Shown here piece by piece: positions 1-64,000 of a DNA stretch of 64,000 nt. Numbering within the stretch: the first letter of the stretch is position 1; every line of letters starts with the position of its first letter. The notes under the pieces are model-generated. The model did no database searches. It saw only the letters and a program-made list of their open reading frames with translations, and had not been told where the DNA came from. Position numbers and translations under genes: made by a program. Source of the stretch: Bradyrhizobium sp. MOS002 (GTDB lineage Bacteria; Pseudomonadota; Alphaproteobacteria; Rhizobiales; Xanthobacteraceae); contig NZ_PYFX01000001.1 of NCBI RefSeq assembly GCF_003020115.1, forward strand, positions 883,501-947,500, read 5' to 3'.

Positions 1-19
1 TTGGCTGGGCAGACTCATC

Positions 20-2224
20 GTGGTCGGACTGTTTCTGCTGGCGCAGGGCATCGCGGTGATGCTGGTCGCCTTCGTGGCGTTGCTGGTGAGCCTCGAGCCG
101 GGCTGGTCGGCGACGACGGAGCAGGCCAGCCTGCTCCAGCCCGGCGAAGCCAAATCCGGATCTCTCCTCCTCAAGGAGGACGGCGCCTACACGGAAGCGG
201 TCCGCCTCGGCATCGACGTCGACATCACGGTATCAGGCCCGACGCTGCGCGCCCGCGTCACCCAAATCTTCCGCAATCCGACCAAGGACTGGGTCGAGGC
301 GACCTATGTCTATCCGCTCCCCGCCGGCGGTGCCGTCGATTCGCTGAAGATGGTGGTCGGCAACCGCGTCATCGTCGGTGACATCAAGGAGCGGCAGCAG
401 GCGCGCGTGATCTACGAGGAGGCGCGCCGGGCCGGCCAGAAGGCTGCGCTCACCGAACAGGAGCGGCCGAACATCTTCACCAACTCGGTCGCCAATATCG
501 GTCCCGGCGAAACCGTCCTGGTGCAGATCGAATATCAGGAGCCGGTGCATCAATCCGGCAGCGAATATTCGCTGCGCCTGCCGCTGGTGGTCGGGCCGCG
601 CTACAATCCGGCGCCGATCGTCCAGAGCGTCGATTTCCGCAACGATGGCTCCGGCTGGGGCGCGACGAACACGGACCCGGTACCGGACCGCGACCGCATC
701 TCGTCGCCCGTGCTGGATCCGGCCAGGAATGCGCCGCTCAATCCAACCAGCATCACGGTACGCCTGAACGCCGGCTTTGCGCTCGGCGAGGTCAAGAGTC
801 CCCACCATAACGTCAAGGCCGAGAGCCCGGACACCACGACGCGAATCATCACGCTTGCCGACGGTGCCGTGCCTGCCGACCGCGATTTCGAACTGACCTG
901 GAAGCCGGTCGCCGCGAAGGCGCCGTCGGTTGGCCTATTCCGCGAGCGCGTCGGCGACGCCGATTATCTGCTCGCCTTCGTCACCCCGCCCGCCGCCGAG
1001 CAGGTCACGCAGAAGCCACGGCCGCGCGAGGTGATATTCGTGATCGACAATTCCGGCTCGATGGGCGGCACGTCGATCGTTCAGGCCAAGGCGAGCCTCA
1101 CCTACGCGCTCTCCCGTCTCCAGCCGACCGACCGTTTCAACGTCATCCGCTTCGACGACACCATGGACGTGCTGTTTCCGGCCTCAATGGCGGCGGATGC
1201 CGAGCGTGTCGGTGAAGCCACCTCGTTCGTCGGCGCGCTGCAGGCGCGTGGCGGCACCGAGATGGTGCCGGCGATGCGTGCCGCGCTGACCGACAAGCTC
1301 GGCGATGCCGGCATGGTTCGCCAGGTCGTCTTCCTGACCGATGGTGCGATCGGCAACGAGCAGCAATTGTTCGAAGCGATCACGGCGATGCGCGGCCGCT
1401 CGCGCGTGTTCATGGTCGGCATCGGGTCGGCGCCCAACACCTATCTGATGACCCGCGCCGCCGAGCTCGGCCGCGGTGCCTTCACCCATATCGGCTCCGT
1501 CGAGCAGGTCGAGGAGCGCATGCGCGGCCTGTTTGCCAAGCTCGAGAACCCGGCCGTGACCGGCCTGAGCGCAAAGTTCTCCGAAGCCAAGGCCGACGTC
1601 ACACCGACGATCATTCCCGACGTCTATCGCGACGAGCCGCTAGTGCTGGCGGCAAAGCTCGACACGCTCGCGGGCTCGGTCGAGATCAAGGGCCGCGTCG
1701 GCGACCGCCCATGGTCGGTGACGCTGCCGCTGCAGAATGCGGCCGAAGGCAGAGGCCTGTCGAAGCTTTGGGCCAAGCGCAAGATCGACGATGCCGAAGT
1801 GGCGCGCACCCTGCGCGAGATGACGCCCGAAGACTCCGACAAGGCGATCCTGGCACTGGCGCTCGACCATCAGATCGTCACGCGGCTCACCAGCCTCGTC
1901 GCCGTCGACAAGACGCCGAGCCGTCCCGAAAGCGAGCCGCTCAAGCTCAGCGAATTGCCGATCAACCTGCCCGCCGGTTGGGATTTCGCGAAAGTCTTTG
2001 GCGAACGACAGCAGGTCCCGGCGCAGCTCCGCGAGCGTCACGCCGATGCACGCAACCAGCCGACCACCAGGCGGCCGATTCCCGCCGCACCGGATGCAAT
2101 CCGCCTGCCCAAGACCGCGACCTCGGCCGAGCTGAAAATGACCGCAGGCCTGATCCTGGTCGTGCTCGCCCTGATCCTGTTCGTGTTCAACCGGCGTCAG
2201 TCCTTGCTCACTGACGCCGCTTGA
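20..2224 (+). CDS. VIT/vWA domain sortase-target protein (marine proteobacterial sortase target type), 5' end possibly outside window
   Basis: A cell-envelope protein of about 734 residues. An N-terminal hydrophobic segment (about residues 1-30) is followed by a VIT-type domain and a von Willebrand A domain whose MIDAS motif DNSGSMG begins at D343, so it probably binds a divalent metal and a ligand protein. Near the C-terminus is a sorting signal: LPKTA at residues 696-700, then a hydrophobic helix and a short tail with RR. This layout is that of the substrates of class GN sortases, and such a sortase is encoded next (2401-2988). The GTG at base 20 is the first in-window start. The frame is open to the window edge and reads WLGRLIV just before it, so the true start may lie upstream. 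A strong terminator follows the stop. The ligand and role are unknown; surface adhesion or matrix assembly is an inference. Confidence 0.85.
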   Translation: MVGLFLLAQGIAVMLVAFVALLVSLEPGWSATTEQASLLQPGEAKSGSLLLKEDGAYTEAVRLGIDVDITVSGPTLRARVTQIFRNPTKDWVEATYVYPLPAGGAVDSLKMVVGNRVIVGDIKERQQARVIYEEARRAGQKAALTEQERPNIFTNSVANIGPGETVLVQIEYQEPVHQSGSEYSLRLPLVVGPRYNPAPIVQSVDFRNDGSGWGATNTDPVPDRDRISSPVLDPARNAPLNPTSITVRLNAGFALGEVKSPHHNVKAESPDTTTRIITLADGAVPADRDFELTWKPVAAKAPSVGLFRERVGDADYLLAFVTPPAAEQVTQKPRPREVIFVIDNSGSMGGTSIVQAKASLTYALSRLQPTDRFNVIRFDDTMDVLFPASMAADAERVGEATSFVGALQARGGTEMVPAMRAALTDKLGDAGMVRQVVFLTDGAIGNEQQLFEAITAMRGRSRVFMVGIGSAPNTYLMTRAAELGRGAFTHIGSVEQVEERMRGLFAKLENPAVTGLSAKFSEAKADVTPTIIPDVYRDEPLVLAAKLDTLAGSVEIKGRVGDRPWSVTLPLQNAAEGRGLSKLWAKRKIDDAEVARTLREMTPEDSDKAILALALDHQIVTRLTSLVAVDKTPSRPESEPLKLSELPINLPAGWDFAKVFGERQQVPAQLRERHADARNQPTTRRPIPAAPDAIRLPKTATSAELKMTAGLILVVLALILFVFNRRQSLLTDAA

Positions 2225-2251
2225 GAGAGGAGCCTCCCGAACTCCTCTGTT

Positions 2252-2300
2252 AGCGCGCGCGGCTGCCCGTCCCACACCAACGGCCGCGCGCGCCTTTTTT
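2252..2300 (+). terminator. Rho-independent terminator after the sortase-target gene
   Basis: A GC-rich hairpin with arms at 2252-2265 and 2281-2294 (14 bp, two imperfect pairs) and a 15-base loop is followed directly by six T residues. It begins 27 bases after the stop codon of the vWA gene, so most transcripts should end before the sortase gene. Confidence 0.8.
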
Positions 2301-2320
2301 GAACACGCCCTCTCAAATTC

Positions 2321-2405
2321 GTCATTGCGAGCGAAGCGAAGCAATCCAGAAATTCATCCACGGAGACAGTCTGGATTGCTTCGTCGCTCCGCTCCTCGCA
2401 ATGAC
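2321..2405. repeat. Intergenic palindromic repeat, family A copy 1
   Basis: The motif CATTGCGAGCGAAGCGAAGC, continuing to an AATCCAGA end, is mirrored by an inverted copy ending in CTCGCAATGAC. The same element occurs at 26365-26441 and 44348-44425. It lies between the vWA gene and the sortase gene and ends on the sortase start codon. It is the kind of short non-coding hairpin repeat common in Bradyrhizobium. Confidence 0.85.
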
Positions 2406-2988
2406 CGGAATTAGCACATTGCCCCGCCTCATCTCTCCCCTGGCCCTTGCCCTGATCGGCATCATCCTGTTCGGCGACGGCGCCTACATCCATGCCAAAG
2501 CGTGGCTCGCGCAGGTGCTGCTGGAGCGCGCGTTCGACCGGAGCGTTGCGACCGGCGAGGTGGTCAGGCCATGGTCATGGGCCGATACCTGGCCGGTCGC
2601 GCGGATCGAGGTGAGGCGGATCGGCGCCAGCGCGATCGTGCTGGAAGGCGCGAGCGGCCAGGCGCTCGCTTTCGGGCCCGGCCATATCCGCCAAACGGCC
2701 GATGCGGGCGAGCGTGGTGTTGCCGTATATGCAGCGCACCGCGACACTCATTTCCGCTTCCTGCGGAATGTCGCCATTGGTGATGTGATCGATGTCACAC
2801 GGAGTGACGGTAAACACTTTCGCTATCGAGCGGATTCCTCCTCTGTGGTTCGCTTCGATGCCTCGGGCATCGATCCTGCGGCACGAGATGCCGAACTCGT
2901 GCTCGCGACGTGCTGGCCGTTCGACGCCGTCGCGTCCGGCCCCGAGCGCTACATCCTGCATGCCACCCTGATCGGAACCGATGAATAG
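2401..2988 (+). CDS. Class GN sortase
   Basis: A membrane-anchored cysteine transpeptidase of 195 residues. An N-terminal hydrophobic helix (about residues 8-25) is followed by a sortase fold with the catalytic His in AAHRDTHF, the catalytic Cys in VLATCWPF and the Arg in GPERY near the C-terminus. All three catalytic residues are present. Class GN sortases are the Gram-negative type and are usually encoded beside one dedicated LPxTx substrate, here the upstream vWA protein with LPKTA. I chose the ATG at 2401. A TTG at 2299 would also be in frame, but the extra residues would only be translated repeat-A DNA. The gene is separated from its substrate gene by a terminator and the repeat, so it probably has its own promoter or relies on read-through. 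Confidence 0.88.
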   Translation: MTGISTLPRLISPLALALIGIILFGDGAYIHAKAWLAQVLLERAFDRSVATGEVVRPWSWADTWPVARIEVRRIGASAIVLEGASGQALAFGPGHIRQTADAGERGVAVYAAHRDTHFRFLRNVAIGDVIDVTRSDGKHFRYRADSSSVVRFDASGIDPAARDAELVLATCWPFDAVASGPERYILHATLIGTDE

Positions 2989-3006
2989 CGGTTCGCAATC
3001 GATCCG

Positions 3007-3017
3007 CCCCCCCCCCC
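3007..3017. repeat. Homopolymer tract of 11 C
   Basis: Eleven consecutive C residues lie in the gap between the sortase stop and the glycosyltransferase start. No other C run of this length was noticed in the window. It lies in the likely leader or promoter of the glycosyltransferase and in no supported gene. Confidence 0.9.
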
Positions 3018-3145
3018 TCTTGAATCCGCGCCCGACCTGTAGGGACTATGCCGCTTGATGGAACCCCTGAACCGGCGCCGTCGACGGGAGACCTATCAGA
3101 ATGGCCCATTGAGCATTTTCGCTGCAATTTGCGAGAAGAACGGTG

Positions 3146-4126
3146 ATGGACGAGGAGTTCAGGCAGCGTCTCGAACAGCTCGAAAACCGCGTCGCGCTCC
3201 TGGAGAGGAACCAGGATCTCATCGCCGCCGGGCAAAGACGCTCCTCGCTTCGGAGCCTCTGGCGCCGCCCGCCGATGTGGACCTTCGAGCAATATCCGCC
3301 GCGCCTGCTCAACCTGACGGCTTTCCCGCCGGCACCTGCGATCCATTCGGATGCGCCCCGGATCGCGATGGTCACTCCGAGCTACAACCATGCGCAATAT
3401 CTCGGCGCCACGATCGACAGCATCGTCAGTCAGAACTATCCGGACTTGTATTATCACGTGCAGGACGGCGCCTCGATCGACGGCACGCTCGATCTCCTGA
3501 AAAGCCGCGGCGATAGCCTGAGCTGGAGGAGCGAACCGGACAAGGGGCAATCCAGCGCCATCAATCTCGGCTTCGCCGGCATCAAGAGCGAGATCATGGC
3601 CTATCTCAACAGCGACGACATGCTGCTGCCGGGGACACTTGCCTATGTCGCAAGTTACTTCATCGCACATCCGCATGTCGACGTCGTTTACGGCCATCGC
3701 GTCTTCATCGATCGCGAAGGACTTGAGGTAGGCCGCGCCGTGCTGCCGCCCCATGACGGCAAGGCGTTGCGATATGCCGACTACATTCCGCAAGAGACGA
3801 TGTTCTGGCGCAAGCGCGTGTGGGACAGGATCGGGCCGATCGACGAGAGCTTACACTACGCGATGGACTGGGACTTCATCCTGCGCGCGCAAGCCGCGGG
3901 ATTCAAATTCGCACGCTTGCCGCGATTTCTCGCCTGCTTCCGAATCCATGACGCACAAAAGACGGCATCCACCTACGCGGTCGGCGTCAGGGAGATGGGC
4001 GTCCTGCGGCGACGCATTCTCGGCTTCGAACCGACACAGATGCAGATCCGGCGCGCTATCGCTCCTTATCTTGCGAAGCAGCTGGCCTATCACTACGCCT
4101 ACAAGCTCGGCGTCCTGAGATACTGA
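3146..4126 (+). CDS. Family 2 glycosyltransferase
   Basis: A predicted inverting glycosyltransferase of 326 residues that would move a sugar from a nucleotide-sugar onto a glycan or lipid acceptor at the inner face of the membrane. A short coiled-coil-like start (about residues 5-30) precedes a GT-A fold beginning at IAMVTPSYNHAQYL. The acidic metal/nucleotide-sugar motif is seen as YLNSDDMLLPG, and MDWDFILRAQAAG fits the catalytic-base region. No clear membrane segment is seen. The ATG at 3146 is preferred over the adjacent GTG at 3143. Acceptor and sugar cannot be told. The gene stands alone after the sortase; an 11-C tract lies about 130 bases upstream. Confidence 0.85.
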   Translation: MDEEFRQRLEQLENRVALLERNQDLIAAGQRRSSLRSLWRRPPMWTFEQYPPRLLNLTAFPPAPAIHSDAPRIAMVTPSYNHAQYLGATIDSIVSQNYPDLYYHVQDGASIDGTLDLLKSRGDSLSWRSEPDKGQSSAINLGFAGIKSEIMAYLNSDDMLLPGTLAYVASYFIAHPHVDVVYGHRVFIDREGLEVGRAVLPPHDGKALRYADYIPQETMFWRKRVWDRIGPIDESLHYAMDWDFILRAQAAGFKFARLPRFLACFRIHDAQKTASTYAVGVREMGVLRRRILGFEPTQMQIRRAIAPYLAKQLAYHYAYKLGVLRY

Positions 4127-4283
4127 ACGACCGCGAGCAGGGATCCGAAGATGTCGATCACCAGGGCTTGATGCGCGCTCATTCCACCGCGCGGCATACC
4201 CGCCCACGCGGTTGCCAGTCCGAAGAACTCGCCATAGAACAGAGTGACGCACCGCCAACAAGAACAACAGGTGAGGTCACACC

Positions 4284-6503
4284 ATGGAAGCTCGCGTGTC
4301 TGCCGCCTCCGCTTCATCGCGCCCATGGTCTCCGCCGCCCGATGCCACCGACATCGTCAAGGGCATCCACGCCATGCTGCATCCGCGCAACATCGTGCTG
4401 GTGGGCGCGACCGACAAGCCCGGCAACTATGCCGAGCGCATCTGGAACAATTTGGTCAAATACGGCTATGAGGGCGGACTCTATCCGGTCAATGCCAAAC
4501 GCGAGACCATCTGGGGTGTCCCCTGCTACAAGGACTTTGCAAGCCTCCCGGAAAAGCCCGACCACGTGCTGGTGCTGGTGCCGGCGCGCTTTGCCGTGCA
4601 GGTGATCCGCGATGCCGCCGCGGCCGGCGCGCGCTCGGCCACCATCGTCACCTCGGGCTTCAGCGAGTTGCAGGACGAGGAAAGCCAGAAGCTCGCCGCC
4701 GAACTGCAAGCGGCCGTGCGCGAGACGGGATTGGCGGTCACCGGCCCGAACTGCCTCGGCAATTTGAGCGCCGGCGAAAAGCTCTTCACCAATATCGACG
4801 ACCGTATCGTCACCATGGAACAGGGCGCGGTGGCGATTGCCGGACAATCCGGCGCCATCGTCATGGCAATCCGCCAGGCCCTGGAAGATCGCGGCGTCGG
4901 GGTCGGCTACATGGTGACGACCGGCAACGAGGCCGGGCTCGAGACGCCGGACCTGATGCGGTATTTCGCCGAGGATCCGAGCATCAAGGTGATCGTGGTG
5001 TACCTCGAAGGCGTGCGCAACACCAAGGCATTCCGCGACGCCTGCAAGGCCGCGCGCGCCGCGAGCAAACCGGTGATCGCGCTCAAGCTCGGGGCGTCCG
5101 AGGGTGGCCGCGCGGCGGCGATGGCACACACCGGCGCGCTTGCGGGCTCGATCGAGACATTCGACGCCATTGCAACGCGCGAAGGGGTCATCAGGGTCGG
5201 CGGGCTCGACGAGCTGATCGAGACCACCGAATGCTTCGTCCACGCCGCAGTGCCAAGGGGCGACCGGCTAGCTGCAGTGACGCTATCCGGCGGCAAGCGC
5301 GGCATGCTGATCGACGCCTTCGATGCGGAAGGTCTGAATTTTGCACCACTCAGCTCGCATGTCGGCTCGGAGCTGGCAAAGATGCTCGGGCCGGGCTCGA
5401 TCGTCGGCAATCCGCTCGACGCCGGCTTTGCCGCGGTGGTCGATCCCTCCGTCTACATGAAATCGATCGGGCTGATGATCGATGATCCCGATATCGACAT
5501 CGTCATCATCGATGCCGAGCTGCCGAAAGCGCCGCACGAGCTGCGCGAGCGCAATCTGCGCATCGTCGACGAGATGGCGAGCCGGGCCGGCAAGCCGGTG
5601 ATCTATATCAGCGCGATGTCGATCGGCTTCACCGAGTTCACCAAGACCTTGCGCAAATCGCTGCCGCATCTCGCTGTCATGCAGGGCATGGATCGCGCGG
5701 TGACTGCGATCAAGTCGCTGCTCGACTACGCCAGGCTGCGCAAGGAAGTGCCCGATATCGTCTCGAGCTCGAAGCCTGCCGCGCGTGCGGTGCTGGAGAA
5801 GGCGCTGAAATCGGCAACCGGCGCCGCACTCGACGAGGTCGCCTCGAAGAAGCTCCTGAAGGCCTACGGCATCCCGATCTCGAAGGAGGCCATCGCACAG
5901 ACGGCAGCCGAGGCCGTGAAGATCGCCAAGCAGATCGGCTTCCCGGTCGTGGCCAAAGTCGTCAGCGCCGAGATCCTGCACAAATCGGACATCGGCGGCG
6001 TGGTGCTGAATCTCTACAACCCGGCCGAGGTGAAGAAGGCGTTCGCCGACATCACCGCGCGGGTGAACAGGCTGAAGGGCAAGCCGAAGCTCGACGGCAT
6101 CCTGATCGCGCAACAGGTCAAGGCCGATCTGGAACTCGTGGTCGGCGCCTCCCTCGATGCCGAGATGGGTCCGGTCGTGCTGTTCGGCACCGGCGGCATC
6201 GACATCGAGCTGATGAAGGACGTCGCGCTCGCCGGTGCGCCGCTGGACGAGGCTGAGGCCCGGCTCCTGATCGGCCGCACCAAGGCCGGTATCAAGATGC
6301 GCGGCTATCGCGGCAAGCCGGCCTTGCACGAGGCCTCCGCGGTGAAGGCGCTGGTCGGCCTCTCCAACCTGATCGCGGATGCCGGTGACCGGATCGCCTC
6401 GATCGACGTCAATCCATTCCTGATCAATGCCAGGACCGGTGTCGCCGTCGATGCCCTCATTGTGCTGAACAATGCTGCGGCAAAACGCGCCGCCGGGCAT
6501 TGA
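4284..6503 (+). CDS. ADP-forming acetate/acyl-CoA ligase (fused alpha-beta)
   Basis: An NDP-forming acyl-CoA synthetase of 739 residues that would interconvert acyl-CoA + ADP + phosphate with the free acid + ATP + CoA. Order of domains: CoA-binding Rossmann domain (about 25-150), succinyl-CoA-ligase-like domain (about 165-480) and a C-terminal ATP-grasp domain (about 515-739, with GFPVVAKVVS and LHKSDIGGVV). The likely phosphohistidine is H282 in AMAHTGALAGS, the conserved motif of the family. Both halves are on one chain, as in many bacteria. The ATG at 4284 has an AGGTGAGG ribosome site just upstream. No neighbour points to a specific acid. Acetate or a related short or aromatic acid is possible. 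Confidence 0.85.
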   Translation: MEARVSAASASSRPWSPPPDATDIVKGIHAMLHPRNIVLVGATDKPGNYAERIWNNLVKYGYEGGLYPVNAKRETIWGVPCYKDFASLPEKPDHVLVLVPARFAVQVIRDAAAAGARSATIVTSGFSELQDEESQKLAAELQAAVRETGLAVTGPNCLGNLSAGEKLFTNIDDRIVTMEQGAVAIAGQSGAIVMAIRQALEDRGVGVGYMVTTGNEAGLETPDLMRYFAEDPSIKVIVVYLEGVRNTKAFRDACKAARAASKPVIALKLGASEGGRAAAMAHTGALAGSIETFDAIATREGVIRVGGLDELIETTECFVHAAVPRGDRLAAVTLSGGKRGMLIDAFDAEGLNFAPLSSHVGSELAKMLGPGSIVGNPLDAGFAAVVDPSVYMKSIGLMIDDPDIDIVIIDAELPKAPHELRERNLRIVDEMASRAGKPVIYISAMSIGFTEFTKTLRKSLPHLAVMQGMDRAVTAIKSLLDYARLRKEVPDIVSSSKPAARAVLEKALKSATGAALDEVASKKLLKAYGIPISKEAIAQTAAEAVKIAKQIGFPVVAKVVSAEILHKSDIGGVVLNLYNPAEVKKAFADITARVNRLKGKPKLDGILIAQQVKADLELVVGASLDAEMGPVVLFGTGGIDIELMKDVALAGAPLDEAEARLLIGRTKAGIKMRGYRGKPALHEASAVKALVGLSNLIADAGDRIASIDVNPFLINARTGVAVDALIVLNNAAAKRAAGH

Positions 6504-6507
6504 TGTC

Positions 6508-6602
6508 GCGTAGGGCGGATTAGCGCAGCGTAATCCGCCAAATCGGTCCATGACCGTACGAGGCGTTGGCGGGTTACGCTTCACTAACCCGCCCTGCGTA
6601 CC
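6508..6602. repeat. Intergenic palindromic repeat, family B
   Basis: The left arm TAGGGCGGATTAGCGCAGCG, continuing to TAATCCGCCA, is matched by a right arm TGGCGGGTTACGCTTCACTA, continuing to ACCCGCCCTGCGTA. Together they form a long imperfect hairpin between two rightward genes. The sequence type is a dispersed non-coding repeat, and its stability suggests an mRNA 3'-end hairpin. Confidence 0.8.
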
Positions 6603-6650
6603 ATTGCAGCTCCTTCCAACTTCCCTCGTTTGGCCGTAAAATCACCCCGC

Positions 6651-7481
6651 ATGGCACGCGCGAGCAATCTGGTGATCGGAACGGCGACGCTGGCGGTGAT
6701 CGCCGTGGCGTTCGGCGGCGTGCTCGGCGTGCAGAAATGGCGCACCCTCCAGAGCCGCAGCCCGTTGCGCGTGGTATTCGAGGGCGGCTCCGCCAGCGGA
6801 TTGCGCCGCGGAGGGCCGGTCAATTTCGACGGTGTTCCCGCAGGCCAGATCCTGTCGATCAAGCTCGACAATCCGCGCAAGGTCGTGGCGCTTGTGATGC
6901 TCGACAATACCGCGCCAATCCGCAAGGACACCGTCGCGGGCATCGAGTTCCAGGGTCTCACCGGCGTCGCCGCGGTCTCGCTGATCGGCGGCGCGCCCTC
7001 CGCGCCGCCGGTGCCGCTGGACTCCGACGGCGTCCCCGTGCTGACCGCCGATCTCAGCGACGCCGAATCGATCGTCGACACCCTGCATAGTGTCGATCGC
7101 ACGATCGTCAGCAACGCCCCGGCGATCAAGGAGGGCCTGCGCACGTTCGAGAACTACACCGCCGATCTCAGGAGCAAGGGCGGCGAAATCGATTCCGTCA
7201 TGGCCAAGGTCGACAGCGCCTTCGCGGGCTTCGACAAGGCGGTCACAAAGATCGAGGGCGTGGTGCCCGGCTTTGCCGACGGCAAGGCGGATGAGCTGTT
7301 CGAAAAGATCCAGGGATTGCACGAGCTCGCCGACACCATGAGGAAGAAATCGGCGAGCTTCCTCGAAGACATCCGTCGCTCGCTGCTCGACGTCAGCGAA
7401 GCCGCCAACAAGATGAGCGGGACACCCACACCGGCCGCCGCTCCGCGACCGCCGCGCAAGCCGGCGCAGCCGAAGCGATAG
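6651..7481 (+). CDS. MlaD/MCE family protein
   Basis: A membrane-anchored MCE-domain protein of 276 residues. It has one N-terminal transmembrane helix (about residues 8-28), one MCE domain (about 38-115, starting RSPLRVVFEGGSASGL), a helical region (about 130-250) and a proline-rich tail. MCE proteins of the MlaD type form periplasmic rings that carry phospholipid between membranes with an ABC transporter (MlaE/MlaF). No transporter gene is adjacent, so any partner lies elsewhere. The ATG at 6651 is taken as the start. A TTG at 6630 in the same frame would add only seven residues ahead of the membrane helix. Confidence 0.8.
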   Translation: MARASNLVIGTATLAVIAVAFGGVLGVQKWRTLQSRSPLRVVFEGGSASGLRRGGPVNFDGVPAGQILSIKLDNPRKVVALVMLDNTAPIRKDTVAGIEFQGLTGVAAVSLIGGAPSAPPVPLDSDGVPVLTADLSDAESIVDTLHSVDRTIVSNAPAIKEGLRTFENYTADLRSKGGEIDSVMAKVDSAFAGFDKAVTKIEGVVPGFADGKADELFEKIQGLHELADTMRKKSASFLEDIRRSLLDVSEAANKMSGTPTPAAAPRPPRKPAQPKR

Positions 7482-7484
7482 CGC

Positions 7485-10400
7485 CTACCAGGCGTAGCGC
7501 ACGACGCCCTTGCCGGCGTAGGAGCGGGTGACGTTCGAGAATTCGCCTTCGAAGGTCGCCGACGCAGACCAGCCGTTCATCCAGGTCATCTGCACCGCCG
7601 CCGTGGTCAGCGCGGAATCGCGCGCCTGCGCGGCGCCGTTCACGACGAAAGCCGCGCCCGGCAGCGCCTGGAACACCGCGCCGATAGTGCGGTCGGGATT
7701 GTAATCATGCGCCCAGGCGAGGCGGCCGCGCAGAGTCATCAGGCCATCGGCCGCGGCAAAGGACCTGTCCGCGCGCAGGCCGAGTTCGGTGCGGGTAGAG
7801 GTCACGTCCTTGGCGGCATAGTTGAGCGCAAAGGTATTGTTTCCGACCACGGCGAACTCCGAATAATTCGGCAGGCTGAACAGTGTGGCCTGGGCCGCAG
7901 CATAGGGTGTCAGGCCAATCCACTGCGTGGCATAGCGGTAACCGCCCTCGACACGGCCCGAGAGGGCGTTGGTGTTGAACTGTGCACGCAACTGATCGAC
8001 GCCGGCAGCCGTGACGATGCGATTGGTCGTGACGTCCTGCCAGCCATAGGCCAGCGCCGCCGTGATATAGGCAGGCCCAGCCGTGTGACGAATGAAGGCG
8101 CCGGCCTGGAACAGATCGGAGCGGCCCCAGCCGAGCCCGTTGACGTTGAAGCCCGTGCCGCCACCGGCAAGCGCGAAACCGGCGATGGTCGACGGCGAGA
8201 AGCGATAATCGAGGCCGACGGCCGTGCCGTAGACGCTGCTGCTGGTGTTGTTGGAGCCGAGGGCGGCATTGCCGTCCGTGGTCTGCGAGCCACCGTAACC
8301 AGCTGCCCAGACGTCCCAGCGCTGTTCGAACGTCGCAGTCGGGACCTTGCGGTAGATCGAGGCGAACGCGTCACGCGTGGTCTTGTCAAGCGCACCCTTG
8401 CCGGTCGCGGCATAGGCATTCGCACGCGTGTCGTCGGCATACGGCGTCGCGCCCGGCGTGCCACTGCGCCCCGAGCCGAACACGTCAGTCAGCAGGTTGA
8501 TGAACAGGTTCATCGCGTTGAAGGTGGCCTGCTGTGACCCCGTCGCCGACTCGCCGGAAGCCTGCGTCAGGCCGTTGGGACCGAGGCCCGCGAACTCAGC
8601 TTGCAGGAAGCCATTGGCGTTGAAGAAATTCTGAAGCGTCGTGGCGACGTTCTTCTGATTGACGTTGAGAGCATACTTCGCGCCATAGTCGAGCGTGAAA
8701 TTGAGATAGACGGTGCCGCTGGGATCCACCGTCGTCGTGCCGATCAGGCCTCCCGGAGCCGCGACCCCGGCAAAATTGTCAGTGGCAGAGCCGGAAAACT
8801 GCATGATCTTGTACTGCGGCAAGATGGTGCTGCCGGCATACAGCGAGACGCCGACGGTGCCATTCAGGGTGACACTGCCGAAAACATTGGCAAAGCTCGC
8901 AGTGGTTCCGCTACCGACCTGCACGAGGTAGAGCGCGCCGGACTGGAAGCTGAGGTCCCCTAGAACCTGCATGCTCGAGCCCGGCCCGCCGTCGCCGGGC
9001 ACGTAGATGCCGCCGGTCGCGACAACAGTGTTGCCGACGATCCCGGCGCCGAACAGCGCGCCGCCCGCGTTCACAGTGGTCAGGCTCGATTGGGAGATAT
9101 CACCATCAACCCGCAAGATGCCACGATTCACCGTCGTCGTGCCGGTGTAGGTGTTGGTACCCGACAGGATCAGCGTTCCGCTGCCGACCTTTTCAAGGGA
9201 GCCGGAGCCGATGAAACCGCACCCGCACGGATCGTAGTCGCCGATGACACCGTCGACCAGCGTCGAGCGATTGTTGCTACCGACGACGAGCGTGTTGCCA
9301 CCGCCGATATAGTAGGTGCCATTGCCTTCGATCGAACCTGCCGTGATGCGGCCGTCACCGTTCGGGCCGAGGCTGATCCCAAAGTCAACGACACCTGTGC
9401 CGGTGGTGATGAAGCGCGCGTTGCCGCCGGTGGAATTGTCGTAAAATTCAGTCTTGCCGCCGTCGTTGGTGATGATCGTTGCGTTGCCGGCCGTCGTGAA
9501 CGCGGCGAAATTGGTCAGGCCATCGGCCTCGTTGGTGATCGTTGCGTTGCCGGCAGTCGCCGTATCGGATCCGAGCGGCGTACCAAACAAGGTGGCACCA
9601 AAATCCTTGTTCACGATCGTGGCTGACGCGGCCGAGGATTGGTCAACGAACGCGGTGCCGCCGTTGTTCTGGTTGGTGATGTTGGCCGTGCCCGCATTGG
9701 TCCGGCCAAAGAAACCGGTCAGACCGCCGTCATTAATGATGGTCGCGCGGCCGGCCGTGGCAGTGTCTGTGCCGCCCCCGGTCGGATCTCCGAAATATAT
9801 CTGGCCATTGTTGGTGATCACCATCGCGCTGGCAGAGGTCGCGTTGAAGAACTGCGTCGTGCCGGAGAAGTCATTCAAGAGCGTTGTGATGCCCGACGTG
9901 TCGGCGTTGACGATGTTGAAGAGGCCCTCGTTGACGACGGCGCCGATGATGCTCGCGGTATGGGTCGCGTCGCCAAGCTGCAAGGCCGCGCAGGAACAGA
10001 TGAAGGTGTCACCGGTATAGGTGTTGGCGCCGAGCAGCGCCAGGATACCGGACCGCTGGACGTTGATCCCGCCGCTGCCGGTGATCCGCGAGGCAATCAC
10101 GGCCGACGGGTCCGCCGTGCCGGTGACATCGTTGGTGAAGAATGTGGTGCCGCCCGGGGCCAGCCGGAGGTCGCCGCCCTGGATGGTGTAGACCGAATTG
10201 TCGCCGGTGACATCGAAGCCCACGAGGCTGGTGAGTTGGACGCCACCCGGCGCGACCGTCACGGTGCCGGCCGTGGCCGGCGTCGAGGCTCCCGAGTAGC
10301 CGAATATCGTGCCGGCTGATGCGGGATCGTAGGCGTTGCTGGTCGAACCAACGACGTCCGTCCAATTTGTGGTGGTGGTGTCCCATACCCCGTTGCCGCC

Positions 10401-10562
10401 GTTGATGGCACCGTTCGGCGTGGTCTGCGATCCGTTGAAGACCTGCTGGGCACCAACAGGGTTCGTCGACAGGAAGAGGCCGAACAGCACCGCAACGACG
10501 GACGATGCCGCCACGCCAATACGTAGCCGGCTCTGCCCGCTCGATGGCGACCGAAATTCCAC
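7485..10562 (-). CDS. Autotransporter outer-membrane protein
   Basis: A type Va secretion protein of 1025 residues. A signal peptide (about 1-39, ending PVGAQ) is followed by a repetitive Gly/Thr/Asn-rich passenger and a C-terminal beta-barrel translocator (about residues 745-1025) ending in the aromatic residues YAW. The passenger carries the autotransporter-associated strand motif GSGTLILSGTNTYTGTTTVN and an earlier NTYTGDT copy. Between them (about 255-400) is a run of shorter repeats of the form TAGNATITN. The start is a GTG with GAGG eight bases upstream. Two cysteine pairs (CSC and CGC) sit in the passenger, which is unusual for this class. No protease motif was seen, so the role is probably adhesion or surface display. 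Confidence 0.88.
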   Translation of the reverse strand: MEFRSPSSGQSRLRIGVAASSVVAVLFGLFLSTNPVGAQQVFNGSQTTPNGAINGGNGVWDTTTTNWTDVVGSTSNAYDPASAGTIFGYSGASTPATAGTVTVAPGGVQLTSLVGFDVTGDNSVYTIQGGDLRLAPGGTTFFTNDVTGTADPSAVIASRITGSGGINVQRSGILALLGANTYTGDTFICSCAALQLGDATHTASIIGAVVNEGLFNIVNADTSGITTLLNDFSGTTQFFNATSASAMVITNNGQIYFGDPTGGGTDTATAGRATIINDGGLTGFFGRTNAGTANITNQNNGGTAFVDQSSAASATIVNKDFGATLFGTPLGSDTATAGNATITNEADGLTNFAAFTTAGNATIITNDGGKTEFYDNSTGGNARFITTGTGVVDFGISLGPNGDGRITAGSIEGNGTYYIGGGNTLVVGSNNRSTLVDGVIGDYDPCGCGFIGSGSLEKVGSGTLILSGTNTYTGTTTVNRGILRVDGDISQSSLTTVNAGGALFGAGIVGNTVVATGGIYVPGDGGPGSSMQVLGDLSFQSGALYLVQVGSGTTASFANVFGSVTLNGTVGVSLYAGSTILPQYKIMQFSGSATDNFAGVAAPGGLIGTTTVDPSGTVYLNFTLDYGAKYALNVNQKNVATTLQNFFNANGFLQAEFAGLGPNGLTQASGESATGSQQATFNAMNLFINLLTDVFGSGRSGTPGATPYADDTRANAYAATGKGALDKTTRDAFASIYRKVPTATFEQRWDVWAAGYGGSQTTDGNAALGSNNTSSSVYGTAVGLDYRFSPSTIAGFALAGGGTGFNVNGLGWGRSDLFQAGAFIRHTAGPAYITAALAYGWQDVTTNRIVTAAGVDQLRAQFNTNALSGRVEGGYRYATQWIGLTPYAAAQATLFSLPNYSEFAVVGNNTFALNYAAKDVTSTRTELGLRADRSFAAADGLMTLRGRLAWAHDYNPDRTIGAVFQALPGAAFVVNGAAQARDSALTTAAVQMTWMNGWSASATFEGEFSNVTRSYAGKGVVRYAW

Positions 10563-10812
10563 CCCAACGCCTCATGACCGGCGCTCTCACCCGCGCCGCC
10601 GGCAAGTTAGGCGACGAGTTCCCTCCGTGAAACTACGGAATCCGTGGAATCGACAGTCGAGGGCACAACTGGAGTTGATTCCGCCGGCGATGTTGCAACC
10701 GCGCCACGGTTTGCACGACACAATCGCATTCCACGCGCGCGGGCCCGCGTCAGAATGTCCGCGCATGTATGCCCGTTCACATCGCTGCCTAAGTGCCCCG
10801 AGCGATAGTAGC

Positions 10813-11853
10813 CTAGTAATTGGTGGGCGCCGCTTCATTCGGGATGCCGTCGATCGGGCATTCGGCGGTCCCGGGCGTCGCGCGCGTCATCGCCTCGACC
10901 ATGTCCCGGGTGCCCTCGGGATCGGCGATCCAGTTCTTGTAGAAATCATAGGGGCAGGCGGCGACGCCGCGCGGGCTTTCGCCGGAATTGATCATGCCGG
11001 TGTAGCCGCGGTGGACCAGCTTGTAGAGATGGTTCTGCGACTGGCCGTTGCGGCGCGCATCGCGGATCAGATGCTTCGACAACTGGGCATATTGGATGCC
11101 GTAGTCCTCCTCGCCGCACTCGCCGAGGGTGCGGCCGTCGAAGCCGATGATCGCGGAGTGACCGAAATAGGAATAGACCCCGTCGAAGCCGGCGGCGTTG
11201 GCGACCGCGACGTAGACGTTGTTGGCCCACGCCATCGCCTTGGAGATCATGACCTGCTGCTCCTTGGCTGGATACATGTAGCCCTGGCAGCGCACGATCA
11301 GCTCGGCGCCCTTCATGGCGCAGTCGCGCCAGATCTCCGGGAAGTTGCCGTCGTCGCAGATGATCAGGCTGACCTTCATCCCCTTCGGGCCGTCGGAGAC
11401 ATAGGTGCAATTGCCGGGATACCAGCCCTCGATCGGCACCCACGGCATGATCTTGCGATACTTCTGCACGATCTCACCCTTGTCGTTCATCAGGATCAGG
11501 GTGTTGTAGGGCGCCTTGTGCGGATGCTCTTCGTGGCGTTCGCCCGTGAGCGAGAACACGCCCCAAACCTTGGCCTTGCGGCAGGCTTCGGCGAAGATCG
11601 CGGTCTCCTCACCCGGTACCGCGCAAGCGGTCTCATACATCTCCGTGGAATCGTACATGATGCCCTGGGTGGAGTATTCCGGGAAAATCACTAGATCCAT
11701 GCCGGGAAGGCCGGTCTTCATGCCCACCACCATGTCGGCGATCTTGCGGGCGTTATCGAGCACCTCGGCCTTGGTGTGCAGGCGGGGCATCTTGTAGTTG
11801 ACCACCGCGACGCCGACGGTGTCGTTGCTGCTGGAGATGTCACCGTGAAGCAT
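10813..11853 (-). CDS. amiE: Aliphatic amidase
   Basis: A cytoplasmic nitrilase-superfamily enzyme that hydrolyses short aliphatic amides (acetamide, propionamide and similar) to the acid and ammonia. The 346-residue length equals that of Pseudomonas AmiE. The catalytic residues fall at the same numbers: E59 (FPEY), K134 (YRKIMPW), E142 (IEGW) and C166 (IICDDG). It is the last gene of the leftward amide operon, 38 bases after fmdB, with a GAGGAG ribosome site. Together with FmdA it widens the range of amides that can be used as nitrogen source. No AmiC or AmiR genes are beside it; control probably comes from the divergent two-component genes at 18716-23000. Confidence 0.95.
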
Positions 11854-11891
11854 TGATTGCTCCTCTACTGTGTTTGAGATTGCTGCGTGAA

Positions 11892-12254
11892 TCAGTGACT
11901 GATCATCCAGGGCCGCGCGGTCGGAAAGCCCTTCGCGCCGCTCCTGGTCTTGGTCACCAGCCGCGCCGGCTTCTTCTTGTCCGACGAGTTTTTCCCCGTG
12001 GAGCAGCAGCCGCAGCCTGGGCCATGCGAGGCCTTGTATTGCGCGAGCGTCTGCGGCGCGTGCGTGCTGCGCTCGTTGACGGCGTGAGACTTGCGCGTCT
12101 CCGACGGCATGCAGAAGAAGTTCGGGGCGGTCAGAATGACGCGCGGCGCCATGATTTCACATTGCGGACAGACCTGCGGATCGTCGCATTCGGCCATCGG
12201 GCGCATATCCTTGAACGGACCGCAATCGTCACAGAGATATTCATAGACCGGCAT
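11892..12254 (-). CDS. fmdB: FmdB-family zinc-ribbon protein
   Basis: A small protein of 120 residues with the FmdB/CxxC zinc-ribbon start [12 protein letters not shown] and a second pair, CPQC, about 25 residues later, enough to bind one zinc. FmdB was named as the putative regulatory gene of the formamidase cluster of Methylophilus methylotrophus; its biochemical role is not settled. Here it sits between fmdA and amiE in the same operon. The protein is longer than the usual 70-110 residues because of a basic, lysine-rich tail with a further cysteine cluster (GCGCC). The ATG at 12254 gives the conserved MPVYEY start, so the longer in-frame extension upstream is rejected. Confidence 0.85.
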
Positions 12255-12344
12255 CGCATCATCCCTACGCTGTTGTCTGTGAGAGAACTGCCGCGGCGGA
12301 TGCGGGGCGGCAGCTACGCCGTCCCACATCTCGTCGCGCAGGGA

Positions 12345-13574
12345 TCATTTGTCCGGCGAGATCGGCATCTGGATATCGCCCTTGATGTGCTTGATCGGAC
12401 CCGCCGAGGACGGCATCACGTCGAAGTCGAAGATTTCCGTCGGCAGCCATAATGTGGCGCAGGCGTTGGGCACGTCGACCACGCCGGAGATGTGGCCCTG
12501 AACCGGTGCGGTGCCGAGGATCGAATAAGCCTGGGCGCCGGAGTAGCCGAACTTCTTCAGATATTCGATCGCATTCAGGCAGGCCTGGCGATAGGCGATG
12601 GTGACGTCGAGATAGTGCTGCTTGCCGGCCTCGTCGACCGAGATGCCTTCGAAGATCAGATAGTCCTTGTAGTTCGGGGTGATCGGCGACGGCTTGAAGA
12701 TCGGATTCTTGACACCGTACTTCGCCATGCCGTCCTTGATCACCTCGACCTTCAGATGCAGCCAGCCGGCCATCTCGATCGCGCCGCAGAAGGTGATCTC
12801 GCCGTCGCCTTGGCTGAAGTGCAGATCGCCCATCGAGAGACCGGCGCCGGGCACGTAGACCGGGAAGTAGATCTTCGAGCCGCGCGAGAGGTCCTTGATG
12901 TCGCAATTGCCGCCATGCTCACGCGGCGGTACGGTGCGCGCGCCTTCGGCGCCGATCTTGTCCTTGACGTCACCCTTGGCGCGGCCGCCATGAGCGGTCG
13001 GCGCGAATGGCGGGTTCGCCAGTCCGGGCACGCGGGTCGGGTTGGTCGCGATCAGCTCGGCCTCGCGCTTGTTCCAGGTGTCCAGCATCTTCGGATCGGG
13101 CAGACAGCCGATCAGGCCGGGATGGATCAGGCCGGCGAAGTTGACGCCCGGAATATGCCGCGACGAGGTGTAGAGGCCCTTGATGTCCCAGATCGATTTC
13201 TGCGCAAGCGGAAAATGATCCGTGAGGAAGCCGCCGCCGTTCTGCTTGGAGAAGAAGCCGTTGAAGCCCCACATGCTCTCCTTCATCGGACCGACGTCGA
13301 GCAGGTCGACGACGAGGAGGTCGCCGGGCTCTGCGCCCTTGACGCCGATCGGTCCGGACAGGAAGTGCACGATCGACAGATCGATGTCGCGCACATCGTC
13401 GGCAGAATCGTTGTTCTTGATGAAGCCGCCGGTCCAGTCATAGGTCTCGATGATGAAATCGTCGCCGGGATTGACCCAGGCTACGATCGGAATGTCGGGG
13501 TGCCAGCGGTTATGCACCATGTCATTTTCATAGGCCGACTTGGTGAGATCGACCTTGATCAGTGTCTCTGGCAT
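12345..13574 (-). CDS. fmdA: Formamidase (FmdA/AmdA acetamidase family)
   Basis: A 409-residue cytoplasmic amidohydrolase that converts formamide to formate and ammonia, possibly with some action on acetamide. It is colinear with the Methylophilus-type formamidase by remembered motifs: an N-terminal HNRWHPDIP, a long acidic beta-rich core, and the conserved GDLHFSQGDGE and MAGWLHLKVEV stretches. The family length is about 400-410. The gene has a GGGGAG ribosome site and lies between urtE and fmdB in the leftward operon. Urea is not the substrate of this enzyme, so the adjoining transporter may well carry amides rather than, or as well as, urea. Confidence 0.93.
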   Translation of the reverse strand: MPETLIKVDLTKSAYENDMVHNRWHPDIPIVAWVNPGDDFIIETYDWTGGFIKNNDSADDVRDIDLSIVHFLSGPIGVKGAEPGDLLVVDLLDVGPMKESMWGFNGFFSKQNGGGFLTDHFPLAQKSIWDIKGLYTSSRHIPGVNFAGLIHPGLIGCLPDPKMLDTWNKREAELIATNPTRVPGLANPPFAPTAHGGRAKGDVKDKIGAEGARTVPPREHGGNCDIKDLSRGSKIYFPVYVPGAGLSMGDLHFSQGDGEITFCGAIEMAGWLHLKVEVIKDGMAKYGVKNPIFKPSPITPNYKDYLIFEGISVDEAGKQHYLDVTIAYRQACLNAIEYLKKFGYSGAQAYSILGTAPVQGHISGVVDVPNACATLWLPTEIFDFDVMPSSAGPIKHIKGDIQMPISPDK

Positions 13575-13601
13575 CGAGATGCTCCCCTTTTACACGGTTG
13601 G

Positions 13602-14291
13602 TTAGACGGACAGATATTTCGAGACCTGCGCGGCATCGACGGCGTCGCGCGGATCGTCGCGGACGATCTCGCCGTTCTCGATCACCAGCACGCGGTCGGC
13701 GATGTCGAGCGCGAAGCTCAGGACCTGCTCGGACACGACGATCGAAAGCCCCTTCTCGTCGCGGATGCGCTTGAGCGTGCGCGCCATCTCCTTGATGATC
13801 GACGGCTGGATGCCTTCGGTCGGCTCGTCCAGCAGCAGCACTTTCGGCTTGGTCGCCAGCGCGCGAGCGATCGCGAGTTGTTGCTGCTGGCCGCCGGAGA
13901 GATTGCCGCCACGGCGGTCCTTCATCTCCAGCAGCACCGGAAACAGTTCGTAGATGTCACCGGGCACCTCGGTTCCGCCGGAGACGACGAGGCCGGTCTC
14001 GATGTTCTCCTTCACCGTCATGGTGGAGAAGATCATGCGGCCCTGCGGCACATAGGCAAGGCCCTTGGCGACGCGCTCGTAGCTCGGCAGGCTGCCGAGC
14101 TCGGCGCCGTCCATGGTCACCGAGCCGCTCTTCGTCGGCAGGATGCCCATCAGCGATTTCATCAACGTGGTCTTGCCCATGCCGTTGCGGCCCATGATCG
14201 CAACGATCTCGTTGGGCGCGACCTTGACGTTGAGACCGTGCAGCACCTCGCTCTGGCCGTAGGCGACGTGAAGATCAGAAATAGCCAGCAT
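13602..14291 (-). CDS. urtE: Urea/short-chain amide ABC transporter ATPase UrtE
   Basis: One of two ATPases of a branched-chain-type importer. The 229 residues contain Walker A (GRNGMGKTT, about 34-42), signature LSGGQQQQLAI and Walker B LLLDEPTEG, all intact. The protein is LivF-like and pairs with UrtD. It is encoded 27 bases upstream of fmdA and 11 bases after urtD, inside the leftward operon. By context it energises uptake of urea or amides. The related FmdDEF transport proteins of Methylophilus were reported to carry short-chain amides and urea, so the exact substrate is uncertain. Confidence 0.9.
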   Translation of the reverse strand: MLAISDLHVAYGQSEVLHGLNVKVAPNEIVAIMGRNGMGKTTLMKSLMGILPTKSGSVTMDGAELGSLPSYERVAKGLAYVPQGRMIFSTMTVKENIETGLVVSGGTEVPGDIYELFPVLLEMKDRRGGNLSGGQQQQLAIARALATKPKVLLLDEPTEGIQPSIIKEMARTLKRIRDEKGLSIVVSEQVLSFALDIADRVLVIENGEIVRDDPRDAVDAAQVSKYLSV

Positions 14292-14302
14292 CGTCGTGCT
14301 CC

Positions 14303-15058
14303 TCAGTGACCCAGATAGACTTCGACCACCTTGGGGTCGTTCTTCACCTTCTCCATGGTCCCTTCCGAGAGGATCTGGCCCTGGTGAAGCACGGTGACCT
14401 TGTGCGCGATGTCCTCGACGAACTTCATGTCGTGCTCGATCACGAGCACCGAGCGGTTCTTGATGATGCGGTTGAGCAGCTCGGCGGTCTTGGCGCGCTC
14501 TGAGACGCTCATGCCGGCGACGGGCTCATCTAACATCAGAAGGTCCGGGTCCTGGATCAGCAGCATGCCGATCTCGAGCCATTGCTTCTGGCCATGGCTC
14601 AGCTCGGATGCATAGGTGTTGAGCTTGTCCCTGAGGAAGATCATCTCGGCGACCTCCTCGACCCGGTCCTTGACCTGCTGGTCGCGCTGGAAGGTCAGCG
14701 AGCCGAACACGGTGCGACCGCGCGGAAAGGAGATCTCGAGATTCTCGAACACGGTGAGATCCTCGAACACCGACGGCGTCTGGAACTTGCGTCCCACCCC
14801 GGCCTTGACGATCTCGTTCTCCTTCAGCTTCGTCAGCTCCGTGCCGCGAAACTGGATCGAGCCCTCGGTCGCTTTGGTCTTGCCGCAGATCAGGTCGAGT
14901 ACGGTGGTCTTGCCAGCGCCGTTCGGCCCGATGATGACGCGGATTTCGTTCTCCTCGATATAGAAGGAAAGGTCATTGACGGCTTTGAACCCGTCGAACG
15001 AGACGGTTAGTCCGGAGACCGCGAGCAGGAATTCCTTGGGCTGACTTCCGACAAGCAT
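14303..15058 (-). CDS. urtD: Urea/short-chain amide ABC transporter ATPase UrtD
   Basis: The second ATPase of the importer, 251 residues, LivG-like. Walker A is GPNGAGKTT, the signature is LSHGQKQW (a Q-H variant common in UrtD) and Walker B is LLMLDEPVAG. The ATG at 15058 is preceded by GAGGAG. The gene starts 10 bases after urtC ends and ends 11 bases before urtE, so translation is probably coupled along the operon. Confidence 0.92.
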   Translation of the reverse strand: MLVGSQPKEFLLAVSGLTVSFDGFKAVNDLSFYIEENEIRVIIGPNGAGKTTVLDLICGKTKATEGSIQFRGTELTKLKENEIVKAGVGRKFQTPSVFEDLTVFENLEISFPRGRTVFGSLTFQRDQQVKDRVEEVAEMIFLRDKLNTYASELSHGQKQWLEIGMLLIQDPDLLMLDEPVAGMSVSERAKTAELLNRIIKNRSVLVIEHDMKFVEDIAHKVTVLHQGQILSEGTMEKVKNDPKVVEVYLGH

Positions 15059-15068
15059 TATCGTCTCC

Positions 15069-16208
15069 TCACTCTGCCGGCGCGCCGTCGGCGACCGAAT
15101 TGTCTTTCCAGTCCGACTTCTTGCGCGAGGCGAACAGACGGTCGATCCGCGGCTGCACGTAGTCGGCCCAGAGCCCGGACAGACCGTTCGGGAAGGCGAG
15201 CACCACCGCGATGAACAGGGCGCCGAGGCCGAACAGCCAGAGTTGCGGGAAGGATTCCGACAGGCTGGTCTTGGCGAAGTTCACCAGAATGGCCCCCCAG
15301 ATCGCGCCGAAGATCGACATCCGTCCGCCGACGGCGGTGTAGATCACCATCTCGATCGAGGGCACGATGCCGACAAAGGACGGCGACATGAAACCGACAT
15401 TGAGCGCGAACATCGCCCCGCCGATCGCGGCAAAGACCGCGGCCATGCAGAACGCGAAGATCTTGAAGTTGGCGACGCTGTAGCCGGAGAAGCGGACGCG
15501 ATCCTCCTGTTCGCGCATCGCCACCAGGATGCGGCCGAGCTTGGTCAGGCGGATGAACTGCGCGATGCCGATGCAGGCGAACAGCAGCACGACCTCGACG
15601 AAGTACAGGATGACCTTGGCGTGGTCGGGCCGGATGTCCCAACCTTTGAGGGTGCGTAGGTCGGTCATGCCGTTGATGCCGCCGGTATAGCCCTGCTGAC
15701 CGACGATCAGGATGGTCAGGATGGCCGCGACGGCCTGGGTGATGATCGCGAAATAGGTGCCGCCGACGCGGCGCTTGAACATTGCGGTGCCGATGATCAG
15801 CGCGAAGATGCCGGGAACCAGGATGATGGCGAGGATGGTGAAGGTGAGACTGTGAAACGGCTGCCAGAACAGCGGCAGTGACGTGATCTGATTCCAGTCC
15901 ATAAAATCCGGAATGCCGGGCGTCGACTGGATTTTCGTGTTCTCGACGCTGGAGGCTTCCAGCTTGAGGAACATCGCCATGCAATAGCCGCCGAGTCCGA
16001 AGAACACGCCCTGCCCGAGACTCAGAATGCCGCCATAACCCCAGCACAGCACGAGGCCGAGTGCGACAAAGGCGTAGGTCAGATATTTCGCGACCAGATT
16101 GAGGCGGAATACATCGAGCGACAGCGGCAGGATCACGAACAGCACGGCGGCCAGAACAATGAAGCCGATGAGCTCGGATCGATTGAAGAAGCGTGAGTTG
16201 ATGACCAT
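15069..16208 (-). CDS. urtC: Urea/short-chain amide ABC transporter permease UrtC
   Basis: An inner-membrane permease of 379 residues, LivM-like, with about nine to ten hydrophobic helices. The typical UrtC features are seen: an early GYGGILSLGQGVFFGLGGY loop, a long periplasmic insert (about 95-135) and GGINGMTDL after it. It would form the channel with UrtB. The C-terminus is cytoplasmic and polar. The gene is 17 bases downstream of urtB. Confidence 0.92.
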   Translation of the reverse strand: MVINSRFFNRSELIGFIVLAAVLFVILPLSLDVFRLNLVAKYLTYAFVALGLVLCWGYGGILSLGQGVFFGLGGYCMAMFLKLEASSVENTKIQSTPGIPDFMDWNQITSLPLFWQPFHSLTFTILAIILVPGIFALIIGTAMFKRRVGGTYFAIITQAVAAILTILIVGQQGYTGGINGMTDLRTLKGWDIRPDHAKVILYFVEVVLLFACIGIAQFIRLTKLGRILVAMREQEDRVRFSGYSVANFKIFAFCMAAVFAAIGGAMFALNVGFMSPSFVGIVPSIEMVIYTAVGGRMSIFGAIWGAILVNFAKTSLSESFPQLWLFGLGALFIAVVLAFPNGLSGLWADYVQPRIDRLFASRKKSDWKDNSVADGAPAE

Positions 16209-16225
16209 GATTTGTCTGCTTCTTG

Positions 16226-17152
16226 TTATTTGCGGACCTTGAGGGCGAATAGCCCTTGCGGCCGCAGCATCAGGATTCCGACGACGGCGAGCAGTGTCAG
16301 CACCTTGGCCATCGAGCCCGACAAGAAGAACTCGAGGGTGGATTGGGTCTGCGAGATCGAGAAGGCCGATGCGATGGTGCCGAGCAGGCTAGCCGCGCCG
16401 CCGAACACGACCACTAGGAACGTATCGACGATATAGAGCTGTCCGGAGGTCGGCCCGGTCGAGCCGATCATGGTGAAGGCGCTCCCGGCGACACCGGCAA
16501 TGCCGCAGCCGAGGCCGAAGGTGTAACGATCCACCTTTTCGGTGTTGATGCCGACGGCACCGGCCATGATGCGGTTCTGCACGACGGCGCGCACCTGGCG
16601 GCCCCAGCGCGATTTGTACATCACGTAGGCGACGGCGACGGTGATCAGCACGGTGAGGCACATCACGAAGACACCGTTGATCGGCACCTCGATACTGTCC
16701 GAGACGTGCAGCGAGCCCAGCATCCATTGCGGCAGCTCGACGCCGACCTCGCGCGCGCCGAAGACGGAGCGATAGGCCTGTTGCAGCATCAGGCTGAGGC
16801 CCCAGGTCGCAAGCAGCGTGTCGAGCGGTCGCTTGTAGAGATGCCGTATCAGCACCCATTCCACCAACATCCCCAGCGCACCGGACGCGAAAAAGGCCAG
16901 GATCATCGCGAGGAAGAAGTAGCCGCTGAACAAGCTCGGCAAATAGGACTGGAAGAAATTCGAGGTCATCCAGGTGACGTAGGCCCCGAGGATCATGAAC
17001 TCGCCATGGGCCATGTTGATGACGCCCATCTGGCCGAAGATGATCGCAAGACCCAGCGCCATCAGGACGTAGACGGAGAACAGGATCAGTCCTGCAAAGC
17101 CCTGCATGACGAAGATGGAGCCAAGGTCACCAAGCGAGTAGTCGCCGAACAT
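16226..17152 (-). CDS. urtB: Urea/short-chain amide ABC transporter permease UrtB
   Basis: An inner-membrane permease of 308 residues, LivH-like, with about eight helices and the conserved GQMGVINMAHGEFMILGAY near residue 40. It lacks the long N-terminal periplasmic domain that many cyanobacterial UrtB proteins have. The ATG at 17152 has a strong GGAGG site six bases upstream; the in-frame extension further upstream would read through the stem-loops between urtA and urtB and is not likely to be translated. The 130-base gap to urtA holds two perfect hairpins. Confidence 0.92.
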   Translation of the reverse strand: MFGDYSLGDLGSIFVMQGFAGLILFSVYVLMALGLAIIFGQMGVINMAHGEFMILGAYVTWMTSNFFQSYLPSLFSGYFFLAMILAFFASGALGMLVEWVLIRHLYKRPLDTLLATWGLSLMLQQAYRSVFGAREVGVELPQWMLGSLHVSDSIEVPINGVFVMCLTVLITVAVAYVMYKSRWGRQVRAVVQNRIMAGAVGINTEKVDRYTFGLGCGIAGVAGSAFTMIGSTGPTSGQLYIVDTFLVVVFGGAASLLGTIASAFSISQTQSTLEFFLSGSMAKVLTLLAVVGILMLRPQGLFALKVRK

Positions 17153-17176
17153 CGATGTCCTCCGTCGGGAAAGGGT

Positions 17177-17236
17177 CCCGCGTCGCGAGCAGGTTCGCGA
17201 CGCGGGGGTCTTAGGCGTGGACTTGCGATCCACGCC
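17177..17236 (-). promoter_or_regulatory. Two tandem stem-loops between urtA and urtB
   Basis: In transcript order, hairpin 1 (17236-17214) has an 8-bp perfect stem GGCGTGGA/TCCACGCC with a 7-base loop. Hairpin 2 (17206-17177) has an 11-bp perfect stem CCCGCGTCGCG/CGCGACGCGGG with an 8-base loop. Hairpin 2 is followed by ACCCTTTCCC and the urtB ribosome site. No long U run follows, so partial termination or protection of the urtA message from 3' decay is more likely than full stop. This would give more binding protein than permease. Confidence 0.75.
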
Positions 17237-17282
17237 AGGGAGAGGTTTTGCCTGAAAGGGAAACGGCGGCGATGGCCGTGAC

Positions 17283-18542
17283 TTACTGGTAGCCCTTGGG
17301 GAACGGATCCGGCTCGACCAGGTCGGCGGTCTCGTAGATCAATTCGAACTGGCCATCCAGCTTCGCGCGTCCCACCCGGGTCTTCGACCAGAGGTGATGA
17401 TTTTCGTGAATGCGCACATAGCCTTCCGGAGCGCCCTTGAACTCGATGCCCGGCGACGCCGCCGCGATCTTGTCGATGTCGAAGGAGCCCGCCTTCTCCA
17501 CCGTCAACTTCCACAGCCACGGGCCGAGATAGGCAGCCTGGGTGACGTCTCCGATCACGGTCTTCTCGCCCCACATCTTCTTGAACGCCGGGACGAAGGT
17601 CTTGTTGTTCGGATTGTCCAGCGACTGGAAGTACTTCATGCAGGCATAGGCGCCCGCGATGTTCTCGCCGCCGATGCCGTCAATCTCGTCTTCGGTCACC
17701 GAGATCGTCAGCAGCGCCTGCTTCGAGAGGTCGATGCCGGCGGCCTTGAGCTGCTTGTAGAACGCAACGTTCGAACCGCCGACGACGTCGGTGAAGATCA
17801 CGTCGGGCTTGGTCAGCTTGATCTTGTTGATGACCGAGTTGAACTGGGTATTGCCGAGCGGATAATATTCTTCGCCGACGACCTTGCCCTTCAGCACGTT
17901 CTCGACATGCTTGCGCGCGATCTTGTTCGAGGTGCGCGGCCAGATGTAGTCGGAGCCGATGAAGAAGAACGACTTCGCGCCCTTCTCCTTGGCGATCCAG
18001 TTCAGGCCGGCGAGGATCTGCTGAGTGGCTTCCTGGCCGGTGTAGATGACGTTCTTGGACTGCTCGAGACCTTCATAGAAGGTCGGGTAATAGAGCATGC
18101 CGTTGTACTGCTCCATGACGGGCAGCACGGCCTTGCGGGACGCCGAGGTCCAGCAGCCCATGATCGCCGCGACCTTGTCGTTGACCAGCAGCTTCTTGGC
18201 CTTTTCGGCAAAGGTCGGCCAGTCGCTGGCGCCGTCTTCCTGGATGAACTTGATCTTGCGCCCGAGCACGCCGCCCATGGCATTGATCTGCTCGATGGCG
18301 AGCTTTTCGGCTTCGATCGAGCCGGTCTCGGAGATGGCCATGGTGCCGGTCGCCGAATGCAGGATGCCGACCGTCACCTCGGTGTCGGTGACCGCGAGGC
18401 CCGTGCTATTGACCGCCGAGGTCGCCGGGGCCTGTGCAAAAGATGCTCGCGGCAGCATCGTGATGGCCGGCAAGGCCGCCATTCCCATCAATAATTTGCG
18501 CCGGAGCGGCGATAACAGGCCCTTGTTCGCTTCGTCTGACAT
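17283..18542 (-). CDS. urtA: Urea/short-chain amide ABC transporter substrate-binding protein (UrtA/FmdD)
   Basis: A periplasmic binding protein of 419 residues of the Leu/Ile/Val-binding fold. An N-terminal signal with a twin-arginine-like LRRKLLMGMAALP (about 12-26) ends near SFAQA. The mature part begins VTVGILHSATGTMAISE, which is the UrtA/AmiC-type ligand site, and shows SASRKAVLPV and FYEGLEQSKN. AmiC, the amide sensor of Pseudomonas, belongs to the same fold, so urea and amides are both plausible ligands. The ATG at 18542 is chosen because it gives the signal peptide directly. This is the first gene of the leftward operon, facing the sensor kinase gene across 173 bases. Confidence 0.93.
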   Translation of the reverse strand: MSDEANKGLLSPLRRKLLMGMAALPAITMLPRASFAQAPATSAVNSTGLAVTDTEVTVGILHSATGTMAISETGSIEAEKLAIEQINAMGGVLGRKIKFIQEDGASDWPTFAEKAKKLLVNDKVAAIMGCWTSASRKAVLPVMEQYNGMLYYPTFYEGLEQSKNVIYTGQEATQQILAGLNWIAKEKGAKSFFFIGSDYIWPRTSNKIARKHVENVLKGKVVGEEYYPLGNTQFNSVINKIKLTKPDVIFTDVVGGSNVAFYKQLKAAGIDLSKQALLTISVTEDEIDGIGGENIAGAYACMKYFQSLDNPNNKTFVPAFKKMWGEKTVIGDVTQAAYLGPWLWKLTVEKAGSFDIDKIAAASPGIEFKGAPEGYVRIHENHHLWSKTRVGRAKLDGQFELIYETADLVEPDPFPKGYQ

Positions 18543-18613
18543 GAGCACCCCACTGTTGTTCGAGGACACGCGATTGGTGCCGTGAGGATGGCTCGAATTT
18601 GTGCACTGCAAGC

Positions 18614-18631
18614 ATACGCAAGATCGCGTAT
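18614..18631. promoter_or_regulatory. Perfect inverted repeat in the urtA-kinase divergent region
   Basis: ATACGC-AAGATC-GCGTAT, a 6-bp perfect inverted repeat with a 6-base spacer, is flanked on both sides by TGCA-containing sequence. It sits 72 bases upstream of the urtA start and 85 bases upstream of the kinase start. Size and place suit a dimeric LuxR/NarL-type regulator such as the one at 22077-23000. The link is an inference. Confidence 0.5.
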
Positions 18632-18660
18632 ACTGCACCGCAAAATGACGACGTAGGCTT

Positions 18661-18677
18661 TTGGTACGGGTTTTGCG
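18661..18677 (+). promoter_or_regulatory. Candidate sigma-54 (-24/-12) promoter for the sensor kinase operon
   Basis: TTGGTACGGGTTTTGCG has the GG and GC pairs of a sigma-54 promoter exactly 10 bases apart and matches the TTGGCACG-N4-TTGC consensus except for T in place of C after GG. A start about 12 bases beyond GC would fall near 18688, leaving a 28-base leader with GGAGTGGGG before the GTG at 18716. Nitrogen-limitation control would fit the locus. Confidence 0.5.
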
Positions 18678-18715
18678 AGGGGTCCGGTAAGTTCGGGAGT
18701 GGGAGTGGGGCTTAA

Positions 18716-21700
18716 GTGGCAGGGCGGCAGCGAATAGATCGCGTCAGGCGCCAGTACAATCAATGGGTCGCCAACCAGACGCTGGAAGACTACGCGCTGC
18801 GCTTCACCGCCAAAAGCGCGCGCCGGTGGTCCGCCGCCCGCGTCGCCAACACTGCACTGGGCGCAATCTCCTTTCTCGCGCTGGAGGCGATCGGCGGCAC
18901 AATCACCCTGAACTACGGCGTTACCAATGCCACCGCAGCGATCCTCGTCGTCTCCACCATCATCTTCTGCTGCGGCGTTCCGATTGCCTATTATGCAGCC
19001 AAATGCGGCATCGACATTGACCTGCTCACCCGCGGCGCCGGCTTCGGCTATATCGGCTCGACCGTCACGTCGCTGATCTACGCCTCCTTCACCTTCATCT
19101 TCTTCGCCATCGAGGCGGTGATCCTGGCGACGGCGCTCGAGATGTGCTTCGGCATTCCGCGTCCGATCGGCTACCTCATCAGCGCGGTCGCGATCATCCC
19201 GCTTGTCACCTACGGCATCACGCTGATCAGCCGCTTCCAGCTCTGGACGCAGCCGATCTGGATCATTCTGCACATCCTGCCCTTCGCCGCGATCGCCTGG
19301 GCCAACCCTTACTCGTTCACGGAGTGGCGCAAATTCGCCGGCGAGCACGGCGACCCCAACGGACATTTCGATCTGCTGCTGTTCGGTGTCGCATCCTCGG
19401 TGGTGTTTTCGCTGGTGGCCCAGATCGGCGAGCAGGTCGACTTCCTCAGGTTCCTGCCGCGCGACCGCCGCACCTCGCGAACGTCGTGGTGGGCAGCCCT
19501 GCTGATCGCGGGCCCCGGCTGGATCATCTTCGGCGCGCTGAAACTGCTGCTGGGCTCGTTTCTCGCTTTCTTCGCGCTGAGCCACGGCCTCTCCAGCGAG
19601 CTGGCGGCCGAGCCTGCGCACATGTATCTCGAAGCGTTTCGCTACGTGCTGTCGCAGCCGGACATGGCCTTGGCACTCACCGGCGCGTTCGTGATCCTGT
19701 CGCAGCTCAAGATCAACGTCACCAATGCCTATGCAGGCTCGATCGCCTGGTCGAACTTCTTCTCGCGTCTGACGCATAGCCATCCCGGCCGGGTCGTCTG
19801 GCTGGTGTTCAACGTGATGGTGGCACTGCTGTTGATGGAGATCGGCGTCTACAAGGCGCTGGAGCAGACGCTCGCGCTCTATTCCAATGTCGCGATCGCC
19901 TGGGTCGGCGCGCTGGTGTCCGATCTCGTGGTCAACAAGCCGCTCGGCCTGCGGCCGCCGCAGATGGAATTCAAGCGCGCCCATCTCTACGACATCAACC
20001 CGGTCGGCGTCGGTGCGATGACGATCGCGACCATCGTCTCGATCGCCGCATTCTACGGCCTGTTCGGCTCGACCATGAAAGCGCTCGCGGCCTTTGTCGC
20101 GCTGACGGTCGCCTTCGTCACCGCGCCTGTCATCGCGTGGCTCACCGACGGAAAATACTACATCGCGCGCAAGCCCAAGAGGAGCTGGGCCAATATCGAA
20201 TCGATCCAGTGCTGCATCTGCGAGCACCATTTCGAGCCGGAGGACATGACCTCCTGCCCTGCCTATGCCGGCCCGATCTGCTCGCTTTGCTGCTCGCTCG
20301 ATGCGCGCTGCCACGATTTGTGCAAGCCGCATGCGCGGGCGCAGGTGCAGTTCGCCGACGCACTCGCCAGGATCTTGCCGCAGGCGATCTATCAGCGGAT
20401 CAACTCGCAGTTCGGCCACTACATTGGCGTGTTCGTGGTCTCCGCGGGCCTCGTCGCGCTGGTGCTGGGGCTGATCTACCTCCAGACCTCGGTCAGCGTA
20501 CCTGGCGAGAACATGCTCGTCTCCAACGTGCTCTGGAAGGTGTTCTTCTCGCTCAGCATCATCATCGGGGTCGTGGCCTGGCTGTTCGTGCTGGCGCAGC
20601 AGAGCCGACGGGCCGCCGAGGCCGAGACCAGGCGCCAGACCACGCTGCTGATCCAGGAGATCGACGCGCACAAGCGCACCGATGCCGAGCTCCAGCGCGC
20701 CAAGGAGATCGCCGAATCCGCCAACCTCGCCAAGAGCCGCTACGTGGTGGGCCTGAGCCACGAGCTGCGCTCGCCGCTGAATGCGATCAGCGGCTATGCC
20801 CAACTCCTGGAGCAGGACACGACGCTCAACACCAAGCCGCGCGACCAGGTCCGCGTCGTCCGCCGCAGCGCCGACCACCTCTCCGGCCTGATCGACGGCA
20901 TTCTGGACATCTCCAAGATCGAGGCGGGGCGGCTGTACCTGTCGCGCGACGAGGTGCGCTTGTCCGAATTCCTCGACCAGCTCGTCGGCATGTTCCGCCT
21001 TCAAGCCGCCGCCAAGGGCATCGACTTCGTGTTCAGGCGGCCGGCGCATTTGCCGGTCGTGGTCTATGCCGACGAGAAGCGGCTGCGCCAGGTGCTGATC
21101 AATCTGCTGTCCAACGCGATCAAATTCACCCAAGCCGGCAGCGTCCATTTCGTGGTGCACTATCGCAGCCCGGTTGCAGAGTTCGAGGTGATCGACACTG
21201 GCCCCGGCATCCAGGGCGACGATCTCGAACGCATCTTCGCACCCTTCGAACGCGGCGCGCTCGGTGTCTCGCAGCCGCACACCGGCACCGGGCTGGGCCT
21301 GACCATCAGCCGGCTGCTCGCCGGCGTCATGGGCGGCGACATCAAGGTCTTGAGCACGGTCGGCCGCGGCAGCACGTTCAAGGTCAAGATGCTGCTATCG
21401 GAAGTCACCAATCCGCAGCGCATTGCGCCGGTGGAGGCCCCGATCTCCGGCTATCACGGCGCGCGCAAGACCATTCTCATCACCGACGACGATCCCGTGC
21501 ATCGCGACCTCCTGCGCGAGGTGCTGACACCGCTCGGCTTCATCCTGCTCAGTGCGCCAGATGGACCTGGTTGCCTCGCGCTGGCCCAGCACTGCCGGCC
21601 CGATCTGTTCCTGCTCGATATTTCCATGCCGGGCATGGACGGCTGGACGGTCGCGGAGACGCTGCGCGCGAACGGCCATCATCAGGCACGCATCCTGATG

Positions 21701-22087
21701 GTGTCGGCCAGCGCGCTCGAAGCCCACGGCACACCGCTGGCGCAGCCCTTCCACGACGGCTATCTGATGAAGCCGATCGACATTCCCAGGCTTTTGGAAG
21801 GCATTCGCCAGCTTCTCAAGCTCGAATGGCAATACGGCTCGGACGAGATCGCCGTGCCGCTATGGCGGCCTGAGAGCGGCTCGCGGCCGCCTGTACGACA
21901 CATCGAGGCGCTGATCGGGCTCGGTCAGATCGGCTACGTCAAGGCTATCCAGTTGAAGCTGGACGAGATCGGCAGTGAGCATCCTGAGCATGCCGACTTC
22001 GTCGCGGAAATGCGGTCGCTGATCGACCGCTTCGATCTCGACCAGTACATGGCCACATTGAAGACGTTGCATGCGTATGAGCACTGA
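18716..22087 (+). CDS. Hybrid sensor histidine kinase with N-terminal NCS1 (CodB-like) permease domain
   Basis: A 1123-residue membrane sensor. Residues about 30-490 form a 12-helix NCS1 nucleobase/hydantoin-permease-like module (TLEDYALRFT at the start, RGAGFGYIGS near 105). A cysteine/histidine cluster follows (about 499-540, starting CCICEHHFEPEDMTSC), then two more helices (about 565-585 and 606-628) and a helical linker. Next come HisKA with H682 in LSHELRSPLNA, a HATPase with NLLSNAIKFT, DTGPGI and GTGLGLT, and a receiver domain with phosphoacceptor D968 in LLDISMPGMDG. The last 80 residues are helical and show no HPt HxxKG motif. Start: GTG with GGAGTGGGG upstream. It overlaps the next gene, a LuxR-type regulator, and faces the amide operon, so it probably senses an amide, urea or related ligand. 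Whether the permease part still transports is unknown. Confidence 0.85.
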   Translation: MAGRQRIDRVRRQYNQWVANQTLEDYALRFTAKSARRWSAARVANTALGAISFLALEAIGGTITLNYGVTNATAAILVVSTIIFCCGVPIAYYAAKCGIDIDLLTRGAGFGYIGSTVTSLIYASFTFIFFAIEAVILATALEMCFGIPRPIGYLISAVAIIPLVTYGITLISRFQLWTQPIWIILHILPFAAIAWANPYSFTEWRKFAGEHGDPNGHFDLLLFGVASSVVFSLVAQIGEQVDFLRFLPRDRRTSRTSWWAALLIAGPGWIIFGALKLLLGSFLAFFALSHGLSSELAAEPAHMYLEAFRYVLSQPDMALALTGAFVILSQLKINVTNAYAGSIAWSNFFSRLTHSHPGRVVWLVFNVMVALLLMEIGVYKALEQTLALYSNVAIAWVGALVSDLVVNKPLGLRPPQMEFKRAHLYDINPVGVGAMTIATIVSIAAFYGLFGSTMKALAAFVALTVAFVTAPVIAWLTDGKYYIARKPKRSWANIESIQCCICEHHFEPEDMTSCPAYAGPICSLCCSLDARCHDLCKPHARAQVQFADALARILPQAIYQRINSQFGHYIGVFVVSAGLVALVLGLIYLQTSVSVPGENMLVSNVLWKVFFSLSIIIGVVAWLFVLAQQSRRAAEAETRRQTTLLIQEIDAHKRTDAELQRAKEIAESANLAKSRYVVGLSHELRSPLNAISGYAQLLEQDTTLNTKPRDQVRVVRRSADHLSGLIDGILDISKIEAGRLYLSRDEVRLSEFLDQLVGMFRLQAAAKGIDFVFRRPAHLPVVVYADEKRLRQVLINLLSNAIKFTQAGSVHFVVHYRSPVAEFEVIDTGPGIQGDDLERIFAPFERGALGVSQPHTGTGLGLTISRLLAGVMGGDIKVLSTVGRGSTFKVKMLLSEVTNPQRIAPVEAPISGYHGARKTILITDDDPVHRDLLREVLTPLGFILLSAPDGPGCLALAQHCRPDLFLLDISMPGMDGWTVAETLRANGHHQARILMVSASALEAHGTPLAQPFHDGYLMKPIDIPRLLEGIRQLLKLEWQYGSDEIAVPLWRPESGSRPPVRHIEALIGLGQIGYVKAIQLKLDEIGSEHPEHADFVAEMRSLIDRFDLDQYMATLKTLHAYEH

Positions 22088-23000
22088 GTCGAAAAAGCGC
22101 GACGTCGCGCTCGTTGTCGACGACTCCCCGGAGACGCTGCGGCTGCTCACCGACGCGCTCGACAGCGCCGGGATGACGGTGATGGTGGCGCTCGACGGCG
22201 CGGCCGCGATGCGCATTGTCGACCAGATCACGCCTGACATCGTGCTGCTCGACGCGGTGATGCCGGGCATGGACGGGTTCGAGACCTGCCGCCGCCTCAA
22301 GCGCGATGCGGGCCTTGCCAATGTCCCGGTGATATTCATGACGGGGCTCGCCGAGACCGAGCACATCGTGCGCGGGCTGGAGGCCGGCGGCGTCGACTAC
22401 GTGACGAAGCCGATCGTGATCGAGGAGATGCTGGCGCGCATCCGCGTTCATCTCGGCAATGCGCGGCTGACGCAAAGCGCACGTGCCGCGCTCGACGTGT
22501 CCGGCCGATTCCTGTTCGCGGTCAACCGCCAGGGCAAATTGTTGTGGGCGACCCCGCAGGCGCAGAAGCTGCTGGCGGACCACCACGGCGCGCAGGCCGA
22601 CGACGACTTCGTCCTGCCAGTATCATTGCTGCAATGGCTGGAGCAGGCAAAGGGCAAGGGCAGCTCGAAGTCCCAGGCGGCTTCCCTGCCCGACAATCCT
22701 CAGCTCCGGCTGTACTACATGGGCGAGACCGCGCCGAACGAGTTCCTGCTGCGGCTCTCCAAGGAGTCCGGCACCGCGCCGCCACCCGAATTCACCAGCG
22801 AGCTTGGCCTCACCACCCGCGAAGGCGAGGTGCTGGCCTGGCTCAGCAAGGGCAAAACCAACCGCGACATCGCGCAGATTTTGGGCTTAAGCCCCCGCAC
22901 GGTCGACAAGCATCTCGAGCAGATCTACGCCAAGCTCGGCGTCGAGAACCGGACGGCTGCGGCGGCGATTGCGACAAATGCGACGAGAAGGAATTCGTAG
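22077..23000 (+). CDS. LuxR/FixJ-type response regulator with internal linker domain
   Basis: A DNA-binding response regulator of 307 residues. The receiver domain has the acidic pair DD near residue 15 and phosphoacceptor D59 in LLDAVMPGMDG, plus TKP for the conserved Lys. A PAS-like middle segment (about 140-235, LFAVNRQGKLLWATPQA) is followed by a LuxR-type helix-turn-helix (about 240-300, LTTREGEVLAWLSKGKTNRD). The start is either ATG 22071 or ATG 22077; both overlap the kinase stop, so the two genes are translationally coupled and surely partners. The likely targets are the divergent urt-fmd-amiE promoter and its own operon. The middle segment between receiver and HTH is longer than in NarL/FixJ proteins. 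Confidence 0.88.
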   Translation: MSTESKKRDVALVVDDSPETLRLLTDALDSAGMTVMVALDGAAAMRIVDQITPDIVLLDAVMPGMDGFETCRRLKRDAGLANVPVIFMTGLAETEHIVRGLEAGGVDYVTKPIVIEEMLARIRVHLGNARLTQSARAALDVSGRFLFAVNRQGKLLWATPQAQKLLADHHGAQADDDFVLPVSLLQWLEQAKGKGSSKSQAASLPDNPQLRLYYMGETAPNEFLLRLSKESGTAPPPEFTSELGLTTREGEVLAWLSKGKTNRDIAQILGLSPRTVDKHLEQIYAKLGVENRTAAAAIATNATRRNS

Positions 23001-23043
23001 CGGTGCTGCGGGTGAGTTGAGACCTGCCCACCCAATAACCAGT

Positions 23044-23190
23044 GTCGTCCCGGCGCAGGCCGGGACCCATAGCCACAAGACGTAGTTTGGCGATGACTCG
23101 TTATCGTGGGACTACCACCAACCGCAGTCGATAGATTCCGCGGTATGGGTCCCGGCCCCCGTGCGCAATTGCGCACTAGGCCGGGACGAC
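23044..23190. repeat. Intergenic palindromic repeat, family C copy 1
   Basis: The left end GTCGTCCCGGCGCAGGCCGG and the mirrored right end CTAGGCCGGGACGAC enclose about 110 bases containing GGACCCATA and its inverse TATGGGTCC. It lies between the convergent response regulator and monooxygenase genes. Related copies lie at 28602-28728 and 56500-56632. Confidence 0.8.
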
Positions 23191-23221
23191 ATTGCAATGC
23201 TTGGTTAGCGCCTAGCGGCCC

Positions 23222-24721
23222 TCACCCATACACAAACTCCCCGCCATCCAGATCCGTCTTCGGGATCTCGTCCTTTTCGGTCCAGTAATCCTGGCTGTGC
23301 TGCCATTCCGGCTTGTCGCCGCGCTTGGGTAGCAGATCCATGTTGCGCATCATGTAGCCGGGGTTGAAGTTTTCCGGATCGATCCAGGGCAGGATCGGCA
23401 TGTTGTGGTCTTCGGCACGCAACTGGACCTCGACCTTCTTCTTGCCTTTGGCCTTCAAGTGACCGAGCAGGCGGCAGACGAAGTCTGCGACGAGGTCGAC
23501 GCGCAGCGTCCAGCTGGCGCGGAAATAGCCGAACACCCAGACCATGTTCGGCACGCCCGTGAACATCATGCCGCGATAGGTGACGGTGTCGCCGAACGCG
23601 AGCGGCTTGCCGTCGACCTCGAAGGCGATGTCGCCGAGCGCCGCGAGATTGAAGCCGGTTGCGGTGACGATGACGTCGGCTTCGAGCAGCTTGCCGGATT
23701 TGAGCTGGATGCCGTTCTCGACGAAACATTCGATCTCGTCGGTGACGACGGACGCCTTGCCGCTGGCGATCCCCTTGAACAGATCGGCATCGGGCACGAA
23801 GGCGATGCGCTGCCGCCACGGCCGGTAGCTCGGTGTGAAATGTGTATCGACATCGTACTCCGGACCGAGCACCGCGCTGATCTGGCCGATCAGCTCCTTC
23901 TTCACCTGTTCGGGCTTTGACAAGCAAAGCTTGGTGAACGCGTCCTGCTCGAACAGGATCTTGCGGCGGACGATCTCGTGGATCCAGGCCTCGTCGACCT
24001 GCAGCCGGCGCAACTCCTCCGCGATCTCGATGGCGTTGCGGCCGAGGCGGAAATAAGTCGGCGAACGCTGCAGCATCGTGACATGCGCGCATTTGTCGGC
24101 GATGTTCGGCACCAGCGTCGCCGCCGTCGCGCCGGAGCCGATCACGACGACTTTCTTGTTCGAAAGGTCGATATCATCAGGCCAGGTCTGCGGATGAACG
24201 ATGCGGCCCTTGAAGCGATCCGTACCCTTCCATTCCGGCGTATAGCCTTCCGAATGGCGGTAATAGCCCTGGCACATCCAGAGAAAATTCGCCGTGAAGG
24301 TTTTCGCTTCGCCGGTGTCGGTCGTCACCGCCTCGATGGTCCAGAGGTTTTGCTCGCTCGACCAGCTCGCCGAATTGATCTTGTGCTTGTAGCGGATGTG
24401 TCTCGCAAGATCGTTGTCGTCGATCACCTCGTTCATGTAGGCGAGGATTTCCTCGGCGGTCGCGATCGGCGGCCCGACCCAGGGCTTGAAGCTATAACCG
24501 AAGGTGTGGAGATCGCTGTCGGAGCGGATGCCGGGATAGCGATGCGTGGTCCAGGTGCCGCCGAACGTCGCCTGCGTTTCCAGGATGACAAAGCTCGCAT
24601 CCGGAAGCTGCTTGGTCATGTGATAGGCGCTGCCGATGCCCGAGATACCGGCGCCGACGATCAGCACGTCGAAATGTTCAGAAGCCTGTTTGGCCGCGTG
24701 ACTGCGAACAGCGACATTCAT
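23222..24721 (-). CDS. Baeyer-Villiger-type flavin monooxygenase
   Basis: A 499-residue FAD/NADPH monooxygenase expected to insert one oxygen atom into a ketone, giving an ester or lactone, in the cytoplasm. The FAD site is VLIVGAGISGIGSAY (about 19-33). The type I Baeyer-Villiger fingerprint FxGxxxHxxxWP is exact at residues 170-181 (FKGRIVHPQTWP), which sets it apart from plain flavin-containing monooxygenases that have Y/F in place of WP. The NADPH Rossmann motif VVVIGSGATA follows at 191. The ketone cannot be told, and no lactonase or dehydrogenase gene lies beside it. The gene is convergent with the response regulator. Confidence 0.88.
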   Translation of the reverse strand: MNVAVRSHAAKQASEHFDVLIVGAGISGIGSAYHMTKQLPDASFVILETQATFGGTWTTHRYPGIRSDSDLHTFGYSFKPWVGPPIATAEEILAYMNEVIDDNDLARHIRYKHKINSASWSSEQNLWTIEAVTTDTGEAKTFTANFLWMCQGYYRHSEGYTPEWKGTDRFKGRIVHPQTWPDDIDLSNKKVVVIGSGATAATLVPNIADKCAHVTMLQRSPTYFRLGRNAIEIAEELRRLQVDEAWIHEIVRRKILFEQDAFTKLCLSKPEQVKKELIGQISAVLGPEYDVDTHFTPSYRPWRQRIAFVPDADLFKGIASGKASVVTDEIECFVENGIQLKSGKLLEADVIVTATGFNLAALGDIAFEVDGKPLAFGDTVTYRGMMFTGVPNMVWVFGYFRASWTLRVDLVADFVCRLLGHLKAKGKKKVEVQLRAEDHNMPILPWIDPENFNPGYMMRNMDLLPKRGDKPEWQHSQDYWTEKDEIPKTDLDGGEFVYG

Positions 24722-24846
24722 TGTTGCTTCTATGCCTTGCTTGTTTTTGTGGCCGCCCTTGATTGGGCGACGCGTTTCCTCCGCGACGGACGTGGTTGCC
24801 CATCGCGCTTCCGCTTCAAGATGACATAGATCAGGACGCGGTCAAA

Positions 24847-25605
24847 TCACAGCGTCGCACCCCAGCTCCGCGCGGTCTGCACGATCCAGTCGCGATAGAG
24901 CGTGAGCGGCGTGACGCCGGTCAGCCCGCCGCAGCCGGCGGCTCCGTTCGGCCCCGTGGACCAGCTGATGACGCCGACGAGCACGGCTCCGGTCGGCTTG
25001 TCCTCGAACACGGGACCGCCGGAATCACCGGTGCAGGCGCCAATTCCGTCGCGAACCCCGTTGGTTACGGGGTCGACCAGCCGGATCTGGAGCGTACCGG
25101 GCTGACCGGTCGCGACGAGGCCGGCAACACGCGTCGCGCCGCCACTCTTGCCGTCGCCACGCACGGTGACGCCGATACCGGCGATGACGAAGCGGCTGCC
25201 GACCTGGATCGGAATATTCGGCGCACCGACGGGTACCGTCGATTTTCCCTTGAGTGGAATTTCCAGTTGGAGCAGCGCCAGGTCGGCGGTGGCGCGATGC
25301 GCTTGCATCGCCTGCATGTTGAAATTTGGATGGATCGCGACGGTGCGGACATTCAGCAGTTGCGGCTGTCCGTCGGTGCCGCGATCGACGATCTTGTAGT
25401 CCGCGCCGGGCTGCACGCAGTGGGCAACCGTGAGCACCAGCTTTGGCGCAACCAGGGTGCCGGTACAGAAATTACCGCGCGAGCCGACGATCGTGACGAC
25501 GGCGCGCGCGACGCCATCGGCCTGCGGCGTGCCGCCGCCAACGATGGCATAAGCGGGCGTGGCGAGCAGCAGCGCGGTTGTAATGAGGGTTGCAAGCTTT
25601 TTCAT
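24847..25605 (-). CDS. Secreted S1-family (trypsin-fold) serine protease
   Basis: A 252-residue exported protease. The signal peptide MKKLATLITTALLLATPAYA (1-20) is followed at once by IVGGG, the N-terminus of an active chymotrypsin-fold enzyme. The triad is H62 (TVAHC), D108 (TADLALL) and S195 (GDSGGP). The residue six before the serine, which sets the primary pocket, is G189 rather than Asp, so trypsin-like cleavage after Arg/Lys is not expected. The ATG at 25605 gives the signal peptide; longer in-frame starts would bury it. No inhibitor or propeptide is seen. The gene is divergent from the HAD phosphatase. Confidence 0.88.
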   Translation of the reverse strand: MKKLATLITTALLLATPAYAIVGGGTPQADGVARAVVTIVGSRGNFCTGTLVAPKLVLTVAHCVQPGADYKIVDRGTDGQPQLLNVRTVAIHPNFNMQAMQAHRATADLALLQLEIPLKGKSTVPVGAPNIPIQVGSRFVIAGIGVTVRGDGKSGGATRVAGLVATGQPGTLQIRLVDPVTNGVRDGIGACTGDSGGPVFEDKPTGAVLVGVISWSTGPNGAAGCGGLTGVTPLTLYRDWIVQTARSWGATL

Positions 25606-25715
25606 GGGAACACGCTTCGGTATCGGCATCGGTGGCGGCGCGGGATGGCTTCGGACTGGCCCTTGCCGATAGCGCATGCTAGCGCTCTTGGAAAGGAATT
25701 GACGAGGGCGGGACC

Positions 25716-26351
25716 TTGACGATCGAGGCTGTGATCTTTGATTTTGGCGGCGTGCTGACGAGTTCGCCGTTCGAGGCGTTCACGCGGTTCGAGACAGAGC
25801 GTGGCCTGCCCATCGACATCATCCGGCGCACCAATGCCGCCAATCATCTGGAAAATGCCTGGGCCAAATTCGAACGCGCCGAGGTCGATATCGACACGTT
25901 CGATCATTTGTTCGCGACGGAGTCGCTGGCTCTCGGCGCTGAGGTGCGCGGCCGCGATGTGCTCCCGCTGCTTCAGGGCGATTTGCGCCCCGAGATGGTC
26001 GAAGCGCTGAAGCGCATCAAGGCGCAATTCAAGACCGGCTGCATTACCAACAATCTGCCGGCCAATGCGATCGGCAGCATGACCGGTCGCTCACTCTATG
26101 TCGCCGAGGTGATGGTGCTGTTCGACCATGTGATCGAGTCCGCCAAGATCGGCCTGCGCAAGCCCGACCCGCGCATTTATCAGCTGATGGTCGAAACGCT
26201 GAAGGTCGATCCCAAAAACTGCGTCTATCTCGACGATCTCGGCGTCAATCTGAAGCCGGCACGCGAGATGGGCATGACGACGATCAAGGTCACCAGCGGC
26301 GCCCAGGCGATCGCCGAGCTCGAGACAGCGACGGGGTTGAAGCTGAGCTAG
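25716..26351 (+). CDS. HAD-superfamily (subfamily IA) hydrolase
   Basis: A cytoplasmic phosphatase or dehalogenase-fold hydrolase of 211 residues. The nucleophile is D9 in the family motif FDFGGVLTS; motif II TNN appears in CITNNLP, the conserved Lys in GLRKPDPRIY, and the acidic pair in VYLDDLGVNLKPA. The helical cap lies at about 20-90. It resembles the HAD domain of epoxide-hydrolase/ACAD10-like proteins. The substrate is unknown. The start is a TTG preceded by GAGGGCGGG. Repeat A copy 2 follows the stop. Confidence 0.8.
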   Translation: MTIEAVIFDFGGVLTSSPFEAFTRFETERGLPIDIIRRTNAANHLENAWAKFERAEVDIDTFDHLFATESLALGAEVRGRDVLPLLQGDLRPEMVEALKRIKAQFKTGCITNNLPANAIGSMTGRSLYVAEVMVLFDHVIESAKIGLRKPDPRIYQLMVETLKVDPKNCVYLDDLGVNLKPAREMGMTTIKVTSGAQAIAELETATGLKLS

Positions 26352-26364
26352 AGCGTCCTTCTCC

Positions 26365-26441
26365 GTCATTGCGAGCGCAGCGAAGCAATCCAGACCGCCT
26401 CCGCGGTGGGATTCTGGATTGCTTCGCTGCGCTCGCAATAA
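26365..26441. repeat. Intergenic palindromic repeat, family A copy 2
   Basis: CATTGCGAGCGCAGCGAAGC, continuing to AATCCAGA, with a near-perfect inverted copy. It sits between the convergent HAD gene and mtnA. It is the cleanest of the three family A copies: the arms match over about 28 bases with a short loop. Confidence 0.85.
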
Positions 26442-26472
26442 CAGCGTGGAAAAATCCCGCCTGGCGAACGGA

Positions 26473-27582
26473 TTATTCCGCAGCGGCGGCAATACGCTCG
26501 GGAAACGCAGCCGCCAGCGAGGCGCGATCGGGTTTCAGCACGCCGCGCTCGGTGATGAGGCCGGTGACGAGTCGCGCCGGCGTGACGTCGAAGGCATAAT
26601 TCGCGACCGGCGAGCCCTCCGGCACGATGCGCACTGTCTCAAGCCGTCCGTCCGCGGTGCGGCCGGTCATGTCGGTGACCTCCGTGCCGCTGCGCTGCTC
26701 GATCGGGATGTCGCGGATGCCGTCATCAACGGTGAAATCGATCGTCGGCGACGGCAGCGCGACGTAGAACGGCACGTTATTGTCGTGAGCGGCGAGCGCC
26801 TTCAAATATGTGCCGATCTTGTTGCAGACGTCGCCATTGGCGGCAACGCGATCGGTGCCGACGATGGCGAGATCGACCATGCCGTGCTGCATCAGATGCC
26901 CGCCGGTGTTGTCGGGAATCACCGTATGCGCCACGCCGTGATGGCCGAGCTCCCAAGCCGTGAGCGAGGCGCCCTGGTTGCGCGGACGCGTCTCGTCGAC
27001 CCAGACATGGACCTTGATGCCGCGCTCATGCGCGAGATAGATCGGCGCCGTCGCCGTGCCCCAGTCGACGGTCGCAAGCCAGCCGGCATTGCAATGGGTC
27101 AGCAAATTGACCGTCTCGCCCGGCTTCTTCCTTGCGACGATCGCCTCGATGAGTTTCAGGCCATTGGCGGCGATGCCGCGGTTGATCTCGACGTCCTGCT
27201 CGACGATCTCGTCGGCGCGCGCATAGGCGGCTTCCGCGCGCTCCAGCGGATCGATCGGCGCGAGGCTCGCGCGCATCTCGTCCAGGGCCCATTTCAGATT
27301 GATCGCCGTCGGCCGCGCCACCACGAGCGTGTCGTAGGCGCGCTTCAGGCCGGCGTCGGAGGCATCCTCACGCATTGCCAGCGCCATGCCGTAAGCTGCG
27401 GTCGCGCCGATCAGCGGCGCACCGCGCACCAGCATGTCGCGGATGGCGAGGGCCGCGTCCTCGCACGAGGTCAGCTTCGCAACGATGAACTCGTGCGGCA
27501 GCCGGCGCTGGTCGATCGCGCCGACCGACCAGCCGTCGCGCTCACGCCAGATGCTGCGGAAATGCTTGCCGTCGACCTTCAT
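26473..27582 (-). CDS. mtnA: S-methyl-5-thioribose-1-phosphate isomerase
   Basis: A 369-residue enzyme of the methionine salvage pathway that isomerises methylthioribose-1-phosphate to methylthioribulose-1-phosphate in the cytoplasm. The catalytic Cys is in [12 protein letters not shown] and the catalytic Asp in [18 protein letters not shown], both intact; the phosphate-binding [13 protein letters not shown] lies near residue 54. It belongs to the eIF2B-alpha fold family. The gene follows mtnP by 18 bases on the same strand, so the two steps after methylthioadenosine are made together. Later salvage genes (mtnB, mtnC, mtnD) are not in this window. Confidence 0.95.
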
Positions 27583-27600
27583 GGCATTCTGCCTTTCGTA

Positions 27601-28476
27601 TCACGTTCGCAGGATGCGCCCGGCCACCGCATCGAGCTTCTTCAAGAGCTCGGGATCGCGCGCCTCGGGCGCGGTGATCAGCGCGGTATCGAGCGCGCGG
27701 TCCGAGCCGATCGGGCACGGCTCATGCTCGCGCGGGAAGTCTTTCGCCAGCCGCGCCACCAGCGCTTTTGCCTTGTCGGCGTTCGAGCTCAGAACACGGA
27801 TGATGTCCTGCACGGTGACGGCGTCGTGATCGGGATGCCAGCAATCGAAATCCGTCACCATCGCGACGGTGGCGTAGCAAAGCTCGGCCTCACGCGCGAG
27901 CTTCGCTTCAGGCATGTTGGTCATGCCGATCACGGAATAGCCAAGCGTCTTGTAGGTCATGCTTTCCGCATAGGTGGAGAATTGCGGTCCCTCCATGCAG
28001 ACATAGGTGCCGCCGCGCGCGAACGCGATGCCCTCGGCTTCGGCCGCCGTGGCAAGATGGATGCGCAGCCGCGGCGAGACGGGGTGCGCCATCGACACAT
28101 GCGCGACGCATCCCCTCCCGAAGAACGAACTCTCGCGCTTGTGGGTGCGATCGACGAACTGGTCGACGAGAACGAAGGTGCCCGGCGGCAGCTCCTCCCT
28201 GAACGAGCCACAGGCCGACAGCGAGATGAGGTCGGTGACGCCAGCGCGCTTGAGGACGTCGATATTGGCGCGATAATTGATGTCGGAGGGCGACAGCCGG
28301 TGGCCCTTGTCGTGGCGCGGCAGGAATACGATCGGCAGGCCGGCAATTGAGCCGCGCCGCAGGGGCGCCGACGGCTCACCCCAGGGGCTCCTGATCACCT
28401 CTTCGCGAGCGTCCTCCAGCCCCGGCAGATCGTAGATGCCGGAGCCGCCGATGATGCCCAATACCGCCTGCGTCAT
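27601..28476 (-). CDS. mtnP: S-methyl-5'-thioadenosine phosphorylase
   Basis: A 291-residue phosphorylase that splits methylthioadenosine with phosphate into adenine and methylthioribose-1-phosphate, feeding MtnA. The N-terminal IIGGSGIYDLPGLED is the purine-nucleoside-phosphorylase family 2 phosphate loop; FLPRHDKGHRLSPSDINYRAN and the base-binding MTNMPEAKLAREAELCYAT (about 188-206) are typical of MtnP. The ATG at 28476 is used. It is the first gene of a two-gene leftward unit with mtnA. Confidence 0.95.
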   Translation of the reverse strand: MTQAVLGIIGGSGIYDLPGLEDAREEVIRSPWGEPSAPLRRGSIAGLPIVFLPRHDKGHRLSPSDINYRANIDVLKRAGVTDLISLSACGSFREELPPGTFVLVDQFVDRTHKRESSFFGRGCVAHVSMAHPVSPRLRIHLATAAEAEGIAFARGGTYVCMEGPQFSTYAESMTYKTLGYSVIGMTNMPEAKLAREAELCYATVAMVTDFDCWHPDHDAVTVQDIIRVLSSNADKAKALVARLAKDFPREHEPCPIGSDRALDTALITAPEARDPELLKKLDAVAGRILRT

Positions 28477-28601
28477 GCCTGCTCCACCCCGTTCGCGCCG
28501 TGCGACATGGGCAAGCTATGCCAGTTTTGCGGCGGTTTTGAAACGGGGTGGCGGGGCTGGGAATGTCGTAAGGAAAACGACACGCCCACCACAGCCTGGG
28601 C

Positions 28602-28728
28602 GTCGTCCTGGCGAAGGCCAGGACCCGTACCGCGAGGTCTGTCGATGGCAAATGCTGTTAGTCCCGGACGGGCAGTCTTCGTCAAACTGCTCCCTGGGGT
28701 GATGGGTCCTGGCTTTCGCCAGGACGAC
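28602..28728. repeat. Intergenic palindromic repeat, family C copy 2
   Basis: GTCGTCCTGGCGAAGGCCAG ... CTGGCTTTCGCCAGGACGAC, with GGACCC and GGGTCC inside each end. It lies between the mtnP start and the carrier-protein stop, both leftward, and so would end the carrier-protein transcript in a long hairpin. The central part shares TCCCTGGGGT with the copy at 56500-56632. Confidence 0.85.
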
Positions 28729-28742
28729 CCAAATAGATTCTA

Positions 28743-29015
28743 CTAAGCCGCGGCCGCCGACTGCAACTGGGTCGCGACCATACGCTCCAGCGTCTCGACG
28801 GACTGGAAGTTCTCCGGCGTGATCTCGGACTGGGGAATCGTGAAGTCGAACTCGGCTTCGACGCCGAGCATCAGATTGACCATGTCCATGGAGGTCAGGC
28901 CGACGTCGACGAGCTTGGCGTGAGGCGTGACCTCGGCGGACAGCGAGTTCTGGGCGAGGATGCCCTTCACCAGCTTGATGATGCGATTGCGCAATTCGGT
29001 ATCGAAAGCCTGCAT
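28743..29015 (-). CDS. Acyl-carrier-protein homologue (partner of amino acid:CP ligase)
   Basis: A 90-residue carrier protein. The phosphopantetheine serine is S42 in DVGLTSMDMVNLM, where the usual DSL is replaced by LTSMD. It is acidic and mostly helical, as expected. The ATG at 29015 gives the family length; the extra in-frame residues upstream look like non-coding sequence. Its divergent neighbours are an acyl-CoA dehydrogenase and a SerRS-like ligase, the set known from Bradyrhizobium in which such a carrier is loaded with an amino acid (glycine in the proteins studied) rather than a fatty acid. It is not the housekeeping AcpP. Confidence 0.88.
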   Translation of the reverse strand: MQAFDTELRNRIIKLVKGILAQNSLSAEVTPHAKLVDVGLTSMDMVNLMLGVEAEFDFTIPQSEITPENFQSVETLERMVATQLQSAAAA

Positions 29016-29372
29016 CGGTAAATTCCCATCTGTCGACAAAGGTCGGACCGGTTGCCGGCTACGATGGGCACGGCAGGCCGATCCCGCAATGGACGCCACC
29101 ATTACTTCGCGTTTCTTAGTAAACGATGACTCAGATTGTCTGGATTTCCGCCTTCTTACAGATCCCTAACGCGATCGCGGAAATCCGGGCGATGCAAACA
29201 ACCCGAACTTAACTGTTCGTTTGGAATTGGGCTTTGTTTACCCTCTATTTCATCGACGAATTTGAATTAAATCCGTAGCCTCATCTCATAAGCAAAGATG
29301 GTCGAAGGATCGCTCAAGCGGCATCGCGAATGATGCCGGCGATCCTGAACGGCAAACCGGAGGCGGACGAGT
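29016..29372. other. Divergent intergenic region between carrier protein and acyl-CoA dehydrogenase genes
   Basis: This 357-base gap holds no supported gene. It is clearly more AT-rich than the genes around it, most of all at about 29205-29285 (stretches such as TTTGAATTAAAT), as expected for a promoter region serving both directions. An SD-like GGAGGCGGA stands just before the rightward start. I could not single out convincing -35/-10 pairs. Confidence 0.6.
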
Positions 29373-30590
29373 ATGAACGTGCGTGAAGCAGTCCTCACTG
29401 TCGACGAGACGCAGACGAGCTTTCTCGAGCAGGGTCCGTCCCTCATCGAACGCGCCGCTCGAACCGCCACCGTGGCGGCTGCCGACGCAGACGGGGTCGA
29501 TCGCGATGCCCGCTTCCCCCACAAGGCCTTCGAGGTCGCGCGCGAGCAGAAACTGCTCGGCGTCATGATCCCGGTCGAGTTCGGCGGCTTCGGTGCCTCG
29601 ATCCACGACGTCACCGACGTCTGCTACACGCTCGGACGCGCCTGCGCCTCCACGGCGATGATCTACGCCATGCACACCACTAAGGTCGCCTGCGTCGTCA
29701 GGCACGGCCACGGCATCCCCTGGATGGAAACCATGATGCGCCGGGTCGCGCGCGACCAGTGGCTGCTCGCCTCCTCCACCACCGAAGGCCAGAACGGCGG
29801 CAACATCCGCGCCAGCGCAGCCGCCGTCGACGTCGCAGGCGACACCGTCTCGCTGCTGCGCGATGCCACCGTGATCTCCTACGGCGCCGAGGCCGACGGC
29901 CTCGTCACCATCGCCCGCCGCGCCACCGATGCTTCTGCGTCCGACCAGGTGCTGCTGGCGCTCGCCAGGGACGATTATTCGCTGAAGCGGACGCTGGGCT
30001 GGGAGACGCTCGGCATGCGCGGCACCTGCTCGACCGGTTTCGAGCTGAAGGTCGACTGCCCGACCGACCGTGTCTTCCCGGAATCCTACGATAAGATCCA
30101 CGCTCAGACCATGACGCCGTTCGCGCATCTGTGCTGGTCCTCGGCCTGGGCTGGTATCGCTGCAGCCGCAGTCACCCGTGCGCAGGCCTTCGTCCGCAAG
30201 GCGGCTCGCACCTCAGGCGGCCAGATGCCCCCGGCAGCCGCGCATTTCACCGCCGCCAAAATGTCGCTGGCCAAGCTGCGGGCGCTGATATCGGCCAATA
30301 TCGACGCCTTTGCTCGCGCCGAGCACGACGAACGCGCGCTCGGCTCGCTCGGCTTCCAGTCTTCGATCACGCTTTTGAAGGTGCAGGCCTCGGAGCTCGC
30401 GGTCGAGACCGTGATGCATGCGATGCGCACCGCTGGCCTTTCCGGTTACCGCAACGACGGTGAGTTCACCATGGGCCGCCATCTGCGCGATGTGCTGTCG
30501 TCGCCGATCATGATCAACAACGACCGCATTCTGGCCAATGCCGCGACGTCGACCCTGATGAGCGGAGTGCCATTGAGCCTTAATGACTGA
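29373..30590 (+). CDS. Acyl-CoA dehydrogenase family flavoprotein
   Basis: A 405-residue FAD enzyme of the acyl-CoA dehydrogenase fold: N-terminal helical domain (about 10-120), beta domain with LLASSTTEGQNGGNIRASA (about 127-145), and C-terminal helical domain with YRNDGEFTMGRHLRD (about 358-372). It lies between the divergent carrier-protein gene and, 75 bases upstream of it on the same strand, the amino acid:CP ligase gene. That suggests it oxidises an aminoacyl or acyl group held on the carrier protein instead of a free CoA ester. This is an inference; a normal fatty-acyl-CoA role is also possible. Confidence 0.85.
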   Translation: MNVREAVLTVDETQTSFLEQGPSLIERAARTATVAAADADGVDRDARFPHKAFEVAREQKLLGVMIPVEFGGFGASIHDVTDVCYTLGRACASTAMIYAMHTTKVACVVRHGHGIPWMETMMRRVARDQWLLASSTTEGQNGGNIRASAAAVDVAGDTVSLLRDATVISYGAEADGLVTIARRATDASASDQVLLALARDDYSLKRTLGWETLGMRGTCSTGFELKVDCPTDRVFPESYDKIHAQTMTPFAHLCWSSAWAGIAAAAVTRAQAFVRKAARTSGGQMPPAAAHFTAAKMSLAKLRALISANIDAFARAEHDERALGSLGFQSSITLLKVQASELAVETVMHAMRTAGLSGYRNDGEFTMGRHLRDVLSSPIMINNDRILANAATSTLMSGVPLSLND

Positions 30591-30665
30591 CGTACCTTTT
30601 CGTGAATGACATGCCTTAGCGACCCAACCAACAAGAACAATTTTGAGATAGCAGGACATCGAACC

Positions 30666-31646
30666 ATGAACATTGCCGTCCTCCCGAATTCGCCCGAGAC
30701 CGCCCCGCAAATCGCGGATCCGCTCGATCATCTCGCCGAGAAGCTGTTCCACCCCATGGGCTCGGACGGCGTCTATGCCCGCACCGCGCTTTATGAGGGC
30801 ATCGTCGAAAAGCTCGCCGCGCTGATCACGAGCCATCGCGAGGCCGGCACCGAAGTGATGCGCTTCCCTCCGGTGATGAGCCGGTCCCAGCTGGAAAAAT
30901 CCGGCTACCTCAAGAGCTTTCCGAATCTGCTCGGTTGCGTCTGCGGCCTGCACGGCACCGAGCGCGAGATCAACGCCGCGGTGAGCCGCTTCGATGCCGG
31001 CGGCGACTGGACCAGCTCGCTCTCGCCGGCAGACCTCGTGCTGTCGCCGGCAGCCTGCTATCCCGTCTATCCGATCGCGGCGAGCCGCGGCCAGTTGCCG
31101 AAGGGTGGCCTGCGCTTCGACGTCGCCGCCGACTGCTTCCGCCGTGAGCCGTCAAAACATCTCGACCGGCTGCAATCGTTCCGGATGCGGGAATATGTCT
31201 GCATCGGCAGCCCCGATGACGTCGCCGACTTCCGCGAGCGCTGGATGGTGCGCGCGCAGGCGATTGCGACCGATCTCGGCCTTACCTTCCGCGTCGACTA
31301 TGCCAGCGATCCGTTCTTCGGTCGCGTCGGTCAGATGAAGGCCGTAAGCCAGAAGCAGCAGCAGCTCAAGTTCGAACTGCTGATCCCGCTGCGCTCGGAA
31401 GAGCAGCCGACCGCCTGCATGAGCTTCAATTATCACCGCGAGCATTTCGGCACGACCTGGGACATCCAGGACGCCAATGGCGAACCGGCCCACACCGGTT
31501 GCGTCGCCTTCGGCATGGACCGCCTGGCCGTCGCCATGTTCCACACCCACGGCACCGACCCTTCCGCATGGCCCGTCAAGGTGCGAGAGATCATGGGCCT
31601 GCAGCCGCAGATCGCGGCCGATGCCCACGGCGAAGGCTGGCGCTAA
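30666..31646 (+). CDS. Amino acid--[acyl-carrier-protein] ligase (atypical SerRS homologue)
   Basis: A 326-residue cytoplasmic enzyme with the class II aminoacyl-tRNA synthetase catalytic core but no tRNA-binding domain. It activates a small amino acid with ATP and transfers it to the phosphopantetheine of a carrier protein. Class II motif 2 is FRREPSKHLDRLQSF (from residue 158) and motif 3 is GCVAFGMDRLAVAMF (from 278). The zinc ligands fall at C131, E176 and C279, the same numbers I recall for Bll0957 of B. japonicum, whose substrate is glycine. The order ACP (reverse), dehydrogenase, ligase matches the bsl6282-blr6283-blr6284 region from memory. The ATG at 30666 is the conserved start. Known members do not charge tRNA; the biological end product is not known. 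Confidence 0.93.
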   Translation: MNIAVLPNSPETAPQIADPLDHLAEKLFHPMGSDGVYARTALYEGIVEKLAALITSHREAGTEVMRFPPVMSRSQLEKSGYLKSFPNLLGCVCGLHGTEREINAAVSRFDAGGDWTSSLSPADLVLSPAACYPVYPIAASRGQLPKGGLRFDVAADCFRREPSKHLDRLQSFRMREYVCIGSPDDVADFRERWMVRAQAIATDLGLTFRVDYASDPFFGRVGQMKAVSQKQQQLKFELLIPLRSEEQPTACMSFNYHREHFGTTWDIQDANGEPAHTGCVAFGMDRLAVAMFHTHGTDPSAWPVKVREIMGLQPQIAADAHGEGWR

Positions 31647-31683
31647 CGGAACGAGGCCGGTCATTTCCACGGGAAAGACGAGC

Positions 31684-32559
31684 GTGATCCATACCAAGGT
31701 CCGATGCCGCGAGATCACCGAGTCCGACGTCGATGCGGTCGCGGACTTGCTGACGCGCGGCTTCGTCGGCCGCTCGCGCAGCTACTGGATCCAGGGCCTG
31801 CGCCGGCAAGCCTTCCGGCCCGTGCCGGAGGGCTACCCGCGCTTCGGCTACATGCTCGACAATGACGGTACGCCGGTCGGCGTGCTGCTGCTGATCTACA
31901 CGGCGCGGACGGACGGCGGTGAGACCGCCATCCAGTGCAATTTGTCGAGCTGGTACGTCGACCCGGCCTACCGCAACTACGCCCCGCTCCTGACCAAGAT
32001 CGCGCAGCGGCACAAGGACGTTACCTATCTCAACATCAGCCCGGCGCCGTGGACCTGGCCGATCATCGAGACGCAGGGCTTTCGCGCCTATTGCCGCGGT
32101 ATATTCTTCTCGGTGCCTGCGCTGACGCGCGTCCCACGCTGGAGCAAGATCGAGGTCATCTCGCAGCACGCCAAGACGATCGACGGACTTTCCGATGCCG
32201 AGACCGATCTCTTGACGCGGCACGCGCGCTACAATTGCCTCAGCCTCGTCTGCCGCACGCCGAAGGGAACCTTCCCCTTCATCCTGCAACCCGTGCGCAT
32301 CCGCCGTGGCTTCATTGCGCCGCCCGCGATGAAGCTGATCTACTGCCGCAACGCGGCCGAATACACCGAATGCGCAGGCCGCATCGGCCGGCTGCTGCTG
32401 CGGCTCGGCAAGATCGCGGTCGCCGTCGATTCCAACGGCCCGGTTCCCGGCCTCGTCGGCATCTACACCGAGCGTCGCGGCCGCAAATATTTCAAGGGAC
32501 CGCACCGGCCGCAGCTCGCCAATCTCACCGATACGGAACTCGTGCTGTACGGGCCGTAG
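31684..32559 (+). CDS. GNAT-like acyltransferase fold protein linked to the CP ligase
   Basis: A 291-residue protein that appears to hold two acyl-CoA N-acyltransferase-like halves: an N-terminal part (about 5-160; VRCREITESDVDAVADLLTRGF, with a YVDPAYRNYAP loop where the acyl-CoA site lies) and a C-terminal part (about 170-291). It starts 37 bases after the ligase stop on the same strand, so it is probably in the same transcript and may move the aminoacyl group from the carrier protein to an acceptor. The start is a GTG at 31684 with GGGAAAGA upstream; longer versions would overlap the ligase in another frame. Function is inferred only from fold and place. Confidence 0.7.
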   Translation: MIHTKVRCREITESDVDAVADLLTRGFVGRSRSYWIQGLRRQAFRPVPEGYPRFGYMLDNDGTPVGVLLLIYTARTDGGETAIQCNLSSWYVDPAYRNYAPLLTKIAQRHKDVTYLNISPAPWTWPIIETQGFRAYCRGIFFSVPALTRVPRWSKIEVISQHAKTIDGLSDAETDLLTRHARYNCLSLVCRTPKGTFPFILQPVRIRRGFIAPPAMKLIYCRNAAEYTECAGRIGRLLLRLGKIAVAVDSNGPVPGLVGIYTERRGRKYFKGPHRPQLANLTDTELVLYGP

Positions 32560-32715
32560 ACCGCCTCGCACGCCCTCCGCATTCGAACGCATCCCTGCAT
32601 CGCCGGTCACCCTACGTAAACTACGGCGCTTAAGGGAATTTTCCCGCCTCTTCGCTAGCCTCGGCGACTGAATTACCTTGCGTTAGGTCTATTGCCGCCG
32701 AGACCCAGCCGCCCC

Positions 32716-35583
32716 ATGACGTCGATCCGCAACAACGAGTTTGATGCACGCCGCGAGCAGGGCCCGAAGGCCCTGGTCGGGCTGAGCCAGCTTGCGCTCG
32801 ACCACATGGAGCAAGGCGTTTGCGTCTACGACGCCACCAACCGGATCGTGCTGGTCAATCAGCGCTACCTCAACCTGTTCAACATGTCGCCCGAGAAAGT
32901 GCGGGTCGGCACGAGCTACCGCGACGTGCTCGCCCACAGCGTGGCTCTCGGCAACATCCCCGCGGGGGAAGTCGACGCACTCTATGCCGTGCGCTTGGCG
33001 CGGATCGCGGCCGGCCAGCCGTTCCGGACTCAACAGACGCTCGCGAGCGGCCTCGTCATGGCGCTCGAGATGAAGCCGCTTCCCGGCGGCGGCTGGATGA
33101 CGATCTGCGACGACGTCAGCCGCCTCGCCCGGGTCGAGGCGGAGCTGCGCGTACAGACCGAGCGCAGCCAGCACGCGCTCGCCAACATGTCGCACGGGTT
33201 GATCATGTACGACGCCGACAGCCGCGTGGTCGTCTGCAACGATCGCTTCCTGAAGCTCTACAATCTCGACCCGGAAATCGTGAAGCCGGGCGTCTCGCAT
33301 TGTACGGTCATTGAGCATTGGATGTCGCGCGGCAACCTGCCGGGCATGGCGGGTGAGGAATTCCACGACTCCCGGCTGGAGGACGTGCGCACCAGGAAGG
33401 CGAAAAACCTGCTGGTGATGCGCTATGACGGACGGATGGTGCAGGCAGCCTCCCGTTTTCTGCCCGACGGCGGCTGGGTGACGGTGCACGAAGACGTCAC
33501 CGAGCGGCTGCAATACGAGGAGATGCTGAGGCAGCAGAACTTCATGCTCGATGCGGCGCTGGAGAACATGGCGCACGGACTCGCCTTCTACGACAGCGAC
33601 ATGCGCCTGCGCGTCTGCAACACCACCTACCGGAAGATCTATCGGCTCTCGCCGGAGGAAACCAAGCCAGGCACGCATCTCGCCGAACTGATCGAACGCG
33701 CGATGGCAAACGGCGCGTTCTCTTCCGAATATAGCCCGCAACAGCTCCTGGAAGCCGCCAGCGCAAGGATTGCCGACCGCAACTCCTCGCCGATACGCCG
33801 GCGCATGTCGAACGACACCACGATCTCGGTGCGCTATTGCGCCCTGGCCGAGGGTGGTTTTGTGGCTACCTACGAGGACATCACCGAGCGCGAGCATGCA
33901 GTCGAGGAGCTGGGCGAGCAGTATCGGCGCTTCGACGCGGCCCTGAACAACATGAGCCAGGGCCTGTGCATGCTCGATTCGAACTTGCGCGTGATCGTGT
34001 GCAATCGGCGCTATATCGAGATGTACGGACTGTCGCCCGAATTGGTGAAGCCGGGTGTGTCGATGCGCGAGATCATGGAGCACAGCTGCGAGCTCGGCAT
34101 CCATCCAAACACGACCGCCGCGCGGCTGTATGCCGATTATGTCGAGAGGCTGCGCGAGGGCGAGCACACGCTGCACCGCTATTTGAGCGACGGCCGCATC
34201 ATCAAGCTCAATCACAAGCGAATGGAGCACGGCGGCTGGGTCGTCACCTATGAGGACGTCACCGAGCGCCACAAGGCCCAGGCCCGCGTCGCGCACATGG
34301 CGCGGCACGATTCGCTCACCGACCTGCCCAATCGCACGCTGTTCCGCGAGAAGATGGGCGAGGGGCTGAACCAGGTCGCGATCGCCGGTGGCGCAATGGC
34401 CGTGCTGTGCTTCGACCTCGACAATTTCAAGACCGTCAACGACCGCCTCGGCCACGCGGCCGGCGACCGGCTGTTGCGCTGGGTCGCGGCCCAGCTGCAG
34501 GAGAATGTCGGCGAGCACGACACCGTCGCGCGGCTCGGCGGCGACGAATTCGCGGTTCTCCAGCGCGGACCGCAGCCGCAATCGGCGGAAAGGCTCGCAC
34601 GCCGCCTGGTCGAGATCATCGGTCACCCGCCGCCGCTGGAGAACCAGTCGATCCATGTCGGCGTCTCCGTCGGCATCGCAATCGCGCCCGATCATGGGCT
34701 CGACGCCGACGAGTTGATGAAATGCGCCGACCTCGCGCTGTACCAGGCCAAGGCCAAGGGGCGCGGCGCCTATCGGCTGTTCGAGCCCGAAATGGAGGAA
34801 GAGGCTCGCAGCCGGCACGCGCTGGAGCGCGATCTGCGCGGCGCACTGGAGGGCCGTGAATTCCACCTGGCGTTCCAGCCGCAGGTGCGGCTCGATACCA
34901 CCGAACTTACCGGCTTCGAGGCGCTGCTGCGCTGGAAACATCCCTCACGCGGTCTCGTCTCGCCGGCCGAATTCATTCCGATTGCGGAAGAGAACGGGCT
35001 GATCGTTCCGATCGGAGAGTGGGTGCTACGCACGGCTTGCGCGACCGCCGCGACCTGGCCCGATCTCACCGTCGCCGTCAACCTGTCGCCGGTGCAGTTC
35101 CGCTCACGCGGGCTGGTGACGATGGTGACGAGCGCGCTTGCGGAGGCCGGCCTGCCGCCGAATCGGCTCGAGCTCGAGGTCACCGAGACGGCGCTGCTCG
35201 ACGACAGCGAAGCGACGATCGAGATCCTGCACCAGCTCCGCGCGTTGGGGGTGCGCGTCAGCCTCGACGATTTCGGCATCGGCTATTCTTCGCTGAGCTA
35301 TTTGCGCAAGTTTCCGTTCGACCGCATCAAGATCGACCGCTCCTTCGTCGGCACGCTCGGTGAAAGCCCGGAGAGTGTGGCGATCGTCCGCACCATCGCC
35401 AGCCTCGGCTCGGTGCTCGGCGTCGAGACCACGGCGGAAGGCGTGGAGACGATTGAACAACTCGACTTCGTCCGCGAATGCGGCTGCACCGCCGTGCAGG
35501 GATATTATTTCGGCAAGCCCTCCCCGGCCGCGGAGGTCGTGCGTGTTATCGAGCGCCTGAACACCGTTCGGCGCGTGGCGTAA
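32716..35583 (+). CDS. Four-PAS GGDEF-EAL protein (cyclic di-GMP turnover)
   Basis: A 955-residue soluble signalling protein. Four similar PAS domains start near residues 20, 154, 280 and 408, each with the pattern A-x-x-x-M-x-x-G-L followed by V-C-N. They are followed by GGDEF (about 529-690; intact RLGGDEFAV at about 606-614) and EAL (about 700-950; intact FEALLRW at 735, then LDDFGIGYSSL and AEGVET). Both active sites are complete, so it could make and break c-di-GMP, with PAS input (flavin or heme not evident) setting the balance. There are no transmembrane helices. The ATG at 32716 is chosen. It converges with a second GGDEF/EAL gene whose stop is 22 bases away. Confidence 0.9.
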   Translation: MTSIRNNEFDARREQGPKALVGLSQLALDHMEQGVCVYDATNRIVLVNQRYLNLFNMSPEKVRVGTSYRDVLAHSVALGNIPAGEVDALYAVRLARIAAGQPFRTQQTLASGLVMALEMKPLPGGGWMTICDDVSRLARVEAELRVQTERSQHALANMSHGLIMYDADSRVVVCNDRFLKLYNLDPEIVKPGVSHCTVIEHWMSRGNLPGMAGEEFHDSRLEDVRTRKAKNLLVMRYDGRMVQAASRFLPDGGWVTVHEDVTERLQYEEMLRQQNFMLDAALENMAHGLAFYDSDMRLRVCNTTYRKIYRLSPEETKPGTHLAELIERAMANGAFSSEYSPQQLLEAASARIADRNSSPIRRRMSNDTTISVRYCALAEGGFVATYEDITEREHAVEELGEQYRRFDAALNNMSQGLCMLDSNLRVIVCNRRYIEMYGLSPELVKPGVSMREIMEHSCELGIHPNTTAARLYADYVERLREGEHTLHRYLSDGRIIKLNHKRMEHGGWVVTYEDVTERHKAQARVAHMARHDSLTDLPNRTLFREKMGEGLNQVAIAGGAMAVLCFDLDNFKTVNDRLGHAAGDRLLRWVAAQLQENVGEHDTVARLGGDEFAVLQRGPQPQSAERLARRLVEIIGHPPPLENQSIHVGVSVGIAIAPDHGLDADELMKCADLALYQAKAKGRGAYRLFEPEMEEEARSRHALERDLRGALEGREFHLAFQPQVRLDTTELTGFEALLRWKHPSRGLVSPAEFIPIAEENGLIVPIGEWVLRTACATAATWPDLTVAVNLSPVQFRSRGLVTMVTSALAEAGLPPNRLELEVTETALLDDSEATIEILHQLRALGVRVSLDDFGIGYSSLSYLRKFPFDRIKIDRSFVGTLGESPESVAIVRTIASLGSVLGVETTAEGVETIEQLDFVRECGCTAVQGYYFGKPSPAAEVVRVIERLNTVRRVA

Positions 35584-35604
35584 GGCTCCGGCTCAGATTG
35601 ACCT

Positions 35605-37341
35605 CTACCCTGCCGCCGGCAGTGCGCTGTCCGGCGACGCGCCCCAGGGGCGGTCGGCTGAGGCGAGCCCGATCAGGCGGCCCTGGATGTAGTCGCAGCC
35701 CCAGTCGCGCAGCATGTTCGCAGCTTCTTCGTCCTGCACCCATTCGGCCACCGTCTTGATGTCGAGGCGGCGGGCGAGGTCGATCAGGGTCTGCACGAAG
35801 GCGCGGTCGTCGGCGGAACGAGTGATGTTCTGCACGAAGGCGCCGTCGATCTTCACGATGTCGACGCCGAGCTTGCGCAGATTGCGGAACGAGGTGTAGC
35901 CGGCGCCGAAATCGTCGATGGCGATGCGACTGCCGAAATTCTTCAGCCGGGTGACAAAGCCGCGCACGTCGTCGATGTCCTGGATCGCGACGGTTTCGGT
36001 GATCTCGACGATCAGCCGCTCGGCGACGCCGGGATGGGCGCGCATCAGAGATTCGATTCCCGCCCACCAATCCGGATCCATGGTGGTGTCCGGCGAAATG
36101 TTGAGGCTGAGGCAGATGTCGGGCGCGGCGGCGAGCTCGGCGACCACGAGCTCGAGCACGCGGTGATCGACCAGGCGGATCAGGCCGAGCCGTTCCGCGA
36201 CCGGCACGATGTCGGGCGCGAGCAGCACCTGGCCGTCGCCCTGATCCATCCGCACCAGGCATTCGTGAAAAGCGCACTCGCGCGAAAGGGCGGCAACCAC
36301 CGGCTCATAGGCGAGCTTGATGCGGCGCTCGTTCAGTGCGGTGACGATCTCGTCGGTGACGCGGATGTTGACGCGGCGCTGGGCGTCGCGCGCGGCATCC
36401 GGGCGCCACGCTGCAAACGAGCCGACGCGACGTTGTTTCGCGGTGTCCAGGGTCTCGTGGGCGCGATTGACCGCTTCATCGGTGTTGCGGGCATAGCGCG
36501 GCACGCTGACCGCGCCGATCGAAGCCGTGACCGACACCGGGCCGGATTTGGTCGGCACCACCTCGTCGCGGATGCCGGCGAGGAAGCGCTCGGCGGCGAC
36601 GTTCATGTCGTCGACCGTGCAGTTCTTCAGGATCAGGCCGAACTTGTTGCCGGAGAAGCGACCCAGCACGTCGCCGCCGCGCAAGCGCGCGCGAATGCGC
36701 GTGGCGACGTCGAGTATCACGGCGTCGGCAACGTCGAAGCCGAAGGCCTCGTTGACACGCGCGAGATGATCGATGCCGACCAGCATGAAGGCCGCGGTCG
36801 AGCGGAAACGGGTCGTCTCTTCGATGGCCTCGGCCAGCGCGGCGATCAGATGCGAGCGATTGAGCTCGCCCGTCAGCGGATCGAGCCGGGCCAGCTTCGT
36901 CAGTTCCTCGTCGCGGGCGTGGCGTTCATTGTTGATGCGGACTGAGCCGATCGCACGCACCGGGCGGCCGTCGGGGCCGGCGAACCAGCGGCCGGTCTCT
37001 TCGATCCAGACCACGGGATCGGCGGCGCTCATGCGCACGCCGTACTCGACCCGATAGGGCGTGCCGTCGGCGCCATGCACGGCTGAGGTCTGCGCCAGCG
37101 CGGCGGTCCGCAGCGATTGCGCGGGCTCGATCAGCCTGGCGAATTCGGCGCCGGTGGCCAGCCGCTCGGCGGGAATTCCGGGGAAGATGGCGCCGACCTG
37201 CTCACCCCAGACGATGGCATCGCTGGCGATGTCCCAGGCGAACACGGCCTGACCGAGGGCGGCCAGGATGTCGGAGGCTTGCGGCAATGCGGGGGTCAAA
37301 ATCGCCTCGTTTCGGGACAGCGGGGAGTCCTGAGTCGGCAC
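35605..37341 (-). CDS. Degenerate GGDEF plus EAL protein (probable c-di-GMP phosphodiesterase)
   Basis: A 578-residue soluble protein: a PAS-like start (about 25-140), a GGDEF domain whose signature is degraded to SGNKF in GRFSGNKFGLI (about 226-236), and an EAL domain (about 320-570). The EAL motif itself reads ECL (HECLVRM), but the metal and catalytic residues are present: SLNIS, VEITET, AIDDFGAGYTSF, KIDGAFV and the Glu in VAEWVQDEE. So cyclase activity is unlikely, and phosphodiesterase activity, perhaps gated by the GGDEF part, is likely. The start is a GTG at 37341. It is convergent with the four-PAS protein. Confidence 0.87.
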   Translation of the reverse strand: MPTQDSPLSRNEAILTPALPQASDILAALGQAVFAWDIASDAIVWGEQVGAIFPGIPAERLATGAEFARLIEPAQSLRTAALAQTSAVHGADGTPYRVEYGVRMSAADPVVWIEETGRWFAGPDGRPVRAIGSVRINNERHARDEELTKLARLDPLTGELNRSHLIAALAEAIEETTRFRSTAAFMLVGIDHLARVNEAFGFDVADAVILDVATRIRARLRGGDVLGRFSGNKFGLILKNCTVDDMNVAAERFLAGIRDEVVPTKSGPVSVTASIGAVSVPRYARNTDEAVNRAHETLDTAKQRRVGSFAAWRPDAARDAQRRVNIRVTDEIVTALNERRIKLAYEPVVAALSRECAFHECLVRMDQGDGQVLLAPDIVPVAERLGLIRLVDHRVLELVVAELAAAPDICLSLNISPDTTMDPDWWAGIESLMRAHPGVAERLIVEITETVAIQDIDDVRGFVTRLKNFGSRIAIDDFGAGYTSFRNLRKLGVDIVKIDGAFVQNITRSADDRAFVQTLIDLARRLDIKTVAEWVQDEEAANMLRDWGCDYIQGRLIGLASADRPWGASPDSALPAAG

Positions 37342-37392
37342 AGGATAAAGCCAGATTCGCCATTGACCCTAGGCAAAGTTGATAAACAATTT

Positions 37393-37407
37393 GGAAACCA
37401 CGTTTCC
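37393..37407. promoter_or_regulatory. Inverted repeat between the EAL gene and a small rightward gene
   Basis: GGAAAC-CAC-GTTTCC is a perfect 6-bp inverted repeat with a 3-base centre, in an AT-rich spot 52 bases upstream of the leftward EAL gene and 114 bases upstream of the small rightward gene. It may be an operator, but no regulator can be named. Confidence 0.35.
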
Positions 37408-37520
37408 TCACGCGCAGGAACCAAACCGGCCCGCCCGGCATAGGCCTTGCGAGTACATGACACGCACCGGCGCCAGCGTCTCGAAATGAGACGATCTTTG
37501 CCGGGTCAACGGTGATTGCG

Positions 37521-37781
37521 ATGTTCAGTACCGATCGATCGAACGCGTCGGACAACGGCCCGGGCTCGGCCCTGGTGCCGCTGCTGCCGATTTTGCAGTG
37601 GGTGCACAAGGCACCGCTGCCGCGCCCCGATCCCAGCTTCGTCACCCAGCTCATCGCCAATGCCGAGCACCTGCCCCAGGCGAGCCGGCTCCGCCGCGCG
37701 TCTTCCGAGGATGCGCAGGTCGCCTATGGCAGCAAGCGCCCGCTTCCGAGCGTCACTGCGCGTACGCGGCAGATGGCTTGA
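37521..37781 (+). CDS. Small conserved-looking hypothetical protein
   Basis: An 86-residue soluble protein starting MFSTDRSNASD, with no membrane segment, Cys or known motif. It contains VPLLPILQWVHKAPLPRP and a basic end (RLRRASSEDAQ). It lies alone between two leftward genes, and its composition is that of a real protein rather than of a shadow. I do not recognise a family. The ATG at 37521 is chosen over a GTG nine bases earlier. Confidence 0.55.
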   Translation: MFSTDRSNASDNGPGSALVPLLPILQWVHKAPLPRPDPSFVTQLIANAEHLPQASRLRRASSEDAQVAYGSKRPLPSVTARTRQMA

Positions 37782-37787
37782 AATAGC

Positions 37788-38420
37788 TCAGCGCGGCGCG
37801 TCGGGAGACGGCTGCGTGCCGTTGCCCGGCTGCAAGTGCGGCGAGGGGATTTCCGGCGAGGGCGTGCTCTGGACCGGCTTCGGCGCGGGATGATCCATCA
37901 GCACGGATTCGGCCACCGACTGCGCGGAAGGTGCGGATGCGGGCGGGGCAACGACCGGCTCGAACTTGGGCTCGACCACCGCTTCATCGACTGCCGCTTC
38001 AGCCTGACGTCTGGCCTTGCGCGGCGCTGGTGCCGTTTCGGCGACATAAGCGACGCGGCGGCGCGTGCGCTGGGCGATGCCGCCGAGGAAATCGGCCATC
38101 GCGAGCAGCACCAGAAGGAAATAGGTGGAGTTGCCAAATTTCGGCCACATCACGAATTCGGCCGCAGCTGCGCCGAACACGATCAGCGACAGCAAATGAT
38201 CCATCAGGAATTTCGAGCCGGGCCGCGCGCCCTTGACCACTTCGAGCAGCAGCAGCACGACACCTAGCGCGAGCATCACGTCGGAGAGCGTGACCGGCCA
38301 GGCCTCGCCCGTGATCATCGGCACCTTGAACAGCACGTCCGTAAAGGACACGCTCGGCATCAGGAAGGCGATGATGTTGTAGACCGCGAGCGGGATCAGG
38401 AGCAGCGGGAAACCGACCAT
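37788..38420 (-). CDS. Hypothetical membrane protein with proline-rich C-terminus
   Basis: A 210-residue protein with about three or four N-terminal transmembrane helices (VGFPLLLIPLAVYNIIAFLM; TLSDVMLALGVVLLLLEVV; LLSLIVFGAAAAEFVMW; YFLLVLLAMADFLGGI), then a basic stretch and a cytoplasmic or periplasmic tail of about 85 residues rich in Pro, Ala and Val. No domain is recognised. Start: the ATG at 38420 has GAGAAGG ten bases upstream. An alternative ATG at 38501 would add 27 basic residues (MTVTAAERMLRRR) but has no clear ribosome site. Confidence 0.7.
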   Translation of the reverse strand: MVGFPLLLIPLAVYNIIAFLMPSVSFTDVLFKVPMITGEAWPVTLSDVMLALGVVLLLLEVVKGARPGSKFLMDHLLSLIVFGAAAAEFVMWPKFGNSTYFLLVLLAMADFLGGIAQRTRRRVAYVAETAPAPRKARRQAEAAVDEAVVEPKFEPVVAPPASAPSAQSVAESVLMDHPAPKPVQSTPSPEIPSPHLQPGNGTQPSPDAPR

Positions 38421-38524
38421 CGGCGAAATGCCTTCTCGATCAAGATATCCAGACAGGACAATGCGGCGGCGAAGCATTCGCTCCGCCGCCGTCACTGTCA
38501 TATCTCATGGGTTGGCCGAAATCA

Positions 38525-38545
38525 GGCAGGCCCGATCGTCCTGCC
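38525..38545 (-). terminator. Possible hairpin terminator after rpmF
   Basis: GGCAGG/CCTGCC arms with a 9-base loop lie 17 bases beyond the rpmF stop in the leftward direction. The stem is short and only a weak T stretch follows, so this is tentative. Confidence 0.3.
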
Positions 38546-38562
38546 CACAGAAAGGTCCTGAC

Positions 38563-38745
38563 TCAGGACTCTTTCTTCTTCAGGACCTGACGGCCCTTGT
38601 ACATGCCGGTCTTGAGGTCGAGATGATGCGGACGACGGAGTTCGCCGGAATCCTTGTCTTCCACATAGGTCGGCTTCTTGATGGCGTCAGCCGAGCGGCG
38701 CATGCCACGGCGCGACGGCGAGGTTTTTCTTCTCGGAACGGCCAT
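38563..38745 (-). CDS. rpmF: 50S ribosomal protein L32
   Basis: A 60-residue basic ribosomal protein. It begins [20 protein letters not shown], the L32 signature, and ends [11 protein letters not shown] as in other Rhizobiales. The family zinc-binding cysteines are absent, as is usual for the alphaproteobacterial form. It stands downstream of mtgA on the same strand but across a 169-base gap, so it probably has its own promoter. Confidence 0.97.
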
Positions 38746-38862
38746 TTCAGTATCCTCTAGGGATTGGTGTCATCAGGGCATCGTCCGCGAAGGGACGGCT
38801 CAGCACCCGCAAACCGAGGCGAGCTGAATGCCGGTCAAGGCCGGGCTTATAGAGGAAGGCCT

Positions 38863-38878
38863 GCCCTAAATCTAGGGC
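38863..38878. promoter_or_regulatory. Inverted repeat between mtgA and rpmF
   Basis: GCCCTA-AATC-TAGGGC is a perfect 6-bp inverted repeat just after the mtgA stop (leftward) and ahead of rpmF. In the leftward sense it is followed by AGGCCTTCCTCTATAAG, which includes a TATAAG that could be the rpmF -10 box. It may be the end of the mtgA message or an operator. Confidence 0.4.
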
Positions 38879-38914
38879 TCTGGGCCGGAAAATGCGCCCG
38901 AAAAGGACCCGAAA

Positions 38915-39589
38915 TCAGCGATTCTCCCGCCAGCAGGTCGAAAGCGAGCTGGCCTGCGCCCTCGCCACATAGGTCCCGGCCAGCCGCCGGACGCCCGGTC
39001 CAGGCGTCCTGGCGCTGCGTTTGACCGGATTCGGCAGGATCGAGGCCAGAAGCGCCGCCTCCCGGGGGGAGAGGTTCGCCGCCGACTTGCCGAAGGCATA
39101 GGCGCTGGCCGCCTCGGCCCCAAATTGGCCCTGCGGGCCGAGCTCGGCGATATTGAGGTAAATCTCGAGAATCCGAGCCTTGGGCAGGACGAGATCGATC
39201 CACAGCGCCAACGGGAATTCCAGCGCCTTGCGGACAAAGTCCCGCCCCTGCCAGAGAAACAGGTTTTTCGCCACTTGCTGGGTGATGGTGGACGCACCCC
39301 GGAACGGGGTGCCGTCCTCCCGGGCATCGTCGACCGCCTCACGCAGCGCACCCCAGTCGATGCCGTGATGCTTGCAGAAATGGGCGTCCTCGGCCGCCAC
39401 CACCGAGCGTGGCAGCGAGGGCGACATCGCCGCCAGATCGATCCATTCCCGCTGCATCGGCGCACCTCGAAGCGAGCGCCAGGCCATCAGCGTCGAAACG
39501 GGATGGCCGGTGCGGTAGAACGGCGCGACGACATAGGGCGCGAGAGCCGCGACCGCGAGCACCAGGAGAAGGATTTTGACGACGCGCAA
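38915..39589 (-). CDS. mtgA: Monofunctional peptidoglycan glycosyltransferase
   Basis: A 224-residue inner-membrane enzyme that polymerises lipid II into glycan strands. One N-terminal transmembrane helix (about 4-22) is followed by the GT51 domain: catalytic Glu in [15 protein letters not shown], then [33 protein letters not shown] and [12 protein letters not shown], all conserved. It lacks a transpeptidase domain, as MtgA does. The start is a TTG with GGAAAGG upstream. It is divergent from the farnesyl diphosphate synthase gene, whose product feeds the lipid carrier used by this enzyme. Confidence 0.93.
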
Positions 39590-39749
39590 ATCAACCTTTC
39601 CGGCGCAGAACGAAACGCGGCCACAAGCCCGGCATTAAGTCTGTGATAATTCGGGCCTTTTCCAGCACTTTTTAGGCCTTCCAAACGATTGACTGAGGCG
39701 GGCGCATAAAGGATTGTCCCGCCGAATTTTAGTTCTGGAGCCCTTCTTG

Positions 39750-40673
39750 ATGACCGGCACGTCCCCGTCCGATTTCGCCAAACGTCTGGACAAGACCGCT
39801 GATGACACCGAAGCCCTGCTCGGGCGCCTGCTGTCGGACGACATCCTGCCCGATGAGATCGCCCGGCCCAAGCGACTGATGGACGCAATGCGCTATTCGA
39901 GCCTCAACGGCGGCAAGCGCCTGCGGCCCTTCCTGGTGGTCGAGAGCGCGGCCGTGTTCGGCGTGACGCGCGAAGCCGCGCTGCTCGCCGGTGCGGCGCT
40001 CGAGTGCATCCACTGCTATTCGCTGATCCATGACGATCTGCCGGCGATGGACAATTCGGACCTGCGCCGCGGCCGCCCGACCCTGCACAAGAAGACCGAC
40101 GACGCGACGGCGATCCTCGCCGGCGACGGCCTCCTGACGCTCGCCTTCGACATCATCACCCGCGACGAGATCCATCGCGACGCCAATGTGCGGCTCCTGC
40201 TGACCCGCGCACTGGCGCGCTGCGCCGGCATCGGCGGCATGGTCGGCGGTCAGATCCTCGATCTCGCCGGCGAAGGCCGCTTTGGCGACCGTGAGCCGGT
40301 CGACGTCGCCCGTCTTCAGCAGATGAAGACCGGGGCTCTGCTGCGCTACGGCTGTATCGCCGGTGCGATCCTCGGCCAGGCCTCGCAAAAGGAATATCAG
40401 GCGCTCGACGATTACGGCCGCGCGCTCGGCGAGGCCTTCCAGATCGCCGACGATCTGCTCGACGTCGAAGGAGATGCAGCGGCGCTCGGCAAGCCCTCGG
40501 GCCAGGACGCCGCGCTCGGCAAGACCACCTTCGTCACCCAGCTCGGAATCGAGGGCGCCAGGCAGCGGGTCCGCGACCTGCTCGCGCGGGCTGACAGCGC
40601 CGTGTCGATCTTCGGCGATCGGGCCGCAGTGCTGCAAGCGGCCGCGCGGTTCGTCGCCGAACGCAAGAACTAG
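39750..40673 (+). CDS. ispA: Farnesyl diphosphate synthase (short-chain polyprenyl synthetase)
   Basis: A 307-residue cytoplasmic prenyltransferase condensing isopentenyl diphosphate with dimethylallyl and geranyl diphosphate. First aspartate-rich motif: IHDDLPAMDNSDLRRG. Second: AFQIADDLLDVEGD. GGKRLRPFL binds the diphosphate. The length and the residues before the first Asp motif (CIHCYSLIHDD) fit bacterial FPP synthase. The ATG at 39750 has a GGAG site; an upstream in-frame ATG at 39714 lacks one. The DUF1345 gene starts seven bases after the stop. Confidence 0.92.
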   Translation: MTGTSPSDFAKRLDKTADDTEALLGRLLSDDILPDEIARPKRLMDAMRYSSLNGGKRLRPFLVVESAAVFGVTREAALLAGAALECIHCYSLIHDDLPAMDNSDLRRGRPTLHKKTDDATAILAGDGLLTLAFDIITRDEIHRDANVRLLLTRALARCAGIGGMVGGQILDLAGEGRFGDREPVDVARLQQMKTGALLRYGCIAGAILGQASQKEYQALDDYGRALGEAFQIADDLLDVEGDAAALGKPSGQDAALGKTTFVTQLGIEGARQRVRDLLARADSAVSIFGDRAAVLQAAARFVAERKN

Positions 40674-40680
40674 CCGCGCG

Positions 40681-41370
40681 ATGACGGGCGGCACCAAAGA
40701 GGATCCCGCCCTCGTCCGCTTCCGCCAGATGTCGCGGCCGATGCGGCTGATCTACGCCCGGCCGCGAACGTTCATCTCACTTGCCGTCGGCATCATCGTC
40801 TGCCTGCTTATGCCAGGCTCACCCCGGCTCACGACGCGGCTTGTGCTCGGCTGGGATGCGCTGATCGCGGTCTATCTCGTGCTGGTCTATGCAATGATGC
40901 TTTGCAACGATCACCAGCATATCCGTAGAAGCGCCGCGATGCAGGACGATGGCCGCTTTGTGATCCTGCTGGTGACGGCGATCGGCGCGTTTGCGAGCAT
41001 CGCAGCCATTGTCGCCGAGCTCGGCGTCCACCGCGGCGCCGCGGAGCTGACCATCGCGATCAGCACCATCGCGCTGTCCTGGGCCGCCGTGCATACGACC
41101 TTCGCGCTGCATTACGCGCATGATTATTATCGTCACCCAACGCCGGGCGGCCTTCAGTTTCCGAGTGGGGATAAGGAAGACCACGCGGATTATTGGGACT
41201 TCGTCTATTTCTCGTTCGTGATCGGCATGACCGCGCAGGTCTCCGACGTCGGCATCACCGACAAGACCATCCGCCGCACCGCCACCGCGCACGGCATCAT
41301 CTCATTCATCTACAACACGGCCTTGCTGGCGCTGACTGTCAACATCGCGGCGAGCGCGATTTCGACCTGA
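40681..41370 (+). CDS. DUF1345 integral membrane protein
   Basis: A 229-residue inner-membrane protein with about five helices. The family features are LSWAAVHTTFALHYAHDYY and WDFVYFSFVIGMTAQVSDV. The function of DUF1345 proteins is unknown. The ATG at 40681 lies just after the ispA stop and the two are probably co-transcribed. The conserved His/Asp-rich segment (HYAHDYYRHP, then DHADYWDF) might bind metal. Confidence 0.8.
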   Translation: MTGGTKEDPALVRFRQMSRPMRLIYARPRTFISLAVGIIVCLLMPGSPRLTTRLVLGWDALIAVYLVLVYAMMLCNDHQHIRRSAAMQDDGRFVILLVTAIGAFASIAAIVAELGVHRGAAELTIAISTIALSWAAVHTTFALHYAHDYYRHPTPGGLQFPSGDKEDHADYWDFVYFSFVIGMTAQVSDVGITDKTIRRTATAHGIISFIYNTALLALTVNIAASAIST

Positions 41371-41386
41371 ACTCACTCCCGCAATC

Positions 41387-43219
41387 CTAGTTACAGACCT
41401 CGGCATTGGCATCGTTGCCGGGGCCGCCGCCGCCGCGATATTCGAGATGGCAGCCGCGGTTGACCGGACGGCAGCCGCCGCTATTGCAGAACATCTGCCC
41501 GCCACTCGAGCGACGGCTGGCGCCAGCGGCGGCAGCAATGCCGGCAGCGCCACCAAAGCCGCCCGCCGCTTCTGCAGCCGCACCGCCGGCTTGACGACGC
41601 TGCCGTGCGGGACGCTCGTCGCCGTCGTCACGCTTTGCGGTCGCAGGCTTGGCGGTCGCGGGCTTGGCGGCACGCTGCTTCTCACACTCGTTGTCGTCGT
41701 TGAGCGCATAGCCATCGCGGCAGACGATCTTGGTGCACTTGTCGCCGTCGGCCTTGAAGCCGTGCTCGCAAACCAGCGGACAGACGCGCGACTGTTTCGA
41801 CTTGACCGTGTCGAGCGCATCGGTGCTCGCCACCTTCACGTCGAGCTTGGTGCCGGCATAACGGTTGAACTGCGACAACGAGCGCTGTGCGGACGTGGTC
41901 CAGTTGCCGTCGGCGGCGCCGGAGAAGCAGCCGACGCGGCCGAGTTCGGTCTGCACCGAGCGGCTGAGATCGGCCGGCGCGGTGGCCGGCGTCAGCGACG
42001 CGACGTTGGTGCCGGCTGGGCTCGCCGTGCTGGCGGGCGCTGCACCCGGCGCCGCGGCGGCGAGATTGACGCGCTGCTGCTCGGCGGCGGCCGCCTGCTG
42101 CTGCGCCTGCTCCTTGGCCTTTTGCGCGGCAAGCTGTACCTGCTCTGCGGCCTTCGCATCGGCGGCTGCCTTGGCCTGCGTATCCTTCTGCGCGCCAAGT
42201 GCGGCGAGACGATCGCGCTCGGCCTCGGCCTGCTTGGCCTTCTCGGTGGCCGCCGCATGAGCCTGCTCGGCGCCGATTTTTTCGACCTGAAGCTTGGCGA
42301 GGCTCGCATAGAAGCCGTCGGGATGCTGGGCAAGGAAGGCATCCCACGCCGGCCTGTTGCCGACCTGGAGCGCGAGCTCGTAATCGCGGCGAATGTCAGC
42401 CTGAGGGTTCGGCGCGGGCGCAGCGGCAGCCGCAGCGGTCACCTTGACCGGCACCAGCGGCACGTCTTCGCCGCCGAGCGAGCCATAGACGAACGGCTCC
42501 TGCTTGTTACCTGTCGACTTGAGCACGTCGTCGCGCACGAAGCCGAAGGCGCGGCGGACGTCGAGGCCGGGCGTCGTCAGATGCTTCGACAGCGCCACGG
42601 TGAAGGGGCTGTTCGCACCGTCGCCGTCCTGCGCCGTGAAGCCGGCCTTGGCCGAATAGGCGATCAGCGTGTTGGAGCTGGTCGGCTCAACCTGGGCGAG
42701 GCCGCGGCCGATGCCGCGCGAGGCGACCGTGCGCTTCATGGTCTTGCCGAACGGATTGTCACGGCAGGCATCCAGGATCACCAGGCGAAGCTGCTTGGCC
42801 GGTTCGACCGCGACCAGGACGCGGTCGAGGGAGAGCGCCTCGTCAAAGACGTCGGTGTCACGCTCCAGCTTGGCGTCGACAGGGATCAGATAATTCGAGC
42901 CTTCGACCTCGATGCCGTGGCCGGCATAATAGACCACGGCGATATCGGCATCGCGCGTGCCGTCGGCGAATTCGCGCAGCACACGCCGGGTTTCCTGCGC
43001 CGTCAGATCGCGCCGGGAATCGACGATGTCGAACCCGGCCTCCTTCAGCGTCCTGGCCATCACCGAACCGTCATTGACGGGGTTCGTAAGCGACGGCGCA
43101 TGCTGATAGGCGGAGTTGGCGATCACCAGCGCGACGCGCTTCCCGGCCAAAGCGGGGCCGGTGCCGAATAGCAGCGCGACGGCGAGGAGAAGTGGGCAAA
43201 GTCTGAGCAGTTTGCGCAT
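41387..43219 (-). CDS. Caspase-like (C14, orthocaspase/metacaspase-type) secreted protein
   Basis: A 610-residue protein with a signal peptide (about 1-25, ending ALA) and a caspase-fold domain (about 27-245). The His/Cys dyad is complete: H101 in YYAGHGIE and C152 in LDACRDNPF. After it come a long Ala/Gln/Lys-rich coiled-coil-like linker (about 285-410), a helical region beginning near 425 (VQTELGRVGCFSGAADG), a Cys-rich segment (CPLVCEHGFKADGDKCTKIV), a Gly/Ala-rich stretch and a C-terminal patch with four more Cys. Cleavage after Arg/Lys is usual for bacterial members; the natural substrate is unknown. The gene converges with the DUF1345 gene. Confidence 0.85.
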   Translation of the reverse strand: MRKLLRLCPLLLAVALLFGTGPALAGKRVALVIANSAYQHAPSLTNPVNDGSVMARTLKEAGFDIVDSRRDLTAQETRRVLREFADGTRDADIAVVYYAGHGIEVEGSNYLIPVDAKLERDTDVFDEALSLDRVLVAVEPAKQLRLVILDACRDNPFGKTMKRTVASRGIGRGLAQVEPTSSNTLIAYSAKAGFTAQDGDGANSPFTVALSKHLTTPGLDVRRAFGFVRDDVLKSTGNKQEPFVYGSLGGEDVPLVPVKVTAAAAAAPAPNPQADIRRDYELALQVGNRPAWDAFLAQHPDGFYASLAKLQVEKIGAEQAHAAATEKAKQAEAERDRLAALGAQKDTQAKAAADAKAAEQVQLAAQKAKEQAQQQAAAAEQQRVNLAAAAPGAAPASTASPAGTNVASLTPATAPADLSRSVQTELGRVGCFSGAADGNWTTSAQRSLSQFNRYAGTKLDVKVASTDALDTVKSKQSRVCPLVCEHGFKADGDKCTKIVCRDGYALNDDNECEKQRAAKPATAKPATAKRDDGDERPARQRRQAGGAAAEAAGGFGGAAGIAAAAGASRRSSGGQMFCNSGGCRPVNRGCHLEYRGGGGPGNDANAEVCN

Positions 43220-43399
43220 GACACGACTTCCGAGTTCAGGGCAGTTCGAGCCCCTTTGGGACGGCTTTAGCAGGGTCCGTCGCGGACGCTTGTGACGGAG
43301 GTCACGAAGGTGGCGCCGGCGGCGGGCCGAAAGACCCCTTTTGTTTGTCGCGCCAGTCCGGCCGCGGTTCGCCGCGAAACAGGTGCGCAGCAGGTTCCC

Positions 43400-43828
43400 T
43401 CAGGCATCCCCGATATGGCCCCGATATTGAGGCAGATTGTCCGTAATCTCGTGCCAGGGCGCCTTCGAGCCCACGAAAATGTGGGCGCTCGGTCGGATGG
43501 AGGGGACATCGACCAGGGTTCCCATGGCGACATGGACCCATTTTCCCTCGCGCACCCGGGAATAAAGCAGCGAGCCGCAGCGGGCGCAGTGGACGTCGTG
43601 GGTGGTGTCGTCACCGTAGATGGTGCGCTGGTCTTCGCCTCTGATGATGCGGAGCTTGCTGTGCTCGATGCCGGCGAACGGCTTGAAGGCGGCGCCGGTG
43701 GTGCGGCGGCAATCCGAGCAGTGGCAGTTCATCGCATAGGAGAACGCGTCCGCCACCTCGTAGCGCACGGCGCGGCAGTAGCATTCGCCGATCAGGAAGG
43801 AAGCGTTCGAATTCTCTGATCCGGTCAT
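43400..43828 (-). CDS. GFA (glutathione-dependent formaldehyde-activating)-fold zinc protein
   Basis: A 142-residue CENP-V/GFA domain protein. All zinc ligands are present: GECYCRAVRYE, NCHCSDCRR and CARCGSLLYSR. The family is named for an enzyme that speeds S-hydroxymethylglutathione formation, but most members have no proven activity. The ATG at 43828 gives the family length; upstream in-frame residues are not conserved-looking. The gene is divergent from the NTF2-like gene, with 92 bases between them. Confidence 0.88.
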   Translation of the reverse strand: MTGSENSNASFLIGECYCRAVRYEVADAFSYAMNCHCSDCRRTTGAAFKPFAGIEHSKLRIIRGEDQRTIYGDDTTHDVHCARCGSLLYSRVREGKWVHVAMGTLVDVPSIRPSAHIFVGSKAPWHEITDNLPQYRGHIGDA

Positions 43829-43920
43829 TACAGCGTCCCTGCGCAAATGGTACGGACACCATAGCGCATTTTGACGTGTACGACTAAGTTCGCCCCGAGC
43901 CATCATTCAAAGGGATGACC

Positions 43921-44295
43921 ATGAGCCAGAACCGTTCGAGCGTCGAAGCCGTCGTGCAATCTTACTTCGACGGACTTTACGAGGGCGATGCCGAAAAACT
44001 TGGCGCCATCTTCCACCCCTCCGCCGATTTGCGCTGGGTCGAGAAGGGCGAGCTGCAGGTGCTGACCGTGCCGGACTGGCTCGACCGCGTGCGCAAGCGT
44101 CCCTCCGGCAAGGCCGAAGGCAAGGCGCGCGAGGATTTCATCGTCACCATCGACCGTTCGGACGACAAGACCGCCTTCATCAAGGTCCGGTGCCAATTGC
44201 CGCCGCGTTTTTTCACCGACTATCTGGTGGCGATGAAGCTCGCCGACGGCTGGCAGATCGTGTCGAAGTCCTATCGGTATGACCTGCGGGAGTGA
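43921..44295 (+). CDS. NTF2-like (lumazine-binding-like) protein
   Basis: A 124-residue protein with the cone-shaped NTF2/SnoaL fold: VQSYFDGLYEGDAEKLGAIF, then alternating strands and a final WQIVSKSYRYDL. Such proteins bind small hydrophobic ligands or act as isomerases; no catalytic residues can be assigned here. The ATG at 43921 is preferred because AAAGGG lies six bases before it and directly abuts the alternative ATG at 43915. It is followed by repeat A copy 3. Confidence 0.75.
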   Translation: MSQNRSSVEAVVQSYFDGLYEGDAEKLGAIFHPSADLRWVEKGELQVLTVPDWLDRVRKRPSGKAEGKAREDFIVTIDRSDDKTAFIKVRCQLPPRFFTDYLVAMKLADGWQIVSKSYRYDLRE

Positions 44296-44347
44296 GGGGC
44301 TTAGTCTTCCGCTGCCCGAAATCTGGCGCACTCGTCCCACATCCTCC

Positions 44348-44425
44348 GTCATTGCGAGCGCAGCGAAGCAATCCAGAGTCTTTCCGCGGAGGTAGACTGG
44401 ATTGCTTCGCTGCGCTCGCAATGAC
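44348..44425. repeat. Intergenic palindromic repeat, family A copy 3
   Basis: CATTGCGAGCGCAGCGAAGC, continuing to AATCCAGA, with its inverted copy ending GCTCGCAATGAC. It lies between the NTF2-like and beta-lactamase genes, both rightward. The frame of the beta-lactamase happens to stay open through it, which could mislead start calling. Confidence 0.85.
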
Positions 44426-44486
44426 GATGCGGATGGAGTGCATGCCGCATCTCCACCCCGCCCCCGTCTCGCTCAAAAGGTCCCCC

Positions 44487-45356
44487 ATGCTTCTCGACCG
44501 CCGTTCGCTGCTCGCCTCGCTGTGCTGGATGGCCGCCTCCCCTGCGCTCGCCGCGGACGCGCAGCCTGAGCTCGAAACCTATGAGCGCGAGAGTGGCGGC
44601 CGGATCGGGGTCTATGCCGAAAACCTCGCGACCGGCGCAAAGCTCGCCTGGCGCGCTGACGAACGGTTCGTCATGTGCTCGACCTTCAAGGCTTCGCTGG
44701 CGGCTTGCGTCCTGGCGCGGGTCGATCGGGGCGAGGATCAGCTTGCGGCCATGGTCCCGTACGGCAAGGCCGACCTGCTGGAGTACGCACCGGTCGCCAG
44801 GCAGAACATTGCCGTCGGCGCAATGTCGGTCACCGAGATGTGCAAGGCGATCGTCGAGCTCAGCGACAACACCTGCGCCAATTTGCTGTTGGCACGGATC
44901 GGCGGCCCCGCCGCGCTCACGGCATTCTGGCGCTCACTCGGCGACACCACCTCGCGGCTCGACCACAATGAGCCCGAGCTCAACCGCTCACCGCCCGGTG
45001 ATCCCCACGACACCACGACGCCGGCGGCGATGGCAGGCAATCTGCGCCGGCTGCTCACGGGCGAGGCGCTGTCTTCGACCTCGCGCGCGCAGCTTACGGA
45101 GTGGCTGGTGGGTTGCAAGACCGGCGCGAACCGGCTGCGTGGCGGGCTCCCCGCAAGCTGGAAGATCGGCGACAAGACCGGCAATAACGGCAAGGACGCC
45201 TCGGGCGACATCGCAGCGGCCTGGCCCAAGCCCGATGCGAAGCCCGATGCACCGATCCTGATCGCAGCCTATACCCAGGGCGGCACGCCGACCGCGGCGC
45301 AGATCGAAACCGTGTTCGCAGGCATCGGCCGCTTGGTGGCCGAGCGGCTGGCGTAA
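44487..45356 (+). CDS. bla: Class A beta-lactamase
   Basis: A 289-residue exported serine beta-lactamase. The signal has a twin-arginine motif (DRRSLLAS) and ends near LAADA. The active-site motifs are all intact: S65-T-F-K68 (Ambler S70-K73), S127-D-N129 (SDN130 loop), E163-P-E-L-N167 (E166/N170) and K231-T-G233 (KTG). A cysteine precedes the catalytic serine (CSTFK, Ambler 69), but the partner at 238 that marks many class A carbapenemases is Asn here. Export by Tat is inferred. The ATG at 44487 has AAAAGG upstream. No ampR-like regulator is adjacent; the downstream gene is an antiporter. Confidence 0.93.
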   Translation: MLLDRRSLLASLCWMAASPALAADAQPELETYERESGGRIGVYAENLATGAKLAWRADERFVMCSTFKASLAACVLARVDRGEDQLAAMVPYGKADLLEYAPVARQNIAVGAMSVTEMCKAIVELSDNTCANLLLARIGGPAALTAFWRSLGDTTSRLDHNEPELNRSPPGDPHDTTTPAAMAGNLRRLLTGEALSSTSRAQLTEWLVGCKTGANRLRGGLPASWKIGDKTGNNGKDASGDIAAAWPKPDAKPDAPILIAAYTQGGTPTAAQIETVFAGIGRLVAERLA

Positions 45357-45404
45357 GCCGCACGCATTGACCTTGCGACCGCTTCCGGGTGAAGACAGAT
45401 CATC

Positions 45405-47012
45405 ATGGAAGCGAAATTTCAGACCTTTCTCATCCTGCTCGCCGTGCTGGCGGGCACCGCGCTTGTCGCCCGCCGCTTCAACATCGCGCCTGCCATTCTG
45501 CTGATGCTCTCCGGCGTCGGCCTCGCTTTCGTGCCGGGCATGCCGCCGGTCGAGCTGCCGCCGGAACTGGTGCTGCTGATGGTGCTGCCGCCGCTGATCT
45601 ACTCGGCGAGCGTCGCGATGAGCTGGCGCGAATTCAAAAAGAATCTTCGCCCGATCGTGCTGCTCGCGGTCGGCGCGGTGATCTTCACCACAGCGCTGGT
45701 CGCAACCGCCACGCATTATTTCATCGGCCTGCCCTGGACGATCGGCTTCCTGCTCGGCGCCATCGTCGCGCCGCCCGACGTGGTGGCGCCGCTCGCGATC
45801 GCGCGCCGGCTGCACTTGCCGCGTAGGCTCATGGTCATCCTCGAAGGCGAAGGGCTCGCGAATGACGCCACCGCGCTGATCCTCTACCGCTTCGCGCTCG
45901 CCGCGATCATGGTCGGGCATTTCTCGCTGCCTCTGGCGGGCGGCGAGTTCTTGCTCATCGTCGCCGGCGAGATCGCCTTCGGCATCGGTGTCGGCTGGCT
46001 CTCCTTGCGGTTCCGCAAATGGTCGGGGGATCCGCAGGTCGAGCTGACACTGTCGCTGATCACGCCCTACGTGTCCTACTGGCTGCCCGAGCATCTCGGC
46101 GGCTCCGGCGTGATCGCCACCGTCGCCTGTGGTCTCTATGTGAGCTGGAACGGCCCGCTACTGATCTCGGCATCGACGCGCCTGCAAGGAATCTTCTTCT
46201 GGGACCTCGTGATCTATCTGATCGAGGGCCTGCTGTTCCTGCTCACCGGCTTCCAGATGCGCGCGCTCTACGAGAAATCGAAGGCGTTCCCGCTCGACGA
46301 CATCGTGATCGCGACCGTCGTGGTGCTGGCGGTCGTCGTGATCGCGCGTTTCGCCTGGCTCTATCCCGCGACCTATCTGCCGCGAATGCTCAGCAAGTCG
46401 CTGCGCGCGCGCGATCCGTCACCACCATGGCAATGGCCGTTCGTGCTTGCGTTCACCGGCGTGCGCGGCGCGGTGTCACTGGCGGCGGCGCTGGCGCTGC
46501 CGTTCACGCTGCCGGGCGGCGAGGCCTTTCCGTTTCGCGACCTGATCCTGTTCGTCGCCTTCGGCGTCATCTTCATCACGCTGATCGGCGTCGGCCTCAC
46601 GCTGCCTCCGGTGGTGCGTTGGCTCGGTGTCGCGGAAGCCGGTCGCAACGAGCATACCGCCGAACACGAGTCCGAGATCGCAGCACGGCGCCAGGCCCTC
46701 GATGCGGCCCTGAAGTCGCTCGATGCGCTGACCGAGGAGAAGGACGTGTCGGACGAGGTGATGCGGCTCCTGCGCGCGCGACACGAGATCCGGGTCAACC
46801 AGCTGCCCGATTCGCTCGATCCCACCCACCACGACGTCTCCGCTGCCGGCACCGCCCTGACCCGGGACCTGATCGCCGCCGAGCGCAAATTCATCCACGA
46901 CCTGCTGCGCGACGGCCAGATCACCGACGAGACGCGCCGGAGGATCGAGCGGGATCTGGACCTGGAGGAGGCGAGTTTGGCGAACCGGGAGTATCGAGGA
47001 GGGCCGCTATAG
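45405..47012 (+). CDS. Na+/H+ antiporter, CPA1/NhaP type
   Basis: A 535-residue inner-membrane cation/proton antiporter with about 12 helices (residues 1-410) and a soluble, helical C-terminal tail (about 415-535). The core motif reads GAIVAPPDVVAPLAIARRL, with Asp for ion binding but PPD where many members have TDP; the next helix has EGEGLANDATALILYR, the family ND pair. It belongs to the bacterial Na+/H+ antiporter group often near 520-550 residues. The gene starts 49 bases after the beta-lactamase stop and converges with the amidase gene. Confidence 0.9.
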   Translation: MEAKFQTFLILLAVLAGTALVARRFNIAPAILLMLSGVGLAFVPGMPPVELPPELVLLMVLPPLIYSASVAMSWREFKKNLRPIVLLAVGAVIFTTALVATATHYFIGLPWTIGFLLGAIVAPPDVVAPLAIARRLHLPRRLMVILEGEGLANDATALILYRFALAAIMVGHFSLPLAGGEFLLIVAGEIAFGIGVGWLSLRFRKWSGDPQVELTLSLITPYVSYWLPEHLGGSGVIATVACGLYVSWNGPLLISASTRLQGIFFWDLVIYLIEGLLFLLTGFQMRALYEKSKAFPLDDIVIATVVVLAVVVIARFAWLYPATYLPRMLSKSLRARDPSPPWQWPFVLAFTGVRGAVSLAAALALPFTLPGGEAFPFRDLILFVAFGVIFITLIGVGLTLPPVVRWLGVAEAGRNEHTAEHESEIAARRQALDAALKSLDALTEEKDVSDEVMRLLRARHEIRVNQLPDSLDPTHHDVSAAGTALTRDLIAAERKFIHDLLRDGQITDETRRRIERDLDLEEASLANREYRGGPL

Positions 47013-47038
47013 ATTCTCGTCATCGCGAGCGTGTCTAA

Positions 47039-47860
47039 CTACCGCCTCTCGCAAAACTCCCTCATCGCCACCGCCACGGCGCCCGCAATGATCTCCTGCC
47101 GCTCCGGCGAGTTCATCGTCATCTCCTCGTCGCGGTTGATGATGGAGCCCGCTTCGAGCAGCACTGCGGCGCTGCGGGTTTGCGAGAGCACGACGAGCCC
47201 GTCATAGCGGTAGACGCCGACATCCTTGTCGAGCAATTGGCGCCGGTAGCGGCCCATCACCGGCAGGGCATATTGGCCGGCATAATGCAGGTCCTGATCC
47301 TTCAGCTGCCGGCCGATCATCCGGGCCAGCATCAGGCTCGCAGCGTAGTGCGGATTCCGCTGCGACACGAACAGAGAGTGGCCCGAAAAGCGGTCGCTGA
47401 AATAGCTGTTCGCCCCGTCGAACTCCCACCGCTCGATCAGCTTGTCCGGCACCGAATCGTGATGGATCGACAGGAAGAGATCGGCCCGGGCATCATTCGC
47501 GGTACCGACGCGTTTGAGCAGGCTCGGCCGCGCCTTGCCGTCCGTGACGAGCAGGCGGGCCGCGGCAAAGCCTTCGGCCTTGAGCTTCGCCGTGATCAGA
47601 CTTGCAAGCCGGAAGTTGAAGCCGAACTCCGTGTCGTTGCGTGCGCTCAACGCGCCGTAGGAGTCAGGGGTGTGCCCGACATCCACGATGATCCGGAATT
47701 TCGACATCTCGCATTTGACCGGCGAGTGCGGCGGCTTGGGTTTCGCGATTTTGCGCGAGAGAGCGGCATGACCGGTGCCTGCAGGCGCCAGCGACCATAG
47801 CAAAATCGACGCGACGAGCGTCCAGACGAGACTTGCAACGATGCTGCGCGGCTGCCCCAA
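47039..47860 (-). CDS. N-acetylmuramoyl-L-alanine amidase (Amidase_3)
   Basis: A 273-residue exported zinc amidase that cuts the bond between MurNAc and L-Ala in peptidoglycan. A signal or anchor helix (about 8-32) precedes the catalytic domain. Zinc ligands: His in VDVGHTP, Glu in NDTEFGF and His in SIHHDS; the catalytic Glu is in VLLEAGSI. It lacks an AMIN targeting domain. The start is a TTG three bases after the Rieske gene stop, so translation is probably coupled to that gene although no functional link is obvious. Confidence 0.88.
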   Translation of the reverse strand: MGQPRSIVASLVWTLVASILLWSLAPAGTGHAALSRKIAKPKPPHSPVKCEMSKFRIIVDVGHTPDSYGALSARNDTEFGFNFRLASLITAKLKAEGFAAARLLVTDGKARPSLLKRVGTANDARADLFLSIHHDSVPDKLIERWEFDGANSYFSDRFSGHSLFVSQRNPHYAASLMLARMIGRQLKDQDLHYAGQYALPVMGRYRRQLLDKDVGVYRYDGLVVLSQTRSAAVLLEAGSIINRDEEMTMNSPERQEIIAGAVAVAMREFCERR

Positions 47861-47863
47861 GCG

Positions 47864-49201
47864 CTACTCCGCTGCCGCGAATCGCGGCCGGCCGACAAAG
47901 CCTGTGACGTTACCGAAACGCTCCAGCATCACCGCGGAAAGGTCCTTGGCCTTGCTGGTGACGCAGGCGCCCGAGCGCACGGCGTAGCGATCCTGATGCG
48001 CGGCGTGCGGCGGCGGCTCGCCCTGTTGAAGCGCCCGTGCCAGCTCCAACACGACTTTCCGGAAATGCATGATGCCGAGATCGGTCGGACCGAGATGCTC
48101 GCGGGTGCGGTCGGCGATCGGGCCCTGGCTGTCCTGCACGGCCGCATCCTGCTCGGAGACACCCTTGATGCCGGTGTAGCTCCTGGTCTTCTGCAGCTTG
48201 CGGTCGATCAGATAGTCGTTGCCCTTGTGCCGCAGCGGCACGTAATTGTCGCCGACCTCCGCGATCACGCCATTGCCGCGGTCAAAGGCATCACGCTCGG
48301 CTTGCGTCAGCGGCCGCTCCGGATTCCAGGCATAGGTGTAGATCCAGCAATTGGTGTCGGTGACGGGCACGAAGGTCTGGCCAAAGATGTTCTCACCCGG
48401 CATCGCACTCGGGGCATAGGTGTGGAACGGCATCAGGAACTGCGCGACGCGCCAGTAGATGTTGTCGCCGCCGGTGAGCCGCCCGCCGGCGATGGTGAGG
48501 CCTGCTTCGTGCGGGGCGATCTTGATCACAGGGCGCGGATCCTCTGCGATCCAGCGCATGTGATCGCTCGACATTCGCGCGATCGGATTCACGAAATGCT
48601 TCTTGATGTCCAAGATCTCGTTCTCCTCCTTGTCGAAGGAGAGATGGGCGAAGGTGAAATGCGCGGTGTCGATCGAGCCTTCCAGCGCCTGCACCCAGTT
48701 GCAGTCCTGCCATTTCTTGCTGACGTAGCGGTGCGAAGCCGGCAGCAGCGCCATTTCGAGGTCGGGCAGCTCGGGCATCGCGTCAGCCGGGCCCATATAG
48801 GCCCAGATCATCTCGCCCCATTCGCGCACCGGATAGGATTTGATGCGGATGAGATCCTTGGCGTTGAGGTCGGGATAGGACGTCGGCATGTCCACGCACC
48901 TTCCGTCGGTGTCGAACTTCCAGCCGTGATAGACGCAGCGGATACCGCATTCCTCATTGCGGCCAAGCCAGAGATTGGCGCCGCGATGCGGGCAGTACTG
49001 GTCGATGAGTCCGACAACGCCGCGCGTATCGCGGAAAGCGAGCAGCTCTTCGCCGAGCACGATGATCTTCTTCGGCTCGCCGTCGGGCTCGGGGAGTTCT
49101 TCCGACAGCAGCACGGGAATCCAGAACCGGCGCAGCAATTCGCCCATGCCCGTTCCGGGGCCCGACTCGGTCAGGAATTTGTTGTCCTCGGCGCGGAGCA
49201 T
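47864..49201 (-). CDS. Rieske non-heme iron oxygenase, large subunit
   Basis: A 445-residue ring-hydroxylating-type oxygenase. The Rieske [2Fe-2S] ligands are in YCPHRGANL and CVYHGWKF (about 69-95). The mononuclear iron site is DTAHFTFAH, the D-x2-H-x4-H pattern. The overall plan is like phthalate 4,5-dioxygenase and related O-demethylases that need a separate reductase. No reductase or ferredoxin gene is next to it. It lies 86 bases after a TauD-type dioxygenase gene on the same strand, and the two could act on one aromatic or sulfonated compound. The substrate is unknown. Confidence 0.9.
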   Translation of the reverse strand: MLRAEDNKFLTESGPGTGMGELLRRFWIPVLLSEELPEPDGEPKKIIVLGEELLAFRDTRGVVGLIDQYCPHRGANLWLGRNEECGIRCVYHGWKFDTDGRCVDMPTSYPDLNAKDLIRIKSYPVREWGEMIWAYMGPADAMPELPDLEMALLPASHRYVSKKWQDCNWVQALEGSIDTAHFTFAHLSFDKEENEILDIKKHFVNPIARMSSDHMRWIAEDPRPVIKIAPHEAGLTIAGGRLTGGDNIYWRVAQFLMPFHTYAPSAMPGENIFGQTFVPVTDTNCWIYTYAWNPERPLTQAERDAFDRGNGVIAEVGDNYVPLRHKGNDYLIDRKLQKTRSYTGIKGVSEQDAAVQDSQGPIADRTREHLGPTDLGIMHFRKVVLELARALQQGEPPPHAAHQDRYAVRSGACVTSKAKDLSAVMLERFGNVTGFVGRPRFAAAE

Positions 49202-49287
49202 GGAAAACCCTCCCGACGGTCTTCGTTTTCCGCAAGATTGGCGCGGACGTGGGAAGACGTCAACGCGGAACGCGGTGCGCAGGCGGG

Positions 49288-50184
49288 TTAAACCGGCCGC
49301 TCACCCTTCACCGTCACGCGCGTGCCGGAGCGCGTGTGCGGCCAGTAGTCCCACATCGCACGGTGCTGGGTGCAGCGGTTATCCCAAAACGCGATGGCGT
49401 TCTCGGTCCAGCGGAAGCGGCACTGGAATAGCGGGTTTTCCGCGTGCTGATAGAGATAGGCAAGCATCGCATCGCTCTCGTCGCGCGGGATGCCGTTGAT
49501 GTGACGGGTGAAGCCGCGGTTGACGTAGAGCGCCTTCTTGCCGGTGACCGGATGCGTGCGCACCACGGGGTGTTCTGCATTTGGGTAGGACGGACGGTCG
49601 GCGACGCCGTAATTGGCGTAGAGCCCGCGATAGATCGGCTCGCCGTCATGCAGCGCGGTCAGCCCGTCGAGATAGGCCTTCATCCGGTCAGACAGCGCCT
49701 CATAGGCGGCATACATGTTGGCGAACAGCGTGTCGCCGCCGCGCGGCGGGCACTGCTTGATGTAGAGGATCGAGCCCATCGGCGGCTCGAGATCGCAGGA
49801 GACATCGGAATGCCAGCCCTCGCCGTTGGCGCGCGGCGAATTCGCATCCGCATAGATCTTCATCAGCGCCGGGTCTTCATCCTCATGCGGCGCGGCAGGA
49901 TGGAAATGCAGCTCGCCGAACTTGCGGCCGAAGGCGAGATGCTGTTGTGGCGTGATGTGCTGGTCGCGGAAGAAGATGACGAGGTTTTCGGCGAGCGCGC
50001 GATGGACCTCGTCCATCTGGCGGTTGGAGCGGGCATCGTCCGAGACCAGCTTGCCGACGTCGACGCCGGAGATTTCCGCGCCGATGATGGGGGTTAGCTT
50101 TTCGACCGCGATAGTTTCATACGGCGCGCCGTCCTCGGCCGTGTGGCGATAGCGCGGACCCTGCTTGCCGGCGAGTGAACTCAT
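49288..50184 (-). CDS. TauD/TfdA-family 2-oxoglutarate dioxygenase
   Basis: A 298-residue Fe(II)/2-oxoglutarate oxygenase. The facial triad is visible as GWHSDVS (H-x-D) and the distal His in NRCTQHRAMWDY; the 2-oxoglutarate Arg is in SGTRVTVKG. The family hydroxylates taurine, 2,4-D and similar compounds, releasing sulfite, phenol or an alcohol. The substrate here is unknown; a Thr-Leu-Phe (TLFANMY) region after GGD is typical. The ATG at 50184 has GGGAGC upstream, against a TTG 15 bases earlier. It is upstream of the Rieske gene in a possible operon. Confidence 0.88.
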   Translation of the reverse strand: MSSLAGKQGPRYRHTAEDGAPYETIAVEKLTPIIGAEISGVDVGKLVSDDARSNRQMDEVHRALAENLVIFFRDQHITPQQHLAFGRKFGELHFHPAAPHEDEDPALMKIYADANSPRANGEGWHSDVSCDLEPPMGSILYIKQCPPRGGDTLFANMYAAYEALSDRMKAYLDGLTALHDGEPIYRGLYANYGVADRPSYPNAEHPVVRTHPVTGKKALYVNRGFTRHINGIPRDESDAMLAYLYQHAENPLFQCRFRWTENAIAFWDNRCTQHRAMWDYWPHTRSGTRVTVKGERPV

Positions 50185-50220
50185 GGGCGCTGCTCCCAAT
50201 CATTATTGATTGGAGGCATG

Positions 50221-50307
50221 GTAGCCCGGATGGAGCGAAGCGCAATCCGGGAACGGCTTGTCAGGATCTGACGGGCCCCGGATTTCGCTTCGCTCCATCC
50301 GGGCTAC
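50221..50307. repeat. Intergenic palindromic repeat, family D
   Basis: GTAGCCCGGATGGAGCGAAG, continuing to CGCAATCCGGG, is mirrored by CCCGGATTTCGCTTCGCTCC, continuing to ATCCGGGCTAC. It lies between the ispG stop and the TauD start, both leftward, so the ispG transcript may end in this hairpin. Confidence 0.85.
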
Positions 50308-50340
50308 ATTGCAGCGCAAAGCGCGGCGAGCGGAGCTAAA

Positions 50341-51624
50341 TCACTCCGCCGCGGTGACCGGCACCTTGGCGCCCTGGCCGTAGCGCTGCTCGATGTAGTC
50401 GATCACGAGCGCCTTGAAGTCGGCGGAGATGGTCGGGCCGCGCAGGGTGCGGAACTTCTTGCCGTCGACGAACACCGGGGCAGCCGGCGCCTCGCCCGTG
50501 CCCGGCAGCGAGATGCCGATATTGGCGTGCTTGGATTCGCCGGGGCCGTTGACGATGCAGCCCATCACCGCGACGTTGAGCTCTTCCACGCCGGGATATT
50601 TCGTCTTCCAGGTCGGCATCTCGTCGCGGATGAAACCCTGGATCGAGCTGGCCAGTTCCTGGAACGTGGTCGAGGTGGTGCGGCCGCAGCCGGGGCACGC
50701 CGCAACCAGCGGCACGAATGTGCGGAAGCCCATGGTCTGCAGGAGCTCCTGGCCGACCTGCACCTCACGGGTGCGGTCGCCGCCGGGCTCCGGCGTCAGC
50801 GAAATGCGGATGGTGTCGCCGATGCCCTGCTGCAACAGGATGCCGAGCGCCGCGGATGACGCCACGATGCCCTTGGTGCCCATGCCGGCCTCGGTCAGGC
50901 CGAGATGGATCGCGTAATCGGAACGGCTGGCGAGAACCTCGTAGACCGCGATCAGATCCTGCACCGCCGAGACCTTGGCCGACAGGATGATGCGGTTCTT
51001 GGGCATGCCGAGCTCTTCGGCGCGCGCCGCCGAGAGCAGCGCCGACTGCACCATGGCTTCGCGCATCACCGCGCGCGCATCGCGCGGATTGGCCGAGGCG
51101 GTGTTCTCATCCATCAGCCTGGTCAGCAGTTCCTGATCGAGCGAGCCCCAATTGGCGCCGATGCGGACCGGCTTCTCGTTCTTGTTGGCGATCTCGATGA
51201 TGTCGGCGAACTGGGTGTCGCGCTTGTCCTTGAAGCCGACATTGCCGGGATTGATGCGATATTTGGCGAGCGCCTCGGCGCAGGCCGGATAGGCCGCGAG
51301 CAGCTTGTGGCCGATATAGTGGAAGTCGCCGATCAGCGGCGTGGTGATGCCGCGCTTGAGCAAGCCGTCGCGGATGTGCGGGACGGCGGCGGCGGCCTCC
51401 TCACGGTCCACGGTGATGCGGACCATTTCGGAGCCGGCGCGCGCGAGCGCTGCGACCTGGGCAATGGTGCCGTCGATATCGGCGGTGTCGGTGTTGGTCA
51501 TCGACTGCACGACGATCGGCGCACCGCCGCCGACGGCAACGTCGCCGACCTTGACCTGGGTGGTGTGATGACGCGGCGCAGGCCCCGCGATGTCGGAATC
51601 GATGGTGTTTTCGAGCTTGTTCAT
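50341..51624 (-). CDS. ispG: 4-hydroxy-3-methylbut-2-en-1-yl diphosphate synthase (flavodoxin)
   Basis: A 427-residue [4Fe-4S] enzyme of the methylerythritol phosphate isoprenoid pathway. It reductively opens methylerythritol cyclodiphosphate to HMBPP. N-terminal TIM barrel: [46 protein letters not shown]-terminal cluster domain: CPGCGRTT and [13 protein letters not shown] supply the three Cys. A proteobacterial-type insert (about 200-215) is present. The ATG at 51624 is chosen; a TTG at 51633 adds three residues. It is last in a leftward group with zur and a DMT exporter gene. Confidence 0.95.
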
Positions 51625-51636
51625 GGCGTCCAAATA

Positions 51637-52590
51637 TCAGGTTTTGGTGACGTTCAGCAATGCATCGCGCGGCGCCGCAGCGGATTGACTGGGACGGTTA
51701 ACCAGAAAAAGCCCAGCAATGACAAGGACGGCGGCCGCCCCGAAGGTCAGGTTCAGCGTGTCGTGCATGATGAAATAGCTACCCACCACGCCAAACAAAG
51801 GGGTGATGAAGGTAAAAGCCGACAATTTGCTGGCCGAATAGGTCTTCACCAGCGCGAACCAAAGCGTGAACGTGGTTCCCACGACCCAGATCGCCTGGAA
51901 GGCCATCAGGCCCAGCGACAGCGGCGACGGGGTGTGCGGGATGGTCTCCCCGAACAGCCAGGCGGCCAGCCCCAGGATCGGGATCGAGGTCGCGACCTGA
52001 TAGCCCAGCGCCTTCTCGGGCGCGGCGAAGCGCAGCCGCGTTCCCTTGGCAACCAGCGTGGTCGCCGCCCACAGCGCGGCGCCGCCGACGATCATCAGGT
52101 CGCCGAGCAGAACGTGCGAATCGACATTGGGCTGCGGCACGCCGATCGCGAGTGCGACGCCGGCAAAGCTAATGGCGAGCCCCAGCCATTGCGTCCCGCC
52201 AAGTCGCTCGCCGAGCACCTGATAGGAGCCGAGCGCGACGAAGAACGGCGCGGTGTAGAGGAACACGACCGCCCGCGACGCCGGTGTGAAGCGCAGGCCC
52301 TGGAAGATCAGCACGAACTCGATGCCGAACATCAGTCCGGCGATGACGCCCGGCTTCCAGGTGCCGTCGCGCTCGAAGAATTTAACGCCGCGCAGGGTGC
52401 CGATGATGAACAGCACCGGCAGCGCGCCCATCGAGCGGAACGTGGCCTGAAGCATCGGCGGAATGTCCGGCAGCACCAGCTTCACCGCGATCTGGTTGAA
52501 CCCCCAGGTCAGGCACAGCATGAGCATCAGGGCGATGGCGCCGGCACTGAGGGGACGACCGGCGGACGGTATGGCTTGAGGTGAGGACAT
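51637..52590 (-). CDS. DMT-family (EamA) membrane transporter
   Basis: A 317-residue inner-membrane protein with ten predicted helices in two EamA repeats (about 20-155 and 165-300), a plan used by drug/metabolite exporters. The second repeat begins GDLMIVGGAALWAATTLVAKG. The substrate cannot be told from sequence. The start ATG at 52590 has AGGAAGAA upstream. The gene lies 36 bases after zur and 12 bases before ispG on the same strand, so zinc-responsive control of this exporter is possible but not shown. Confidence 0.87.
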   Translation of the reverse strand: MSSPQAIPSAGRPLSAGAIALMLMLCLTWGFNQIAVKLVLPDIPPMLQATFRSMGALPVLFIIGTLRGVKFFERDGTWKPGVIAGLMFGIEFVLIFQGLRFTPASRAVVFLYTAPFFVALGSYQVLGERLGGTQWLGLAISFAGVALAIGVPQPNVDSHVLLGDLMIVGGAALWAATTLVAKGTRLRFAAPEKALGYQVATSIPILGLAAWLFGETIPHTPSPLSLGLMAFQAIWVVGTTFTLWFALVKTYSASKLSAFTFITPLFGVVGSYFIMHDTLNLTFGAAAVLVIAGLFLVNRPSQSAAAPRDALLNVTKT

Positions 52591-52626
52591 TTCTTCCTGA
52601 AAAACCGGCTTTGCGCCGTTGTTGCT

Positions 52627-53121
52627 CTATGCAGCTTTCTGACAATGCGCGCAGACGCCCGTGATTTCCACCACGGACAATTTGGGAGCGAAGCCTGAGC
52701 TGCGTGCGGCGGCGTTGAGGTCCTTGGCGAAAGATGCCGACGGAATCTCACCGACCAGGCCACAGCGCTCGCAGATCAGGAACGTCACCGCCGAGGTCGC
52801 GTCGTGGTCGTGAGCGGCGCAGGCGAGATAGGCGTTGCGGCTTTCGATGCGGTGCACGAGGCCATTGGCCATCAGGAAATCGAGAGCACGATAGACCGTG
52901 ATCGGCGCCGGCCGCGGCATCGACTTCGCGAGTTCGTCGATCACCTCATAAGCGCCAAGCGGCCGGTGGCTCGAGAGCAGCGCCCCCAACACGTGGCGGC
53001 GTATAGGCGTGAATTTCTGCGCGCGCTCTCCGCAGACGGCCTCGGCATGCGCCAGCGCATCCGCGGTGCAGCGGCCGTGATCGTGGTCGGGCGCGGGAAA
53101 TGCCGGCTTTGCGAGGGTCAT
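52627..53121 (-). CDS. zur: Zinc uptake regulator Zur (Fur family)
   Basis: A 164-residue winged-helix repressor of the Fur family. The N-terminal DNA-binding part has FTPIRRHVLGALLSSHRPLG and ITVYRALDFLMANGLVHRI; the C-terminal part has the structural zinc pairs CERC (FLICERCGLVGE) and CAHC (VCAHCQ), plus a His-rich AAHDHDA loop for the sensing site. The sequence is closer to Zur than to Fur or Irr, judged by the two CxxC pairs and the loop. It is divergent from the marR-emrAB operon. I did not find a clear Zur box in the 157-base gap. Confidence 0.88.
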   Translation of the reverse strand: MTLAKPAFPAPDHDHGRCTADALAHAEAVCGERAQKFTPIRRHVLGALLSSHRPLGAYEVIDELAKSMPRPAPITVYRALDFLMANGLVHRIESRNAYLACAAHDHDATSAVTFLICERCGLVGEIPSASFAKDLNAAARSSGFAPKLSVVEITGVCAHCQKAA

Positions 53122-53234
53122 GCGACCGGCGTTCTAGCATTTCGAAAGGGGAACCCAAAGCAGGACCAGCGATGCGGCGATCAGCCATGCTCGGCCTGCG
53201 GGACAGCGTCCCGCAAAGCCACTATGGAATAATC

Positions 53235-53267
53235 ATAAGCTTGCTTATTATATGCCAAGCTTATTGG
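53235..53267. promoter_or_regulatory. Double palindromic operator-like region before marR
   Basis: ATAAGC-TT-GCTTAT (53235-53248, perfect) is followed by CCAAGCTTATTGG (53255-53267, CCAA/TTGG arms); both contain AAGCTT or GCTTAT. The stretch is AT-rich and directly precedes the marR coding region. Auto-repression by the MarR protein is the simplest reading, and it argues for the ATG at 53279 over the one at 53252, which lies between the two palindromes. Confidence 0.55.
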
Positions 53268-53278
53268 AGACCAAGCTC

Positions 53279-53761
53279 ATGAGCCCCGGGCCCGTGGACC
53301 AGAATTTCCTGTTTACACTCGCCGAGCTCCATCGCCTGCTCCGGGTTTATGCCGACAAGGAAGCCTCGCGCTTCGGCATCACCCGCGCGCAATGGGCGGT
53401 GCTGGCCAAGGTCGAGCGCAGCGAAGGCATGAAGCAGTCGGAGCTCGCCGAACTTCTCGAGGTGCAGCCGATCACGCTGACGCGCCTGATCGATAAACTC
53501 TGCGACAGCGACTGGATCGAGCGACGCAACGATCCTTCGGATCGCCGCGTCAAGCGGCTGTACCTGAAGAAGGCCGGGCGGCAGTTGCTCGGGCGGATGA
53601 GCGGGCTGAAGTCCGAGCTCACCGCCAGCGCGCTCGACGGCATCACTCCGGCGGACGCCCATCGCCTCCTCACCCAACTCGAAACAATCAAGGAAAACGT
53701 GCGGTCCGCGATCCAGACCAGCGGAGCGGAACAAGCGCGTAAGGAGCAGCGCTATGGCTGA
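53279..53761 (+). CDS. MarR-family transcriptional regulator
   Basis: A 160-residue winged-helix regulator. The HTH is MKQSELAELLEVQPITLTRL and the wing is RRNDPSDRRVKRLYL, with the family DxR. It probably represses the efflux genes that follow until a phenolic or lipophilic compound binds. The stop overlaps the emrA start by 8 bases (ATGGCTGA), so the three genes form one operon. The start ATG 53279 is chosen because GGAGA lies upstream and the earlier ATG sits in a palindromic operator-like region. Confidence 0.92.
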   Translation: MSPGPVDQNFLFTLAELHRLLRVYADKEASRFGITRAQWAVLAKVERSEGMKQSELAELLEVQPITLTRLIDKLCDSDWIERRNDPSDRRVKRLYLKKAGRQLLGRMSGLKSELTASALDGITPADAHRLLTQLETIKENVRSAIQTSGAEQARKEQRYG

Positions 53762-54929
53762 TCAGGTTCTCAAGTTCCAGCCCGAGCAGAAAATCGACGG
53801 CGGCAAGCCCACCAAGAAAGCCGGCACCAATCCGCGTCGCCGCCTGGTGGCCGGCCTGCGCCGCTATCGCCGCGTCCTGCTCCTGGTCGTGCTGCCGGTC
53901 GTCGTCGCGGTCGCCGGCTTCACCTTCTATCTCAATGGCGGTCGCTATGTCGGCACCGACGACGCCTATGTCGGCGCGCAGAAGGTGCTGGTAACGCCCG
54001 ACATCTCCGGCAAAATCCAGAAGGTCGTCGTCAAGGAAGGCCAGATCGTCAAGCACGGCGACGAGCTGTTCGAGATCGACCCCGCTCCGTTCCGTCACAC
54101 GCTGGAAGAAGCCAAAGCGCAACTCGCCCAGGCCCGCACGACCTATGACAATCTCGTTGCCAACATCAAGATCTACGGCGACATGCTCAATCTCGCCCAA
54201 CAGGGCGTCGACCTGAAGCAGCGCGACGTCGAGCGCAAGCAGGCGCTGGTGAAGAATAATTACGGCTCGCAGCTGGACCTCGACAACGCGTCGAATGCAC
54301 TGGTCACCGCCGGTGCACAGGCGCAATTCATCAAGCAGCAACTCTCCAATGCCAGGACCCAATTGCTCGGCAATCCCGAATTGCCGCTGGAGCAGTTCCC
54401 GGCCTATGCGCAAGCGAAAGCCAAGCTGGACGAGGCCCAGCGCAACCTTGACCACACCGTGCTGCGCGCGCCGATGGATGGCGTGGCAACACAGGTCGAG
54501 CAGATCCAGCTCGGCCGCTACGTCGCCGCCGGCACGCCGGTGTTCTCCATCATCGACGTCGCCCATCCCTGGGTCGACGCCAATCCGAAGGAGAGCGACC
54601 TCACCTACGTCACCGAAGGACAGCCGGTCACGCTCGAGGTCGACGCGTTTCCGAACCATATCTTCAAGGGCAAGATCGGCTCGCTCTCGCCCGGCACCGG
54701 CGCGCAATTCGCGATCCTGCCGCCGCAGAACGCCAGCGGCAATTTCGTCAAGGTGGTGCAGCGCGTGCCGATCCGCATCTATTTCGACGAGACCGACAAA
54801 TCCGTGCGCAAGCTGAAAGCCGGCATGAGCGTCTACGCCACCATTGACACCGGCCACCAGCGCTCGCTCGCCGGCCTCCTCGGCCTGTCGGCGACCGCGA
54901 GCCAGGACAAAGATCAGGACAAGGACTAA
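53754..54929 (+). CDS. emrA: HlyD/EmrA-family membrane fusion protein
   Basis: A 391-residue periplasmic adaptor anchored by one N-terminal helix (about 42-63). The lipoyl half-motifs flank a long helical hairpin (about 105-225): before it VLVTPDISGKIQKVVVKEG, after it VLRAPMDGVATQ. It would connect the EmrB-type pump to an outer-membrane channel that is not encoded here. AAGGAGC stands before the ATG. It is the second gene of the marR operon and is followed by emrB after four bases. Confidence 0.92.
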   Translation: MADQVLKFQPEQKIDGGKPTKKAGTNPRRRLVAGLRRYRRVLLLVVLPVVVAVAGFTFYLNGGRYVGTDDAYVGAQKVLVTPDISGKIQKVVVKEGQIVKHGDELFEIDPAPFRHTLEEAKAQLAQARTTYDNLVANIKIYGDMLNLAQQGVDLKQRDVERKQALVKNNYGSQLDLDNASNALVTAGAQAQFIKQQLSNARTQLLGNPELPLEQFPAYAQAKAKLDEAQRNLDHTVLRAPMDGVATQVEQIQLGRYVAAGTPVFSIIDVAHPWVDANPKESDLTYVTEGQPVTLEVDAFPNHIFKGKIGSLSPGTGAQFAILPPQNASGNFVKVVQRVPIRIYFDETDKSVRKLKAGMSVYATIDTGHQRSLAGLLGLSATASQDKDQDKD

Positions 54930-54933
54930 CCCT

Positions 54934-56490
54934 ATGGCGGAGTCCAATCCCGCCCTTATGGTTCCCGGCCTGCGCCGGAACATGGTGACGATCTGCGCCA
55001 TGACGGCAACGATTATGCAGGCGCTCGACACCACCATTGCCAACGTCGCCCTGCCCTACATGCAGGGCACGCTGTCGGCCTCGCAGGACCAGATCAACTG
55101 GGTGCTGACCTCCTACATCGTCGCCGCCGCGATCATGACGGCGCCGGTGGGCTGGATCGCCAACCGCTTCGGCCGCAAGCGCATCTTCATCATCTGCTCG
55201 GCCGGCTTCACCTTCGCGTCGGTGCTGTGCGGGCTTGCGCAGGACATCAACCAGATGGTGCTTTTCCGCCTGCTGCAAGGCGTGTTCGGCGCGGCGCTGG
55301 TGCCATTGTCGCAATCGGTAATGCTCGACTATTACACGCTCCAGGAACGCGCCAAGGCGATGTCGATCTGGGGCATGGGCGTGATGATGGGGCCGATCAT
55401 GGGCCCATCGCTCGGCGCCTGGCTGACCGAGACTTATTCCTGGCATTGGGTGTTCTTCGTCAATTTGCCGTTCGGCGCCATCACCGTGATCGGGCTGATC
55501 ATCTTCATGGACGAGACCCGGAAGGATCTCAGCCTCAGATTCGACTGGTTCGGCTTCGCGGCGCTGGCGGTCGCGATCGGCTCGCTTCAGCTCGCGCTCG
55601 ACCGCGGCGAGCAATTGGGCTGGCTCGAATCGGGCGAGATCATTGCGGAGTTCATCGTCTCGGCCGTCGCCTTCTACTTCTTCATTGCGCACTCCTTCAC
55701 GACCTCGACGCCGTTCATCCGCTTCGCGCTGTTCAAGGATCGCAATTTCGTCACCGGCTGCATGTTCATGGTCGTGATGGGCCTCGTGCTGTTCTCGACC
55801 ATGGCGCTGGCCTCGCCCTACATGCAGAACGTGATCGGCTATCCCATCATCACCGCGGGCCTGCTGCTGGCGAGCCGCGGCTTCGGCACCTTCTTCGCCA
55901 TGATGCTGGTCGGCCGCATGATGCGTTATGTCGAGGCCCGCACGCTGATCATCACGGGCCTGACACTGACCGCGGGCTCACTGTTCCAGATGACCGGCTG
56001 GACTGATTTGACGCAGGTGCCGGAGATCGTGACCGTCAGCGTCATCCAGGGCTTCGGCTTCGGCCTGGTCTTCGTGCCGCTATCGACGGTGGCGTTTCTG
56101 ACCTTGTCGAATGAGCTGCGCACCGACGGCACCGCGATGCTGACCCTGATGCGCAACGTCGCGAGCTCGGTGGGCATTTCCGTCGTCATCGCCCAGCTTA
56201 CGCAGGGCACGCGGCGGACCTATGCGATCCTGTCCGAGCACATCAACCCGTTCAACCATGCGCTCCAGATGCCCAGCGTCAGCGGCATGATCAATCTCTC
56301 CACCGACGCCGGCCGCGCCATGGCCGACCGCATGGTCAGCGTGCAGGCGCAGATCATCGCCTTCGCGCATGACTACGAGCTGGTGATGTTCTTCATCCTC
56401 TGCACCATCCCGCTCGCCCTGCTGATCGGCTCGACCAAGGCCACCCTGCGCAAGCAGGCGGCGGGGCCGGAACATGCGGTGATGGAGTAG
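54934..56490 (+). CDS. emrB: DHA2-family MFS multidrug exporter (EmrB/QacA type)
   Basis: A 518-residue inner-membrane drug/proton antiporter with 14 helices. The TM1 motif is MQALDTTIANVALPYMQGTL (LDxTxxNVALP), followed by the motif A loop GWIANRFGRKRIF and motif C-like MGPIMGPSLGAWLT. With the upstream adaptor it would form a tripartite pump. The ATG at 54934 follows the emrA stop by four bases. Repeat C copy 3 follows. Confidence 0.93.
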   Translation: MAESNPALMVPGLRRNMVTICAMTATIMQALDTTIANVALPYMQGTLSASQDQINWVLTSYIVAAAIMTAPVGWIANRFGRKRIFIICSAGFTFASVLCGLAQDINQMVLFRLLQGVFGAALVPLSQSVMLDYYTLQERAKAMSIWGMGVMMGPIMGPSLGAWLTETYSWHWVFFVNLPFGAITVIGLIIFMDETRKDLSLRFDWFGFAALAVAIGSLQLALDRGEQLGWLESGEIIAEFIVSAVAFYFFIAHSFTTSTPFIRFALFKDRNFVTGCMFMVVMGLVLFSTMALASPYMQNVIGYPIITAGLLLASRGFGTFFAMMLVGRMMRYVEARTLIITGLTLTAGSLFQMTGWTDLTQVPEIVTVSVIQGFGFGLVFVPLSTVAFLTLSNELRTDGTAMLTLMRNVASSVGISVVIAQLTQGTRRTYAILSEHINPFNHALQMPSVSGMINLSTDAGRAMADRMVSVQAQIIAFAHDYELVMFFILCTIPLALLIGSTKATLRKQAAGPEHAVME

Positions 56491-56499
56491 ACCTTCACT

Positions 56500-56632
56500 G
56501 TCGTCCTGGACAAGCGAAGCGCAGATCCAGGACCCATTACCCCAAGGAGGAGTTTGGCGGTAACTCGTGGTTACCAACCTCGCACCACAACCTTTCCCTG
56601 GGGTAATGGGTCCTGGCTTTCGCCAGGACGAC
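56500..56632. repeat. Intergenic palindromic repeat, family C copy 3
   Basis: GTCGTCCTGGACAAGCGAAG ... GGCTTTCGCCAGGACGAC, with GGACCCATTACCCCA matched by TGGGGTAATGGGTCC. It lies between the convergent emrB and phosphotransferase genes and would form a long hairpin at the end of both transcripts. Confidence 0.85.
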
Positions 56633-56651
56633 GGCGAGCGTGGAGCACCGC

Positions 56652-57716
56652 CTAACCCAAAAGCTCCTCGCAGCCCAGATCCTCGACCGCCATCATCACG
56701 CGCTCCAGATTATTCCACCAGATCACCGGCGGGATGTTGATGCTCCATTGCCGGACCGGCTTGGTGATGTGCCAGAGCACCGACCAGCGATAGTCCCGAT
56801 CGAGTGCGCCACGCGTATAGCCGCTGACGCCGTGCGCGATCAGCGTGTCGTGGTAATGGTTGAGCAGAAGACGTTCGAACGCCTGCCGGCGTTCCGGATA
56901 CCAGTGCAGCGCCACCATGTAGGCGAGGTCGTGGGTCGGCACGTTGATATCCCACAGGTCGAAGTCGAAGATGCGGACAGTGTCGGACACGCCGGCACGC
57001 GGCAGCAGAAAATTCCAGATATGGGCATCGCCATGGGTGACGGTGAGATGTCGGTGCGAATGGTAGCGCAGTGACAACCTGTCGGACTGATCGATGAAGC
57101 GGCGGTAGAGCGTGCGCCGCTCTTCACTGAGACGATCGCCGAGCTGATCAGCGAACCGGTCGTAATGGGATGCGAACGTTTCCATATGCTCGGCGGTATC
57201 GTCGGTGCTCGCCCAGATCCCGACGGTCTCGCCGAGACCAGCATGATCCCACCACGCCGCGTGCCAGCGTGCGAGCGCGGCGACGATGGCCATCGCCTGA
57301 CCGTGCGATGGCGGCAGCGGCCATTGGGTCGCGATCTCGTGGCTATCGGTGAGATCCTCCAGCAGGAGATGCCAGGCGAGGCTCTCCTCGTCGAAATTCC
57401 CGTCAAAGCAGCGCGGCACCAACTGCGCGGGCGTTCTGGGTGCGAGCTGTCTGTAGTAGGCCACCTCGTGGCGACCGGCATTCGCCAGCGGCTTGGCGAA
57501 CGCGGCATGCGGCGTCTTGAGAATCAGAGACTGCGGCGAGCCGGCGGATTCCCCGACATAGCGCAGACCGAGTCGGGTGATATGCGACACGACCGTGTCG
57601 CGCTCATGCAGGACCTTGACCTCGCGCACGGCACCGGCGTCCAGTACGCCGGCCTTGCGCAGCGCCGCGGTGAGATTTGCCGCGTCCGCCACCTCCGGCA
57701 ATCGTATATCTGTCAT
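56652..57716 (-). CDS. Aminoglycoside-phosphotransferase-fold small-molecule kinase
   Basis: A 354-residue protein-kinase-like enzyme of the APH/choline-kinase fold. The catalytic loop is VTHGDAHIWNFLL (H-G-D-x-H-x-x-N) and the metal motif is IFDFDLWD. The nucleotide Lys is likely the one in SLILKTPHA. Such genes are often labelled DUF1679 or ecdysteroid-kinase-like; antibiotic resistance should not be assumed. The substrate is unknown. The ATG at 57716 is used; more upstream starts lack a ribosome site. It is downstream of a chemoreceptor gene pair on the same strand. Confidence 0.82.
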   Translation of the reverse strand: MTDIRLPEVADAANLTAALRKAGVLDAGAVREVKVLHERDTVVSHITRLGLRYVGESAGSPQSLILKTPHAAFAKPLANAGRHEVAYYRQLAPRTPAQLVPRCFDGNFDEESLAWHLLLEDLTDSHEIATQWPLPPSHGQAMAIVAALARWHAAWWDHAGLGETVGIWASTDDTAEHMETFASHYDRFADQLGDRLSEERRTLYRRFIDQSDRLSLRYHSHRHLTVTHGDAHIWNFLLPRAGVSDTVRIFDFDLWDINVPTHDLAYMVALHWYPERRQAFERLLLNHYHDTLIAHGVSGYTRGALDRDYRWSVLWHITKPVRQWSINIPPVIWWNNLERVMMAVEDLGCEELLG

Positions 57717-57793
57717 GAGCGCCCGACCCCCGTCGCGTTGCTCCATTCTGCACAACCGCGCTGCCGGGCGCCAGCGGCCTCAGCAGCCCCGGC

Positions 57794-59485
57794 TCAAGCC
57801 GCGGCGGTTGAGTCGCGCACAGTCCTGACGACAACCGACCGGAGCTGTTCGAGATTGGCCGCCATGCCGGCGATCGCCTGCCTGACCTCCGCGGCGCGCT
57901 CGTTCACGGAGGCGGCGTCGCGGCTGACATCGCCGATCTTGGCCGAGACCTCCTTGGCCGCGGAAGCCGATTCGGAGATCGACCGCGAGATCTCTCTCGT
58001 CGCGGCATCCTGTTCTTCCATCGCGGCGGCAACCGAGGTGGCAACGCCGTCGATCTCGACGATGTGGCCTCCCATGGTTTCGACGGCGCCGACCGCGGCC
58101 TGCGTCGAGGCCTGGATCTCGGCAATCAGCCGCGCGATTTCCTCGGTGGATTTGGCGGTCTGGTCGGACAGGGATTTCACTTCGGCCGCGACCACCGCGA
58201 AGCCACGGCCGGCTTCCCCGGCGCGCGCCGCCTCGATCGTGGCGTTGAGTGCCAGCAGATTGGTCTGGCCGGCGATGCCGCCGATGAGGTCGGAGACCTC
58301 GGCGATCTTCTTCACCGATCCGGCCAGCGCCTGGATGGTCGAGCGCGCCTGTTCCCGACCGGCGACCGCCGATTTTGTAACCGTGCTGGTCCGCGCGACC
58401 TGGGCTGCGATCTCGCGGATCGAAGCACTGAGTTCTTCGGCCGCGGCCGAGACGGTCTGCGAGCTGGCCAGGGCCTGGGTGGAGGCGGCTGCAACCGCTT
58501 GCGACTGTGTCGAGAGCGACCTTGCGATGTCGGACAGACTGGAGGCGGCACGCTCCACGCCTTGCGTCGCCGCGCTCGCGGTGTCGACCGAGCGGCCGGT
58601 CTCGCGCTCGACGGTTTCGGCCATCTGGTGCAGGGCGCCGCGCTTGGCGAGCGCCGCCTCCTGCTCCTTCTGCAACTGCTCCTCGCGCAGGCGGGAATTC
58701 TCGACCGCGGACTGCTTGAACACCAGGAGCGCACCCGCCATCGAGCCGACCTCGTCCTGGCGGTGCGCGAAAGGGATGTCGGCGGCGAGATCGCCGGTCG
58801 CGAGCTTTTGCATCGCGCCGGTCATGCGCACGATCGGGCGGACCACGCCGAGGGCGACGCCGAGCAAGCCCGCCGCAGTGAAGGTGAGGACGGCGGCGGC
58901 AACGCCGAGGAGGATATAAAGCATGGAGCTGTCGCGGTCCGCGGCCAGCTTCTCCATGTCGGCATTCTGCTTGTTGGCGCTCTCGACAATGCTGTCGATG
59001 ACGGCGCGATGCGCGGTGTAGGCGTCCTTGAGCTGCGCGTAGGCGCGCTCGGAGGCGGGCGTGTCCTTGGCCTTGAGGGCGGGCAGGAGCTGGTCGGACA
59101 ACAGCTTCCAGAACTTCTGCACCTCGGCGTCGGATTTCGACACCAGGGCCGTCTTCAGGTCGGCCGAGAGACTGGAGGTGACCCAGAATGCCTTGCGCTC
59201 GTCGTAGTCCTTGCGGAGCTGGACCAGGCGTTCGCCATGGGCCGCCAGCTGGTCGGGCTCGCGCATTGCGAGAGTGGCCTCGAGGTAGGCCTCGATCACA
59301 TATTCCGGCGGCGGCAGGATGTCGGCGATGAGATCGTTGCCCAGCTTGATGTCGGAATAGAGCGGGCCGCCGACCTTGAGCTCTTTCAAGGCGTAGAGGC
59401 TGGTGGCGACCACGGCGGTGAAACCGATGGCCAGAACGATTCCAAACGCGACAATCGCGGAGGATAACGACAGGCGAATTTTCAT
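57794..59485 (-). CDS. Methyl-accepting chemotaxis protein 1
   Basis: A 563-residue chemoreceptor: TM1 (about 5-30), periplasmic four-helix-bundle-like sensor (about 35-185), TM2 (about 188-212), HAMP (about 213-268) and cytoplasmic signalling domain (about 300-560) with the hairpin region [19 protein letters not shown]. No C-terminal CheR/CheB pentapeptide is present; it ends VRDSTAAA. The periplasmic part shares most of its sequence with the receptor at 59712-61703, so the pair is a tandem duplication. The ligand is unknown. Confidence 0.93.
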
Positions 59486-59711
59486 GAAAAATCCCGGGCA
59501 CGCTTGAAATCCGTGGGGATCTTAGATCAATACGGTAAATACGGAATTGCAGCGCCGGACGTCGTCGTGAGGAAAACTCCGCAATTGTACGGGCGGGAGC
59601 GTCGAATTATCGTTTTTGAGTCAGCCAAGCTGACGCATGGCCGTAAGAGAATCCTTACATCGACCACGCAGGCTGCGGCTCGCCGGCCAGACCGTGAACC
59701 GTGTCTTGCAC

Positions 59712-61703
59712 TCAGGCTGCCGCGGCCGCGCCGAAATTGCGTGCCAACCAGCCGGAAAAGTCGGCCTTCTGACCGGCATCCAGCGTGAAGGCAACATGCG
59801 CGGCCTCGCCGTCATGGGAGCGCACACCGAACGGCAAGGGCAGCGCGAGGCTCTTGATTCGCAACACACCGGTTTCGCCGACCTTGATCTGGGGCGCGCA
59901 ACGGAGCCAGGCGCCGCCGTCCGATATATCTACCAGTCTCGTCGCATGAACGGCCCGCGCGCCGTCGGTCACCGAGACTTCCAAATCGGTTGGGTAGCGC
60001 GGGCTCGAACGTCGATCGACTTCAGTTGTCGAACCGCGCACCGTCCGAACCAGGATGGTCTGCAGTGACGCGAGGTTCGACGATACGCTTGAGATTCCCT
60101 GACGCATCTCGGACGCACGCTGATTGACGGAATCGGCATCGCGGCTCACATGCGCAATCTTGGCGGAAACTTGCTTGGCAGCAGATGCCGATTCAGAGAT
60201 CGAGCGCGCGATCTCGCGCGTTGCGGCATCCTGCTCCTCCATCGCGGCCGCGACCGAGGTCGCGACACCGTCGATCTCGACGATATGGCCGCCCATCTCT
60301 TCGACGGCGGCCACGGCGGCGTCGGTCGAGCCTTGAATCTCGGCGATCAGGCGCGCGATCTCCTCGGTCGATTTGGCGGTCTGGTTGGACAGCGACTTGA
60401 CCTCGGCGGCGACCACCGCAAAGCCGCGTCCGGCGTCGCCGGCACGTGCCGCCTCGATCGTGGCGTTCAGCGCCAGCAGATTGGTCTGGCCGGCGATGCC
60501 GCCGATGAGGTCGGAGACATCGGCGATCTTCTTCACCGAGCCTGACAGGGCGTGGATGGTCGCACGCGCCTGCTCGCGGCCCGCGACGGCCGATTTTGTC
60601 ACCTGGCTTGCGCGCGCAAGCTGGCTTGTGATCTCGCGGATCGAGGCGGTGAGTTCTTCGGCGGCTGAGGAGACGGTTTCCGCGCTGGCCAACGCCTGCT
60701 CGGAGGCAGCCGCGACGGCCTGCGATTCCGTCGACAGACCGTGGGCGATCTCTGACAAATTCGACGCGGCCCGCTCCACGCCTTGCACCGCGCCGGCGGC
60801 GGTTGCGACAGAAGCCCCGGTTTCGCGTTCAACGGTCTCGGCCATGCCGAGCAGCGCAGAGCGCTTGGCAACGGCGGACTGCTCTTCGACGCGGAGTTGT
60901 TCCTCACGCAGCTTGGCATTGTCCAGCGCGCCCTGCTTGAAAACCGCGAGTGCGCTCGCCATCGAGCCGACTTCATCGCGACGATCAGCATAGGGCACCT
61001 CCGCCGTGAGATCTCCGGTCGCGAGCTGCTGCATGGCGCCGGTCATTCGGACGATCGGACGGACGACCCCGAGAGCGACGAAGGCAAGACCACCCGCGAT
61101 CAGCGCGAGCACGGCAGCGGACACGCCCCACACAACATAGGAGATCGAGGCGTCGCGATCGGCGGCAAGCTTCTCCATGTCCGCGTTCTTCTTGTTGGCG
61201 CCCTCGACGATACCGTCGATAACGCCGCGGTGCACGGCGTACGTATCTTTGAGTTGGGCGTAGGCGCGCTCGGCGGCGGCTCCATCCTTGCCTTTCAGCG
61301 CCGGCAGGAGCTGATCCGAGACGAGCTTCCAGAACTTCTGCACCTCGGCATCCGATTTCGCGACCAGCGCGGTCTTCAGGTCCGGGGAAAGACTCGAGCC
61401 GCTCCAGAACGTCTTGCGGTCCTCATAGTCTTTGCGGAGCTGAACTAGCCGCTCGCCATGAGCGGTAAGTTGATCCGGCTCGTGCATCGCCAATGTTGCT
61501 TCGAGATAGGCTTCGAGCACATAGGCCGGCGGCGGCAGGATGTCTGCAATGAGATCGTTGCCGAGCTTGATGTCGGAATAGAGCGGTCCGCCAATTTTGA
61601 GTTCGCGCAGCGCGTAGTTGCCGCTGGCGACGACGGCCGCGAAGCCGAGCACGAGCAGACCACCGAATGCGATGATGGCCGAGGAGATCGACAGACGCTT
61701 CAT
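59712..61703 (-). CDS. Methyl-accepting chemotaxis protein 2 with C-terminal PilZ domain
   Basis: A 663-residue chemoreceptor closely similar to the neighbour at 57794-59485 through residue about 560 (TM1, periplasmic sensor, TM2, HAMP, signalling domain with [19 protein letters not shown]). It then carries a PilZ domain (about 565-655) with the c-di-GMP motif RRSSPRYP and DISDGGAWL. The second messenger could therefore change the output of this receptor. The ATG at 61703 is used. The two receptor genes are 226 bases apart on the same strand, and each probably has its own promoter. Confidence 0.93.
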
Positions 61704-61872
61704 GAAATTACCCGAGCATGAGTTGCTCAACTCATATCGGGTTGGCCTCAACAGAGATTGAATTGCGCTGTCGGAATCCGGCACGAAAGTCTCCGTACGA
61801 TGCCGGAGGTCGCTAGGCTGCGTCGCAAATGCTCGATACCAAAATACCGGTGATTTGCTCGCCGAGAAGGGA

Positions 61873-61896
61873 ATGCCCGGGGACGGGCCCGGGCAT
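61873..61896 (-). terminator. Hairpin after pcaG
   Basis: ATGCCCGGG-GACGGG-CCCGGGCAT, a perfect 9-bp stem with a 6-base loop, begins 32 bases beyond the pcaG stop in the leftward direction and is followed by TCCCTTCTC. It is a plausible terminator that separates pcaHG from the chemoreceptor gene, though the T run is weak. Confidence 0.55.
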
Positions 61897-61927
61897 CACA
61901 ACAAAAGCGTCGCCAAGTCCCGTCGCG

Positions 61928-62518
61928 TCACACGTCGAAAAACACCGTTTCGTTGTCGCCCTGAAGCCGCAGGTCGAGCCGGTACACCGGCTTGCCGGCC
62001 TCCCGCACTGCCGTCAGCGTAGCGCGACGGTCGGCGGGCACCACCGCCAGGACGGGATCGGCGGCATTGCCGGCCTCGTCGCCGAAGTAGATGCGGGTAT
62101 AGAGATGCCGCAGCATGCCGCGACCAAACACCGCAAGCAGGATATGCGGTGCCTGCGGCTTGCCGTCGGGATCGGGAACCGCGCCCGGCTTGATGGTTTC
62201 AAAGGAATAATAGCCGTCCTTGTCGGTGCCGCAGCGGGCAAAGCCACGGAAGCTCGCATTCGGCAGCGCGCGTTTGTCCTGCGGATCGGCGAAGCGCCCC
62301 TGCGCATCGGCCTGCCAGATCTCCAGCATGACATCGGGCACGGCGACGCCATCGCCGTCGAACACGCGGCCCTCGATCCGGACGCGATCGCCGGTGACGT
62401 CGGGCGTCAGTGTCGAGTTGGTGAACGCATCGTTCCAGGCGTACTCGCCGGTCGGCGTCAGGCCGTATTTGAAGAACGGGCCGACGGTCTGCGACGGCGT
62501 GATCCCATTGTCCTGCAC
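61928..62518 (-). CDS. pcaG: Protocatechuate 3,4-dioxygenase alpha subunit
   Basis: A 196-residue subunit of the intradiol dioxygenase that opens protocatechuate to beta-carboxymuconate, the entry of the beta-ketoadipate pathway. It starts MQDNGITPSQTVGPFF, the usual alpha-subunit opening, and has the intradiol beta-core (VRIEGRVFDGDGVAVPDVML). The alpha chain lacks the full iron site, as expected. The GTG start follows the pcaH TAA directly with no spacer, so the subunits are made in equal amounts. Confidence 0.95.
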   Translation of the reverse strand: MQDNGITPSQTVGPFFKYGLTPTGEYAWNDAFTNSTLTPDVTGDRVRIEGRVFDGDGVAVPDVMLEIWQADAQGRFADPQDKRALPNASFRGFARCGTDKDGYYSFETIKPGAVPDPDGKPQAPHILLAVFGRGMLRHLYTRIYFGDEAGNAADPVLAVVPADRRATLTAVREAGKPVYRLDLRLQGDNETVFFDV

Positions 62519-63220
62519 TTAATGGTTCTCCATAGGGGTGGCGTTCTTGCCGCGCAGCACGATGTCAAAGCGGTAGCACAGCGCCCATTCAGGCTGGGTG
62601 TTCTCGAGATCGAACGACGACACCATCCGCGCCCGCGCCTTCTCGTCCGGCACCGAATTGAAGATCGGATCGAACGGGAATAGCGGATCGGCCGGGAAAT
62701 ACATCTGCGTCACGAGACGCGTGACGAAGGAATGGCCGAACACCGAGAGATGGATGTGTGCGGGACGCCAGGCGTTGTGATGGTTGCCCCAGGGATAGGC
62801 GCCAGGCTTGATCGTGACAAAGCGATAGTAACCGGAGGCGTCGCTCACGGTACGACCGGCGCCCGTAAAGTTGGGATCGAGCGGCGCCGGATGCTGGTCG
62901 CGGACGTGGACGTAGCGCCCGCAGGAATTGGCCTGCCAGATCTCGACCAGCGAGTTCGACACGCCGCGGCCATCCTCGTCGCGCACATGGCCGTGCACAA
63001 TGATGCGTTCGCCGAGCGGCTCGCCGGTGTGCTGGGTGGTGAGGTCATTGTCGCCCTCGCGCACGGTCTCGTGGCCGTAGACCGGTCCGGTCAGCTCCGA
63101 CAGCGTATGGCGCATCGGGATCAAGGGCTTGCTCGGCGCGCGCTTGATCGAACTCTTGTACTCGGGCGACAGCGGCAGCGGATGCGCCGCGTTGCTGTCG
63201 ACGGGATAGATGAATGTCAT
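62519..63220 (-). CDS. pcaH: Protocatechuate 3,4-dioxygenase beta subunit
   Basis: A 233-residue iron-bearing subunit. Iron ligands are visible: Tyr in SGYYRFVTIKPGAYPW and the two His of RPAHIHLSVFG. The N-terminal part carries the beta-subunit RVIVHG-type strand as ERIIVHGHVRDEDGRGV. The ATG at 63220 has a strong GGGGAGGAG site. A TATAAT box (63277-63272, leftward) and an inverted repeat lie upstream. pcaC, pcaB and pcaD are not in this window. Confidence 0.95.
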   Translation of the reverse strand: MTFIYPVDSNAAHPLPLSPEYKSSIKRAPSKPLIPMRHTLSELTGPVYGHETVREGDNDLTTQHTGEPLGERIIVHGHVRDEDGRGVSNSLVEIWQANSCGRYVHVRDQHPAPLDPNFTGAGRTVSDASGYYRFVTIKPGAYPWGNHHNAWRPAHIHLSVFGHSFVTRLVTQMYFPADPLFPFDPIFNSVPDEKARARMVSSFDLENTQPEWALCYRFDIVLRGKNATPMENH

Positions 63221-63271
63221 TGGCGAACTCCTCCCCGGCCCTTTTCCGACCGGTCAACGCTTCCGCCAATC

Positions 63272-63285
63272 ATTATAGGATATAA
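63272..63285 (-). promoter_or_regulatory. pcaHG promoter region with overlapping inverted repeat
   Basis: On the leftward strand TATAAT (63277-63272) is a good -10 box about 50 bases before pcaH. It overlaps TTATA-GGA-TATAA (63273-63285), a perfect 5-bp inverted repeat with a 3-base centre, in an AT-rich patch of otherwise GC-rich DNA. A regulator bound there would block the promoter. No clear -35 box was found, which suits an activator-dependent promoter. Confidence 0.5.
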
Positions 63286-63311
63286 CTAATTGGGGGAAGC
63301 GACTTTGAGCC

Positions 63312-64000
63312 CTATTTGATCGGCGGACGCGGCAGGACGGCCTCGCCGGCTTCGAGCCGGTAGACATGGTCGAGCGAATACCAGGGCGTCGCGACGTCGC
63401 GCCCGGTCGGATGCGGCGTGTCATGGCGCAGGAACTTGCCGACCAGTGCCTTCGTCACGCCGAACTGCACGTCGCTATCGATATGCGGATCGGCGGGGTC
63501 GTAGACCTGCGAGATCAACACCTTGAATCCGGGCTTGAAGACCAACGCGTGCAGGTGCGCGGGACGATAGGGATGCCGGCTCTGCGCCTCCAGGAGGCGG
63601 CCGACCACGCCGTCGGTCGGAATGGGATAGCCGATCATCATCACGGAGCGGAAAGAGAAGCCTCCGTCCTGGTCGGTCGTAAACTTGCCGCGCAGGTTCA
63701 TGTCGGCCTGCTCGGGGTCCTGGTTTTCATAGAGACCAACCGGCGACGCGTGCCAGACGTCGACCTCGGCGCCGGCGACGGGACGGCCGTCCTTGTCCAC
63801 AACGCGGCCGTTGACGAACAGCGGCGCGCCCGGCGTCTCGGAGCGGACGATCGATCCGCCATTTTCCACCCGCGGCGAATTCAGCCGCCAGAACGGCCCG
63901 AGCAGCGACTGGTCGGTTTCCGTGTTGCCCTGATCGCCATTGTTCAGCAGGCACACCAGCGACGAGACGCCGAGCGAGCCTGCCAACAGCACGACCTCGT
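63312..64000 (-). CDS. Intradiol ring-cleavage dioxygenase (catechol/hydroxyquinol type), partial
   Basis: The C-terminal 229 or so residues of an intradiol dioxygenase; the frame stays open to the window edge, so the N-terminal helical domain lies outside. Iron ligands: Tyr in GLYENQDP, Tyr in GYPIP and the His pair in RPAHLHALVF. LLGPFWRL replaces the LGPFY of catechol 1,2-dioxygenases, and the presence of the N-terminal linker points to the hydroxyquinol/catechol branch rather than a PcaH paralogue. It is on the same strand as pcaHG but 91 bases upstream, with a separate promoter for pcaHG between. Confidence 0.85.
   Translation of the reverse strand, partial: EVVLLAGSLGVSSLVCLLNNGDQGNTETDQSLLGPFWRLNSPRVENGGSIVRSETPGAPLFVNGRVVDKDGRPVAGAEVDVWHASPVGLYENQDPEQADMNLRGKFTTDQDGGFSFRSVMMIGYPIPTDGVVGRLLEAQSRHPYRPAHLHALVFKPGFKVLISQVYDPADPHIDSDVQFGVTKALVGKFLRHDTPHPTGRDVATPWYSLDHVYRLEAGEAVLPRPPIK

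Follow-up and report, generated by a model that had tools for sequence, protein, structure and literature searches.

In the literature consulted, the transporter modules found joined to kinases belong to three kinds: SLC5, Amt and S-component. Before the S-component kinases were described in 2024, few transceptors had been reported and they were regarded as oddities (PMC11109136). In CbrA, CrbS and RpuS, a LeuT-fold transporter lies N-terminal to a histidine kinase in the control of nutrient use (PMC13022988), namely of histidine, acetate or pyruvate, and CrbR, a member of the LuxR family, depends on an inverted repeat (PMC5715377). Ks-Amt5, a trimer of 679-residue chains containing Amt plus kinase only, uses an Amt module fused directly to a histidine kinase as a sensor of ammonium (PMC5764959). 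In the S-component-fold (5TMR) kinases, the sensor of the kinase has the same membrane fold as a component of transporters, the ECF S-component fold (PMC11109136).

For amide use, the Methylophilus methylotrophus fmd cluster, induced by formamide and urea, encodes formamidase and FmdB together with a binding-protein transporter that handles urea and short amides (PMC10781810), a gene set resembling that of the locus studied here. An amide-use operon with amiE is controlled by the ligand-binding AmiC and the antiterminator AmiR, and amiC and amiR are reported absent from a urtABCDE-fmdAB-amiE cluster (PMC13209695). A histidine kinase and a LuxR regulator have been drawn beside urtABCDE, with no transporter module named in the available part of that paper (PMC13296017). 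A search of the open-access literature, which leaves most subscription papers aside, found no NCS1-histidine kinase fusion.

Here we describe a hybrid histidine kinase with a predicted NCS1-fold sensor in a 64-kb stretch of Bradyrhizobium DNA (the window), which probably senses urea and short-chain amides at the membrane, as a receptor, and induces the neighboring uptake and hydrolysis operon. Its partner, like CrbR, is a LuxR-family protein, but CbrA, CrbS and RpuS have an SLC5 module, a STAC four-helix linker and other nutrients under their control, whereas the protein here has a predicted NCS1 module, an eight-cysteine segment and a helix pair. Like Ks-Amt5, it would use a transporter module as a sensor of nitrogen compounds, with a predicted LeuT/NCS1 fold in place of the Amt or S-component folds. 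The proposed control of amiE by a kinase and regulator also differs from control by AmiC/AmiR. If the proposal is true, the NCS1 fold joins SLC5, Amt and S-component as a kinase-fused transporter module, and the protein could be the inducer sensor that has been missing for amide and urea use in genera such as Bradyrhizobium, Rhizobium, Pseudomonas, Alcanivorax and Methylobacterium.

Organization of the locus and domains of the sensor kinase

The features of the locus are as follows.

18716-22087, + strand: predicted NCS1-fold sensor hybrid histidine kinase ORF, 1123 aa, GTG start
18716-20185, + strand: predicted NCS1/LeuT-fold sensor module (N-module), residues 1-490
20210-20323, + strand: eight-cysteine segment, residues 499-536, 8 Cys invariant in alignment A1
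20408-20590, + strand: helix pair 13-14, residues about 565-625, leading into the kinase coiled coil (predicted structure)
20732-20929, + strand: HisKA, residues 673-738, phospho-acceptor His682 (PF00512)
21071-21394, + strand: HATPase_c, residues 786-893 (PF02518)
21473-21805, + strand: receiver, residues 920-1030, phospho-acceptor Asp968 (PF00072)
22071-23000, + strand: response regulator (receiver and LuxR/NarL-type HTH), 309 aa (PF00072, PF00196)
18614-18631, no strand assigned: palindromic operator ATACGCAAGATCGCGTAT (ATACGY-N6-RCGTAT), predicted response-regulator site
17283-18638, - strand: urtA, substrate-binding protein (TIGR03407, 537.6 bits; cut-off 492.75)
16226-17233, - strand: urtB permease (TIGR03409)
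15069-16208, - strand: urtC permease (TIGR03408)
14303-15058, - strand: urtD ATPase (TIGR03411)
13602-14291, - strand: urtE ATPase (TIGR03410)
12345-13574, - strand: fmdA formamidase (NF045496, 758 bits)
11892-12329, - strand: fmdB zinc-ribbon protein (NF053663, TIGR02605)
10813-11853, - strand: amiE aliphatic amidase (NF009802, 719.9 bits; cut-off 427)

A sequence-only reading had described a 1123-residue kinase overlapping a LuxR-type regulator gene and divergent from urtABCDE-fmdA-fmdB-amiE. Both points were borne out: the kinase and regulator ORFs overlap by 17 bases, the regulator contains Response_reg (14-125) and GerE (LuxR HTH, 247-301) domains, and the minus-strand UrtA-E, FmdA, FmdB and amidase all exceed their NCBIfam cut-offs. 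The urtA start is likely the ATG at 18542. The HisKA, HATPase and receiver domains of the same reading were matched by Pfam at the residues listed, and its two further helices before the kinase appear in the predicted structure at 565-594 and 599-659, with the helix pair variable in sequence. The predicted transporter fold and a complete histidine kinase are contained in one protein, a hybrid kinase whose receiver carries the phospho-Asp and which adjoins a receiver-HTH regulator.

The fusion was found in 52 of 398 Pseudomonadota genomes, own genome counted. Alignment A1 comprised the window sensor and 50 of the 56 sampled fusions, leaving out L063 (truncated) and the near-identical L071, L073, L074, L076 and L077. 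His682 and the ATP-site residues checked (Asn796, Asn800, Asp827 and glycines) were kept in 51/51 sensors, and Asp968 in 49/51, the other two being gaps. Mean pairwise identity in these 51 sensors was 0.60 for the N-module, 0.59 for linker plus HisKA, 0.49 for the HATPase and 0.41 for the receiver, with 19.6%, 7.3%, 10.3% and 0% invariant positions, respectively, and 2.2% for helices 13-14. Because it recurs in this many genomes with an N-module conserved as well as any large part of the protein, the fusion is more than chance.

Fold and pocket of the N-module

Pfam PF02133 did not match the whole protein at E 0.01, or residues 1-500 even at E 10, and PDB sequence searches with the single sequence or a 27-row profile gave no NCS1 match. 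The module was therefore assigned to NCS1 by comparing profiles with profiles and from its predicted fold. The N-module was modeled as a LeuT fold closest to CodB and Mhp1, members of the NCS1 family (2.A.39), and its 397 residues aligning to CodB retain the NCS1 core. With UrtC permeases and reversed NCS1 sequences as negatives, hhalign against CodB and Mhp1 alone gave only 88.3%, over 184 columns. A free-standing relative with 27-30% identity passes PF02133 (36.4 bits vs 23.5). These negatives took the place of an SLC5 positive control for hhalign, as the own genome contained no SSF protein at E 1e-10. The N-terminal NCS1 module of the sequence-only reading is thus retained as a predicted CodB/Mhp1-like fold, but not as a match of residues 1-500 to PF02133.

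The CodB-like residues Gly49, Arg245, Asn334 and Tyr339 and the motifs FG..GS and D-F-x-R-F are kept in the sensors, which differ from CodB and Mhp1 in lacking a PF02133 match, in the fusion to a kinase, and at two sites. At the Na2 site, the Thr/Ser hydroxyls on TM8 (Thr278/Thr279 in CodB) are absent: Lys332, present in 132/132 sensors, aligns to Thr278, and is followed by Ile333 in 131/132. The two-aromatic substrate sandwich of NCS1 was not found in the 27 sensors compared. CodB Trp108 is replaced by Phe129 in 24/27 and by Leu in 3/27, and the second stacking aromatic (CodB Phe204, Mhp1 Trp220) by a small residue in 27/27, in a TM6 alignment that is uncertain.

Eight-cysteine segment

Conservation is highest in the 46-residue cysteine segment (identity 0.63, 32.6% invariant). 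All 51 A1 sensors have cysteine at positions 499, 502, 514, 522, 525, 526, 532 and 536, and each of these is present in 123 to 130 of a wider set of 132 sensors cut at 545 residues, the remainder being mostly gaps. The Cys/His cluster noticed earlier accordingly stands for its cysteines, but not for histidines, none of which is among the invariant columns.

In the predicted structure, the segment forms a hairpin plus helix, and the region as a whole a Cys hairpin and two long helices. STAC was not named in the Pfam output (Pfam may have no such model), and when the fold was compared with the PDB, no match reached E 0.001, the weak ones including RING-like folds; this leans against a STAC domain. 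A profile of the segment matched 54 of the 398 genomes; the non-fusion matches were a 618-aa kinase without the NCS1 module (G288) and 41 residues of a short frame of 50 aa (G070). The segment is probably a cytoplasmic zinc-binding linker.

Gene neighborhoods across genomes

A pattern scan of species genomes gave at least 578 stretches encoding an N-module relative, of which 80 were examined; these are the query's nearest relatives, many from Bradyrhizobium, and the loci are not independent. Amide or urea genes were present in 119/119 sensor loci that could be read for 3 kb on each side, a strong association that agrees with the link between kinase and amide genes drawn from the window. Outside the 119 are L063, L072, L123, L132 and L165, in which the kinase is near a contig edge and no amide or urea gene was seen.

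Two kinds of locus were found, amide (urt and fmdA) and urea (a second urt type and/or urease); the amide class includes loci with the first Urt type alone, and the urea class those with the second alone. The enzymes beside the sensors are formamidase, amidase or urease, and the Urt ABC uptake system adjoins most sensors, lying about 40 to 245 kb from the urease-side kinase in four genomes. No purine, pyrimidine or hydantoin enzyme was found among the annotated neighbors, which are part of all neighbors. Where a sensor is paired with the second Urt type, its N-module shares 56-66% identity with that of the window, and its UrtA 36-42% with the window UrtA.

On a tree of 135 of the 137 sensors (L132 and L177 being too short), the context switches between amide and urea about five times; L174, labeled amide by an AmiE match yet containing urease genes, adds about one change. 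Position 129 is Phe in 95/95 amide-type sensors and Leu in 24/37 urea-type sensors, and position 336 is Thr in 95/95 amide-type sensors and Met, Ala or Thr in urea-type sensors. Phe129Leu arose twice and Thr336 changed twice, both only among urea-type sensors. Because these positions differ, the ligand may differ between the two types. A single pocket change separating them was ruled out, as Phe129 is kept in 13/37 urea-type sensors. One protein, one regulator and one operator, with versions differing at positions 129 and 336, make a ready test system.

Palindromic operator

What is new here is the palindromic operator of the sensor-linked urt, fmdA and kinase genes. ATACGY-N6-RCGTAT was present upstream of the kinase, urtA or fmdA in 120/131 loci, vs 5 in shuffled DNA, and absent at <=2 mismatches from 11/131. 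Shuffle controls were one two-base-block shuffle per locus for the 131 loci, 50 shuffles per region for the seven test regions below, and 20 letter shuffles per region in a further comparison.

The operator also preceded 6/7 urt operons outside the discovery stretches, in sequence not used to derive the motif. Of these seven test regions, L205-L207 belong to the kinase's own cluster, whereas about 40 to 245 kb separate L208-L211 from the kinase; the one without the operator, L207, was chosen by position, and urtA was not located there. In kinase-less genomes, the operator preceded 0/20 urtA genes. The 7.58-Mb own genome contains one exact match, that of the window; at <=1 mismatch, 14 sites were found vs 20 for a backwards control, and only the exact match is specific. 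NarL-type sites have a 7-2-7 heptamer layout. The response regulator of the overlapping gene is predicted to bind the operator.

Proposed function and alternatives

The computed results are the assigned fold, the recurring set of genes, the operator and where it occurs, the invariant pocket-aligned residues and the lost Na+-site side chains. We infer urea or a short amide as the ligand, activation as the direction of control, and signaling rather than transport as the role of the N-module. The ligand would probably bind where the ancestral transporter held its substrate, in the pocket formed by bundle and hash helices, and the movement would pass via the cysteine segment and helices 13-14 to HisKA. 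Phosphate would then go to the NarL/LuxR-type regulator, which would activate urtABCDE-fmdA-fmdB-amiE from the operator lying between urtA and the kinase gene. Elsewhere in the family, its target may be fmdA separately, or a urea-type urt operon. The sequence-only reading of a transporter-shaped receptor switching on the amide operon is supported.

It is possible, though rather unlikely, that the N-module is a true transceptor, which also transports urea or amides and sets kinase activity by its transport movements. The retained NCS1 core, with 397 residues aligning to CodB, would fit this, as would CbrA, reported to import histidine using the proton gradient and with Lys196 at the Na2 site of its SLC5 domain (PMC13022988), together with the alignment of the sensors' invariant Lys332 to Na2-site Thr278. 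On the other hand, a urt uptake system is already beside most sensors, the Na+-coordinating hydroxyls of Mhp1 and CodB are replaced by Lys and Ile, and a kinase-fused transporter domain can lose transport, as in Ks-Amt5 (PMC5764959). We regard as improbable a different pathway-tied ligand (ureide, hydantoin, nucleobase or ammonia): small residues at the second sandwich aromatic in 27/27 sensors are ill-suited to a flat ring, and the neighboring enzymes are formamidase, amidase or urease, with no purine, pyrimidine or hydantoin enzyme among the part of the neighbors that was annotated, although NCS1 transporters are described as carrying hydantoins, allantoin, cytosine and uracil, and the closest free-standing relative, L069, adjoins a nitrilase-family gene and a UrtA-like gene. 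A partial neighbor scan of the free-standing relatives L069, L225, L227 and L232 gave no common pathway.

There is little likelihood that the N-module reads Urt transporter activity by contact instead of a free ligand. Transporter-coupled kinases exist (BceAB-S, named in PMC11109136) and the sensor usually adjoins urt, but N-modules are more alike across Urt types than the UrtA proteins, and in four genomes urt is distant from the urease-side kinase. Least probable, by a small step, is a degenerate, ligand-less membrane anchor with the signal entering elsewhere, for example as redox or metal through the cysteine segment; the eight invariant cysteines beside the kinase and the top conservation of their segment would suit this reading, but the N-module is about as conserved as the HisKA region, and its share of invariant positions exceeds those of linker plus HisKA, HATPase and helices 13-14.

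For the preferred receptor for urea and short amides, we tentatively suggest a history that is somewhat less likely than its alternatives taken together. The NCS1 fold may have become, apparently once, a pure receptor, with Lys332 in the sodium site, a ring-stacking pocket shrunk to urea size, and a cysteine-rich linker to a kinase commanding a fixed 7-2-7 palindrome; it would have moved about five times between formamidase and urease operons, the operator following its targets.

A relative of the regulator follows the kinase in 130/132 loci. The exceptions, L062 and L064, have sensors without a receiver and without a NarL/LuxR-type partner; common to both loci are an OmpR-type regulator and a REC-HisKA-HATPase protein encoded separately (annotated in L064).

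Genes for the sensor kinase and its regulator

Its closest named relatives, at 93–94% identity, place the window in a Bradyrhizobium genome. The hybrid histidine kinase with a predicted NCS1/LeuT-fold module at its N terminus (residues 1–490; hereafter the sensor) is encoded next to a LuxR-type regulator, and its locus includes a palindrome, ATACGY-N6-RCGTAT, which is the predicted binding site of this regulator (the operator).

Features of the sensor locus
18614–18631: operator, window copy; distance 71 bp to the likely start of urtA, 84 bp to that of the kinase gene
18716–22087, + strand: hybrid kinase gene; 1123 residues; HisKA, HATPase_c and receiver (Pfam)
22071–23000, + strand: LuxR-type regulator gene; receiver and LuxR-type HTH (Pfam)

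These domains, and a 17-base overlap between the two ORFs, bear out the architecture described in the sequence-only reading, and NCBIfam matched the divergent genes that it had named, urtABCDE, fmdA, fmdB and amiE. In an alignment of 51 sensors (that of the window and 50 sampled fusions), His682 and the ATP-site residues checked were invariant (51/51), and Asp968 was kept in 49, the remaining two having gaps. An open frame of 930 aa antisense to the kinase (18488–21280, − strand) resembles the shadow frames that GC-rich coding DNA gives. Past the regulator lies a flavin monooxygenase-like gene (23222–24721, − strand), present at that place only in some Bradyrhizobium loci, and a 1025-aa product (7485–10562, − strand) appears autotransporter-like as judged by eye.

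Gene neighbourhood of the sensor

A total of 136 loci were read, 56 from the genome sample (window excluded) and 80 named, and neighbours were counted as far as the fetched sequence reached, up to about 10 kb per side. The proposed link between the kinase and amide genes was recovered, with amide or urea genes in 119/119 loci that have ≥3 kb of sequence on each side. The most frequent combination was fmdA with the first urt type (82/136), followed by urease genes with the second urt type (20), the second urt type alone (13), the first urt type alone (8), urease genes alone (5), fmdA alone (2), and fmdA with both urt types (1). In each of the five loci with none of these families, the kinase lies near the edge of its contig. 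fmdA occurred together with urease in 0/136 fetched stretches; one locus, L174, pairs an AmiE relative with urease. UrtA (E ≤ 1e-60) was found in 51/52 kinase-bearing genomes, compared with 121/346 others (Fisher test).

Loci with fmdA and/or the first urt type were labelled amide type, and those with the second urt type and/or urease, urea type. By parsimony, this label changes five times on a tree of 135 sensors (shuffled mean 32.7), one change being doubtful because the label of L174 is doubtful. A mixed case, L050 (genome G360), has a urease operon beside first-type-like urtCDE (64–70% identity), with the sensor in tandem and Leu129.

A predicted operator shared by most loci

A word-pair search over 79 non-redundant kinase/urtA intergenic regions returned top pairs that are parts of one palindrome, the commonest occurring in 44/79 regions and in none after shuffling. 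At ≥12/16 matches the palindrome was present in 78/110 regions (0.85 expected), in amide and urea types alike. Within 400 bp upstream of the kinase, urtA or fmdA, ATACGY-N6-RCGTAT with up to one mismatch was found in 107/131 loci (none in shuffled DNA), and with up to two in 120/131 (5 in shuffled DNA). Such upstream positions account for 125/128 of the sites at ≤1 mismatch, with 15 before fmdA, and where fmdA or second-type urtA forms a separate unit, sites lie upstream of that unit too. The window copy is the sole exact match in the 7.58 Mb genome, which at one mismatch showed no operator excess (14 sites versus 20 for a backwards control).

The operator was then sought at ≤2 mismatches in sequence not employed in its discovery, where chance occurrence is ~4% per 800 bp (shuffling). 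It was present in 6/7 urt upstream regions of urease-type loci (4/7 at ≤1 mismatch), comprising 2/3 in the kinase's own cluster and 4/4 at about 40 to 245 kb from the kinase, whereas it was absent from 20/20 urtA upstream regions of kinase-less genomes and from 13/13 of those before second urtA copies where the genome's kinase is of the amide type. L062 and L064, in which an OmpR-type regulator replaces the LuxR-type one, also lack the common operator. The operator is therefore found where kinase and LuxR-type regulator occur together, and with the urt copy belonging to that pair.

Pocket, ligand and placement of the sensor

The sensors were aligned to CodB and Mhp1, with residue roles taken from passages of PMC9379551 and PMC4195764. 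Gly49, Arg245, Asn334 and Tyr339 are retained, while Thr278/Thr279 of the CodB Na2 site are replaced by Lys332/Ile333, stacking Trp108 by Phe129 or Leu129, and the second stacking aromatic by a small residue. Lys332 is present in 132/132 sensors, and is reminiscent of Lys196, which the CbrA structure paper, in the passage concerned, places within the Na2 site (PMC13022988). These replacements point to lost Na+ coupling and a smaller ligand, without establishing either.

The compounds that amide and urea operons have in common are urea and short amides, and an excerpt of PMC10781810 describes induction of a Methylophilus cluster by formamide and urea. Amide and urea types share seven invariant positions, polar or charged, that align with the NCS1 pocket or its vicinity. 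The ligand might alternatively differ between the two types, and Phe129Leu and changes at Thr336, confined to urea-type sensors, speak against a single ligand. Our reading is that the sensor is a receptor, probably binding urea or a short amide, and that it would act through the LuxR-type regulator, which is predicted to bind DNA and activate the target genes.

Transporter folds on kinases are known, according to the passages cited, from SLC5-STAC kinases (PMC13022988, PMC5715377), Ks-Amt5 (PMC5764959) and S-component-fold kinases (PMC11109136); searches of an open-access library gave no NCS1-histidine kinase. The sensor keeps the NCS1 fold but fails three strict NCS1 tests, and gave no positive sign of membership in the SLC5-STAC kinases; we therefore file it as a new form among transporter-shaped sensor kinases. 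Its own genome gave no match to PF02133 (E 1e-5) or to the SSF model (E 1e-10), so that, by these models, free-standing transporters of the NCS1 and SLC5 kinds are absent from it. Where CbrA has STAC, the sensor has a Cys segment, whose eight Cys (residues 499–536) are invariant in the 51 aligned sensors and kept in 123 to 130 of 132 in a wider set cut at 545 residues. The predicted model shows this segment as a hairpin plus helix, followed by two more helices, the second extending towards HisKA. In one urease-side clade (L065, L066, L068), ~24 to 60 added residues of varying sequence lie at the junction of NCS1 module and Cys segment.

Distribution and relatives

The fusion occurs in 52/398 genomes of the phylum sample (own genome counted), and one further genome (G236) has no more than a fragment, within a frame of 94 aa. 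In a GTDB species collection, a pattern scan found at least 578 stretches encoding a relative; the nearest 80 were kept, and their record names are of Alpha-, Beta- and Gammaproteobacteria.

The sensors of L062 (8302–10956; 885 aa) and L064 (8366–11005; 880 aa) are deep-branching and lack the receiver. The L064 cluster is annotated with a separate REC-HisKA-HATPase protein, the OmpR-type regulator, fmdA, an AmiS/UreI channel and, at its end, an fmdB match; its gene families are common to L062. A 618-aa kinase (L184, 6857–8713) has the helix pair and kinase as in the sensors, lacks the NCS1 module and retains only remnants of the Cys segment; it adjoins a gene whose product is alcohol dehydrogenase-like, as judged by eye. 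Finally, in L069 (8949–13373) a gene for a free-standing NCS1 protein related to the sensor module precedes a nitrilase-family gene and a UrtA-like gene; this protein is a candidate transporter for amides or nitriles, close to the sensor's origin.
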